Of a stretch of DNA of 64,000 bases, positions 1 to 64,000 are shown piece by piece (position 1 is the first letter of the stretch; each line of letters starts with the position of its first letter). The DNA comes from Polytrichum commune. Its lineage: Eukaryota > Streptophyta > Polytrichopsida > Polytrichales > Polytrichaceae. The stretch is taken from NCBI GenBank assembly GCA_950295325.1, contig OX485805.1, positions 15,673,501 to 15,737,500 of the forward strand. Reading direction: 5' to 3'. The notes beneath the pieces are model-generated. The model was given only the letters and a program-made list of their open reading frames with translations. It did no database searches and was not told the origin of the DNA. Made by a program: the position numbers and the translations under genes.

Positions 1-136
1 ATATTTGCAGATCTACAACATGCTCAAAGAGATGGTTCACCAATGATACAGGAGACAAGTCATAGCATGATAATAAGTATAAGATTATAACAATAAATGG
101 TTGAATGAATAATTTTCTTGTTGAAGAAACCCCCTC

Positions 137-3100
137 TTATTCCCAGTCGGCCGCAGAATAGGTTTGCCACCTCACTGTGCCTGCAGCAACCGGCATGGCC
201 AAAGCTGCCGGCCTTGGAATTGGCAAGGGTGATGAATGAGCAAATTGGTTGAGAGGATTTGTGGTCTTTTTCGAACTCTCAGCAGCCCTGCACAGCCAAA
301 GCTAAGTTAGAATCATTTTGGTGCCAAAGTTACCACTATTGGGAATGAAAACCTATCTCACTGCCAATTTCCACGACTCAGAGAACATCAATGCACAAAC
401 AACCAACACAGGTAATCGCCAGTATCTGGAGTCGACCATTCCAAGACTTTTCAACCTTTGAGAGTTAGCATAGTGAACCATCATTAGTCAAGTCCGGTTA
501 TGTATACATATTGGAAACAAAATTTGGAGGTACTTAACATCTACTGTTTGAAGATTCACTTCACCAGCATGATAGCAATGCATTCAAGGATTGAAGGGAT
601 GATACTCCAGGCTCCTAGACCTCTTCACTTACTGGGATGTTGAAGCCACCTTGTTCCGAGCAGACTTTGATGGTGCCCGCAAACCACTAGCACGAGTGCC
701 AATCTTTGAGCATCGGAATGGTGCAATTGTTGAGACGAACTGATCCATTGAGCTTTGAGCTAGGCTTGCATACTGACCCACATGTGAAACAGATGTGAAG
801 CTTTCACTTCTAGCATTCTCTCCAAGAAGTTTGCTTCTAAAATATGGAATGTGCTTTCCTGCACATCCTCAAATCGAAGTAATTTCAGCTCCTTACTTTC
901 ATGCAGCTATCATCCATGTGAGCAGAGTAAGCACCAGGGGACCAACATCCCTGATAACGGATCACATGAAGTACATCTGGAGGCAACTAGGTTGTGGCCT
1001 CTTGACTTCAACAAGTTAGTCAAAACACTTACGAAGGGTGGTTAATATTTACTAAATAGACATCATAGTGTGCTGGACATGTTACAGTGTCACAGGTTCA
1101 GGCACATACTTTTCCCAGCAGCTATGGCATCTGCAGATTGGCCTCCCTTCCTGAATGTTTTCCTTGCAACTTCCTGATCCTGAGACGAATTAAAATAGTC
1201 AGAAATAGCAGATATGACCTAGTATAGTTTATTAAGACTGATTTTGCAGTTCATCCACCAGACATCCAATGTAGTTCAGTCACCTTATTCATATTCGTGC
1301 CATCCACCAGTTCTGTAACAAATTTCAGGAACTGATTGTATCCGACACTCCACACCCAACCCAAAGGTCAGAATTCAATGCTCCAGTTTCAATTTGACTA
1401 TTCTGACAGGCTATACCATGTTGATGCTGGAGTCTGACATTTAATCATAAACTGCTTAGCGTGCATTCACAAACCTTTCCATAACTGCTGACACAATGTA
1501 AATTGCTAAGGTTATTATGAAGAAATACATTTTCAGCAGGAGGGCAGCCGACCGCATCATCAGGATCCTCCAAGCCCTGATCTGCAAAGCAAATCCTCCC
1601 AGAATCCTGAGTATCTGTATCATGTTCTTGATAATCTGCCAAGACATCCATATCCTTTGATGCACTTTCAGGAATGGCTGCATCCAATTGGAATGGTGCA
1701 GGTCGAGAAAAGTACCCACTCCGTTTTACAGGAACACTTCTGGAGTTGGCTTCTGATCGGGAACCAAACCCAGCAGCTTGTGGAGCAGCTGCAGCCTGCA
1801 GAAGAGGAGAGACAAAGATCTTCCTGGTCTTGAATTCAAGATTTGTCACCTTAGGTTCAGCTACTGTGGGGGAGATGTTTTCATCATTTTGCAGTTCTCC
1901 TGAACCCATGCGTGCAACAATGAGCACAACAATCTACAAAGATCCTTCAAAACCCCACCGTGTCTGCAATACTAAAACCCAATAATAAAACAAGTAAGCA
2001 GTGAAATGTCTCACAAAATAAGATGCAGGGTTTTGAAAAGTAGATCTACCTGCAGTTTCATACACCCTCTTCAGAGGCCGCCTGATCTCAGATTCAAGAT
2101 CCTGCTTATGTATTGACAGTCAGTACTTAGAACTAATATTATAAAGAAAGAATATAAAGCACATGATACAAAAGACAGAAAAGGAATCAACGAGTGTCCT
2201 CTGCTGGTTCTCTTAGGAGAGCAATCAATTGAGTTCTCTGAGCCTAAGTGGGATCGTGCAAATACACCAGGCACACATGGCACAATAAAGAAAAATTCTT
2301 TACAAGTAAACATTCTATCAGTTGGAGCAAAATGGAGAGTTTTATACTGACAATAATCCCTGTTTCCTCGTCATTGAGCTGAAGCTCGTCTTCAACAAAA
2401 GGGTTCATTGGTGGTGTGCAAAATACCGGTGACCTCAAAGTGGTAAGGTTAAACTTGTTGAATGGACTCAAAACATTTTTCCTGGCTTCAGATGCCATCT
2501 CTCCTTGGCTTGCATCAGAAGTGGATGATGAGTTGTTGTGGTGAATCCTTGGAGTTCTGAAGTGCTTCTTTGCACCCTCCAATGGAGCATCTTTTAAAGG
2601 TTAAGTGTACTTAAGCAAGCCATAAGATCTTCAGGCATGATAAGTAGCAAGAAGTTGACTTGACAGACCCCGAGAATTCCAGAAGAAATTTGTCTTGAAC
2701 TCTTAGCAAGAATACTAGAAATTGTTTAGCATGGGAACTATGTCATATGTTGACTTCTGCATGCTGCTGATCCTCATAAAAATGGAGAAGTTTTATAATG
2801 TCTCGCAATCCATTTCTTTCTAATGCATCATCAAAGATCTTTTCGACCTTGCAATTTTTTATGTCATGATAAAGAAGTGCTAAAACATATCAGTTGAAGC
2901 TGAACGAATTTGTTGTGGATACGGAAATAGTTGGTTAGCACATTTCTTGGTGCCTCAACTTCCACTTTCTGCTCTGGAGTATCCATCTTCTCCTGAGAAT
3001 CAGGTCTCCCTGGACCACTCTCTTCCTACATCACCAGAAGTTACATGTCAGATACAGAACTAACCCATGCAGCATGCTGCAACCATATGTCATGAAGGTA

Positions 3101-6100
3101 AATTAAAATACCTCAAAGGGTTCGTTGGTGGTTGGGTCCACATCACCTCTGGCAATTGCTGTGACAAGTGTCTGAGAAAGGTGAGTAATAAGGAGTCAAG
3201 TGCACAACTCGTGTCCAACTGCAATCCTAGAAGTTACTACCCATACATGTACTTATGATTAAAAACGATTCGGACTTCATTCATCAGAGTATAAACACAT
3301 CATCCTTCAGCTCCACTAAGGTTTCTAGTAGAAACAATAGATTTCAGAAATAAATGACCAGATATAAATTTTAATGCAAGCTTCCACATGGAGCTTGAGA
3401 AAGGATATGGGCCCAGAAATTCCAAGTCAATACTAAGTTCGCTTGAAATATCTGTAAGATGAACCATTTCAGCCTTTGTGGGATCATAAACACGCTGATG
3501 TCGAAAGGTAAGAATTGCTCTCTCAAAGCCCTTCTCATATTGTTGGTCAATTAAGACCCCACTGAACTTTAAGTGCTTAATAGCCTGCAGAATGCAATAG
3601 AACATTTTCTTAAAAAATCAACCAGAGAGGAAGGCAAAATGTAAAATCTGGATTATCCAGTCTGCTGTATCTATCAAAAGATGAGCTGCATCACCAATTA
3701 TGCAACTTGGCAGTGATTAGATATCTCTTCCTCAAACCTAGAGGATTAACACCAACAAAGGCCACCACTCCACAAAGTTGAATATGCCCACCTTTTGATA
3801 GCTTTTGAAGCGTTTTATTAATCCATGAGCTCTTTTCACACCCATTCCCGGCAAAGAGGGAAGGTAGTCACAACCACTCATGATACACATTTCAAGAAGC
3901 ATTTGCCTGGTGAAGTTGTTAAAATCTAGGCCCTTGTTGCGCATAATATTGCAGAACTGAAACTCAACACCTTGTCCATATTTGTCCATCTTAAAGAAGA
4001 CCTGCAAGGCAAAAGTTTGGCATTTAAGGCAAGTAATTTGATTCATCACATAATAAACAAAAATTGGACAGTTATGATAATTTACTTTGGCTTCAGAGAC
4101 TTCTTAAGAGAGTTCAATAATCCTCCTCCAACTGTATTTGTGATTACTCAAAATGCTGCTAAGAAGTTGATGGAATCACTACAAGAGCCGATTAATGAGA
4201 TATTACAGTTTGTAAAATCGAGTTCAGACAACACTTGCAGATATCAGTAACCAGTCAACAGAACTACTAGCCAAGAGAGATAACTAATCCAGAGATTCTC
4301 GAGATACAAACTCAAACGTAAGGAAGAGAAAGGAAGCAACCAAGAATGAATAAAAAGAGAACAAGCATGTACTGAGAATTAAGTAAAACACTGAGAACAA
4401 AACACACATTAGCTAATAAGTGTTGTCTTTTCTTTGGTCCATTCTCTTGATTGTGACAAATATGGCAAATTATACCTTGGGGCACCCATATGCTATGAGG
4501 TCAGAGTCTTCTGTAATGACAAGATCAACATGTCCATGCAGACCAAAAAATGCCAACTGGGCATCTGCTTCATAGGGGGCCACCACATATTCAACATTCA
4601 TCTGTCGCAACACCTGTTCAAATGCAACTAGAGACATCAAAACAGATTAAAGTAGAAATGAAAGTTCCTCAACCAATTTGCTTAACCTGCTCCAGATGTT
4701 TCAGCAGAGCTGGGATGCCAGAATCCATCTTGCAAATCTCACCTACAATCTAGAAACCTAATTATTGCAGACCTAAAGTCACTACATGGAAGCTGGATGC
4801 CCAGTCCAGACTCAAAACCTACAATGCCTTATGTTTCCATTCTTTCGTTCACTCATGTGGTAATTTACATGCATAAATTAAATGCTTGTCACACCTGCCT
4901 CACAGAACTGGCACTTGCTCAAGCAGGTATAGTGCCAGGCCTGCAAATAGTCTGGCACTTTATGAGCTACAGCAATGTAGTATCAATATTAAGATACCAT
5001 TTACCCATCAATGTATGACAAGACCCAAGTTTGCTCCTGTACAAATAGTCCAGGAGACCCCTTTGCTAGGCTGCTAAAGGATAGTTTACAAAGCCTCCTG
5101 ACCTCTTCACATAGAGGCCAATGAGATGCATCAAAGCACGAAGTACCTTAATAAGCCGGAAAGCTATAGCAGGGGTAATATCAACAGCCTTTTGATAGCA
5201 TTCGAAAGCAGCTGTCTTATTTCCAACTCGTTCATGCTCCAGTGCACGTTCTAAATTCTCCTTCCTTGATCTGCAGCAATTCCAAAACACCAGAGGCACT
5301 TACTGATGAATACATTACTCAAAATGAGGAATACTACTTGGAATACATTTGCATAGTTGTCTACAACATACAAATTCTTAGCAACAAGATATGGCAGTAT
5401 CATCAACAAAGTGCTGCTTAGAAACTTGATGCATTTGTTACTCAGAAATTCAGAACCCTACTGCTTATACTGCTTGAGAAGCCATATTACATAACTAATC
5501 ACGGTCCATATCATGGGATAAGAAACCAACCCACCTGCAACTGGTGACAGGATATAATGTTCACATACCTGGCACGTTTGATTTCCTCATCAGATTTCAT
5601 TGGAAGGCAAGCCCCATCAAACACAAGCACTGGTTGCACACCATGGTGCCGCAAGAGGTTTATTCGGTGCAAGCAGTAATCAATATACCTATTTCATGAT
5701 ACATACAAAGGGAATATTATTAGCATTGCACTCATCATCTCATGGCAGTCAACTGTACACCTTCCATCATCTTCATGCACATAGTCAATGCAACAAACAT
5801 AACAGTGCCAATTCATATTTGCATGGGATTCCACCTCTTTTCACAGGGAATCTTTGGCTTTAGGTTTAGACATTTATCCACTTATTTGAAGTCTTCATTA
5901 GACTGGCACTGAAAAATTGATGGTTGATGAATTTCAGCTTTGCTTACTTCTCGTTAGGACGGTCTTCACAGATGTCTTTACTGCAGCTGAATGCAGCCTT
6001 GTGAAGCCAAGAGTAAGTATCAATGGCTGCCCGTTTCCCTGCATAGTCGCGAATATGGGCTGGATGCATTACCGACTTGAGTGTCGGCAACAAACCCTGA

Positions 6101-6108
6101 ATTCCCAT
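137..6108 (-). CDS. EXO1: Exonuclease 1 (XPG/FEN1-family 5'-3' exonuclease), complete, 14 exons
   Basis: Nuclear 5'-3' exonuclease and flap endonuclease of mismatch repair, end resection and recombination. Exons, in coding order: 6108-5948, 5688-5569, 5270-5147, 4613-4476, 4001-3792, 3584-3409, 3184-3112, 3025-2923, 2590-2352, 2101-2050, 1899-1475, 1179-1110, 759-633 and 287-137. Together they give 722 residues, close to the roughly 735 expected for plant EXO1. The start MGIQGLLP is the invariant family start. Metal-binding residues are visible at D30, D78 (LVFDG), E150 and D152 (APYEAD), D171 and D173 (EDSDL), and D226 (SGCDY). An H3TH segment follows ([14 protein letters not shown]). The C-terminal part is Ser/Pro-rich with SGYF, then [16 protein letters not shown], which is typical of plant EXO1, and a PIP-like QSSMDQFV at 632-639. 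All junctions are GT-AG and in phase except intron 6, which reads as AT-AC. The first base of intron 9 (donor GTCAGT) is the least certain. Expression cannot be judged from the sequence. Confidence 0.96.
3185..3408 (-). other. Putative U12-type AT-AC intron (EXO1 intron 6)
   Basis: On the minus strand the exon ends in GGCCC and the intron opens with ATATCCTTT, an exact match to the U12 AT-AC donor consensus. It ends in TTATTAC, with CACTTGAC (a CTTGAC branch-site core) about 11 bases before the AC. Using these ends keeps frame and gives [21 protein letters not shown], which fits EXO1. No GT-AG pair I tried near the junction gives a similarly good protein. The minor spliceosome is known to use this class. 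That it acts here is inferred. Confidence 0.72.
4687..4742 (-). other. Cryptic 56-bp exon-like segment in EXO1 intron 3
   Basis: A 56-base segment has a TAG acceptor and a CAG/GTTAAG donor inside EXO1 intron 3. Read in the EXO1 frame it brings an in-frame TGA, so inclusion would cut the protein within the nuclease domain. A different frame is open throughout. Known EXO1 proteins have no insertion here, so the normal transcript should skip it. Confidence 0.25.
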
Positions 6109-7592
6109 CACCCCTCTCCTCAGTAGCCCCCAGATTCTTCATGCACTAAGGTACGTGGGTCTTCAACGGACGCTTTTCGCTCGGCACCCACTTCTTGTAG
6201 GATACGAAAAACGCAATTAGTGCAAGATGATTAACAAATCCACATCATGCCTGTGGCCGTATTCCTCCGAGCAATTTAAAGGTTGTCGTCAGTTCTGTTG
6301 TCGACCGAGCGACCGAAGAGCCAGCATCCTCTTTCCTATAGTTACTTCACTATAAGCTTCTCCGCTTATCGCAACTTCTGTAGCCCTACTGAGTGGACAT
6401 CACTCATTCCGCACTTCCCAAGGCTCTATGAACTCAACGTGATGTTTATAAGTAAGAAAAAATAATATATAAGTAAATGCATAAATGACTTCAACGGTGT
6501 AAGAAAGAAAGAAAAGAAAAGAAAAGAAAAGAAAAGAAAGACGGCTCCGGTATAGTCACCGGCGTTAAGGGAATCTGTTGAGGCACAAAAGCAGATGGCA
6601 AGCAAAAGAAAAGGTGCCGTGTAGCAATGTAGCTCATGCAAACTAAATACAAAAGCAAGTTGTTCCAACTATTAGGTTTCCTAATATATAATTTGCCTTT
6701 CATTCTAGACTCCCTAAAGTGAGGTTCACTTTGTTGACTCATTAGCTCCCCTTCCCTATGCATAAATTACATCTCTAGCTCACATTTTAAAGGAACAGCA
6801 AATAAAACTCATGAATGCAAACTCTTATTAAAAATGTCTCGCATGAGTGTCGGAACAAGTGACTCATATGTGTTCATACTAAAGCAGACTAAAAGATTGA
6901 TAGCACAACACATCAAAAGCGGTCATTACAAACACATCTGCATCTACATGATGCACTCAATTCCACTCACAGCCAATTCCAATCAAGCGTATCACACATT
7001 GTTCTCACAAGAGACAACTTGTGAAGCTGGAGGACAAGAAGAACAAACCATTGTAGAAGAATGGTTGATTAAAACATCTGTAACCCCCCATTGTAAAACA
7101 GAGCATTCTCATCACTGAATGGATGTTAGTATCAACCTCTTCCATACAGAGGGCAACATGGTACAAATAAAATTTCCGAATCACATGCCAACAGACAACA
7201 CTTGTAACAGCACTATCCAGTACATTCCATGCAAAGTATCCCAACAAAAAATAGACCCCCATTACTTTGAACAGAAAATGTGCACCTGGATGTGAGCAAG
7301 AGCAAAATAGTCCAAACTGAACCTGACCAGTCACTTTCCTTTCAAGAGGTCGGTCATACAAACACATCTGCATCTACATGACGCACTAGATTCCTCTTCA
7401 TTCAAGCAAGTTCCACATCAACACCTTCACAAAGACGTGAAATACTGAAAGCTGACTAAAAACACCTGCAGCACATTGTAAACATGCTAGTTCAATATGC
7501 ACAGAACTCCCATTAGATATCCCCTTTCATATCGAGAATAAGATCACATGTTTCAAAAGAAAATTTCAAAAGTAGAACGAATGTAAGCCTAC
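6109..7592. other. EXO1 upstream region, no gene seen
   Basis: This is the presumed 5' leader and promoter side of EXO1. It holds a purine microsatellite (about 6501-6540, AAAAG units) and a 35-bp duplicated segment containing ACATCTGCATCTACATGA (6921-6957 and 7352-7386). I saw no supported exon and no clear TATA box next to the EXO1 start. Open frames here lack splice sites or similarity to anything I recognise. Confidence 0.5.
6501..6540. repeat. (AAAAG)n purine microsatellite
   Basis: About seven GAAAA/GAAA units in a row, roughly 400 bp upstream of the EXO1 start codon. Confidence 0.9.
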
Positions 7593-7688
7593 CTGGCGTG
7601 AGACATCGAATTGAATCAACACAGATTCAGCAGCTTTGAGAGTACTGTCAATATTCTCATGTGCTTTCCTACATGCATGCGTTCGGAC
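7593..7688 (-). pseudogene. Orphan EXO70 (exocyst subunit) N-terminal exon
   Basis: A 32-codon segment bounded by a TTTAG acceptor and a CAG/GTAGGC donor reads VRTHACRKAHENID, then STLKAAESVLIQFDVSRQ. It matches in length and nearly in sequence the plant EXO70A segment beginning IRTHSIRKAHENID. EXO70 is a subunit of the exocyst, which tethers secretory vesicles to the plasma membrane. I found neither the preceding EXO70 exon (the one ending near AMRPTQ) nor the following one between here and the EXO1 start 1.5 kb downstream. I therefore take it as an isolated fragment, by capture or partial duplication. It could instead belong to a highly diverged gene whose other exons I cannot see. Confidence 0.7.
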
Positions 7689-8226
7689 CTAAACAATGGA
7701 TCCCACAGAATGCATTCAGTTACTTTAGATATTTATACAAGTCTATGCTTAATTTCAAAATCAAGGCACAGAAGGGACAAAAGAGGTCCAAAGAGGTACC
7801 CTAGGGTGATGAAAAAGGCAACTGAAGAACCAGGTTTACAAGAATACAAAGAAACAATGGTTCACTTCCTACATACTCTTTTCTTCCTAATTAGAATTTC
7901 ACTAACAGAAGAGAAATTCTTGAAGAATCTTGCAAAGAATTTATCCCTACTCTATTTATGCAATTTCAAAGAAGTTCAAGAATTTTAAAGAAGTTCAAGT
8001 CCAGTTGTAAGATAATCGAGATAGACATAGAGACAATTGTAAACGCACTGTCAAGGATCACGCAGATCAGATCTCAAACAATACAAAAGCGTATTGACAT
8101 GGTGAATTTTGAGAAACACTCGTTTCAAAAGCTCAATCCTTGACAGCAAATCTTGCTGCTATTGCATCTTCTATTATCTTGCTGCTATTACTTCGATGGG
8201 CTTAAAAAGCAGGAAAATCGTCCAGT

Positions 8227-8791
8227 TTAATCGCTGAAGCTCCGCTTAATTACCAGAGTTGACGACGGATTATTCTTCAGCTCCACCGTCTCGTTGTCAG
8301 CTTCGTCTCGTTGTTCAGCAGAGGTGTTGAAGATCAACTTCCCTTGTGTTGTGAGCCCCACCAGATACAGACACACGGATGAAGTACTGTGACTGAATGC
8401 AACTTCAAGTCCTCAGATTCAATCAGCTAAACTCCTGCAGTTCGACACGAGAATGAAAATCTGAGACTCACAGAAGAGCCTAGTTGCTATCAACTAATTT
8501 CGACGTTGCCACAAAATCCTCACCAGATATATCAGCATCTAAGAAGAAACTAAAGTGTCCCTCCATGTAGCTACATAGGTCAAGGGATGTATGATGTAGG
8601 GAATACGGTAATCAGAGTCGATCGACGTCGGTAGAAGACTGAAATGCTTACAGAATAGACATCCGGCGAAGGAATTTTTTTTTGCAAAAACTTCAGGTTA
8701 TGCTGAGGAGATGGAACATTCGCCACACGGACCGAGAAGCGACATTGGAGCAGGAAGTAGACGCCAGACCGGACATTATAGCCATGGCCAT
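8227..8791 (-). other. Unidentified coding-like island (possible gene remnant)
   Basis: Several short minus-strand pieces look coding. One is a 60-codon segment, 8411-8227, after a CTGAG acceptor; it contains LYLVGLTTQGKLIFNTS and an acidic stretch, and ends in TAA. Another, near 8566-8524, contains MEGHFSFFLDADIS and runs into a GTGAGG donor. An ATG at 8791 opens a short Ala/Ser-rich start, MAMAIMSGLAST, that resembles a plastid transit peptide. I could not join them in phase and do not recognise the family. It may be one small multi-exon gene, a decayed gene, or chance. Confidence 0.3.
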
Positions 8792-8982
8792 TGGGGCCGC
8801 GGCTGTAGCCGACCTTGGCGGGAATCCGAACTCTCGTCTTCACTCTCCCAGAATTTGAAGTTCATGATCATAGATGAAAGTAGGTATCCTAAGCTCATCC
8901 ATGGGTTCTTCATTCATCCTTTCCGATCGGTCCACAACTGACGCGCTACACTAAATATCTGATTTAGCGTGGCACCAAAATA

Positions 8983-9429
8983 CAGTCCACCCTCTATAAA
9001 TGTTAACCCTCGGGAGTGGATCAAAGTTAACATTTATAGAGGTGTTAACAGTTAACAATTATAAAATTACTTTTTTGAGCAATATACAAATCTTAACATT
9101 TATAAATATAAGCAATTGTGAAGAGTCCTTGTGAGAGAATACCATTCATAAAATTGCAAACCCAATCAAAATTTTATTCAATATCAAGTTTACAAATCAC
9201 GGTGAAGAGAAAGAGGAATGTAACTAGATGTGTAGTTTTCATCATCCATATTATGGTTGTATTTCATTCGTTAACATTTATAGAGTCAAATTTACAAAGA
9301 AGGGAGTACCATTTTGTTAACAATTAATACGTTTAACATTTATAGTGTGCAATATGTGGGGAGTAGAAGAAAGTTAACATTTAGAGAGGGTTAACACTTA
9401 TAGGTGTAACATTTATAGAGGGTGGACTG
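8983..9429. mobile_element. Tigger/pogo-type MITE, 447 bp, TA target duplication
   Basis: The terminal inverted repeats are CAGTCCACCCTCTATAAATG and its complement, with direct TA on both sides (8981-8982 and 9430-9431). The CAGTCNAC-type end and TA duplication are those of the Tigger branch of Tc1/mariner. Copies of GTTAACATTTATAGAG recur inside, so it is internally repetitive. It has no transposase; a mobilising source resembling the broken gene at 63.1 kb is possible. Confidence 0.88.
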
Positions 9430-9431
9430 TA

Positions 9432-12400
9432 AGACAATTCGCTCAAATAATACAACGGGTCTTTTTGACTTGTCATATATAGCACCAAGTGTCATGTTAC
9501 ACCCTCTCAAGTTGCAACCTAGCAATTCCAAGATGCACTCTCTAATTAATGTGATTTGCTGCACTCTCTAATCAATGGTATGCAGGGATTCATATGACAC
9601 CTTCTCAAGTTGTCATCCCATAAAAATCAGGGACAGTCCAAATGTTAACCTTAACGGTCGATGTGAGCATAAAGGCCACTTTTACATACGTCAAGAAAAT
9701 ATTTCATTTTTATCAAAATAAACATCTTTGATGTTCATGCCATGTTTGCATTCAAGTGTCCACTATTGATTGGAGATCAACACCTCACATGAGCTCCCAA
9801 CACAACAAAACTATGACCACTCTAATCATCTACAAAAGGCATAGCTCCTATGTACACGGGTAGATATCCACAGTGGCTTGATGTTTATAGTTATTTTGAT
9901 TGTGGAAGAATGAGTTAGTTTGAGGTTAATGCAAGGAGGAAATTATCCATCAACTAGAATTGGGTTGCTGGGAAGTTAATTAGGAGTTAAGTATTGTGGG
10001 CCAACAATGAATAAGGCATTATGTGGGTTGTAAGTGGTTGTTTTTGTTTGTTAAGTGAACCCCTTGATTTAGATTTAGTTTGCTTAGGCCATGCCTTTAT
10101 AGATTGTCATTGCATTGAATCTTACTTTTTATATATAATAATGGCCTAGCCTATTTTAGTGAGCATGGGCCTAATTGAGCTCATGGAGGTTTTTTAGTTA
10201 AAAAGGATACTAAAGTTCAATTAAAGGCTCCACAATGCTCCACCCGATCATTGACAAGGATATATGATTTAGGTAGCAAAAAAAAGGAAAAAAAAGAGAA
10301 CGGATTTGGTGTGTGTATATATTTATTTTTATTTTTAATTGATTTAGATTTGGGTATTGCAATTTTTTAAGTTTTGTATTTGAATATTGACGTGTATCAT
10401 GAGGCGCAAATGGTAAATATCATGTGTTGTCATAATACTTATATGAACTCAAGTGTAAGAATTTAGGAGTAAAATGATCGTTTTAAAGCGTTGGAATCCC
10501 AAGTCAAATAAAAAATGTATCATAAATTGTAAGTTCATAAAAATGCTTGTTATGGAGTGAACATTCAAAAGAAAGTTGTACAAAGTGAATTCTAAAACTA
10601 CATCCATACAATTGGGACTACCAACATCATTGTTGTTTTTCATCAAACATCGTCTAAAACATTTGATTGCAAATAAAAAAACAAACTAATTGACTTGGCC
10701 CTTGAGTAGGATAAATTGAAGATGAATGAAATCTATTGCCTTCCAAACCCTTGGTATTTGCCGTCCCTGTTTGGATTTACTCTCTCAAACCCCTACGCAC
10801 CTTCAATCTTGTCCACAACCGATTTATGCTCAAAATTAGAGGAAGAAGAAATTGTTGCATGTTGAGCTTCAGTCTCCAAAATTAATCATATATTTAGAAT
10901 TGAGTATATCACACAATACTATGATGATGGGCCTTTCAATTAGCATCAGAACAATGTCAAGTGGATGATAATAAGAGATCCCAATGCGAAAGATATAAAA
11001 TGTGGAAGTTGGTGAATTCATATCATTTTCATGTTATGATCTAACTAAGTCAAGAGAAGCATTCAAAGTTTGGCAATCATGACATTACAAGCATGCTTTT
11101 AAGAAATCAAGGATTATGCTCAATGATTGCCTAAGATAAAGATGAAGGTCTTTATATTACATACTTGCTTAAGTTATGCCTAAGTTATGGATTGCCCAAG
11201 GGACAAAATTTCTCAAACTTCTTTGTTTCTCTTGCTTTCCAGCGGGCTCGAACCATGGCAACTAAGAATAGGACATCAACAATCTATCCTTCAAGGACAA
11301 CAATGCAAATCAAATCCTCTTTGCAACTCTTTGGTTCCAAGACTCTTGCTTACATGTGTTGGCTCTGTCTAGAGGACATAGACTATGCATCGACTTCTAT
11401 GTTTCAAGAGCAAATTTTCTAACCACTTTGCGTTCACACTTGGATGTTACTTGTTCCTGATATTTTTGGTCCACTTTTTTTAGCGTGGATGGTGAAAGCT
11501 TGCATACCCTGGACAATTAACCAACTAATTCAACTATTAGTTAACTAGTTGCCTTTCGTAACTATAGTTGTTCATGATTTGACCTGCCAAAGAATGTAGT
11601 TAATTATAGTTGCTCGAAAATCTAGTTAAGTATAGTTGTTCCCTAACATGTATTGAAAACATTTGATTCACTATAGTTTGGTTTCAGGTATAGTAAATAG
11701 CCATGAACTAGCAAGAGCAAAGTATACAGCTATAATTGTAGTCTTTCATAAGGAAGGACATAGCCTCGCGGTTCTACCGTTTTCTTGTTTCACATGGTTA
11801 TCTATTAGCTTATCATATTTCTTCAAGGACAATTGTTGGACTCAGCTGAGTATGCCAAGAGCTCATCATAGGGCCCCCCTAACTACATATTTAGCTAAGA
11901 AATCTACTTTTAATCACTCTCATAATTCTTAGTTTAACTAGGCTTTGCCCGAAACTCACATTTAAGTATATTTGGACAAACCACTTTTCCAAAATAATAA
12001 GGGATGTGCACTTTGTGTAGACAAAAAAATCAAACAACAATGACAAAAATAACAACACAACAATGACAACTTCAAATGTTTGCATTTCATGATCGCCAAT
12101 CACCGTATTTGTGTAATTTTGCGATCTAGTGTACGTCATAATGACAACTGGAATGGTCCAAAATTCACGCATAAATCCAAATATGCTTAAATCCTAGTTC
12201 CGATCTCAAATTCGCTTTTTGCACCCTCTTCATACCAAATTTGCTAATCAAATACAAGTTATGGACGTTAACTCAGAAGTTAGGAAGTAGGACAACAGTA
12301 AAGAAGAACGACTTAATTGTAAGTACTAACAAGCCATGCAACTCAAGCCATATAGATTTAATGTTATTTGTCAATGCATTACACAAATTTTAACATAAAC

Positions 12401-12872
12401 AAAATGTCAGAGTTTTTCAAAAATTTCTTTACTATGACATAGAGGATTCATATAGCTCACATGATAGTTGGACAAATTGAAAGTATATCAACGAATCCAC
12501 AGATAAAATAAAATAAACTCAGAATTTCAAAAAAAATCCAACTTTACTAGAATAATTCAAATTCATAGATATTTGATTGTATTAACAGTTCGCCCTCATA
12601 GTTTCCCTTGTATTTGTGCAAGTGATCAGGTGATGTGCTAAATTACCTTAACGTAGTAAATCATTGGTCGACCAACATAATAAATCATTTGTATCAACTC
12701 ATATGCCATAGTAGCCACACTGATCCATAGTGGACTCTAGAAACCAAACAATTCATCAGTGTGTAGAGGTTATCACTCCATGTAGAGGTTGTGGATCTTT
12801 AAAACTGCATTGACATTAAAAATTTATATTACAGGATGTACAATCCAAGTGGTTGGAAGTGCAACAAAGTCC
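9432..12872. other. Gene-free AT-rich stretch
   Basis: I see no supported gene, RNA or complete transposon here. Short open frames (for example 11165-11422 on plus) have no splice context, similarity or codon bias I can defend. It separates the EXO70 fragment and MITE from the 3' end of the flavoprotein gene. Confidence 0.5.
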
Positions 12873-15800
12873 TCAAAAATCAGCTTGTTGAAATTCTTTT
12901 GATGGGATTTCATTGTAAAGCCAATCGTAGAAGCTCTGAGGGTGTGCAGCACCTCTAGCTTCAGTTCTTGCAGACACAATTTGTGCTCGAGGTATGCGAC
13001 ATTGCTCATATGCCTGTAGAGCACAGCTGTACAAACAAACAAACAAACAAACAAACAATAAGAACCAACATATTATAAACATAAACCTTGATTTATACCT
13101 ACATACCTACATACCTACATACCTACATACATATAGGTTTGACTACTCATAAGTAGTACAATACAAGAAGAATACAATGTAAGCAAGAACATAGGTGGGT
13201 TGATTTTTACAAAGGAAACGAAAGTTACAACTGACTTTAAAGTTTCCAATTCGTTTTGGAGAAACACCTTAAAGTTGGTGCTGACGAGAGTTGGAGTGCT
13301 AGTTCTAAGCCATCTTCAAAGGCTAGATTAGCACCTTGCCCCAATGAAGGCGTCACAGCATGTGCAGCATCTGCAAGTCCTTGAGTTATATATCATTCAA
13401 TATCATTCAATCATGTGACATAAACATATTAAGAAGCAGGTTTGACAAATCATCTAGGCATGGTTCATTCAGTGGAGGTAGTTTTAACCTTTCAATAGTC
13501 TAGCTAGTCATACAATGTGTCACTTGCCATTCTTGACATAATATGGAGGAACTTCGGCGATTTATACCATTGTAAAGTTGCACTTTGGTTGTGATGGTAT
13601 CCTACCAATCAGTCTTATTAATGAAGATTGATTAATAAGAATGATTGGTATTTTGTTATGCTTGATGTGGTGGATCAATGTCATCCAAAGATTGCTTTTT
13701 GTTTCTTATTTTCTATTACTTTGTTTGTATTCTCTTAGCAGTAACCAAAGTTTCAACGTGAATGCTACCCACAAATGCATACTGATGAATTGGAGCATGT
13801 AAATTGTAGGAAGGGTAGGAATACTGGGGACCAAAAACTTCAAACACATATGTGAGCTTGGAGTAAATAATTATTGATGTAGGAAGCTCAACAATGATGC
13901 CTTTCTTTCATGGAAGAAGAAAAGAAGGCCTAAACACAAGAGTTAGGAGACTGTAACTTACCTCCAAGAATAACAATCCGTCCATTGGTCCAACTTGTGA
14001 GCACAGGAATGTCCAACACCCTTCGCTCCAAAATTAACTCTGGATCAGTTGCCTGTTTCCCACCAAAAATGAAATCCTAGTGTGGTCAATTGACAGGAGT
14101 GAATCAGCCTAATTTGAACCCACATTGCAACACCTTGACACCCCAAGGTTTACAGATCTCAGTCTAAACATGGCAAATGTAATCGAGCAACACCTACTCT
14201 AGGCAATAGGGTTATCCTCTAACTCAACATGATTTATTGTCGATACCTGGTTGTTTTGCAGACAATACCTTCTATGTTTGGTAAGTTTGCAGTGCATGCT
14301 TGAGGTAGTGTGGAGGTTTGAATGAAGAACATTCTATATCACTTCATTGAGGTTCAAACTCATTTTGGCATGCCAAGAGGTGCTAAAACAAGTTTGGTCT
14401 TCAATGAACCAAACTGGGTTGCTCTTCATCCAAATCCACACACTACCTCGGAACATGCACCGCAATTGGAAAGAAATTATTGGTATGGTATGCAAAACAA
14501 GCAATGAAAGATCAAGGGGATCAACTGCTGAAGTCCCATTGAGTTAGAGGATATTTCTGAAGTGTGTACATTGATAGAAGATCAATGCATGGCATTAGTG
14601 CACGTGGAGTGCACGTGACAAGGCAAAGACATGTTCACACAATTGTACATAAATCAGACGATAATTTAATTCCTCAATCAGAATGATTCACTGAAACGTA
14701 ATAGAGGTGGATAGAAAAGCCAATTAACCTCGAGTATTTGAAGAGCCATGTCCATGCCCTGAAACTCTTGCCTCACTCTTGCTTTTGCTTCTTCAAGATT
14801 TTTTGACCTTACTTGTGCACGTCCTTCAGAAGCTGCGTCAGTCAAACTGTATGCCCAGTAAAGTTTGCCATTAACGCCGTTGATGACAAACATGGTCCTT
14901 CCCTTATCTAATGCAGCAATTGTGCCGACTGGTAAACCCTACAATTGGCAAAGTCGGTCTCAACAAGAAAAACATCAATCAGATTCAGATCAGACTAAGT
15001 CTTTAAACCTGCAACTGCCACTACAACAAATTTACAGAATATTTGTTACATTTGGTTGACTCTACCACATAGTAGATAAATTAATTAAATAATTAGCATT
15101 TATGGGCCATGTGAATTAGTAAACACTTTTTGGAAGCATACATCAAGTAAGCCCTTAATAGCAATATCTAGGCACATGTACTTCTAGTTAGTGATTAAAA
15201 AGAATTTTATCTAAGAAGACCTTTGATTTTTCAATACAAGGATAGAGAATAACCAGGTGGTGACAGAGTCCCTCATCAATCACCGCACGCCACATTGTGC
15301 GACCATTATCCCGAGGTGTTGAAATACCAAAAACCTTTGAACGAACTACAGAGCGGATGCCATCAGCACCAACCACAAGAGGTGCCTATTTCCCATCCCA
15401 AAGAAACACCCAGAACATGCTTATTCAAACATCCACTCCATTCCACATGCAAAGTTGGCATCCAACTCTCAGTATGCTCTAACGTATACATTAGAGCATA
15501 TGTAAGTTGAGACTTTGGATTGCAAGGCACCCACAAGTTACAGTATGGGAAAATGTTACAGTATGGGAGACATCCACATGTTACTGGATGGTTACACATA
15601 AGAAAATTCCAACTTGAATATTTTTCTCATCGGTACTTCGCAGCACATGCAATTATTCATCGGCCCAAGTGATTGAGGTCAGTTTGCCTTTGAATTCTTT
15701 ACCTTGAGCACTCTTCAGGGAAACTTTGGCACATTAAATTGAGTTTATTTTCAATAATTATGGTAGGCTACATCTTTAGCACCTTTAACTCTAGCAAACC

Positions 15801-17785
15801 AAAGAAATATCAATTGTTTAAGCACCAGTTTTTTTTTGCCAAGCAGAAATTATAAGAAGGTAGAAAATGTGGTCAGATGAAGACAAAAGACGAGGAGCAA
15901 GTCTGAGTAAGTTAGAGGTTGTAGGTACAGGTCACAAGTTTCACCTTCACAGAAACGATCTCCTCGCCTTTTTTGAACTGTACAGTAACCTCCTCTTCAT
16001 CCTATGACAAAGCAGAATTAAACGAATTAGGCTGACATTTTAAAAACAGAAGAGAGCTTGCAAATCATTGGAGGTTCTTTGATGTCTTTCCTGCCTTTTT
16101 TTTTTGCTTTTTTTTGCTTTTTTGGCATGGAAGTGAGCGGGCCTGGCTATGCCAAAACATACCTGAGATATGTCCACACATTCGTAGCCAAAGTTTTTGC
16201 ATTCATCGGGTAATGCATCGGATAGAATCCTCAGAGCGTCCCGCCATAGAATGGCTACCACCGGTTGCCCATACAATTTCTCCATACGCTGACTGAGCTC
16301 CCAAGATCCCAATTCCTCTCCACTCGAGGCATTTACAATCGATGAAGGTGCATCTACCAGACCTACTTCCCGCATCTGAATTGAAGAAACAAAATCACGC
16401 TCACACGTCGAAACTAATAAACAAGCCGCTAAGGAACGTGTTTGACATCCAGTAGATGCGTGTACACAGTACCCTGAGTTATCCCGAATAGTAGGTAAAG
16501 AAGATTTGACTCTGTTGATATTAACCTTCTAATCTGTATGCCTCAACTGAAATTTTGTCATACCTCGGGCATCTACACAAGGTCTTGTTTATGGAAGTAT
16601 ATATGGCTTCAATAGATTTCTATATAGACAGAACTTTATCTCAAAGTCAATTTGACATCGTGGTGAAGAAGATCACTACTTTAGGTCTACCTGGAACTTC
16701 ATGTATGCTGAGGTTACTGGACTGCTTGCTGCATGATTTTAAAGGTTGTATTGATGTGATACTTGTGGCCATTGCTAGACAGATTCATATCATGTTCTCT
16801 GCGAGGTCTCCTTAGTCCTCGAGCCCATCTGCTGCCTCGAAATTGAGAGCTGACATGCGGCTTCAAAAACGACTGACAGAATCACAAGCAGGAGCACCTT
16901 GAGGAGTTCCAACAATGTGCAAGTTGCCCCTTACTGCGGCTTAGTTTAATGTCCATCTCTATTGAGCTACAGATTCGATTGAATGTTGGGGAGAAACAGT
17001 ACCTTCGTGATGATGGTAGGGTCTCCTTGAGAGAGGCATTTGCAGCCATTGGGAAACAACGAGATCAGGGTGCCCTCACCGCCAGTTAATCTGTCTCCCC
17101 TCTCATATACCTGCATCGAACGCAAAAACAAGTACTCATTCGATTTTAAAAACTATGGAAATTTCGTATAGATTATGCCCTAAATGAGTTGCATTCATGG
17201 ACTTGAGGACACTGCCAGAGCCCGAGGCATTCCGCTGCATTAAGACGGACCACAATGCACTGTCGCCTCAAACGAGTGGATTCTGTTGAATAACGGACAG
17301 ATCTTAAAGAGCAGAAAATTAGTCACAGGTCTTCATGAATGGGAATGATATGCATATTGTCCTCCGTGTCATATGTCTCTGACGTTCGTCTTCTCATTCT
17401 TGATCAAATTACACTAGAATGGACGGTAGTATTAGAGTAGTGGTATCCCCAAGTGCGGGAGGAATCCTCCGGCAGAGCACTGGATCAACACTTTGAGTGC
17501 CGAAAGGTGATTTCCTCGTGGGATTCCTCAAGAGTCTTGCCCACCGTGAATGTGACACTCGGCAGATTTCTTCCACCCAGACATCATCCTAGGGTAAATT
17601 GAAGCGATGAAGGCCGCTTCTCATTACTGTATGACGTATAATAAGATCCATAGAGAATGTATATGAAGTACCTGCGCATCGATGCCCACTTTACGCAGCT
17701 GAAGAGCGGCGGAAAGGCCACCGAGGCCGCCCCCAACGATGATGGCCTTGCTCACCAGGGGATGAGTGGGAATAGAAGCAACCAT
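12873..17785 (-). CDS. FAD-dependent monooxygenase, zeaxanthin-epoxidase/urate-hydroxylase-like, 9 exons
   Basis: Class A flavoprotein monooxygenase of the p-hydroxybenzoate-hydroxylase fold. Exons: 17785-17672, 17110-17003, 16375-16163, 16001-15945, 15385-15254, 14938-14729, 14052-13962, 13370-13268 and 13026-12873. They give 393 residues, and all junctions are GT-AG and in phase. The N-terminal dinucleotide fold reads AIIVGGGLGGLSAALQL (GxGxxG). The DG motif is VVGADGIRSVVRSK. The FAD-binding GD motif is GDAAHAVTPSLGQGANLAFED, split across the exon 7/8 junction. These are the three hallmarks of the family, so the enzyme is probably active. The substrate is not determinable; the nearest families I recall are bacterial HpxO and plant zeaxanthin-epoxidase-like or MO1 proteins. 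The start is uncertain: in-frame ATGs also lie at 17833, 17860 and 18085, and a start at 17860 would add a basic, Ser/Thr-rich leader that could be a plastid transit peptide. Confidence 0.93.
13030..13132. repeat. Two microsatellites, (AAAC)n and (CTACATAC)n
   Basis: (AAAC) units run from about 13030 to 13057, directly at the acceptor of the last flavoprotein exon, where on the minus strand they supply a TTTG pyrimidine-rich tract. (CTACATAC) units run from about 13096 to 13132. Confidence 0.85.
13606..13651. repeat. Short perfect hairpin in a flavoprotein intron
   Basis: ACCAATCA...TTATTAAT is followed by its complement ATTAATAA...TGATTGGT in intron 8 of the monooxygenase gene. It could be a tiny foldback remnant. 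I infer no function. Confidence 0.6.
14290..14462. mobile_element. Foldback MITE, family A, copy 1
   Basis: Inverted ends AGTGCATGCTTGAGGTAGTG and CACTACCTCGGAACATGCAC lie in intron 6 of the monooxygenase gene. Two related copies lie at 28806-28955 and 61765-61932, each also inside a predicted intron. No coding capacity. Confidence 0.7.
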
Positions 17786-18130
17786 GGAGCCACGAGGGAA
17801 CGTCAGCTGCAAATTGCGAGTGCAAATGTGCATACTCTGCGTAAAGCGGAGAGGAAGCATGAGAGAGAGAGATAGAGAGAGAGAGGTCTGAGAAGTTGCG
17901 CCTACAAAGAGTCCCCTGGAGGAGAGAGGACGAGGAAGAAGACGAAATTCATGTCCAATTGTGGTCAGCAGCTTCAAAGGCCAAGGTCGGAAGCAACCAC
18001 TTGAACGCTGGCACAGTCCGCAAGGCCAACGAGGATAGTCATCGCTTCCATTTCTTCCCCACCATAAACTTTCAACCACATCCAATTGATGTGCCTACGA
18101 CAAGCCGTGAGAATGAAGAAAAGCGAAAGT
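17786..18130 (-). promoter_or_regulatory. CT-rich leader of the flavoprotein gene
   Basis: The minus-strand sequence before the chosen start is open for 100 codons and includes a run of CTCTCTCT (17864-17885), as is common in plant 5' untranslated leaders. That is why I place the start after it rather than at 18085. No TATA box is obvious. Confidence 0.45.
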
Positions 18131-18752
18131 AGGTGTGGTTGATTATCCAGGAGGAGGCTTGATGTGTCGGCCAGAAATGCGGCCACGTCATCCTACGTTC
18201 TCCACGTTCCCCATAGCTCACAAATTGAACAACATGGACAGCAGTCCGGAGCATGGCTGATTTTTCACAAAGTTTTTGTCCATCCACGTCCAAAAACCTT
18301 GAATTGAAAGGCAAAAAAAATTGCAACCCGTCCATGGAAAGGTTACATAAAAAACAACCCGTCCCAAAACTGGTTTGGAAATGAAAATACCCGTCCCGCA
18401 ATACGTATAAATAAGTCTCTTACAATGTTGGTAACAAAAAATTCTAAAAAAAACAAAAGATGTTGACATGTGATTGTTTGCACTTGGAAACAATAGGATC
18501 TTCACAAATTATGCCTCCAATGTCCGTTAGTTATCTGTCTTTTGTTGTCGATTCTCATCTTTCCAGTACACCCCATTCTAATTTCCTCTGCCACCATCAT
18601 TTCTTTTTATTTCTTGTCCTTCAATCTCCCATTTCCTACCCCACACTCTATCCTCAAGGTGTTTCCATCACCCGTCATCGCCCATCCGTCACCACCCGTA
18701 TTCCCTCCACAAGAGGGGTTTTTCTAGACAAAACCTAATCAAAAGTCATCTA

Positions 18753-18881
18753 CGTGCTAGTTTGAAGTTGGAGACTTTAGATGCTTTGATGCACATTTCA
18801 TGTGCAAATATTCCAATTGAAAACATCAATTGGAATGCAGTGATGCTTGTTTGGAGAAACATGAAGGATAGGAGAATCCAT
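18753..18881 (+). pseudogene. hAT transposase C-terminal (dimerisation) fragment
   Basis: The plus strand reads RASLKLETLDALMHISCANI, then IENINWNAVMLVW and NMKDRRI. The LxxxTLDALMR...W...W...K.RR pattern is the hAT C-terminal dimerisation domain of the plant DUF4371/zinc-finger type. Nothing of the catalytic domain lies upstream, so it is an isolated remnant. It may derive from the same family as the broken gene at 55.6-56.4 kb. Confidence 0.6.
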
Positions 18882-19983
18882 CCACTTCTTTGAAGGGTGA
18901 GTAGCTCTTTATTTTTAAATTATTGAACGTGTTTATATATATTAATTCTTATTCAATTGCTAAGTTTACCTTCAATTATAATCTTTGACATTATGTTAAA
19001 AAGGTTCTAGATTTTGTGGTACATGCCCACAAGTCAAAGCTCGTTCAACATCTTGACCAATGAGATAAGTGGACTTAAAACAAACATTTTGAGTTGTGCA
19101 CTCACTCTCCTAAGGTATTAAACACATGATTAGTACAACATGGTTAACAAATCCAATTCGAGGTCGTAGATATTGTGTCGAAAAATCCGGGGCTCCTCAG
19201 GTGGGGCAATTAGTGCATTTTAAAAATGACGTGAAACATAATATGGTTCTTCTCCTCCCCACATTATGCCTTATCCTAAACAAAAGGTTCGAGGAACTAC
19301 CACCCATGAACGGGGAGAACGGATCGCTACACTAATTATCCCATCTAGTCTAGTGGGCGTGGGCTAAGAGTGTATGTGGGAAATCGGTGAAGGTGGTGCT
19401 AAATTTCTTTGCACTATGAAATTAATGCCACATGAATACATAGGATTTCAGGAGCCCAAAGCTCTCAATGCAAGTTCTCTTTAGTTTCTTAAGGTCCAAT
19501 GTCATCTAACTTTAGGCTCAACCATTTTTTAGCGCTAAAATCCACCGGCTTTGTAAGAATGGGCCCGTTCACACGTTCTAAGGAGCTTAATTGGATCACA
19601 ATCCAATAGCTTCGGAGTTCAAACACAACTCGTGCTCATCTTCGAAGTAGCCTAACAACTAGGCCAAAACCTACAAATTTCACTTAAGGCAATAAAACTC
19701 AAATCGTATGGCTAGAGTGAGAGGTGTTTGAGACTTCAACAGGTGTCAAAGTAAAAGGTGCTGAAGATTTGTTGAAGCCGACGACATTGCATAAAAAGAT
19801 GTGTTTGACATCACACAAAACAAATAAAATCCAAAGAGGGGTGACAATAACATTGCGTCTTGTGAAGGCAACATGCACCACACGAGGAATGCCACCAAAA
19901 CACCAGGAGTTGTTGGGATTTGCCATTGAACTTGAACGTGTGCAGATTGCGGCGACGATATAAGTGAAGTTCGGCAAACATGG

Positions 19984-20316
19984 TACCGTAACACCATAGC
20001 AGGTTCGTTCTTAAATCATTCCAAAAAAAAAAAACGAAAAAAATCAGAAATTCCAGGCCATGAAGAACGAAATTATGGAAAATTATATTATGAAAAGAAC
20101 GAAAATCCAGAAAGTTGGGTGAAGCAGACTCTGTTGAAAAAATCAATTTAAGTTGTCATCCCGGTACATCTACTCTGTTCTAGGACGAATTATTTTTTTC
20201 CTCAAAATAGAAGAACGAATTTCAAAAAAATCTATTTTTAGCAAACGAACATTGTTTTTTCAAAAAAAAAAAAAATTCGTTCGCCAGGTGATGAACCTGC
20301 TATGGTGTTACGGGTA
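19984..20316. mobile_element. MITE with 25-bp inverted ends
   Basis: The left end TACCGTAACACCATAGCAGG and the right end CCTGCTATGGTGTTACGGGTA are inverted copies differing by one inserted base. The interior is A/T-rich with long A runs. I could not fix the target duplication or superfamily. Confidence 0.72.
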
Positions 20317-20430
20317 TGCATTTTACAACCTACAAAGGTTTGTTGTTGGGAGGGTGAGTGTCGTGTCCTAAGAGCTTGAAACATGCAGTTGGTTGTGGTG
20401 AAATCATTTTAGCTATTGGTGATAAACTTA

Positions 20431-20924
20431 GGGCCGCTTCACACTATGGCCGTCCACGTCGAAAGGTTGTGGGATTGAATGGCCAAACTTTGTTGAGAGT
20501 CCAAAGAAATAGGTTCAAAATAACCAAGAAAATATAGGAATTGAAGCCTTCAACCAGGTACAGTGTGAAGCCTCCAATGGCCAAGCCCAAAGTCCAAAGG
20601 CAGAAGAGCATCCCACTTTATTCCCTGGTCAAAACAACCCCCTCCAATCTAACAACCAAGATTTTGTCAGTTTTTGATTTTTTTAATGAATAAAGAATGA
20701 CGGTCTCTTGACCGTAGTTTGGGTATTCATGTTCATCCCAAACTTCCTTCGAGAGTTCGTCGCCTTGGTCAAAAAATGTTTCCATGTAGGCATTTAAAAT
20801 TGTGACAACCTTTGGATTATGGTCTCTAGTGTGAAGGGTCAAGAGGCCAAATTCTTGGTTTCTCGCAATCCAATTGGTGGAAATCGACGGCCTCTCAACC
20901 TTCGGCTATAGTGTGAAGTAGCCC
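20431..20924. mobile_element. PIF/Harbinger-type MITE, 494 bp, TTA target duplication
   Basis: GGGCCGCTTCACACTATGGC faces ATAGTGTGAAGTAGCCC, with direct TTA on each side (20428-20430 and 20925-20927). A TTA duplication with GGGC ends is characteristic of PIF/Harbinger. The short minus-strand frame inside does not resemble a transposase. Confidence 0.78.
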
Positions 20925-21719
20925 TTAAGTCCTATGGACATCTGCCATTAACAAAAAAGAACAACTTAGCTCCGACCAATAGGTGGCTAGCATGTTGCAA
21001 GTTTAGCGTTGTGGAAGTATCGGCAGAGGATGTTGTTTGCTAGATTTCAGAGGCAAGCTTGAAGGTTAGCTATTTGTTTTGTCGTTGCCATGTATTGTGC
21101 CAACTAGGATTGTGACTTAGTTACTTTCCTCCTAGATTTTCTACCGCAACACAAGCTCCATTTTGTAAATCTAAGGGGTAGAAGTTGGAGAACACGAAAA
21201 ACAAACTGAATGACAACCACATACTTTACTCCCAATAAGGCGACATCCTCTAATATCTCTACTCAGTTAATTCCACTGTCCCGTTTGCAAACACATCACT
21301 TTGACTATAAAATTTGTGTGGCCCACGCTAAATATCCACCCACACTAATAGGACTATTTGGTGTAGTGACTAGTGACCGTGACCACTGCTTTTGAAAATA
21401 TGTCATTGGATGAGAAATAAGTGGGAGTTCCACATCGTTTTAAATAAGGTCACTGGGAAATTAAAAGTGACCATGTATGAGCATGTCGAAAAACGAATGA
21501 GAAGCTTTACAATAAGAATATCCACTTTACAATAAGTCCCGTGACCAAAGCTTTCAAAAAGTGTTGTGAATTTCATGTGGTCATGGTCTTCAGACCACCA
21601 ACCACAAGAAATCCTTTTCATATATTTTTTTGTTTAACGTGACTGGCCATAAAGTGACGTGGCCAAAACTCTCTGTTCACACCAATCACGTAATGACACG
21701 TGTCACTTTCTGATCAACA

Positions 21720-21900
21720 AGAATCTAGTTTGGCACATCATGGCTGCATGGTTCATCCACACGCTCATCCATCACCAACGGGTCACATAACTCCCACATC
21801 ACAAACATTCATCCACTCCCACATCATCCACATCCATGGATGAAACTCTGCGCCTTCCCATTACACCATCTTCTCCCTCTCTTTTTGCAGGCATGCTTGC
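21720..21900 (+). repeat. Duplicate of the nodulin-related gene's upstream region
   Basis: GCTCATCCATCA, then ACATTCATCCACTC, then CTCTGC and CATCTTCT, recur in the same order and orientation at about 24145-24265, just upstream of the nodulin-related gene. The two blocks are about 2.4 kb apart, with MITEs between them. It may be a duplicated promoter or leader without its coding exon. Confidence 0.55.
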
Positions 21901-22064
21901 AGGTATATCTGGGGTAGGTCCTAACTTCCTCTCTTTTTATATATTTTTGGGGAAAAAAAATTATGTGGGTTTATATTTCTAGGGTTGATGTGGGTTTTTA
22001 TACCACATGCTTTTCTCGCTTGTGGTGCTATGCAGTTGTTAATTTGATTCTACATTTGAATAAG

Positions 22065-22223
22065 CCATATAACATGATTCAGATCCATAACAATGTTTTG
22101 TGGTAATGACAGTATTCCATATATTGTTCTCCACGTTCATGTTAAATGTGAGGAATCTTTAGGAAAATTCATGGAATATCGTCAACCCCACATAACACGG
22201 TTATGAATCTGAATAATGTTATG
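22065..22223. mobile_element. Hairpin MITE, family B, copy 1
   Basis: The inverted ends contain ATAACATGATTCAGATCCAT and ATGAATCTGAATAATGTTAT, so the whole unit folds into one hairpin. A second copy with the same ends lies at 38079-38245 in a DNAAF5 intron. Confidence 0.75.
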
Positions 22224-22368
22224 CAACTGGGGACCTTTGTTATCATTCAATGAGCATGAGAATCCTCACTTTGATAATGACTACAATATTCATTTGAGCT
22301 TTGTGAACCCACGATGAAAGTGGTACGACTTCGATTCGGATTTCCTAACCATCTTGTACACAGTGCAT

Positions 22369-22887
22369 GGTATTTAGTGTCACATGTGTTATTATGTCAC
22401 TCACCTTATTTTGAGGTGTATGATAGGTGACACTAATGATCAACAACTTCATCATTAGTGTCACCTCATCACACTTGGCATTCAAGTGCACTCACTAATA
22501 TCTTGGCATGAGTATGTTCAATAGTGTTATGCGGTGTATGCCTATGCTACACAATGGTCTGCAAGTTGATTAAAGTGCACACAAATGACACTTGGCATTA
22601 GTATGCTCAAGAATGTCTTCCCCTTACATACTAAAATGTAAACACACGACACTTGTCATAAGTATGCTCGCCAGTATATTCCCCTTGCATACTAAAACAC
22701 AAAACTATCTTCTCGAGTATCCTAATGTGCTATGATATATACCATAACGTAAATATGTTTTCACTCAAAAATATTACTTTATGTGGACAAATGGTAATAT
22801 AGTGGTAACTAGCGGACATTACACTTTTGAGACCTCAAGGCATCTAGTTTAGGACCTTCACAAGTGGTGTACATGACACTAAATACC
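22369..22887. mobile_element. MITE with GGTATTTAGTGTCA ends
   Basis: Perfect 14-bp inverted ends, GGTATTTAGTGTCA and TGACACTAAATACC, lie 519 bp apart. Related ends occur at 41562-41967 and, singly, near 8947, 38460 and 52940, so the family is abundant here. No coding capacity. Confidence 0.8.
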
Positions 22888-23352
22888 AAAAATGATGTTC
22901 TCAAAAGAGTAATTACAACCTAAACTCCATAATATCATGCTTGTGGCAATCAAAGTGCACGTAATATTAACGAGTTCTGCAGTGCTAACACGAATACGTG
23001 ATAAAAGAGGATTAGTGTGGCATGTGACATTATGGTATAAGACGAAGTCATCGGTTATTACAATGATGATAACTTGATGCGTGCAAGCTTGTGGTTTATT
23101 TTAATGTCAAAACCCATAATATATGGGAGGGAAATGTGATAACAAGGAGTAAGATTTAAACCGAGGGCATCCGTTCTCTAGGGTTTCGTGATATAAGAGA
23201 AGGAGTGGCATTTACCTACGATATGCATGAACGGGGTAAAACGAGATGAGTTGGATATGTGTGTCAGAGGTGAAGGTTTGCGCATTCTATGTTGTGACAA
23301 TTTGCTTGTTGTATTGTAATTGCGGAGCGTGAGAGCAAGGGTGTCTAAGCCT

Positions 23353-23353
23353 C

Positions 23354-23391
<38 letters not shown>
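23353..23391. repeat. (CTAT)n microsatellite
   Basis: About nine tandem CTAT/TATC units. Confidence 0.95.
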
Positions 23392-23822
23392 ATTTGAAAA
23401 ACTAAACTTTGTATATATGTACAAGATGATTGTGTCTTTTTGGGGTGTTGTCTTTTATGATTGTTTTTTGTTTTTTTTTTGTTTTTTTCGGGTGGTGTGT
23501 ACTGATTGATATAAATGCCATATGCCAATATACTATTTGTATATCGAGATTACTATTTGTATATTAGAATAGCAACATGTTGCATGACAATCCAAAAAAA
23601 AGACACGCATGTGACACATACAAACTTCGTACAAGAAAATTTGAAAAAAAACTTCATCTAGATTATCTAAGGAATTGTCACTGAGCCAAACGAGCATGAT
23701 GTTTGTGAACTACATCCCCCAAGTTGCATGGGGAAGATGATGCTAACATGTCATGTTAAATGCCGCTCTAGACACTTTGCATCATGCAAAAGAAATATCT
23801 TTGTCACACATAAGATTACGTA

Positions 23823-24068
23823 ACCTTCCCCTACCATGCCACCTTCCAATTCCGGAGTACCCTGGCACATACCTTTCCATTCACTATTGACACTATTGTC
23901 GCTGCCTGGACCCACGTCCCCCGCCACATACTCCTCAAGGCCACCATGGATTCCCTAAAAAGCTTCAACCCACTCCTACAACCAATCCCAATTTTTCTTG
24001 GCAAAGTAATTCGGCAGTGCCCCCGGGCCAATGCCCTTGAACAAGTCCCGTTTATTTCAAGGGGTTGA
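23823..24068 (+). other. Open segment with coding-like composition, unidentified
   Basis: An 81-codon plus-strand frame ends in TGA. It is open, of higher GC than its surroundings, and includes KATMDSLKSFNPLLQ and PRANALEQVPFISRG. I do not recognise it and see no start codon or clear acceptor. It may be a gene or transposon fragment. Confidence 0.25.
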
Positions 24069-24144
24069 TATTATGGCGTTTACGAAGTGTATTTAAGACC
24101 CATCTACCATACTGAGGATTCCCATCCACTTGTTTCCGTCCAGA

Positions 24145-24494
24145 AGCTCATCCATCAGTAATGGATGAAAGTTATGCCCCCCACATCTGAAACATTCATC
24201 CACTCACATAGCTCTGCCCCTCCCAATGCATCTTCTGCTTCCTTTTCTTGCTTCCTTCTATTTGCTTCTTCGGTTCGGAACCGCACACCTGTGCAGATTT
24301 GTGGAACCTTTCCCTTTGTATCTCACACTTACGTGTAGGTACGCGCATTCCATCACATTCATGCTTACCTCTACTCTGTTGCGTTTATCTGACGCATTTT
24401 GCTAAGCTGTGCCGCATTTGCTCACTCCAGATCTCCCCTGTGATAGTTGTGTGTTGGTGTTTGGATAGTTGGTAGGTTGTGTTGGAGAGTAGAG
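24145..24494 (+). promoter_or_regulatory. Promoter and leader region of the nodulin-related gene
   Basis: Pyrimidine-rich sequence (CATCTTCTGCTTCCTTTTCT at about 24231) precedes the start codon at 24495 and looks like a plant leader. Its upstream half is the second copy of the block at 21720-21900. I do not see an unambiguous TATA box. Confidence 0.4.
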
Positions 24495-27400
24495 ATGGAT
24501 TTCCTGATGAATGCTGCGAAGATTGCACAACAAGTGCAAGGGGGAGGGAAGAAGCCACATGGAGGGGCATCGGAGGCAGAGGATGGCCCAGGGATGCATT
24601 CCGCAGGAGGGTCGAAGCCCAGGCCTCCCCGTGACGATGAAGAGTATGATGATTCAGGGCCACATGCTAGCCAACAATCTGCACATGGTGGGGTGCCTAA
24701 GAAGAAAGCTTCCACATCTGAGCTCTATGGCAGTGCCCAGGTTCACCCTCGTCCTAATATTTTAGTGATTTTTGTACTTAGAAGCTTGGATGGAGGGATG
24801 GACCATGGGCTGTTTGAAAATCATCTGCATTTCGTTTATCTTTGGAGTCCAGGTTCCAGGTCTCTGTTTCTGTCAAGATTCGGTTTGACTATTGTTGTAC
24901 TGAATTTCTGAAGACCACTAAGAAGACATGATAATGGTGAATTTAGAATTAAGATTAGGTTAGAAATTAGAATTAGGATCAAGGGTTCAGTACTTGTATG
25001 TTTTCTCGGTGTTTATGGGTCCTGGCCATTGATAGAAATGCATGCCGAGGCCTATTGCCACGTCTGAGCTCTATGGCAGTGCCAGGTTTTCCCTCTTTCT
25101 AATATTTGTTGCACTTTGAAGCTTGGATGGATGGAGTATTGATTGCTTGAAAATAGCGTCCATACTTTCTTACGAGTTAAGTTTTGGGTTTCTGTTCTGG
25201 TCAGTCTCCGGTTGTTGGACTAATGTTGTACTGTACTGTAATTTGAAATACCACCAAATGGTGTTGAATTTAGAATCTGGCTACATCTAACCCTCGATCT
25301 AATGTCTGGTGCATTTTTTCGAGCCTTTAATGGAGGGAGATGGAATGTTTGAAAATCATTAGCATTCAGTTTTTCTTTGGAGTACAGCTTTCAGGCTTCT
25401 GCTTCTGTCAGCCTTGGGTTGGACTATTGTTGTACTGAATTTTTAAACACCACCAAGAAGACATGATAATGGTGATGTATGTAGTATCTGATCACATCTG
25501 AGCTCTATGGCAGCGCCCAGGTTTGTCCTCGTTCTAATCTTTGTTGCATTTTGAAGATTGGATGGATGGAGTTTGATTATTTGAATCAAACTTATTTGAA
25601 TGGCATTTACTTAGAATCTGGTTAGAACAAAGGATGCAGTACTTGTATGTTTTCTTGGTGTTCAAAAGTCCTGGCTATTGAAGATTATGCGTGCCGTCAT
25701 ATCTTAGCTCTATGGCAGCACTAGGTTTACCCTGGTTCTAATATTTGCTGCATTTTGGATCTTGGATGGACGGAGTATTGATTGTTGAAATTGGCGTTTA
25801 TTTTGTCTTTGGGTCCAACTTTCAGGTTTCTGTTCTGGTCAGTCTCTGGTTAGACTAATATCGCATTGAGTTTTTAAACGCCACCAAGGAGCTCAGATAA
25901 TGGTAGTCAATTTAGTGGACAAAGAAATTTGGGTCTGGTAGGATTGAGAGTCCCGGCAATTGGTGGGAATGCATGCTGAGGCCTTCTGAATATTTTGGGG
26001 ATTTTGCCAAAATGGTTTCATTTTAGAAGCTTGGATGTACATTAATTGTTTGGAAATGCACGCATGTTTTCTTAAAAGTCCAACTTTCAGGTTTCTGTTC
26101 TGGTCAAGCTTCGATTATTTAGACTAATATTGTCTATTTTAAAACACCATCAATAAGCTCAGACAATGGTGATGAATTTAGAGGGAGCTGTGTGAGGGTT
26201 ACGAGGGTACTGGAGGAGAATTTTTAGCATTGGTAGTTGTTGGGTAGGAAAACTGTACCACATGGGAAGAGCACTCATTTAAAAAATAAAATAAAAATAA
26301 AAATTTGAACGTGATATTTCATTGTTGTAAGATTCTCCATCTCTACTGGACCTAAGATTCCTTTCTGTACCTCATATCGTTCATTGTGGTGCTCTTGTGG
26401 ATGATTATAAGATGTTTTGGGTTGGCTTACAGACGCTCTACCAAGCTGCTTCTGGAGAGAAAATGGATGCTGGGAAGCTTGCAGGTAATTTTCCCAGTAC
26501 ATGCTTTTGCTACCTGGTAGCTGAACTTGGAGGTTACTTGTTTTGGAGTAATGAGTAGTTTGTATTTTCAAGAAGTTCCAGACAAATCAACTTACAGAAT
26601 CTGTTCTGGCATTAGACTGGACCCAGCCAATGGTAAAGCAGGATTTAGGACATGTTCAGCATTCATACTCAGTAGTGAAATAGAACTGGTCAACAAGGTG
26701 CTATAGAGACAGTCAAACTACATGGGTTTACATTTCTTAATTGGTTTCGTTCACATTTTGATTTTGGAATTCAATTTTAACAGGTGGAATCCTGGGTCTG
26801 GGTAATGCAGCATAGCAATTTCTTAGTATCCCATAATGGTTGGAAGTTAAAAGAAGTGATCCAATCATGTATCATCACAATTTCAAGACTATTGTGAGTG
26901 TATCCTGTGTAATTACAAATCAAAGTTGCTGAAACTGGCTGGTAGGCCAAGATCTTGAGGATGCCAATTACCTGTTTAGTACTTATATATGAAGAAGTGA
27001 AATGAAAAAGATATGTCTGGCCCTGTGTTTGAAAATGCAGCGGCAGCATCGGACCTGTTGGGAGGACTATCAATGTACGGAGGTTTGGATAAATCTCCTT
27101 ATGGTAATTATGTTGAGCAAGCAAGTTCATACCTGGATAGCTATGGACAGACACATGGAGCCCCAGGTGCCAAGGTTCCAGCGAAACCCTCCAGCGGTAA
27201 GAAATATTGAAGATGGTTTTGTTTATTTGCTAATTAATGAAGTCTTTTGTTGTACACTAGCTTGGACCTGTGCTGCCCTAGCCTGTTGCACCCGTGTATA
27301 TGAGAGTGGGTTCACATTGGGGTTCAAGACCAAAGAAACTTTAAAATTGAGAGACCCAATTTGTCAAGAGAAATTTTTTGGAACCAAGGAGTTTACACTG

Positions 27401-29392
27401 GGTCCCAGCAATAAAAAAATGAAGTGGTGCTAATGCGGCACCAGTTTCCTGACAAATCTCATTGGCCCCAAGCAAATACTTTTAGTTTAAGAAACCAATC
27501 TTGAAGTTCCAAACTGTGATGTTACAAACATTATTTTGGCATGTTCTGACAATTCCTTGGTGATGAGCTGCATGTAGGTCAAGGCCGTGTAGACGACGAA
27601 GATTATGAAGGTGGCCCGCGACCTCAGAAACCACAGCCATCAAAGTATGACTCTGAAGAATCCGGATATGATGGGCGACCTCAGAAGCCCTCCCCTTCAA
27701 ATTATGAGACTGAAGAATCTGAGTACGGTGGACGTCCCCACAAGCCTCAACCATCAAAATATGATTCTGAAGAATCAGGGTATGGTGGTCGCCCACAGAA
27801 GCCTGCACCTTCAAAATACGAATCTGAAGAAGCAGGATATGATGGAGGACGTCCTCACAAGTCTCAACAACCATTGCAATATGAATCTGAAGAACCAGGC
27901 TATGGCAGTCGCCCTCAGAAACCTGCTCCCTCAAAATATGAATCTGAGGAAGCAGGATACGGTGGAGGACGTCCTCAGAAGCCTCAATCGTCACAATATG
28001 AGTCTGAAGAATCCGGATATGGTGGCCGCCCTCAGAAACCGGCACCTTCAAAGTATGAAACTGAAGAAGCAGGATATGGTGGAGGACGTCCTCAGAAGCC
28101 TCAATCGTCACAATACGAGTCTGAAGAGTCTGGATATGGTGGTCGTCCTCACAAACCTGCTCCCTCAAAATACGAAACTGAAGAATCCGAGTATGGTGAG
28201 CGTCCTAGTAAGCCTCGACCCTCGCAGTATGAAAATGAGGGTTCTGAGTATGGCGCACGTCCTCAGAGGCCACAAGGTTCGTCGGCGTATGGATCCGAAG
28301 AATCGGAGTACAGTGGCTACTCTCAAAAACCTCAAGTGTCGAACTATGATGCTGAAGAATCGGAGTATGGCCGACGTCCTCAAAAGCCGCAGCCTTCAAA
28401 GTATGCTTCTGAAGAATCAGAATACGGTGGCCATCCTAACAAACCGCAAGCATCGCAGTATGGGTATGAAGAAGAATCAGGGTATGGTGGTCAAGGCTAT
28501 TCTCAAAAGCCTCCTGCTGCTCAATATGGATCAGAAGGTGCAGTCTTCTTTCTCAGTCTTCATTGTTGCTGTAGTCATGTGGTGCTCTTTTTAAATACCT
28601 TCCCATTCCAAGGAATGCATATGGTCACTTAAAAATTGATCCTCACAATAATTATTGGCTTTCAAGTTTTTTGGGCCACTGCTGAGTGCTCATCTCACAC
28701 ATAAAGTCCATATATATCATAAATCTTCATTAAAGTTTTCCTCTAACTAATTATGACTTTGTGGTTGGGAGTTATTTGTTTTGCATACAGCACCTGATAC
28801 AGAAGTTTTTGGTGCATGCTGGGTGGTAGTGTGGAGGGTTTGAACGAAGAACATTCTATATCAGTTCAGTTCTTCTATATCAGTTCACTGAGGGATCAAA
28901 CTGAAATATGGTGCTCTTTATTCAAATTCAAACACTACCTCCAAGCATGGACCACAAGTGGAATGGAATTATTGATATTGTATGCAAAGAAACCAATGGA
29001 AATGACCCTCTCAATAATTCGGCTGGCAAATGTATGCATTTTGTGGGTGGAATGAGCTAGAAAGCCGACTAGTGGGAGAATCATCTTTCATTGACCATAG
29101 AAATTGCTCTTAAAATGTTTTTCAGCTTCAGATGGTACATCTGTTAGTAAATTTTGATATTTCTTGATAGTTTTAGTATTGGAAATGACCATCCATATCA
29201 AATGGGACCATTGTCTGGGGCTTTATTGTCTGCACAACTCCACAGAGGCGAACTGATTTACCTGTGCTTACAATTGAATATGCAGAGTATGGTAGTCAAG
29301 GACGTCCCAAGCCTCAGTCTAATTTTGAGGAAGCGGGGTACGGGGAGGAAGGCTATGGAAAATCTCAGAAGAAGAAAACCTGGTATGAGTAG
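24495..29392 (+). CDS. Nodulin-related protein (NRP1-like) with long Tyr/Pro/Glu repeat tail, 5 exons
   Basis: Exons: 24495-24740, 26433-26484, 27041-27196, 27578-28537 and 29286-29392. They give 506 residues, all junctions GT-AG and in phase, ending in TAG. The N-terminal 160 residues match plant nodulin-related protein 1: STSELYGSAQ, LYQAASGEKMDAGKLAG, AASDLLGGL, then YVEQASSYLDSYGQ. The family is small, soluble and linked to stress and ABA/heat responses in Arabidopsis. NRP1 is usually well under 250 residues. Here residues 155-506 are about 16 copies of a 19-20-residue unit of the type KYESEESGYGGRPQKPAPS, acidic, Tyr-rich and presumably disordered, ending in a basic QKKKTWYE. No signal peptide or membrane segment. 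The role of the tail is unknown. The repeat is also open in a second frame, which is not the real one because the splice phases fit only this frame. Confidence 0.9.
24709..26150 (+). repeat. Tandem degenerate repeats in intron 1, each starting with the exon-1 end
   Basis: The last ~30 bases of exon 1 (CTGAGCTCTATGGCAGTGCC, then CAG/GT) and the following ~300 bases recur near 25061, 25494 and 25704 with partial copies near 25280 and 25920. Shared marks downstream are GAAGCTTGGATGGATGGA, TTTCTGTTCTGGTCA and GACTAATATTGT. Spacing varies between about 200 and 430 bp. Three copies keep a usable GT donor after the duplicated exon end. Confidence 0.75.
27620..28537 (+). repeat. Coding minisatellite of 57-60-bp units in the nodulin-related gene
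   Basis: About 15 units in exon 4. Within them a two-unit block (about 117 bp, 27908-28150) is almost exactly repeated, showing recent dimer duplication. Invariant positions are Y at 2, EE at 4-5, Y at 8, then P-K-P. Unit number is likely to vary between individuals. Confidence 0.9.
28806..28955. mobile_element. Foldback MITE, family A, copy 2
   Basis: TTTTTGGTGCATGCTGGGTG faces CACTACCTCCAAGCATGGAC in intron 4 of the nodulin-related gene. It is related to 14290-14462 and 61765-61932. Confidence 0.7.
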
Positions 29393-30067
29393 AGACGAAG
29401 GTTGCCTTCCTGTAACAAATAAAGACAGGAGCTAACAATGTCATAAGACGTAACCGATAGTGAAATTGTTGAATTGTAGTGCAAAATGTATGTGTAGTGT
29501 TCATCATCTATGTTGGTGGTCTTAGAATGGGGTTGTGAGATCAACCATGAGCACTGCATACTGAACCTTGTTTGATGACTGGTATGTATATCTATGAAAA
29601 TAAAATCTTAAGTACTTAAAAAAGATCTGTGTGCATGTCAGAAGCTGGAAACCACTATATTTAGATTCCCAAAATGATATTGGTATAAAAAAGTCCCCCG
29701 TAATGGGGGAAGAGAGAGGGCCGAAAGCATGAGTTTGAGGAATCTTCTCAAAATCAAATCCCATTTGCAGTATCCTCTATTAAGTTCTAAAATAAAAAAG
29801 GAAGTTTGATTCTTTTTTGGTCAAGACGAGAGGACTTTCTGCGCCCAATTTTGAGATTTAGTACCCGGACTAGATGTCGTCCTCCTTGTGGGCCCTCCTC
29901 CATGAGGCTGAGTTCATGTCACCCTCCTATGATTTTGGCTGCAGAAGTTATATCTAGAAATCCCTAAGGTGCCTTTACTTTCCGGATGAACTCATTCTCA
30001 TCCAAACCCTGCGTAGAGATCTGTATTCACTTAAAATACATGGTGACTTTGTGGAGAATGTTAGCAT
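29393..30067. other. Convergent 3' intergenic region
   Basis: Between the stops of the nodulin-related gene (plus) and DNAAF5 (minus). AATAAAG at about 29418 is a candidate polyadenylation signal for the former. I see no other gene. Confidence 0.6.
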
Positions 30068-33000
30068 CTAGCCACTTTTCAGTTGTATGGTAACTGCAAG
30101 TATGCGGTCAAGATATTGTGGATCTCGGTGCAGATTATGAACACTGTGTAAGATGTCCCTTACCACATCCGGTTTCTTAACAGCACATGCCTCAAGTGCT
30201 TTACAAACACCCTCCTGCAAAGAATGTGCATGACTGTGGGTTTAGTTGTAATGGGACCTATGTGATTCTTGGATGACTTCTTTATTGTCAATACCACAGT
30301 ACCTAAGATAAGCGGGATTAATTCAGTGATTTATTCTAAGTGAGCGCCTATATTTGTCTGAGTGGTTTGTTACTGAGCGTGGATCTAAGAAAGGACAACA
30401 AAAAGACATGTGATTAAAAGAGATTGGACTACATGCTCAATGTTCATTTACCATTCTAGGCTTAAGTGTCAACATAATTGGGAAGATCTGTGTGATAATT
30501 TTGTGTGATAATTTAATGTGCAAGAGGAGCTTCACTTTGAAGATGGATAAAATATTCATATGTGCTCCGAACATTACGAGGAAGATGGCTATCGCTACAA
30601 CTTACATTAGCTAATTATCTTGCATGAATGGGGTGTGCACTCATTTCTCATAGGATATGAAAGAGCTACAAGTGTCTGTTTAAGGCTCACTTACCACTGT
30701 TGCTTACAAGTGAGCAGGTCTGTTCTACTCTGATCATCACATCAGGCAACCTTGGCTCAGAAATGTGAGCAGTTGTGGTTATACATTTTTCATATGTTGT
30801 TCTTGATCTGTGTGAACTTAAGAAGTACTGGACACATGTGTATGATGTTTGACCTGGATTTTTGGGTGTTGGTCATCCATGTGGATGATGAGAAAAGAAA
30901 CAAAATCTTTCACCTGCAAAGCATGAAAATGAACCACACTGAAGTTACTTCATATGTGGTCGTTTAAACACTTTATGACTTGCTGCATGAGCGAGCTTAT
31001 TTGCATCTATGATTGGTACCATGAATAAGAGTGCACTGTATCAACTCTTGGTTGCCCGTGTGGATGTTCTCATCACCGTCAAGCACTCGGCATGGAGATT
31101 CTTCTATGTTTCAAGAATATCTAGGTGCGAGTCATGTTAAATTTCACTTTTATTTAAAGGAGAACGATGCTTTGAGTGAATTTGATGCTCATAGAGGGTC
31201 GCTGAGTGAGGAGAAAAAGATGTGTGTGTTTCCCATTGTAAGTAATAACTACTCTGAGCAATTCGAACACCCCAAAATGAACATTAGCTTAAGATGATAA
31301 TCAACTTCAATATGAGAGACATCTATCATCCGGTCTATGAACTTTGACAACCCCAAACTTGGATAGTTCTAACTTTCAAATGTATGTGGTATAATTTTAT
31401 ACATCTGTTTCTATGTTCCATCGACGGGTATCATGCCAAAACAAGTTTGTCAGTAACTGCTTGCACCAAGCCCTGCAACTTATAGAAGTGACGACACAAT
31501 AAAATTAATCATATTTTCGAGGACAAAGGGTTGAGTTGAACACAATTGTAAAATATTCGAGGATGAACTTGCTTGCTTACTTTGGAGTCGCTGAAAGTTG
31601 AAGACATTGTCGAGAAGAAAACAGTCACTGCTGGCAAAATACCGAGGCGGATGATGTTACTGCTGTCGTCCATGCGTTTCTCAAGAATTTTAATCAATCC
31701 ACTCCTGTCCTCATCTGTTTCAACATAACATAAGGCACGTTAGTTTTGTAGTGGTCAGGCCAAGGAATGCTGCTGACGTGTATCTTCCTGATTGGATATG
31801 AGGAGACGCATTATCACCCATACTTTATAATAACCCTGCCATGGCATGACCACTACATTTGCTAATGGACAAGTGTCACCCTGCCATTGGTTGGAGTAGG
31901 TATCCAAAACCTATCTTTGTTGCTACGGTTTGGTAGGCCAGGGTGCCTACTACAACATGTGGAAGTGATCCCCGCATCCATTAAGTTACCTAGCTTATAA
32001 AAACCGACACCAGATAACATTATTTAGTTTGGTGTAGCCAGGAAAATGCCATACAAGGTCCTAAACTAAAGTAGAGATACCATAAACCGTGAAAATAAGG
32101 TGATTCACATTGAAGATATGGTCTTAAAATCATGAGATCATTTTCCAAGATAGAAGAGAATGATTCACGAAGAATGCAAGTTGTTTCATATTTTGATTCC
32201 CTGTTTGAATTTTTTTTCAAATTTTCAAAGTGGAAAGTTTGTCAAACCCCTTACTCGTTCACTCGATTCTCCTTAAACTGAACACGGTAATGCTCATTTC
32301 CACACAAAACATCACCTAAACCGGTTAACTCATGAGTACATTAAACTGTGATTGATGATAACCAAACATGACTAAATTTGACCAAACTGACTTCACACGC
32401 ATTTCAAGCTCTCAACCTCGCAATTATCGGTTTCAGAAATGGCACTTCACTATTCTGACAGAAGCCTACTGCACGGGTAGAGGGTCGTTCACGGTTTATG
32501 AGATTTCTACCTTACACCTAATGGATGCTTGTCAGTAAGTAGATTCAACTTGAAATACGAGTTAGATTTTGGGTGAAGCACTCTATGAAGGTTCTATAAT
32601 TTACACCTGTCAAGATGGAGCCTGCGATTCGTATATATTGATACATCACATGTGTAGTCGCACGCCGGACATCCAGAAAATAGTCTTCATCGAGGCACGT
32701 TTTCACAACAGGAAGGAAGCCCTCGGGCATGCTTGTTATTTCTTCTATTTGTGCCTGCCATTACAAGCCTAGTCTCGATTCTTAGCACTTACTGTGGACG
32801 GTTAAGGTAGAAATACCATAACCCGTGAAAATAAGGTGATTTGCATTGAAGATCTGGTCTGAGAATCATGAGATAATTAATTTTCCAAGATAGACGAGAA
32901 GGATTCATGAAGAATGCAAGTTGTTTCATATTTTTTTGTCTTGTACAAAAAATTCCACAATTTTTGAAAGTGGAAAGTTTGTCCAACCTCCTAGTACTCG

Positions 33001-35424
33001 TTCACTAGATTCTCCCTACACCGAACACAATATTCCGCATTTCCATACAGAATATCGTCTAAATCAGTTACCTCATGAGTACATTAACACTTGACTCCCA
33101 GTGGCTACACTAAGTGTGCATGCATTGAAGTTGCCGCTGAGCCATGATCTATTTCAGAAATTGCACTTCACCATTATGACGGCGGTCTAGTGCACGGCTA
33201 GAGGGCGGTTAACCGCTTATGGTATTTCTACCTTAGCAATCTTCATTACTGTTGTGAAATAAGTTCCTCCATTTTCGAATAGCACTACATTATTTTGTCT
33301 AATTAGTGTGGGTTACCATTCGGAGTTACGTGTTGCTATAACGTAATACTGACAATATCGTTTTTATAACCAACTACGTTATATTATATAATAATCTTCG
33401 GTGTGCATAACCCCAACAATAATTGGCATTCCTTGTAAAGTTTTTGGGGGATTATAGATTTATAGTGTTGCCATTACTGTCACTTACAAAGCAAATTTTC
33501 ATCCAAATTTCAATCGTCCATAAAAATAACTCATCACAAGTGATCACAAGAGAATGTGGGGTTTTGGCCAACGAATGAACTCCTCCATCATCCATGACAA
33601 TATTTGTCCACTTTTTCATAAGAAGTGTCATTCAAAAAGTAACCATTGTGACATAAAATGCCATATTTAGTGTACTTATGTTATTTGGGTAAAAAATGAT
33701 ACTCTCAGTAAACTGCTATAGCAATGCGTAATCCACATTAATTAGACAAAATAGTGTACTGTACATTGTGAATTTTACAGTTTTTTGTTTTCATTTTTTT
33801 TAATTTTAATTTTTAAATTGCTGATGATTCATATCTTTAGATCCGAAGAGAATTGACGACCCTTGTCCCAGGACTTTAAGTTGTATTAGAGAACCTGGCT
33901 ACACAAATCTCTTTTCAAAAATGTCCCCAGCGCCACCATGGCACCATACCTTACAGCAGCTTCAGTCTGAGACGTAAACAATTATAACACAATAGAACAA
34001 TTTCAGTTCGAGTCACCTCCTCAACAAATACGCCACACTTGTAAATTGAAGGAGTGAGAAGTGGGCTAATTAAGGTGTACAGGCCTTACGCTGTTTCTTC
34101 TTTTTAAATCAGATATTTGAGTGGTGTGAGGTTAAGTGTGGATCTAAGAATGGACACCAAAAAGACACGTGGTTAAACGAGAATGGACTACGTGTTCAGA
34201 ATGTGTTAACCATTCTAGTCTCAATACTCAACATAACTGAGGGAGAACCTCTATGACCATTTAATGAGCTCAAGGAATCTTTATTGTGATAAGGAATAAA
34301 ACATTTCATATGAACTCCGAACATTATGAGGGAAATGGATATGGACACGATATGGAAGCGGCATCTAATAATTGCGTGTTTTTGCATCCTACGAGACGTT
34401 GGTGCATAGCTAGAAGTGTCCGTTAAAGGCCCAATTACCTTATGGGGCATTCCCACCTGACTTTAGTTAAGACCCATTTCCTAAGAACCGGGTAAAGCTC
34501 CCTCGGTTATAGCGGAGGCATCCGACTATCCCAATGCACCTACAAGAACTTGCTCCGGAGATTTTCAAGTACGTTTTAGTTAAGTAACTTTCACACATGT
34601 TCATGGTTTTTATCTACCAAGCAATGAATGTTGGGTAGTTTTTGTCCCATCCCCAAATGCCTTACCACTCACCTATCTTACCATCGGTTTTTGTTAATGA
34701 AGCTCCTCGTGCCCTCATAGCTAAGACTAAAAAGCAACCAATCACAAGGGTGGGAGGCGACACTTTTAAAGTTCCTATATTCTTGCCTCATGTTTAGGTA
34801 CCGATGGGAGGGTCGGTGGTTGAGGCTTAAAACCTCCACTTTCAAGCCATGCCACATCATTTGCCACCTAGGCTCGGCACTAAAAAGAGCCGTATGTGTG
34901 AACCCTAGATAACTGAAACCACTTGTAGACTAAAACTACTTCTAACTAATGTCAGGTGGGAATGCCCCATTAGCTAGTTATATTGACGTGGAGAAAGGTG
35001 TACCTTGCTTGTACGCCATACGGCAGAAGGAATGAGAAGTTTTCCAATTATGTGCGGAGCAAGAGGTGCCCATGATACTGCCAACTCTTGCTTCTCAAAT
35101 AACTCGTCCAACAACTGCTTCAATACGACACACAATGTTATTCAGAGTGCATGTTGATGAGAACATGAAAAGCTCGAGTGTCAAATTAAAGGGCCTGTGT
35201 TTTGAGAGTGTGTTGAGAAGAAATCTTATAAGTGCCTTTGACCCATGAAGATGTGTGGGCTCTTATGTGGCCACTCTTCTCAATTGCACACCTATATTGA
35301 GTAGAATGTGGCAACATTTGCAGTCAAGCATGGACACCAAAAAGACACATGTCACACTGAGATTGGACCGTCTGCTTAGAACATAAAACATAGACATAAT
35401 CTTAGGTGCGATAGTGAACATGAT

Positions 35425-35470
<46 letters not shown>

Positions 35471-38400
35471 CTTTGCTTTGACCTCTTATAAGTTTTGCAT
35501 CTTAATTCCAACTTCAAAACTTCAAATATCTTCATGGTTCATCGCAATTGTTAACATGATCAAGCAGTTCCCTAATTAACCCAACAACTAAAGTTGCATG
35601 TGGGGTTGGAAGTGCCTGCAATAGGGTCGCGTACTTTAGGTCATGGCTTTTGTGGATCTATGGTAACCGATCCTTCAAATTTCAAGTTCAAGTGTATTAC
35701 CTTGAGGAAGCTTATCCGCAGAGCAGGATCTTGGTGACTTTGGAGGCAAACCCCAAACAATGGCAAAAGGGACTCCAAATAGGGACCCACCTGCCAAACA
35801 TTGTCCCATGTTAAACAACAAATCTCCGGGTTCCACAAAAAATACACTGCACTAAATAGTCCTACCAATGTACCGAGGCCTTAAAGTGACACTTTAAGAA
35901 ACTTTTATTGTTTCAAGGTGGTTAAGATAGCTTGGAGAAATTTCCAAAAAAAAATCCATAAATTAGAAAATCCATACAAAGTCTACAAAATAGAAATTTA
36001 AAAAAAAAATTCATATGTAATCCACTTAAATTCTTAGAGTTGCCTAAAGGAAAGAGTCTTTTACCCTTAACTAGGCCCGGGGGGGGGGGGGTTCTATTGA
36101 TGTTGGATTGCTAAGTGAGAATCACCACAAAAATTGGCCTTATGGCAAGTGATGAGAATTTTCTATGAAATAAGGGTGTTGTCCATGTTTTGTGGATCAC
36201 TTCTTCCACCACCTTGTTGAGCAGATAGATCCCCGATTAGCCATTGTGATTGGCCAAAGTCGGTGCTCTTCTAAAAGTGTTCTTGCATCCTCCTTACACC
36301 CCTATTATGGATGGCCAAAGTGGTGATATTTTATACTTAATGTCGCAAATGATTGATCGCTTTTAACAATGACCTACTTGATGGCACTGTTGCACTCATT
36401 TGTTGACGGCTTAAGGATTAAAAATAGGCGTCACCAAAAGGGAAGGTGTTGCTTTAAGGCCTCAATACCTTAGTGTGGGCCACGATAATTCTATGGAGCC
36501 CAAATTGATTCTCATAATAAATTTTTTATGTGGGCTACGATAAATTTTCCACACACACCAAATCTTTAGTTTAAGATTCGTGTGGGCCACATTATCATTT
36601 GGTAAGAAGTCGATGTGGGCGAATATTTTATTTTATGCTACTTTTGATGTAAGGTGACTATTTTTTTCTATGTAAGATGTTGGTTGGCCGGCTCAAGGAA
36701 AACCAAGGGCAAAACTTGAGGTCTTAGACCCATGTTCTTTCCACCCCAACTTGACATTTAGAACGACCCACATTAAAAATTTCCACGCTAATTTCCATCC
36801 ATACTAATATGATTCTTTAGTGTACTCGTTAGCAAATTAGATGAATGCATCTTTTGTGTCGTTTGTTCGACAATGAATATACATTGTTCGCCACAACAAA
36901 TGACTTTAGAACCTAAAACAAATGGTGAGGATTATAATGTTGGTTGTTCTTACTGTGTCACTGGCATTCCGCATGAATGTTTGGAATAGGAGCTTTCCAG
37001 GCAAGCCTGATGACCAACCTTCATGGCCAGCAGTCACAATGTCCATCAGGCTGTGGATGTGCTGCACATATAGTTCCCTTGTCGCCTGCATTCCCAAGGC
37101 ACTCGCAAGCCAATTTAGGACTTCACCTGATCTCTTCTGCAGGTGTGGATCCTCTTCAACACTCTGCAACTGCATCCACTAAAAAATTGTTAAAATGTAT
37201 TTCCACATCACACACTAGAGAGGGTAAGGAAATCAAACCGGGGGTGGGGTAACTCCATTGTAGTGCGATAAAGGGGTGTTTCGGTGCGCATAAACATGGA
37301 GTATTCCATCTATTTGGTGAATATTCTAGATATATAGCTAATGTATTCTCAAAGAAGTTTTATGGTACTCTATGTTTATGTACTTTTTTCTTATGAATTT
37401 TACTCCTTTGGATTTTATTCCACCCTATAATTCTTTACACATGGTTCTTGATATCTCACAAAGAGTGACCTCCACGAGAAAACAAAATGGGAAAAGAGTG
37501 CTTACCTTCAAGAGCAGAACAAATAACTTGAAAGATGAGGATTTACACAAAGGGCCAGCCACTTGGATTATATTTGACACCACAGCTAGAAGCTGCACAA
37601 CAACTCCGGTCAGCACTGATGGAGCTTGATGATACCAGGGCCACACCGGTAGGCCCAGCCAAAAACACTAGCCCTACGTATTCTCCGGGAATACAGGGCC
37701 GGGAATACCATATGAAATCCCAGCCCTGTATTCCCGAAGAATACGTAGGGCTGATGTTTCTGTCTACTGGAGCTGCTGGGGTTTTTGGTGTGGCCATGGT
37801 ATGACTCCCCAAGAGCATCAAAAATTACAACATGAAGAATCAAGAATTCCTTGCACAAAGCATTCTCATTGAACCGTATTGCCAAGTCATGTAAGGCACT
37901 TGCCAAGCAGTAGCCATTGATGGAACAATGTGAAAAGCCATTGGACAATGGAAAACTGGATACGAAGACTTGAAAGTTGGATGCATGATAAGGTGGTGAT
38001 TGCTCTGGTCAAGGTAAATACTGTGGGTAGAAGTACATTTGTTACTTACTTTAAGCAACCCTATAGTGTTTCCCACAACATAACATTATTCAGATTCATA
38101 ACAATGTTCTATGGGATTGACAGTACTTCACGTAGTATTCCCGGATATTCTCCACATTTAGACTGAATGTAGGGAACATCCAGGAATACTACTTGAAATA
38201 TTGTCAAACCTACAAAACATTGTTCTGGATTTGAATAATGTTATGAATATGCACCATCATATAAGAAAATACTGCAACCCTTGTTAAACTTGTCATGCTC
38301 CCGTGACATTCCCATCTCCTTCCCCTAGGGTGGAAGTCGTCAAATGCATACTATTTCAATCCAATAGAAGTATTGTAACTTACTACGCGGACCTCTGATG

Positions 38401-41400
38401 TTGAAAACTGTGGTTGGAAAAACAGTGTGCCAAAGTTTTTAGTGTAAAATTCACCTCAAAAGTGTGGCGCATGGTATTTAGCGTAATCAGTTTAGACCTC
38501 ACAAGTGATGGGCAATCAATAGGCGCTGAGGTTTAATCCAGATCCAAAAACATAAACCAAGGAAGAAAAAAGATCCCATAACGCATTTATAATGATGAAC
38601 ATTGAAAAATAGAAGATCGGCTCTGTAGTAGGAATATACCTGGTTCTGGACAGCAGTATGGTCACTACAAGATACTTCTTCTTTGTAGAGCTTCTCAGAC
38701 AGCTGTAGGTCAAAACAATGAAATCTGAACAAGGAGTTGAAACATTTCATACATGCTTTAAGAAGGATATCTTATGGGTCATCCGATGCCCATTATAGAT
38801 TTTACGATCATCTAGTGGTCAGGCCAAACGACTTTGTTGACATGTCTATTTCTAATTGGATACGAGGAGGCATTTGATCATCTGTAATCGATGATCTTGC
38901 CATGACTTTACCACTATGTCCGATAATGGAGACATGTCGTCCTGCCATCAGTTGTAGTAAGCACCCAATACTTACCTTGTTGCCACCCCGGCTCGCTAGG
39001 TTGGGCGCTTTTGACAACCTCTGGTAGGACTTCTCACATTCATTACTTAAGGTAGATGAGGCTAATTTGGTTAGATTCTTTAATTGGACACATATTTTTG
39101 GCTCCTAATTGACAGTATAATCGCTTTAATTCGTTGGGTGAGTAATACATGGTGATTTAGTAGCCGCCTTGATGATATTTGGGTGAGTCACTTTTGCAAA
39201 AGTCAAACTACACTCAACATCCTTCATAATTAGGAGTGCTATAGCTATGACATGCTTGATTTTTGTGTCCGAGGTGGGAAAATTAGGAGGTGGCATGTGG
39301 CTGTGAGGTGCCGACCAACTTTGTGTTGTGGGTATTCTAGAATGACGAAACAATTTGACAACATTTTATCTTACATGTGACCATCCTAGAGACATGACAC
39401 AACCAATATTGGCATTGAAACTTGGATTTCAGTGGCAAATGGGCTAGAATGTAGTCCATGTAGAATGGGCTAGTGATGTTGTCCACTTACACAACATTGA
39501 ACGATAAAAGAGTCCCCCTAATAGCACCACATTGAGAAGTAGAGATTCCGGAACCTAGATCAACACCTTCCTTAACTCCGATTTCAATGTTTTCAAATTT
39601 TTGTTCCTGATTCGCAATCGCTAGCTTGCTCAAGCTTCTAATGCTTGAATCCATCGGTTGGATGATTCCACGGAGCTGGAGGTATCCACAGTATCCTCAT
39701 CTACCTTAGTTTAGAGTGATAACAGTTTAGAAATGCTCCAGAATCTCCAGTCAACCATAATGTGGAGGTTTGCAGACAAAAATTACACCAACCTTCACAA
39801 CATGCTTTTCCTCCATAGCCGAGCAGGGTGTTCCATACAGCAACGCAGCAATTACAACAAGCACATTTGCTCTCTGGGACATAAACAAGACAATCCAGAC
39901 AATTATTAGCAGACAGAGCACATGATGGTTTAATCAATCAATATACAACTCATTTCATAGTGTCCACAGCTATGCAGATATATATATATATATATATATA
40001 GCTGCAGGATTTGTTTACTGGTTATACCTTGACACCGATAGACTATGAGAAGAGATCAATAACAAGAACGACGGTTTCAGCAAAAAGAGACCTGAGCTTG
40101 GCTTGTTTTGGTACTCTCAAGGGGTTTCAGTGCAACAGGCAACCATTTCTTCGGGGGCACATGAAATCCAAGAATGTGCACCGTGGAAACAACCAACTTT
40201 GCGACTTTGACATCATCATCACCTACTGCACTGCAGTGACTCGCCAGTTTCTTGTGTCACATTTTCTTCTATCATAATAGCAAAGCATCGATTATTATCA
40301 GTTAGAAATTGTAGCTTTGATAAAGTTCAACCCATTTTGGACAACTATGCTATTCCACAAGATCCGAAACTTATATGTGGAGCTGGGAGGTGCATGGATG
40401 CAATGGTTCGAGGGCTCGCCTACAAAAAGCTGGGATCAGAATGTCAAGGTGATCCTTTGCATGCGCCTCAGCCAACACCTGAATCACCAGCCACCAAGTC
40501 TGGACTCAAAGGTCTGAAATTGCATATTTAAAAGAAAATAACGATTTATAATTTAAAACTTCACTGTTAATTTTCTTAACAAGGGTGCCGGGACTGAAAA
40601 CAGAGAGCGAGGAAGATCTTTAGAGTGCACGCGATGGGACCGAACAATCCCAAGAAGTGTGGCAAGACTCCCAAGCATGATCAACTGAGCCAACATTAGG
40701 CGACTTGACGTTCTAGGAGATATTGGAGTTCGATCGGATGTAGGGTCATCAGTAGCGATTCATCAGAGTTATTAGCTATTCAATGTTCACAAAATATCAA
40801 GGACTTACTAAGATATTGTTAGGTGCTGATGAGGATGTAAGAGCTACCAACCAGAACGGTATGGAGAAGGCGAGCTGCACCCAATCTGGTTGGGGTAGTC
40901 CACTGTTTTAGCTCCTGAAGAGCTGGAGTTAACATTGGTCGCAAGAACGCCTGTAGAATCATTCAAATCGTTTCCTCAGAGAACATCTTTTCCCAAAAAT
41001 AGAGCAACCGTCATGAGCAAGTTGGAGAACAAAACATAAGGAAACACTACAATATAAGGCATTACTCTGCATTTCTCCCTCCATGCAACTTCATATCTTT
41101 CAGAAAATCGTTGCAACCACGAGGTGATAATGGTACAAAGCAGATATAGAAATTCAGTAAACTGTAGCTAGGTTACTATGTGCTCATGTATGGGCTGTCA
41201 ACATGAAGAAGTGGCTTGGTTCACAAGTACTCCCTGATTGGTTCACAAAATGATTGTCCTACTTCCTGGATATTTTTGTCCCAAATTGATTGTCCGGTGT
41301 ATCTATATGGCTAGAAAATTGAGGCTCAAAGTCAAATAATTTCGTGCCAAACTTTTTGTATTAAGAAGCCTTTCGACACCACAACTTTCGGGGGTATTTT

Positions 41401-44400
41401 GGAGTAGTTGTTGTTTTTATTTATTCTAAGAGTCATACTTACAACTACTTGACCAATGGTGAGCGGGCCTTAATCTTGCCAAAGTTAGAAGCACAAACAA
41501 TCGTTTTGGGATGGAGGGAGTACATGTTACTAGTGTGGAGAACTAGCAGTTCCAGTCAGGGTACTACACTAAATATCGTATTTAGTGTCACCAATTCTAT
41601 TTGTCTTGCTCGATACTAACTGTAAACTGCCTATGTAGTGTCACCAACACTAAATGTAAACCTAATATTATTTGTCATTCCTTGTAATTTTTTTGGGGGG
41701 GCATTATAGATTTACAATGTTGCAATTATTCTCACTTACTAAGTGATTTTTAATCCAAATTTCAATCACCCACGTTGATATTTCATCATAGAATTTTCAG
41801 AATGCATAATATATCAAACCTTGCTTCAGTAATTAGCATGGATATTATCCAAATTTCAATCATCCATGACATTACTTGTATACTTATTCATGAGAAGCGT
41901 CATAAGAAAAATTACCATGGTGACATAAAATACCATACGACACTAAATACAATATCTAGTGTACTTCATTTCAAGACCATTCTTATTGTAGAAATGATAG
42001 GATTCCCGTCTACTAAGGGCCACTTCCACCAGAGCTTGAGGACCCGTATCCACTGAAATCTAAAATCTCTCTTGGGTGGAAATTGCCAAGACTGTGCCCA
42101 CTTCGCTTTACACTAGAGCTTGAGGGTCTGAGGGACCACGAAAGTTTGAATGGATGAAAACACCTACACGGATACCTACATGGCATGTAATGAATGATGT
42201 TTCAAAGTCGTATACCCCTTAATTTAGTATGATGTATTGCGTATTGCAATGCTTTACAAAGTGACAAAAGAACCAAGAAACACACATAGTAGACGAATTC
42301 ATTTCGTATCACCTCCCAATCTTAAATATTTCGAGTCCCCCCAAAATCATGAAGTTCCTAGATGTCATTTCCTAGCATGTTGGAAAAGGTCATGAGGAAT
42401 TACACATGTAGCCATCACATTCAACATGATGGAAAAAGTAAGTTAAAAGGGCATAGATTTTGGTTCCTGACAAAGGGCACTAATTGCACTCAAGTTTTCG
42501 TCTCCCAATTATCAGAAATACGTCAACCTATACTATGAAATATGGGTCAGGAGAGAATCTTCCCTTTTGAAAATTTACAATAATTTAAAGACTTAAAAAT
42601 AAATTATAATATTTTTTGTTGTTGTTAAACACTGGATATCAATTTCCAGACCTATGGAAAATAACCCCAATAGTACTACATGTACGTGAAATAGCTTACG
42701 GATATAGTTAACGGAAATAGTTAACGGAAATAGTTAACGGAAATGGTTAACGGAAATAATTAACGGAAATAGTTAACGGGAATAGGTCTGCCTAGTCTAC
42801 ATACCTCAACCATGAGGCGGGAACCTGCTCCCATTCTGCATTTGTAAGGCTCAGGCAACTGCAAAGTCTCCAAGCCTGGCTCCCCAGCATCGGCTCTCTG
42901 GACTTCGTTCTCCTCTTCAGGCCCTCTGGCCTTGTTAGTGTGCAACTCCGAACCTCCAAACTCTTCCTGAGGTTTTTGATGATCGAAGTGCGATGGTGAT
43001 GCTGCCACATCTGCCTTTCCCACTTGCTCATCACCTTCAACTTCCCCGTTATGAGTCAAAGCATGAAGGGCATCTTCTGAGCAATTCACAGGGCACTTCG
43101 TCTCGCTCGCATTGGCTAACAACTCCGTGTCGCATTTAGGGTCTAGCTCATCATTGATATGGTGTAAATCATTCTCTTTGGTTTGTAAGGGTCCTTTTGC
43201 AGATGACATCCCTTGATCTTCCTCTCCAGTGGCTTTTGCAAATTTATCTCCACATTTTTCACATCCTACTAAGATGTCCTGTGGTGATGATGATCCATTA
43301 CGTTTCATCGACTCGTTTGGATGCGGTGGTGGTGTATCTCTTTGCGGCTTATCTGAGAAATGTTCCTCACTAAATACTTGCAAGTCGGTGTCAATTATTG
43401 TTTCCACCGACGCAGTAGCCTCGAGCTTGCCATCCTCCTCCTCTGTTCCGCACAAAACAACCCTCTTCTGATTGTTGTTGTCGTTGCTGTTTTTGTCACC
43501 AGGGGCTCTTTTTGCCAGCCTTGCTTCTTGTGGTGACTTGTAATTTGGACCTGCTGCATTATGCGTTTTCAAAACTGTGTCATAAATGTTTTCTGCTGTC
43601 ACCTCTGATGTTTGGGCATGGCCGCCTTTTCTTGTTTTCTCTGTCTCCTGTTCTTGGGGTAGGGGTACATTGTTCAATACTTTCTCAACAAGCGCCTCAA
43701 CAGCTTCACCTCCAATTTTTGTTGTTTCACATGTGATCTCTTTACATAATGTTTGTTGGGGTGTAACCTCATGTGGTTCTTGAGGTTCTTGTTCGGCCTT
43801 GCGTTCTGCATCCAGCTTACGCATCTCTTCTTCATATTGCTCTTGACATTTTCTATCTTCCTCCATGATTTGTTCGAGTATCTTTGCGTCTTCTTCGACG
43901 GTATTGTACCTTCTGCCGTTTTTCCCCTGTCACATCTAGGCACGTTAAATCTCTCTTCCTTTCTCAGAGCTGTGGGCGTCATGTGGTGGTCACTCTTAAT
44001 TCAACACCTACATTTAAGTGCTAAAATTGCAAGGTTTGTAGTTAAGAATGAACACCAAATAGACATGTGTTACGATGAGAATGGACCATGTACTGTGCTC
44101 AGAATACAGACACCATTTTAGGTTCTACAATGAAACAATTAGGAAGGGCTATTTGATCACTTGAAGAGAAAGAGAGTCTTCACTATGACCTCCTATAACT
44201 CTTGCATCTCGTGAAACTCCGATTCTGAAACTTGAAATGACGGTATTCGTGATTCATTGCAACTGCTAAGCGTATAAAAGTATTCCAGATTTTATCAAAC
44301 GGTCAAAACTGTATGTGAATTTGGAAATGCCCACGATGGGGCCACATACCTTACAACTTGAACTACTGGAACCCTAAAAGTGTGTGTAATGCAGGCAATT

Positions 44401-47211
44401 TCACTATAACATGAAATGCTGTCATTATAGAGAAAGAATTGCATATTATTAAGAATTCGGTTACTGACATACCTGCACAGTTCGGATATCTATATTATCA
44501 ATGTACTTTTTATAGAGGTCGCCGATGCTTTCAAGCCTTCCAAGAGTTGATGTGGCAATGTCTGGGCAATCATCTGTGATGCCCAACAAGAGGAGTGGTA
44601 GGAGTTCGGGAATATGAAACCGTGGCGTTCTCCCTTGAACCACCAATTTTTGGATCTCCTCATCACTCTGATTTCTCTCCTTGTAGTGTAGCCAGTTTGC
44701 AACACTGGCAAAGAAAAGCTGCAACATGAAGCAAGGGCATTATTGCATTTGAAGCAAGGGTATTATTGCGTATGGAGCAAATGGATCACCATAAAGGCTA
44801 AAGTTATGGCAGTTTTGTAATGGAGAGACCATTCTGTACCTCTCTAACACTTGTGGTATGGTCAAATGCCAAGGACTTAGTACCAGGCGCCAGATGTTGA
44901 GCGATCATACTCGCTGTCAAACCACATTGCACCATAGCATCAATGGCTTGCAAGATTGCAATTCTTACCTGCAAACAAGTTTTTCAGATGACACACGAGT
45001 TTCAGACTTGACCTACTTTTGTGTTTCATGGGTGCAATGCTTCGTACAATTGAACAAAAGAAAGAAATCTTCTGGAAGTTTTTTTACAAAGTTTAGGTTG
45101 AATACAAGTGATGTGCTAAAGTGCATTTAGAACAACACATAGTCTATGGATCACCCGAGAATGTGAGTGGTTGAGGCCAGGAACAAGAGCTTTTAGGAAA
45201 ATCCCCGTCTTGTTTCCAAATACATCCGGGTCACGATAGGCCATTGTGACAAGGACGCTACAGGCACTCTTCTGCACTTCGTGGAAATGATCAAATAGAG
45301 TCACAGCCAAAACCTGTATTGATCACAAACAAAATCAGCTAACACATCGACTATGCTAGTAATTATGATTTGATGTAAGGTTCTCATAATGTCCCTCGTC
45401 CTTTTGACATGGTTTTATGTAAAAGACCATATTAACCACAAGAAGATCTGGGAAGCAAGAAGATCCAAACCCTCTGTAGAGGATCAACAATTGCTTGAAG
45501 TGCTTGAAGGGAGCATTCAGGAAGCAACACGTCGATCAATAGTGAAAACAACTGCAAGCGAATTTCTTCAGAGTCTTCTAACACAGGAATCTGTCCTGCA
45601 CCATCATATTCATGTAACACTTATTCAGCAATTACTGTCTGACACGTGAAACCTTTTAAAAGGTCCCTGCAAAAACTTAGTCCTTGTAAATCAGTAGCCT
45701 AGAGACACCCGAGTCTTTTAAACCAACAGACTTCAAAGGTATGGACAGGTTAGTTCATATGCCTAATTCTTTAATCTTCAACAGAGACTTCAAGTAACGT
45801 AGTTTTGAGAGAGTTCAAAGTCCTACAAAAAATTGAAGGAAATGAAGAAAAGGTTCAAGTGCTTATGATGTACCCATTCTTTCGGCCATAGTGTTTACAG
45901 TCTCCTTCAAGGTATGGTCCACCTGCAACTCCACAAAGGACGAACCCAGATTAATGTTTTTATTCACACCTTCAATCACCTGCTATTATGGTTATAACCG
46001 ATCCCTTAAGCATCAGACACTGAAAAATACCTAACGCAATTGCCACTGTTGCATTATACAAAAGATGTCCAAATTAAAATCATTTATATTGCAATAGTGA
46101 ACAAATTCGGACATAGCAATTACAATACATAAATATTTCAGTATGTAGGAAGCATTTGGATTACCTCGGTGATTGCGCAGGCCACATCTCTAATGAGCTG
46201 GATAGCAAGTTCTCTGCATTTTTCGATGCGGTCACTAAGACGCTGAAGGACGAGCTCAAGGATCTTCTCGTCCCATGCTGCCTGCATGTACAACACCCAT
46301 GTAAATTACAAACTTGTGTGTTGTAGTCTTGAGGCAACTTGCATCTCTGTAATGTAGGTATACCCAAAATCAATACATCACCTAAACCCAACACTATGTA
46401 CGACTCTCATAAATTTAAAGCATGCTTTGTCTGACTATGATACATAATGTTGGCTTTTGGTAGACATACCTTAGCTCCCTTCTCTTCATTGTTGGAAGCT
46501 GTTGAACCTATTTCTCTAGCCCTAATAGTTTCTTCAACGTATGAAACAAAAACTTGTGTGATTACTTCAAACTTTTGTATTTAAAATCTCATCTGTGGGC
46601 ATTGTGTACCGAAACCCAACACCATGTACCTGTCTTACATTTGACTGCCTGAACTGTATGACTGATACTTCGTATATGTACTTGTGTTCAATGGCGGAAG
46701 CTGGTAAACCTATTTTCTAGCAATATAGTTTCTTGTATATAATGCACAATAAAATGCATATGATTCCTTCAAACTTTTGCAATTAGATCTGTCATCTGTG
46801 GGCAAGCTTCTCACCTGTAAAACATCCATGGGTGGCAAAGACCCTGCGCCGTCATCTTTCAGCAAACACACCTGGAGTTTCTGTAATGCTCTTTTGCGAG
46901 TGGGATGGTCTTGGTCTGACAAGCAATTCAGGGTTCTCCGAATCGACTGCACCAAAAGGTAATTTCAACTGAAAATCGGATGACCCATACATGTCTATCA
47001 AATATTAACCTTATGACATTGATGAGAGAGATTCGTGCATTCCATCTCTAGGATGCAGGAATCATTCAGAAAATTGGTTGCAGACATTCAAAAAATCATT
47101 CAAAAAATTGTGCAATTGTGGGTTCGGGTCAATTACCTGGCAAAATGCAGACACCACTTCTTCCTTTGTGACTTCCCTTGGGTACCCTAATTCATCAAGA
47201 ACCTCTGCCAT
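30068..47211 (-). CDS. DNAAF5: Dynein axonemal assembly factor 5 (HEATR2), 23 exons, with a 374-codon extra exon
   Basis: Cytoplasmic HEAT-repeat factor for pre-assembly of axonemal dynein arms. Exons: 47211-47137, 46946-46815, 46281-46165, 45922-45874, 45595-45471, 45313-45155, 44968-44840, 44718-44473, 43926-42805, 40950-40852, 40478-40420, 40230-40092, 39873-39793, 38702-38640, about 37909-37806, 37178-36954, 35790-35701, 35117-35004, 33966-33895, 32754-32607, 31714-31581, 30913-30854 and 30214-30068. About 1,230 residues. Fragments align along human DNAAF5 in order: VRIAILQAIDAM (WKVRVAAIEATGAV), LPLLLLGITDD, ARLLHTVLVLAEAHAKDHLD, GPYLESLLPLFGVCLQSHQD, then the end segment LIIHMDDQHPKIQ. 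Without exon 9 the length is about 860, near the human 855. Intron 11 is GC-AG. The exon 14-15-16 joins are unresolved. The frame is open 16 codons before the chosen ATG, so the start may lie in an unseen upstream exon. Confidence 0.9.
30380..30610. repeat. Dispersed repeat, family C, copy 1
   Basis: It contains GTGGATCTAAGAAAGGACA, ATTGGACTACATGCTCAA, CATTCTAGGCTTAAGTG and GCTCCGAACATTACGAGGAA. Relatives lie at 34133-34370, 35325-35640, 44040-44360, about 50590-50690 and about 51250-51440. No ends or coding region defined. Confidence 0.7.
32067..32515. mobile_element. MITE, family D, copy 1 (left of DNAAF5 exon 20)
   Basis: Ends AAAGTAGAGATACCATAAAC and GGTTTATGAGATTTCTACCT are inverted copies. 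It shares CGTGAAAATAAGGTGATT and GAAGAATGCAAGTTGTTTCA with the second copy at 32803-33236 in the same orientation. A third, partial copy starts at about 50075. Confidence 0.82.
32803..33236. mobile_element. MITE, family D, copy 2 (right of DNAAF5 exon 20)
   Basis: Ends TAAGGTAGAAATACCATAAC and GCTTATGGTATTTCTACCTT, 434 bp apart. It is a direct repeat of 32067-32515, with the 148-bp DNAAF5 exon 20 between them. Confidence 0.85.
33285..33762. mobile_element. MITE with TTTTGTCTAATTA ends
   Basis: ACATTATTTTGTCTAATTAG faces TAATTAGACAAAATAGTGTA over about 29 bp with few mismatches. The interior shares GGCATTCCTTGTAA and ATCCAAATTTCAATC with the element at 41562-41967, so the two are related despite different ends. 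Confidence 0.75.
34133..34370. repeat. Dispersed repeat, family C, copy 2
   Basis: It contains GTGGATCTAAGAATGGACAC, CAAAAAGACACGTGG and GAACTCCGAACATTATGAGG, shared with 30380-30610. Confidence 0.7.
34443..34969. mobile_element. PIF/Harbinger-type MITE, 527 bp, TTA target duplication
   Basis: TGGGGCATTCCCACCTGACT faces GTCAGGTGGGAATGCCCCA, with direct TTA at 34440-34442 and 34970-34972. It lies in DNAAF5 intron 18, 35 bp from exon 18. No coding capacity. Confidence 0.85.
35325..35640. repeat. Dispersed repeat, family C, copy 3, with (GA)n inside
   Basis: It shares ATGGACACCAAAAAGACACA with the other copies and, further on, GTTGGAAGTGCC with the copy at 44040-44360. A (GA) microsatellite occupies 35426-35468. 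Confidence 0.7.
36077..36092. repeat. Poly-G tract
   Basis: An uninterrupted run of G in DNAAF5 intron 16. A similar run occurs near 50687. Confidence 0.8.
37634..37803. mobile_element. Foldback element abutting the DNAAF5 exon 15 donor
   Basis: The core arms AGCCCTACGTATTCTCCGGG and CCGAAGAATACGTAGGGCT are almost perfect complements over about 34 bp. Weaker pairing extends to GGCCACACC and GGTGTGGCC outside. Exon 15 ends at or inside its right edge. Confidence 0.75.
38079..38245. mobile_element. Hairpin MITE, family B, copy 2
   Basis: ATAACATTATTCAGATTCAT faces TTTGAATAATGTTATG. It has the same family and layout as 22065-22223, here in DNAAF5 intron 14. Confidence 0.78.
39979..40000. repeat. 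(TA)n microsatellite
   Basis: Eleven TA units in DNAAF5 intron 12. Confidence 0.95.
40231..40419 (-). other. Putative GC-AG intron (DNAAF5 intron 11)
   Basis: The exon ends TTTTGTAG and the intron begins GCGAGC, ending in CACTGCAG. Frame and length then match human DNAAF5 residue for residue across HLDILIPAFCSAVGDDDVKV. The alternative GT four bases upstream keeps frame but drops three residues. GC donors are a known minor class spliced by the ordinary spliceosome. Confidence 0.6.
41562..41967. mobile_element. MITE with TACACTAAATAT ends
   Basis: GTACTACACTAAATATCGTA faces GACACTAAATACAATATCTA. Its interior is shared with 33285-33762 and its ends with 22369-22887. It lies in DNAAF5 intron 9. 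Confidence 0.72.
42347..42680. repeat. Dispersed repeat, family E, copy 1
   Basis: It shares GATGGAAAAAGTAAGTTAAA, AAGGGCACTAA and GAAAATTTACAATAATTT with 50761-51085 in the same orientation. Both copies are about 330 bp. No ends defined. Confidence 0.8.
42698..42787. repeat. 13-bp minisatellite beside the DNAAF5 exon 9 donor
   Basis: Six to seven tandem copies of ACGGAAATAGTTA with single-base changes start 18 bases inside intron 9 on the minus strand. Confidence 0.92.
42805..43926 (-). other. DNAAF5 exon 9: 374-codon lineage-specific insert
   Basis: It is open throughout in the frame set by both neighbours (acceptor GTGACAG, donor GAG/GTATGT). It begins with a likely coiled coil (LEQIMEEDRKCQEQYEEEMR, then KLDAERKAEQ) and continues as low-complexity sequence rich in E, K, D, N, S and P, with one CxxC (GCEKCGDKF). 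Only its last ~15 residues (EPYKCRMGAGSRLMVE) look like the normal protein, lying in the region of the human PPHERRPVLGCRELV linker. Confidence 0.85.
44040..44360. repeat. Dispersed repeat, family C, copy 4
   Basis: It contains GAATGAACACCAAATAGACA, GAGAATGGACCATGTACTG and GATTCATTGCAACTG, shared with 35325-35640. It lies in DNAAF5 intron 8. Confidence 0.7.
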
Positions 47212-47689
47212 CGCCTCCAGAATAAATGACCTTGACTTCACAGGCAGCCCTTGAAACTTGAATGGCCCACAATCTCAAAACACATTATTCCTTTTTGCAT
47301 GCTCCTGTTCTTCAGATTCATGAAATTTTCTTGTTTGTAAAATGGATTCGAGGACTGTACCAGAAAAGGGCCTTCTCTCTGGTCAACATGCTTTCCGAAA
47401 TGTCATGGATGAGAACTGATGGATGTGAATTAGTAGTAAGGTTGTCATTCTTTTGGGGCTAAAAGTAGTTAAATTTACCCTTAAATTTGTTGTACAACTA
47501 TAAGATTTATTATTATTATCATTATTCTCCATCATCTATATATGTTCTTCATTCTCTAGAGTCTAAAGCATTGAAATATTTGGGTGTATTGGAAATTGCA
47601 ATTGTTGTTGTACTTGCCGTAGTATGCATGCACACTTGAATCAACTAAAGTCTTGCCCACACTTTTGGTGGGCATAGCCAACAAATGGC

Positions 47690-48186
47690 CACGGGTAGAT
47701 CACTTAGTGCATTTTAAAAACAACGTGTAGCATAATATAGAGAGGATTAAAATCATTTGAAATAAAAATTATAAAGGAATTCCAAATAATGAAGGGGCCA
47801 TTAAATGTAGACAATCCCATTATAAGTAAGTTAGATGGACATAAAACGTGGGCCATTATTTTTTTGTAAAATGAATGTAAGGGCCGAAGATAAGGATCCT
47901 AGAAGGTATGCTTAGTATGGTATGTAAATGGGTTTAGGACTCACAGGGATGGATGATAATTGGGATTTCTGTCTGTCCAAAATTACTTAAAAGGAATATA
48001 GAGTACAAAAAATTGCAGTGACTTGGACAATATAAGTAATGGAAGGGTGCAAACAAATGGGCCATTTTTGAAATTTAAGTAATTATAGGGAGGTTTTAAT
48101 TCAACCCTTGAAGGTAAATAGCCCCAAAACAAAAAAATCCCAGCCGCACGTGGTGCACAAAAATGCCTTAGAGTGATCTACCCGTG
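47690..48186. mobile_element. hAT-type MITE, family F, copy 1, 8-bp target duplication
   Basis: Ends CACGGGTAGATCACTTAGTG and GAGTGATCTACCCGTG. The 8-bp direct repeat CAAATGGC flanks both sides. An 8-bp duplication is diagnostic of hAT. It lies about 480 bp upstream of the DNAAF5 start. A full copy in opposite orientation is at 51779-52277. A fragment resembling its left part lies near 19205. Confidence 0.92.
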
Positions 48187-48716
48187 CAAATGGCTCCCAC
48201 TAGTATGGGCACTTCTTCGTTGCTTTTAGTCAATGACTGGATGTAACGTACTTGGGTTCCAAACGTTCGGTGGCTGAAAGGAGATTTGAGTGTAGATCTC
48301 TAAAATGTAATTCATAGACCCACTTCCCTTAGTTCCTAATATCCTCTCAACATTGTGGTAATTATAAAATATCAAAACTTGTTGCTTAGTGCAATGGTAG
48401 TTTAAAACCCAAATTTCTTTCCACATACAAATCTCCAAGCCAACACCTAGAGAGAGAAATGTTTCTATTTAGTGCCAAACAAGTGCCACACTAGCAAGTA
48501 GTGAACAATAATGCATATCAAACACATAGTAGCTCATAACATTGATAAGCCTCATGCTCCCTCATGCTCCTTCAACCTTTCTAAATAAAAGAGATGCCAT
48601 GTTCCAAGGGACCTTCCCATAGTACAAAGACTTAGGCTGTTATCCTTTGAGAATCACAACATGTTTATTCCCGGTCCTTGAGCATATTATTCTCATGTCT
48701 AGGATAAGGAGCATGC

Positions 48717-48869
48717 GTAACATTATTAAGCAATGTGAGTTCGTTCATGTGGGCCCCAAGAATACAACCATGGAATGCCATGCAAATTTAGTTTGAATTT
48801 GCACTAGCTATGGCATTCCATAGTCTCGGGGCCCACACAAACAAACACATACTGCTTAATAATGTTATG
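48717..48869. mobile_element. Small foldback element
   Basis: The left arm has TAACATTATTAAGCAATGTG and GTGGGCCCC. The right arm has GGGGCCCACA and TGCTTAATAATGTTATG. The arms are about 70 bp each with almost no loop. Confidence 0.75.
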
Positions 48870-49249
48870 TGAGGCTTAAGGGCTACTTAGACTAGAAATC
48901 ATGAAGTCGTCCCAAGGCACTGTAAAACATGTGATTGGCTATTGAACTCATCCTGGGACCACTTTGGTTTACACCTAGGAAAAAAAATGTCAGAGTGTTC
49001 ATGGAGTTTGAGGTCCCCAAAAGACATATTTTAAGGCCTACATTATCCACTGGCATGGTCCAACGAGTTTTGTGGTGGAAGAGGCAAAAAAAGGTGCTAT
49101 GGTAGAAAAAGGCAAGGGCCCCTGGCAAAGAATATTTCTATCATAAATTTTCAATAAATTTTTTTGGGGGAAGAGAAGTTGAAAATAAGAGAAGACAAAA
49201 GAATGGTCAAACTTGGGTTTTTTCAAAACTGAATTTTTTGGACATAATA

Positions 49250-49487
49250 TGAACCTTACGGCGGGACACCGGTGTCCCAAATAAATCGGAGTCTTCTTGA
49301 TGATTGGTTTTGTGGTTGTAAGTGATAAAGAAAAGAAACCAACTTCGAACATCAAAGCGTGTACAGGACGTCGAGATAATCTCCACACCGCTTTGATCGT
49401 CTACAATTGACCATTTATTGACGTCTACGTGGGCTTTAAGGTTTCACCGGTGTATTATGAGGCACCAGTGTCCCGCCATAAGGTTCA
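49250..49487. mobile_element. MITE with TA target duplication, 238 bp
   Basis: TGAACCTTACGGCGGGACAC faces GTGTCCCGCCATAAGGTTCA, flanked by TA on both sides. The ends fit a Tc1/mariner-like MITE. No coding region. Confidence 0.78.
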
Positions 49488-50186
49488 TATATTGAAAAAA
49501 TTATCAACACATTCATTTTTTGGTGCTTGGTCGTTCCTCTCGGTCCACATTCGCTTTACACCTAGCAAGGGGCCCAAAGACTTTATAAATTCATTTAAAA
49601 TCAAATCAAATCAAATCAAACCATGGTAATTGGACCATGAAATCGGACCATTGGAAAGAGGCCATCTTCCATGGTCCAGCTTCATGGTCCATGGTGTAAA
49701 CTGGCCCTTAGCAATGTTATGTTCCACGTTCCTAACAGTTACATACTGCACATGTTATTCATGCATGTTGGTTGCCTAGAAGACTGTTAAGGTCATGGTG
49801 TACATTGGTTCAGGCCTCGAGAAGTCTTCTTGAACTCCTCAATTCCAAAAGTGCACGATGATGCATTAGACTATTCTTTAGTGTTGAGGTTTTTTTTTAA
49901 TTTTATAAGGAAAAAATTCCAGTTGATTTGACCTAGTTTAGTTAGACCAAGTTGGAAACCATAAGCCATCAACCTATCGGAGACTTTATTAGTCATGTCT
50001 CTTCATCCACCCAAGGAGAGTTTACCAAGACTTCATGAAACTCGAGCCCATGTCACATTGTCATTGTAATGGTAGAAATACCAAAAACAGTGAAAACTGA
50101 GACGATTTGGCCACAAAGAGTGGCTTAGAATTTGTGCAATACTTTTGCAGAGATGGAGTAGAGAAAACCATAGAGAATGCGCGTGG

Positions 50187-50212
50187 TTTTAGGGTTTAGG
50201 GTTTAGGGTTTT
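50187..50212 (+). repeat. Interstitial plant telomere-type repeat
   Basis: Three TTTAGGG units in a row plus partial units (GGTTTTAGGGTTTAGGGTTT...). It is short, so either a telo-box or a repair scar. Confidence 0.85.
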
Positions 50213-50760
50213 GTAATTCGTATTTTCTGTAAATAATTAGTTGTGTTTTTCCCAAAGAGGCAAGCAAATCGAGTCTTGTGTTTGTACTGTAAAGTGTCCC
50301 GAATGTGAGCATCAAAATATCTTAAGGACAACAATCTCTAAGTTGGAAAAGGACATGACATATGCATTGCGTAAGGACTTTCTAGTGCCACCATACTTTA
50401 ATGTGTAAAGTGGAATATTGACACACTATAAAATCCAAGGTGAACTTGTCTTAACAATACAAGTTGTTGCACATGTATTCTAAAATGCATACGTACATGT
50501 GCGTTTTAAGATATAAAATGGGCTGTGGTGGTTACTTCTCTTAATAGGACACCTTTATTAAATTAAGTGGCGTGTAGTTAGGCGTGGATATACAAGTGCG
50601 GATGCCAATAATACATGTGTTTTAAAATAGAATGGACTACATGCTCAAACTTTGTTAAATCTAGGTTTAATAGGTTACGGCCGAGAGGGGGGGGGGTGGC
50701 TTGTGTAATGGACCATTTCCGATGACCCCCGAGTCGTAAGACACAGAGAGTCCCCTAAAG

Positions 50761-51085
50761 CCATGAAGTTCCACACATGTAGCTGTCATTTTTTAACATG
50801 ATGGAAGAAGTTGTGAAGTTTCACACATGTCTCCATCACATTTGGTGTGATGGAAAAAGTAAGTTAAAAGGGCACGGATTTAGGTTCCTTGAAAAGGGCA
50901 CTAAATGTACTCAAGTTTTTTGTCCCCCAATTATCAAAAATAAGTCGACCTATGCTGTGAATATAGGTCAGAAGAGAATCTTGCTCTTGAAAATTTACAA
51001 TAATTTTAGAACTTAGAAATAAGATGTAATTTGTTGTTGTTGAACATTGTTTCAATTTCAAGACTGAAAAATCACTCCAATAACA
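50761..51085. repeat. Dispersed repeat, family E, copy 2
   Basis: Second copy of the repeat at 42347-42680 (GTGATGGAAAAAGTAAGTTA, AAAAGGGCACTAAATG, CTTGAAAATTTACAATAATT). Confidence 0.8.
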
Positions 51086-51716
51086 CACCTTTACTACACT
51101 TAGGCGAAATTGCTTAAATTATAAGAATAGGGTCTATCTACTCTATGTGACCATTTAACGTGAGATGATGGGTAAGATGTAGTACCTATGAGCTCCAAAC
51201 ATTATGGGGAAGGTGACGGCCATGATTTGGACTGACTCCAAAGAACGGACTTAAAAAGAAAATGCACTTTGGAAGAGAAATTGGACTACATGCTCAAAAA
51301 TTGTTCAACCAATCTAGGCTTAATAATCAACATAATTGGGAGTTGGGTTGTGTGTGTGTCTTGGGGGGTACATGATCATTCAATGCGCTTCAAAAATTCA
51401 CTTTGAAAATAAATAAGATATTCATATGAGCTCCAAATTTATGAAGAATTTGGGTATGGCCACGATTTGTCAATAATCTCACCCCAATTGCATGTTTCAT
51501 ACCTTACAAGAAGTGGGTGCAAAGAAAAAAAAATGTCCATTTAACCTCTAGATGTTGCAAGAGATTTTAAAGAATATTGAGTCATTTTGAAGAACCTAGC
51601 ATGTTTGAGGATTGATATAGGTAGATCAAGTATAGTTTTGGGAAGTCCAACCGCATGGATGAATTATAAACTGAGGGAATATTCAAAATGTTTTAAGTTG
51701 TTGATGTGGCCCCCGA

Positions 51717-52563
51717 CTAGATCACATCTTCATTTGGTTGGGCCCCGCCCCTCCCACGCCTCTTTCACTGCCTGATCTCACGGGTAGATCACTCTAAGGT
51801 ATTTTTGTGCACCACGTGCGGCTGGGGTTTTTTTTTGTTTGGGGGCTATTTACCTTCAAGGGCTGAATTAAAGCCTCCCTATAATTACTTAAATTTCAAA
51901 AATGGCCCATTTGTTTGCACCCTTCCATTAATTATATTGTCCAAGTCACTGCAATTTTTTGTACTCTATATTCCTTTTAAGTAATTTTGGACAGACGGAA
52001 ATCCTAGTTATCATCCATCCCCGTGAGTCCTAAACCCATTTACATACCATACTAAGCATACCTTCTAGGATCCTTATCTTCGGCCCTTACATTAATTTTA
52101 CAAAAAAATAATGGCCCACGTTTTATGTCCATCTAACTTACTTATAATGGGATTTTCTATATTTAATGGCCCCTTCATTATTTGGAATTCCTTTATAATT
52201 TTTATTTCAAATGATTTTAATCCTCTCTATATTATGCCGCACGTCGTTTTTAAAATGCACTAAGTGATCTACCCGTGCCTGATCTTCCTGTTTGCACCTG
52301 CGTGGGAATTCTTCCTTGTTGGGAACCAATGTGGCAATACTTGGTCAATGTTACAAATATTCAAGTTGCCATCACTTTAAATATTCCCAAGTTAATTGAT
52401 GGAGTTCAAAGGAGCATACCAAAGGAGCTTAATGGCTTAAGTAACGGGTATTGTCACATTGGTTCCCAACAAGGAAGAGTTCCCATGTAGTTGCGGGCAG
52501 GAAGACCGGGCAGTGAAGGAGGTGTGGGAGGGCGGGGCCCAACTAAACGAAGATGTGATCTAG
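51717..52563. mobile_element. Foldback element carrying a nested hAT MITE
   Basis: The left arm starts CTAGATCACATCTTCATTTG, is cut at 51778, and resumes at 52278 up to about 52340 (TTGTTGGGAACCAATGTGG). The right arm, about 52455-52563, is its complement (CACATTGGTTCCCAACAAGG ... AAGATGTGATCTAG). With the inner MITE removed the arms are about 110-120 bp and roughly 85-90% alike by eye. Confidence 0.82.
51779..52277. mobile_element. hAT-type MITE, family F, copy 2, nested, 8-bp target duplication
   Basis: Ends CACGGGTAGATCACTCTAAG and TAAGTGATCTACCCGTG, with the direct repeat CCTGATCT on both sides. It is 499 bp, inverted relative to the copy at 47690-48186 and very similar to it, so both insertions are fairly recent. 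Confidence 0.93.
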
Positions 52564-54788
52564 CCCGGGGTGTTGATGTGTATGTATATGATTAGGATAT
52601 TCAGATATCAAAGTAGATGCACTTATTTCCACTTGTGACCTATTGTCCACACCTAAATCTTGAAACAAAGCATATTGTTAAATGTAAACATATTGTCACT
52701 TGTATTTTTATCATTAGAAAATTTATATTTATTGCTTAATTTCACCAAACTACTTGTATATCCTAGGGGTTCGTAAATGTAATTGTTACAAATGCATGTG
52801 ATTCTTGGTTTTGATGAAAGGTGCACCCCCTAGGGTTTGGTTTCATAACACCTACCAAGGGGATAGTAGTTAAAAGTTCCCCCCTATAAGTTGGTTAGCG
52901 ATTCATACCAATATAGCTTGTTAGACTACATTGTTAATGGTATTTAGTGTCACATGTGTAATAATGTCACTTACCCTATTTTGAGACATATCCTAATGGC
53001 CAACAACTTCATCATTAGTGTCACCTCATGACATTGGGCGTTCAAATGCTCTTACAAACATCTTGACATGAGTATGTTCATGACATGTATGCTTATGTTA
53101 CACATCAATGTTCTTTATTTTATTTTCAAATGAGTGACTTAAGAAAGGGTTTGTGGTGAGTGTGACTAGGATGTGGGGTTTGGAATGGCCCTCCGTGTAT
53201 CGAAGGGGTAGGTCGGAAACACGAGTCTAGGTTTAAAAAAAAATTGACCTTGAGCTACAACACAAGAATCAACAGAAAGAAAGTGTTGTGAGTTCAGGTT
53301 AATTCAGGAAACACATGTGCAACAAAATAAAATGCAATATGGATTTTACGCTACTCACAACCCATTAGAAGAAAACAAAATGGCCATACCAAACTTTATT
53401 GAAGTTGGAAAATTGGCGGTAAGAAACTTTATCAAAGCATGGCGATTCTCAAAAACCAAACATATAGTGGAAGTTTCTAGAAAATGTTTAAGTGGCCATT
53501 GGTAAATGCAACATGTATAGTACTATACAAGTTTAGATGTGCTAAAGGGAACATGTGTTTGGCATTGCAAAATCCTTACTTTTGGATACCTCCAAAAACA
53601 ACATAAGCAACCCACTCCCATGCTGAAGTAAGTACATTGAACAAATGGAAATGAAAAAACCGATATTGCTATTGGCTTGCACTAAATTATAGAAGATAGT
53701 TGATATTTGTGCACATAAACTCCAACATACCAAAAACCTGCAACATAAACACAAGAGAACCACTCTGATGCCAAAGCAAAGAAACCTTGGTTTGAAGCGG
53801 TTTTTTTCATGGTTATCTTTCGCCCATTTGCTACAAGAGTGTTCATCCTCCGATCTTGCGTGTGTTGTGGCCAGACAAATGAGTGGGCAAATAGCCAATA
53901 TATGGGGGTGGAATGGGTGGAAGCTCATGACCCAAATTTCTACACCTGCAATCCTACAATCATCATGCATGCCAAAACGTAAACGTAAACAAAAACAAAA
54001 TACATACTATGGCACACGTTTTTCAAAACTTCATGGCAACTATGCATGCTTTAAACTTCGCACACAACAAGCGAGTGGCCCATCCAACAACTCCATGAAG
54101 TAGCCAATATTCACACAAGCGGGCCCACAATCACCTACACCCATTATTTGCACCCAAATGCAAGAAACCAATAAAGGAGCATTCACAAAACATTGGTTGC
54201 AAGCTCTTACATGTAAGCTCCCAAACCACTCGTCTGCCTTGTTTCAAAAAATAAGTAGGAGATTTGTATAATGTTTACCTTTCTTTCTCCTTCCTCAACT
54301 TATGCACTAGGTCTCCTCATTCCTCACTAACTTGCTATCCTCCTCGCCTACACACACAAGGCATGCTACAAAAATGATGCTTAGTATCTACACCAACACA
54401 ACATTACAAATATGGACTACTTGGGAGGTAGAGGAGGTTGTTGCCTCCCTATTCTTCTCCTCCATATTGCACCTTCTCGGACTTTCAATCTGTAATGGCC
54501 ACTTGATAAGTAAGGTCTTGCCATTGTAGAAGCCTTGGGTGAATATTCGGACCACGAGGTCCAGATGAGTGGTTAACCATTTGTAGAGTATTTTCTTGAG
54601 AAAGGCAAGGGAGATGAATGTACACTCGTCCTCATTCCCAACACCTGGACATGTGCAATTTCAGTGACCTTAAAGTATTATGACAATTTGTTTGAGATGA
54701 TAGAGTTGTGAGTCAACCTCTTTCACATCGGATTCTCAGTAATGGGTAGTGCCATTGCACCACGGGCATTTGCATGCCTTGTGCTTTT
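52564..54788. other. Intergenic, no gene seen
   Basis: The only structure I recognise is a single end of the TATTTAGTGTCA MITE family near 52940. Open frames at 53542-53970 (minus) and 53768-54103 (plus) overlap and lack similarity, so I do not call them. Confidence 0.5.
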
Positions 54789-54796
54789 GAAAAACA

Positions 54797-55423
54797 CAGG
54801 GTTGTCTATTGTGTCGTGACGGAGGCTAATCTCGGCATAATGTCGTGCCGTCACGACACGTATCCATCACGACATTATGCCGGATGCTGTCTTTATTCTG
54901 ACGGACTTGAATTTTACCGAATTATGTGTGTAATTACATTACCCCATTTCGGACACGTAGGATGTAAGATGTCCATGTGTGATGACATGTCAGCAAAGTA
55001 GAGGTAAAGTGGGGAAAAAATTAGTAGCGCCCGTCTGCACCCGTTCCTGCCCCCGTTCCCCCCGCCCCGTCCGCCCCATTCCCACCCCCGTCCCCCCCAT
55101 TCCCACCCCCGTCCCCCCCCCCCCCCCCCCCCGTCCGCCCCACCCTCGTCCCCCGTCCGCCCCACACCCTCCTTAGTCATATTTTACTACTTTGATTTTA
55201 ACAGAATGATAAACAAAATGGCAAAATGGTTTACATGGCGCTAGGCATATCCACATCCACGTCGGCCTTTTCTGCCACATAGGACGCCACCTTGGCAAGA
55301 AGATAAGTATTTTACCCACCCTACTAGCTTCCCCCTAGGTTGACCCTACGTGGACCCTATTGTGTCGTGACGGAGGGGTCCGTCACGACACGACACGTCA
55401 TGACATCGGGATAGACAACCCTG
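54797..55423. mobile_element. hAT-type non-autonomous element, 627 bp, 8-bp target duplication
   Basis: Ends CAGGGTTGTCTAT and ATAGACAACCCTG, with the perfect 8-bp direct repeat GAAAAACA on both sides (54789-54796 and 55424-55431). Next to each end are several copies of GTGTCGTGACGG and its complement GTCACGACAC, giving sub-terminal hairpins. The middle has a C-rich tract (55030-55176). Confidence 0.93.
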
Positions 55424-55632
55424 GAAAAACATGCATGGAGCTCAAGCAACTGGTTGTCTAGGAGTGGAGGCACTCACTCCAAGGTTGTCCCCATCTCTAG
55501 TGCTCCATTGGCAAACTGTTCTTTCACCGATCTAGGGTCAATTGACTAGAATTGTCGGATCGGGAACCAAGGACTAGAACTGCAAAAATTCTTCACCCTT
55601 GAATGAGTAGATAGGGTCAAGGTACATTCAAT

Positions 55633-56401
55633 TCAAATCCAATTTTTTTTAAAATTCAAAATCAACATAAAATCAACAATGTAACATGCAGGGCTTTGAG
55701 CAAACTCAATCAAGGAGTTTACCGCATGTGACATGGGCATCATACTTGGCAGCGCTAGCATCACCACCCACTCCAAGAGCACCTTCATATTCTTCTTTGT
55801 CATAGGCTCCTTGTTTGAATCAATGGCCATCTTTGTGATAAGAGTTTTGTACTCCTCCAAAACTCGCTTGGTTGGTCCTAACATGGAGATTCATATGGTC
55901 TTCAAATTTTGCAGTATTTGATTCCCCTTTGTCCCAAGGCAAGTTTTTGGAATTCAATAGTATAATTTTGTGATGCATTGAGTATGTGTAGAGAAAGGCC
56001 AACAACTCCTCCATGTGTTTCACCACATTGAAGTCTGATAAGGTTTGGACAACAAGGTTGGTCTTGTGCGCCATACAATGGACTCATCTTTGCTCCCGTC
56101 TTTGCTCCCTAGAAGGTTGAAACCCCATCAACACTGAAAGTGATAAGCCGCTCTCAGATCTCTTTGGTGGTTAGACCACCAAATGTCTTTGTTGCTCACA
56201 TGATACCAAGGGTAAGGTTATCAAATGTCCCTCCATCAACCACCCTCTCCAAGTTAGTAAAATTGAAACAAGTTTCCAATCAATGACCACGTAGCGATGA
56301 ATGACAATCCAACTTTGGAAATGAATGCAGGTGACATTGTTGCATGAGAGTGAAAAGAATTGTGAAGCTTGTATGGCTTTCCATGTTTGTTTCAAGACCA
56401 C
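55633..56401 (-). pseudogene. Broken hAT-like transposase gene (DUF4371/KIAA1586 type)
   Basis: Minus-strand fragments in order and in changing frames: AIQASQFFSLSCNNVT and SWIVIHRYVVIDWK (start of the RNase-H-like domain), then MAHKTNLVVQTLSDFNVVKH and LLAFLYTY, then LGPTKRVLEEYKTLITKMAI, then HAVNSLIEFAQS. This is the plant DUF4371-type hAT transposase. At least two frame changes separate the pieces, so it cannot make a protein. No terminal repeats found. Confidence 0.82.
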
Positions 56402-59335
56402 ATGCTAACTTGTCTCTGCCATTATCCCACCAACTGTTGTCAATCCCAATGGTGGGGGTTGTTCTTGACTTTCATAATCTCTCGGGGAGGTGATTATCGT
56501 AATTTTAGAAAACCACATGAGATAAAAAAAATAAGGTCAATTTAATTCATTTAGGGTAAAATTTATAATTTCGTCAGATTTACCATAGCATTGGAAATAC
56601 GTCTTCTACATGATTATATGTAAAATAGGGTGGTGGATAATTCTTTCATTTTAGTATTCAATAAAAACAAATAAGGTCATAAACATAGGATCCCCCTAAA
56701 AGTGTGTAGTAGGATCAGTAGAATAATTTTGGGTTTGACTACTTGGATGAAGAAGTGTGTAGTTTTTGTCCAAATTTGATACAACCGCGTTAGTATGGAA
56801 GGAAATGCCGTGGGATTTTTTTTGAGAAGGAATGTGTTGACACTCCTTAATGACCGTTGGGTTTTGCAACGACGTTGAAGATGTGGGATGTCATTGGATG
56901 CTTAGAACCTGACAGCCTCCACCGTCACTTTCAACAGCTTCTTGCAATCAGTTCCAGTTTTGTCACAACCTCAATCCTCGATTGTTAAGCTCACTTTTTT
57001 TTTAACATTTTTGGAAGTTTCTTTCATGCAAATTGATGGTGCAAAGTGACCACTTCTTTTGCAATGTTTTTCGCGTGTATTTGGTTTAGGGTTTAGCTTT
57101 CACCTAGTGATATCATCACCTTTAATGATTGGGTCCACGGATGGGAAGATGGGCAGGCATGTCGTTTGGAATTAGCGTGAATAATTGTTTAGCCTTACAT
57201 CTTCTAGCCAACTCTATTGTTGATGTATGTGGGGCAAGGGGTGTCTCGGTACTAGGTGGAGGAATAACGGTTGGGGGAGGGTTTGCATTGGTGCTAGGAA
57301 TGTCCAAAGCGGACCTAATGAAGAAACTCCTGAATTTAAATCCCATTGGTTACAACAAGGGGTACGTGGTGACCTGGCTAGGCAAAGGAAGGCATGTAGG
57401 ATTATTGAATGGGGATAAGGATTCAGAATTATAGGCAATGACAAGGATGGATTGCACAAATTTAAAAATTTTAAGGTTAGTTCATCCAATGCACACCTAC
57501 TGCACCTCACACCAATTGACCTAGTAGAGGCAACATAAGACAAAAACTCAACCACTCAAAGAAAAATGCAGAGGGAAGCTTTGGGTGGCATTCTTGATTG
57601 TCAGGACTGAATGGCCATAACACCATGTCTCCAACCAGCCAGTAGGGATGGCACCCAAAGCCCCCCTCCAACACAAGTCCCACACCTAAATCTATGTCCT
57701 TCAAGGTTAATGCCACCAAAACCTACAAATGTGCCAAGAGAGAAAAGGCATGGAAGGCAAGAAAGGCAAGAACAACAAGTTCAATAAAAACAAGAAAGGC
57801 AAGTGTAACAAGAACATAAAAAATAACAACAACAAGAGGAGGTTTAGGGGCGTCCCTTGATGAACACAACTCGGTTAGCCATAACTGCTCCGACCATAAA
57901 CACAATGCACATAACCTTGGAGTTTGGAGATTAGATCTGGTATGTTAGGAACGGAGAAAAAAACCAACACAAATCAACACATAAGGCAACTATGGAAGTG
58001 ACCAAAACCGGTGGAGAAGGGTCAAACGCACATACATCTAGCATATACAAGATTGGATCCGAGGAAAGGCAAGCACAAACCAGGACACAAAGGCAAATGT
58101 GGAGGCGACCTAAAACTTGCTTCTTCAAGCTTGGATTTTGTGCCCTATGGACCCAACAAGAACCCAACATAAATCAAGACACAAAGGCAGCTATGGAGGC
58201 AACCAAAACCCAAGGAAAAGTATTGAAAACATGAGAGGGGGTAAGGGGATGCCCCTATATCTTCATGGAGCTACAACCCATAACCAATTATGGCACCAAC
58301 ACACCCAAGATCAAAAGAGCCTATACACATAAGAACTTTAAAGCATTCAATGTCTACCTCCACATTCTACATGTGCAACACTATCATCTCACAATGATCG
58401 CCAAAGACCCACGCACAAACTGGTTGCAAAGAAAAACAACGAGCTACAAACACAAACACATTGGTTGCAAAGAGGGAAATATATTAATTAATTAAAAAAA
58501 CTTGAACATGACTAACATGTGAGAGGGGGAGCAACCTTGGAAATTCAAACGTGGCCTAGATATTGGAACCATCACCAATATTTGCATGCAATTACATAAA
58601 AGTTTCATGACACCCCATGAATCCAAAATCCAACATTCATCCTTACCTCTAAGGCCCCCACAATCACCACCATATCAAAGAAATAATGGCAATGTACGTA
58701 CAATGTCCACACTAATGGCACGTTTTATACCCTAGGAAAGGTGGACTAAGGTATAAGGTTGGTTTTGGGCGAAAGTGGGATTAGACTTGGGCAAGCATCG
58801 GAATGTAACTAGGGGTAGCTTACTTGTATGTATTTATTAATATCCAACATGCAAAAGCTATTTAAGAGCTCAAATTTTCTTATTGGGTGGAAAGTTGATT
58901 TTAGTGTGGGGACAATTTGGCCAAAAGGTGCCAAGGGGCGGTATGGGAGGAAATCATGGATGGTTTTGGGTGAGTGTTGGGAGGATTTTGGGACCCATAT
59001 GTAGTGGAAAAAGTAGGGATCTCAAGACAAACTTATTAGGAAGCTAATGGTAAGTGACTTCACAAAATTCAATGTGTTCGTATGATGCAATTTTTTATTT
59101 TTTATTTATCTAAGCCAATTTGCTAAGTTAATCATGCACACCACCAATCCAAATGGACTCCACAATAAAACCCAAATCTTTCAAAGTGTTGGTTTAAGCA
59201 CCCTCTCTACCTTAGTAGCCATCTAAGACGGTCCCACTACCTTAATTAGATGATCACCAAGGCCCATCCAAGCCAATTAAGCCACTACGGAAATTGTCAA
59301 AAGTAGCATGCACATACACAACCAATATCCAGATG
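56402..59335. other. Intergenic, no supported gene
   Basis: It holds a three-copy tandem repeat at 57960-58215. Open frames around 57122-57555 exist on both strands and show no recognised domain. Some could be the decayed N-terminal part of the neighbouring hAT gene. Confidence 0.45.
57960..58215. repeat. Three-copy tandem repeat, ~100-bp period
   Basis: AAATCAACACATAAGGCAAC plus TATGGAAGTGACC, then GGACACAAAGGCAAATGTGG, then AAATCAAGACACAAAGGCAG plus CTATGGAGGCAACC. Confidence 0.7.
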
Positions 59336-59347
59336 CTATAAAAATAG
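59336..59347 (+). promoter_or_regulatory. TATA box of the cystatin-like gene
   Basis: CTATAAAAATAG lies 242 bp upstream of the ATG at 59578, a sensible spacing for a core promoter with a ~200-bp leader. Confidence 0.5.
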
Positions 59348-59577
59348 AAGAGGAGGATGGGACGCGGCGCTTCGAAGACTGAAGGGATACAAAACAGCAT
59401 GTCAACACACACACCGCCCTGGCCTCCCTCCTAGCTCAGCGATTGAGGGATCGAATCGGCAAAGCCCAAATTAAAATACACAGGTGGCAATTTCAAGTTG
59501 GTGGGCGGTGGGATCTGTGGATCATGCCTCCCAAAGCATTGTTATCTGAAACAGTGTAGCAGTAATTACACAATCAC

Positions 59578-62195
59578 ATGTCGTTCGCTAGTACATCGCC
59601 CCAGGTCACTCCTGTCGGTAAGCGATCGAGGTTAGTTCAAGCTGAAACTAGTAGAAAGCTCATCAACATAGTTGCAAAACAAAAATCTAAACTGAACTGG
59701 AAATACAAAGTGATTGGTTGTCAAGAAGTTACAATTGGTGACAACTATGTACAAGTTGTTGCAGGAACAGGTTTGTACATTTCGTCATAATAATTGCAAA
59801 GCATCATCACGCCTTCTATAGCTATAAGTACTTAAATTGTTGGTCGTAAGTTGATGCAACCAGCTTTGGTGGCATCGGGGCCAGGTTACAGGTTTGGAAG
59901 ATTTAGTGCAAGTTGATCCTTCAATATCAACACATTAGGCTGCAAGCAGGTGGTCAACTGTAGCCTCCAAGTTCGTGTTTTAGTCTTGATGTTTTAGTCC
60001 ATTTCAAATCTTGCTGGCTGTTCAAGTGCAGGAAGGGTCAACGCTCAGTGTGATGTGATTCCCAAAGGAGCTTGAAGCGGAATCAGAAATCGGAGATTTT
60101 TGAGAGGCTTTTCAGCTCACACAGCTAGTTCAATCTCCGAAGTGGCCGGTTGCGGGCGCCAAAACTTGAGGCTCGTATGTACAAGTTTTTGAAACAAATT
60201 TGTAGTTGCTCACGGAGCCTCTCAGATCACCAGCTGGAGTACAATAGATCAACCGAGATGAGTTCGGAGTCACAGGGAATTCCGGCCTTAGTTGCTCTTG
60301 CAGCTGGGCGAATCAACCCGCCCCCTCCACAGAGATCCATAAGTCCATATGCAAATGGGTTCATGAGCTCAACCACCGGTGGATCAAGCACCAGGCGGAG
60401 GTGTAACCACGTCTTCCCAATCACATCGGACGAGGAGATGGAGCCAACAACCGCCCCAGTTCTACAAGCAACAAGAATAATTAGGACCTGAGAGAGATGG
60501 GTCACAGTCTGATCAGTTCATTTTGTGATCGACAACCACTTTTTTGTAGCAGCAGAGTTGATGATGTTTTGCGATTGTAGAACTGCTTTTGTAGGTCTCT
60601 GGTAGGAATTTGATCAGTGTAGAATTTTTGAGATTGTGCTCAAAGATTTCCGGCTTTAATTCATTAACAGGCTATGGGGCTGAAATTGTACAGTGTCAAG
60701 TGGGCTTATTGATGTAATTTGATTTCAGAGGAGTCTTGCAGCTTTGCCTAATGTATTTTAGTAGTGACATATATCTAGTATACTCAAATGTGCAAGTGCC
60801 ATCAATGAAGAAGTGTACTAAACTTCAATTTGATGCGTTGATGCTTTGTAATCCCCTATTGGTCTCTAGTCTTTCATGCACCGCAAATGGCCCAACTGTG
60901 AGAATAGGTACATAATTCAATTTGTGCACATCATGATCAGCACCAATTCCCCTTGTGGTTGTTTGAGAATGATAGGTCCATATATAATCACACCACCTTA
61001 CCTTGTGCTGTTGGTTATGCTCACGAGCCATTTCTATCATCAGAATAGGAAAGAATCTCTAGCTAGAGTACTAAGGTTGAGTATGACAATGCTGTGAGGC
61101 GCGCCGCAAGGTGGACTGCATCGAACTCAATAAACTGCTCAAGACATAACTTAGCTGCTCCTAAGTTGGTAGGCATCCAATTTCTCGAGATTAAATTATA
61201 GACATTGCAGATAATTCAATGGCAATCCGGGGCAGCTGCCCACCCACGTTTAATATGAATTTAAGAAGAGGCAGAATCGAACTGGACAATCGTTTGTGTT
61301 TAGAACAGACAGAGGAAAGTAGTCACCGGTTCTGGCCATGTGTCGCAAATTCCAATGTGCAGACAAAATGTGGGAGCAGAGACGCTTGCTTTCTGCAGGC
61401 GTCGATTCATTGGCCTGGCGCTATCTAGCTACTACATCGCAGCTCCCGTCCCAACAAAATCGCCAGCATCATTATTTCCATTTAAAATAGTGCTCCCAGA
61501 ATTTCCAGCCGAGTGCAACCACCGAAGTGCTTTATAATTCAGCATGACTTAATTACAGACATTCTTGCGATGTACAGGTATATAATCATTTGGTGAGAAA
61601 CTGTTTTTGGACAGTTGACAACACTATGTGTAACGCAATGTCTGTAGGTTCCTGCCTGGCACTGTGATAGAGTTCTCCTTCGATTCAACAGGGTGTTCCG
61701 TCGGGAGTTGGTCCCCTATGATTTTCCATCGGTTGTTTTGAATGAAGTGTCAACAATTTTACACTTGTGGTGTAATATGCTTGGAGGTAGTTTTTGAATT
61801 TGATTGAAGGGCAACATATTTTGTTTCATTGAGGACCAAAATCAGCACCAAAATGAGTTTGGCCCTTAATGAACCGACAATCAATGTTCTTCGTTGAAAT
61901 CTCCACACTACCTCCGAACGTGCATCAAAAACTCACTTAACATGGAAGGTGTTGCATGCAAAACAACCAACTCCTGACCAAAAGTTACGTTGAATTTAAG
62001 GATAACTCTATTGTTCTTGTGTGTTTCTTCAAAGAACATCTGGAAAGCACCAAACTGAAACGTGCTTCAATGTCTTGCAACAAGCTAACGGGGAAGCAAG
62101 AAGAGGAATATCTGCAAACCTTCGGTGTAAACCCTATAACTACCCTAAGTTGGCACCCTAACCAACCAGAACGCACAATTTTACCTCGGAGGTGA
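59578..62195 (+). CDS. Probable stefin-like cystatin (cysteine protease inhibitor), 2 exons
   Basis: Exons 59578-59774 and 61985-62195 give 135 residues. The junction (TT/GTACAT ... AAAAG/T) keeps frame and yields QVVAGTGFYVEFKD. QVVAG is the cystatin inhibitory loop. The segment before it (AETSRKLINIVAKQ, then LNWKYKVIG) fits the stefin helix and first strand. The segment after it (SIVLVCFFKEHLESTKLKRA, then NKLTGKQEEEYLQTF) resembles the stefin end (FVHLRVFQSLP ... NKAKHDELTYF). An early Gly (TPVGK) is present. The LARFAV helix motif of phytocystatins and the PW or LP second loop are absent. No signal peptide, so it is probably cytosolic and aimed at papain-like proteases. The last ~22 residues are an extra tail. 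The intron is 2.2 kb, with a MITE next to a weak acceptor, so the second exon is the less certain part. Confidence 0.55.
60258..60491 (+). other. Small open frame within the cystatin-like intron
   Basis: 77 codons, MSSESQGIPALVALAAG, Pro/Ser-rich, ending in ...TTAPVLQATRIIRT then TGA. Composition looks protein-like, and the PITSDEE...P pattern is faintly like plant SIAMESE-related CDK inhibitors, but the match is too weak to name. It could be an alternative 3' exon, an independent small gene, or chance. Confidence 0.3.
61765..61932. mobile_element. Foldback MITE, family A, copy 3
   Basis: TGTAATATGCTTGGAGGTAG faces CACTACCTCCGAACGTGCAT, ending about 50 bp before the acceptor of the cystatin-like second exon. 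Relatives at 14290-14462 and 28806-28955. Confidence 0.68.
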
Positions 62196-63099
62196 ACTTG
62201 AAGACTGTGCGAATGGAATTGCGTCGTAAAGTGGATCCCGCGTCGTGCTTGGAACTGATCATGACTGTGAGCGATGAAGTGTAACCTTCAAAGCTGTGGT
62301 GTTCAATTTTGATGAGTCCCTGAAACTGGGAAATCGCGCAATCAAGTTGTTCTTTTTTGCATCATGGAGGCATGGGCGAAGACTATTCCGTTGTATGATT
62401 TGGAAATGAATGTCGAGAGTGACCGGTTGCTAAGCAATAATTAATTCTTGTGGACCACAACATACAATCTAACCCCCATAATACACCACTCGATTACATG
62501 ATGCATTTCCCATCGACCAAGCTTTCTACTGTTAATTTACCCTCATATTATGACTACAACGCTCATACTACGACATTTTTAGGCTTGATTTGTCATTTTA
62601 TATAGACAAATCAAGGTAATTAATGCTTGCGGATGGTGGGACCCACAATAAATGTTATGTCTTGACACTATGTATTTGATGACTTCCAGAATGGGTTCAC
62701 TTAAGTTGACTCAAGTTAATTGTTTTAAACCTTGGTTTCAAAACATACTTTGCAAGGGTTGGTGGAGGTTGAAGAGTTAAAGGGTTGTTGGATTTGCATA
62801 TTAGAATTCTAAAGTTGTTGATATGTCTTCTTGATTCGAAATTTATCCTCACACGTGAATCTCACACCTCTTTAGATTGGAAATTTCAGTCCTCGCCGAC
62901 TTATACTCCTAGGTTCGCCCATGCCACTCTTCTATTTCTTTGGCTACGGAGGTGACGGCAATCTTGAGTGGCAAATGCTTTTCATTTCAAGTATAGTTCA
63001 ACAATTTTGGTGTTGATGACCACGTTTGCACACAAAACAACTTGCACACAATTCGGTAAGCACTGACCTCCTCCACATTGGTAATGGCATGGAAAGATA
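62196..63099. other. Intergenic, nothing recognised
   Basis: No gene, RNA or repeat end that I can support. Confidence 0.5.
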
Positions 63100-63800
63100 T
63101 TACAATATGGGTGAGACTGGTTCATTTTATCATGCCCAACTAACAAGACACTAAACACAAGGAGATGTTCGTGGACGCAAAATTCAGAAGGACCATCTCA
63201 CTCTTGCACTTGTTGTAAAGAGAATAGGCACTGACAAGTTCAAAACTTGTGATGATTTACAAATCTCTATGCCCGAGATGCTTTGGAAGGTGGTTGCCAA
63301 ATGATTATGTGTGGTGGTTTGGCAAACCAAACGGTTGGGATGGCATCATGTATATTTGAGAATTGGACGATAAGCCTCAATGTACATTCCAAATCTCAAA
63401 AGCGAAAAGATACTTTTAATTATGGACAATTTTGCTACTCCTTCCCTTAAGCATGTTGGTAGGGCATCATTTGGTTTTTCAACCTTGCAATTGAGTAATA
63501 TTATTATGTTTTTCTTATCACCTTATGTTACAAGTATGATACAACCCGTGGATCAAGGAAAATTGCTTCATTCAAAGTTTAGTGTATGAAGAAGCTTTTT
63601 GATTGGGTTCTCTCTCAATGTCATTCTTCTACTACTCACCATGACTTGAGGAAAGTAGTGCCTAATGTAAGGCATGCTATTGTGTGGCACTCTCAAGGGT
63701 GGGCAGAGATGGAATCCCACAAATCATACGAAACAGTTGGAAGATGTCCAGAATTTTACATACAAATTGAATTTTGGAAGGTTAGAAATGCTTATTGAAG
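63100..63800 (+). pseudogene. Broken Tigger/pogo-like transposase (DDE_1 family)
   Basis: Plus-strand pieces in shifting frames: YYNMGETGSFYHAQ (family YNMDETGLFYRL; the usual first D of DET is the G here), VRGRKIQKDHLTLALVVK, then LLIMDNFATPS (second catalytic D, family VDNAPSH), then LSNIIMFFLSPYVTSMIQPV, then DQG (third acidic region). A helical tail with MKKLFDWVLSQ and NVRHAIVWHSQGW follows. Several stops and frame changes make it inactive. It is the same superfamily as the MITE at 8983-9429. Its left end and N-terminal DNA-binding domain are not visible. Confidence 0.82.
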
Positions 63801-64000
63801 AATATATGCAATTGCCATGAGAGGAATTTGTTGATGCAGAGTATAACATGGTTGAGTTGGTGGATTTGATATGAGATACATAAATCCATTTGGGTTTAGA
63901 TTTGAATGAAGAGCCAGTGAAGGGGAATGATGTGGATGACCAACCAACACCAATAGTCAAGCTTCCTCAAGCTCGTGAGTATGCAATGGATACTCACAAG

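Follow-up and report, generated by a model that had tools for sequence, protein, structure and literature searches.

We report that exon 9 of a DNAAF5 (HEATR2) gene, present on the minus strand of the 64-kb stretch of DNA analysed here (the window), probably consists of an old 54-nt core and a 1068-nt in-frame 5' extension for an acidic, disordered tether of 356 residues that starts with a charged helix. Eukaryotic proteins often carry disordered inserts between blocks of repeats, HEAT proteins included, and the insert alone is therefore a modest finding; the testable novelty is a putative splice switch, which is suggested by the splice signals in exon 9. DNAAF5 acts early in the building of dynein motors for swimming cells by a mechanism that is unsettled, and a natural DNAAF5 with its halves on a long tether would suggest that rigid joining is not needed. 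The gene and its main parts are as follows (window coordinates):

30068-47211, minus strand: coding part of DNAAF5 (HEATR2), 23 exons, 1214 aa (spliced model and Pfam)
44473-47211, minus strand: exons 1-8, aa 1-344, N-terminal TPR_DNAAF5 block (Pfam match aa 33-333)
42805-43926, minus strand: exon 9, aa 345-718, 1122 nt, 374 codons, phase 0 at both ends, no stop (coding statistics)
30068-40950, minus strand: exons 10-23, aa 719-1214, C-terminal HEAT block (HEAT_DAAF5 aa 704-891 and further HEAT-like sequence)

The exon ends were set by hand on the basis of open frames, GT/AG signals and homology to human DNAAF5, and the model was assembled by a script. It runs from 47211 to 30068 with GT/AG at 22 of 22 introns and encodes 1214 residues with no internal stop. 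Phase 0 was seen in 19 of these introns, and many exon-skipping or alternative-site events would therefore keep the frame. The weakest donors in leave-one-out scoring are those of exon 11 (-1.46) and exon 16 (1.45); weaker sites such as these may be misplaced by a few codons, and exon 9 is unaffected.

Two family-specific Pfam domains were detected in the translated model, TPR_DNAAF5 (PF25757) at aa 33-333 (E 2.1e-46, 158.8 bits vs a gathering score of 27, profile positions 1-279 of 288) and HEAT_DAAF5 (PF24573) at aa 704-891 (E 6.5e-28, 98.2 bits vs a gathering score of 31.9, profile positions 5-189 of 194). Both are located on one chain with TPR_DNAAF5 N-terminal to HEAT_DAAF5, which is the order in human DNAAF5/HEATR2, and with both above cut-off in an intact 23-exon model we retain the assignment of the gene to DNAAF5 made in an earlier note on this DNA, as well as its placing of the insert between two HEAT-type blocks. 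BLASTP against a human DNAAF5 sequence gave two main collinear blocks at aa 68-333 (28%) and aa 712-1205 (25% identity); the full 1214-residue protein had no match in PDB at E up to 1. The DNAAF5 encoded here is a variant in that its inter-domain spacing is atypical, i.e., 370 residues in the long form (333 to 704) and 14 in the short form (see below) vs nine in human DNAAF5 (327 to 337; first 593 residues scanned). Moreover, the predicted product is 1214 aa in the long form, 858 aa with exon 9 cut to its core and 840 aa without exon 9, and human DNAAF5 is given as 855 aa in a table of PMC12633730. The earlier statement that the human protein has almost nothing at this point is thus in keeping with both the spacing and the length.

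Judged by its coding statistics, exon 9 is a genuine coding exon of a DNAAF5 orthologue. It is bordered by the acceptor gatgtgacag/GGGA and the donor TGAG/gtatgtag (the slash marks the exon border), and the bounds 42805 and 43926 with phase 0 on both sides match exactly the earlier description of an exon in frame with both neighbours and open for 374 codons. The plus strand has many stops in the same interval. None of 1000 dinucleotide-simulated sequences reached an open run of 374 codons (the longest was 210), and the longest run in the sense frames of the joined DNAAF5 introns was 132. Codon log-odds, trained on the other 22 exons vs the introns, was 0.231 per codon in the annotated frame, 0.086 and 0.008 in the other sense frames and at most 0.115 in antisense; the best frame of intron windows reached at most 0.010 (207 overlapping windows), a comparison that somewhat favours the coding call since the introns doubled as negative training set. 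For the 1068-nt extension, the codon-position chi-square was 80.4 (the maximum of 208 overlapping intron windows was 14.7), the T content 0.171 vs at least 0.280 in intron windows, and the A+T content 0.539, which resembles the remaining exons (0.533) more than the introns (0.617). Both coding measures are lowest in its middle third (log-odds 0.132, chi-square 19.0), and codon periodicity is strong in its last third (chi-square 39.3).

These data bear on the possibility that the extension is an intron misread as exon, with the 54-nt core alone forming the mature exon 9. The core has a proximal acceptor stronger than the distal one (see below), the latter is located three bases after an in-frame stop, and the resulting 858-aa product would be near the human length; however, with 374 open codons reached in 0 of 1000 simulations, a chi-square above the intron-window maximum and a T content below the intron-window minimum, we consider this reading highly improbable. 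The retained intron that the earlier note had raised is likewise strongly disfavoured, as periodicity, codon usage and composition are outside all intron windows tested. An internal in-frame intron could also split the extension, e.g. from a donor at 43377 to an acceptor at 42858 (519 nt), which would make the true insert shorter. This pair has the top combined score (15.3) among 859 in-frame internal pairs of at least 60 nt, but with 859 donor-acceptor pairs compared some high score is expected, and the strong periodicity of the last third also argues against such an intron, which appears very unlikely. We consider it very likely that the extension is translated in the main transcript.

Beyond self-matches, no further copy of exon 9 was detected in the 64-kb window, nor any internal similarity within the exon 9 protein, and the whole window gave 0 Rfam matches at gathering scores. 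Repeats in or next to exon 9 were limited to a minisatellite in the adjoining intron and a 12-nt match in two copies (42841 and 43182), the latter judged to be due to chance. The minisatellite has a 13-bp unit, GAAATAGTTAACG, and covers 42688-42785 in intron 9 (7.5 copies, 89% matches) at most 20 bases from the exon 9 donor; it is pyrimidine-rich in the sense direction and could help or hinder recognition of this donor.

Within exon 9 we distinguish the following features:

42859-43926, minus strand: 1068-nt extension encoding the predicted disordered insert, 356 residues, aa 345-700 (periodicity, composition and pLDDT)
42805-42858, minus strand: exon 9 core LPEPYKCRMGAGSRLMVE, 54 nt, aa 701-718; the HEAT_DAAF5 match begins at aa 704
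43792-43899, minus strand: predicted single charged helix, exon residues 10-45, aa 354-389 (AlphaFold2 without alignment)
43252-43263, minus strand: CxxC (CEKC), aa 566-569

The border between extension and core was delineated by scanning the N-terminal part of the protein, up to the end of exon 15, with HEAT_DAAF5. With the 54-nt core alone (the last 18 codons) the match scored 99.6 bits and started at profile position 5, and with exon 9 wholly removed it scored 90.4 bits and started at position 25. This drop indicates that the exon 9 tail is part of the conserved protein, so that a transcript skipping exon 9 would lose the start of HEAT_DAAF5. Of the 374-residue insert proposed earlier, the long insert on exon 9 therefore stands, but its size is reduced to about 356 residues since the last 18 codons represent the conserved start of HEAT_DAAF5.

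Glutamate makes up 14.7% of the insert, which has an acidic, polar composition and lacks Trp. Its hydropathy of 0.377 is below the charge-hydropathy boundary of 0.446 and that of the flanks, 0.509, is above the boundary of 0.419; with TOP-IDP 18 of 18 sampled 41-residue windows centred in exon 9 ranged between 0.181 and 0.349 vs at most 0.176 in the sampled flanks. AlphaFold2 without alignment usually gives poor scores, and the mean pLDDT of 46.9 obtained in this way for exon 9 alone (below 50 at 278 of the 374 residues) is for that reason by itself no proof of disorder. Composition, charge-hydropathy and pLDDT agree with the insert being disordered, as had been suggested from the sequence. 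The low-complexity character also ascribed to it was not recovered in an entropy test, which gave 0 SEG-like windows (12 residues, at most 2.2 bits) in 374 residues and a whole-segment entropy of 4.02 bits. CEKC is, as had been noted, the single CxxC of exon 9, which has ten cysteines in all.

The charged helix is the confident part of the prediction, with pLDDT values of 91, 96 and 94 for the blocks 11-20, 21-30 and 31-40, and two further short helices are predicted at exon residues 73-85 and 111-124. In the helix region (exon residues 9-46) 21 of 38 residues are charged and the best heptad register has hydrophobic residues at 7 of 11 a/d positions, alanine counted. The coiled-coil start proposed earlier is better described as one predicted charged helix; the heptad pattern is imperfect and a coiled coil possible but weak.

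A Pfam search with the exon 9 protein gave no relative. Two PDB matches (E 0.066 and 0.47) were weak and judged to be chance, and pattern searches for relatives gave two hits among viral contigs and 44 among the genomes of bacteria and archaea, none of which was confirmed. Using regular expressions, PIH (DSD[DE], [DE]S[DE][DE]), MYND (PxLxP) and EEVD patterns were absent from the 356-residue insert; CK2-like [ST]xx[DE] (7) and S[DE][DE] (2) occur but are generic and were judged uninformative.

It has been suggested that the insert recruits a specific plant-only partner, which might occur via the helix or short motifs. One confident helix and two shorter predicted ones, in a chain otherwise modelled with low confidence, would qualify as binding-type elements, and moss sperm reportedly keep HEATR2 with inner arms only (PMC4168999), so that the partners of DNAAF5 may differ there; against this, the insert lacks a Pfam relative as well as a credible PDB relative, and the PIH, MYND and EEVD patterns are missing. 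On balance we find recruitment of one specific partner unlikely. That the insert acts as a flexible spacer first, with weak multivalent contacts, and not as a carrier of a folded domain, has in our opinion about an even chance of being correct.

The splice signals that bear on the origin and use of the extension are:

42859-42860, minus strand: predicted proximal 3' splice site AG, gagactttgcag/TTGCC, in frame, score 9.3
43927-43928, minus strand: distal (own) 3' splice site AG, tagatgtgacag/GGGA, weak, three bases past an in-frame TGA
42803-42804, minus strand: exon 9 donor GT, TGAG/gtatgtag, leave-one-out score 7.56 (median of 22 is 5.9)

The proximal acceptor, TGGAGACTTTGCAG/TTGCC (TTTGCAG, first exon base 42858), preserves the frame, and its use would reduce exon 9 to precisely the 54-nt core. 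Using splice-site matrices built from the other introns of this gene (21 sites in the acceptor matrix) it scored 9.3 vs 5.09 for exon 9's own acceptor, which is the fifth-lowest of 22, and a gene median of 7.5; five of the 22 real DNAAF5 acceptors score as high in leave-one-out. Splicing exon 8 to 42858 in silico gives 858 residues without a stop. The sequence signals thus correspond to alternative 3' splice sites, with two in-frame acceptors (first exon bases 42858 and 43926, both phase 0) and one shared donor. With the strong in-frame acceptor at 42858, which the earlier note had missed, the likely picture is no longer that of an inserted exon but of an exon extended at its 5' side that may be optional.

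We weighed this against the reading that exon 9 is always used in full, that the proximal acceptor is a chance TTTGCAG or a dead relic, and that the insert arose as a disordered expansion specific to the lineage, without any switch. The extension is unlike an intron and has codon-level structure, as would be expected if it were always included, and the sequence upstream of the proximal site is T-poor; the T fraction in the upstream 40 nt is 0.175 for the proximal and 0.225 for the distal acceptor, and the acceptors of the gene span 0.15-0.47. A near-equal acceptor-like site at 43550 in the same exon (score 9.22) does not keep the frame and coincides with no domain edge, which demonstrates that acceptor-like sites do arise within exon 9. 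In the whole window, AG sites reaching the proximal score number 39 on the minus strand (real acceptors included) and 16 on the plus strand. On the other side, exon 9's own acceptor is among the weak ones of the gene (C+T in the upstream 40 nt is 0.35, shared with the gene's lowest), and no internal acceptor as good as the proximal site was found at 2171 positions across the other 22 exons. Moreover, the combination of score, frame and location on the conserved edge is improbable: the chance of an in-frame site this good within at most eight codon boundaries of the core edge is about 0.003 using the both-strand window density and roughly 0.014 using exon 9's own density (2 in 1122 nt), in a test that was chosen after the site had been spotted and is thus post hoc. 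The beginning of exon 9 is rich in enhancer-like 5-mers (10.0 per 100 nt vs 1.6 in other exons), and no enrichment for splicing enhancers beyond the amino-acid demand was detected there (15 seen, 14.3 expected, P 0.45). Taken together, we place constant use of the full exon slightly short of an even chance.

With respect to a 5'-extended exon 9, we think it just as probable as not that the proximal acceptor works or once worked, in which case the core would formerly have been a separate mini-exon that gained upstream sequence. In the simplest history, an ancestral 54-nt mini-exon would have started the second HEAT block, and a new distal acceptor would then have joined upstream coding sequence to it. 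The resulting 356-residue tether would uncouple the N-terminal from the C-terminal HEAT block and might contribute weak multivalent contacts in the cytoplasmic compartment where dynein is assembled. That both predicted forms, 1214 and 858 aa, are still produced is a tentative suggestion. Doubtful in its complete form, at the level of sequence signals, is a splice-switched DNAAF5 in which the balance between a weak distal and a strong proximal acceptor would set either a short linker (858 aa) or a helix-bearing 356-residue disordered tether (1214 aa). If such a switch is true, the insert would be a protein segment grown upstream from the ancestral 54-nt mini-exon, and a natural short/long pair, if real, would make the need for rigid joining of the halves testable in one organism without engineered proteins. 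Should relatives be without the insert, this would represent a datable gain of a disordered region by a splice-site shift.

The available parts of the literature provide some context for such a tether. DNAAF5 is described in PMC12633730 as a HEAT solenoid that bridges proteins and has a proposed role in an early preassembly complex; the part available presents it as a solenoid of ten predicted HEAT repeats and names no such insert, notes that disorder is common in other DNAAFs, and describes TTI1, a HEAT-repeat R2TP partner in PIKK assembly, as structurally similar to DNAAF5. In frog, Heatr2 occupies liquid-like assembly foci, in which its mobile fraction is close to 61%; knockdown of Heatr2 results in fewer dynein-assembly foci and lower Ktu mobility (PMC6349401, in part). 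In terminally differentiated cells, HEATR2 was found to bind the outer-arm subunit DNAI2, and a HEATR2 orthologue is retained in moss, the sperm of which have inner arms only (PMC4168999, in part); in Physcomitrella, the gene has thus been kept by a plant with swimming sperm (same source). In a land plant the binding needs of DNAAF5 may hence differ from those in animals, leaving room for change, and if the DNA is from a land plant with inner-arm-only sperm, the long form could adapt an early step of dynein assembly to the sperm stage. The available parts of PMC12633730, PMC8754002, PMC4168999 and PMC6349401 hold no description of a DNAAF5 insert, and none of the disorder terms tried occurs in that of PMC6349401; PMC10940205, on DNAAF disorder, may already treat DNAAF5. 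Searches linking DNAAF5 with bryophyte or Marchantia gave no literature, and HEATR2/DNAAF5 appeared in none of the seedless-plant papers among the matches listed.

Elsewhere in the window, a Pfam search with 20 other ORFs (ten at E up to 0.01 and ten at 0.1) gave matches for four, i.e., two exonuclease pieces above cut-off, and one FAD/NAD-binding and one TPR/MIT match below cut-off; none of these families is known to be diagnostic of a plant lineage. The exonuclease pieces belong to an Exonuclease 1-like gene on the minus strand (3741-6138) with XPG_N at 5947-6138 and XPG_I at 4473-4646 (Pfam), and a PDB match to Exonuclease 1 was obtained at 3741-4103 on the same strand (E 2.7e-08). Pieces resembling an FAD-dependent monooxygenase were seen at 16043-18094 (minus strand), where a Rossmann-type stretch (17627-18094) weakly matches NAD_binding_8 (E 0.0011, below cut-off) and 16043-16528 on the minus strand has no Pfam match. 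The ORF at 27001-27207 is reminiscent of plant nodulin-related proteins and had no Pfam match; like the TTTAGGG array described below, it is a hint at a plant lineage, which the earlier note had assumed and which is plausible. A 360-codon open frame on the plus strand (27550-28629), also without Pfam match, encodes roughly 19-residue repeats (RPQKPQPSKYESEESGYGG-like) with DNA periods of 57 and 117 bp; overlapping frames are open on both strands, as expected for tandem repeats. Finally, an interstitial array of TTTAGGG, the plant-type telomere unit, is present at 50188-50211 (24 bases, 3.4 copies).
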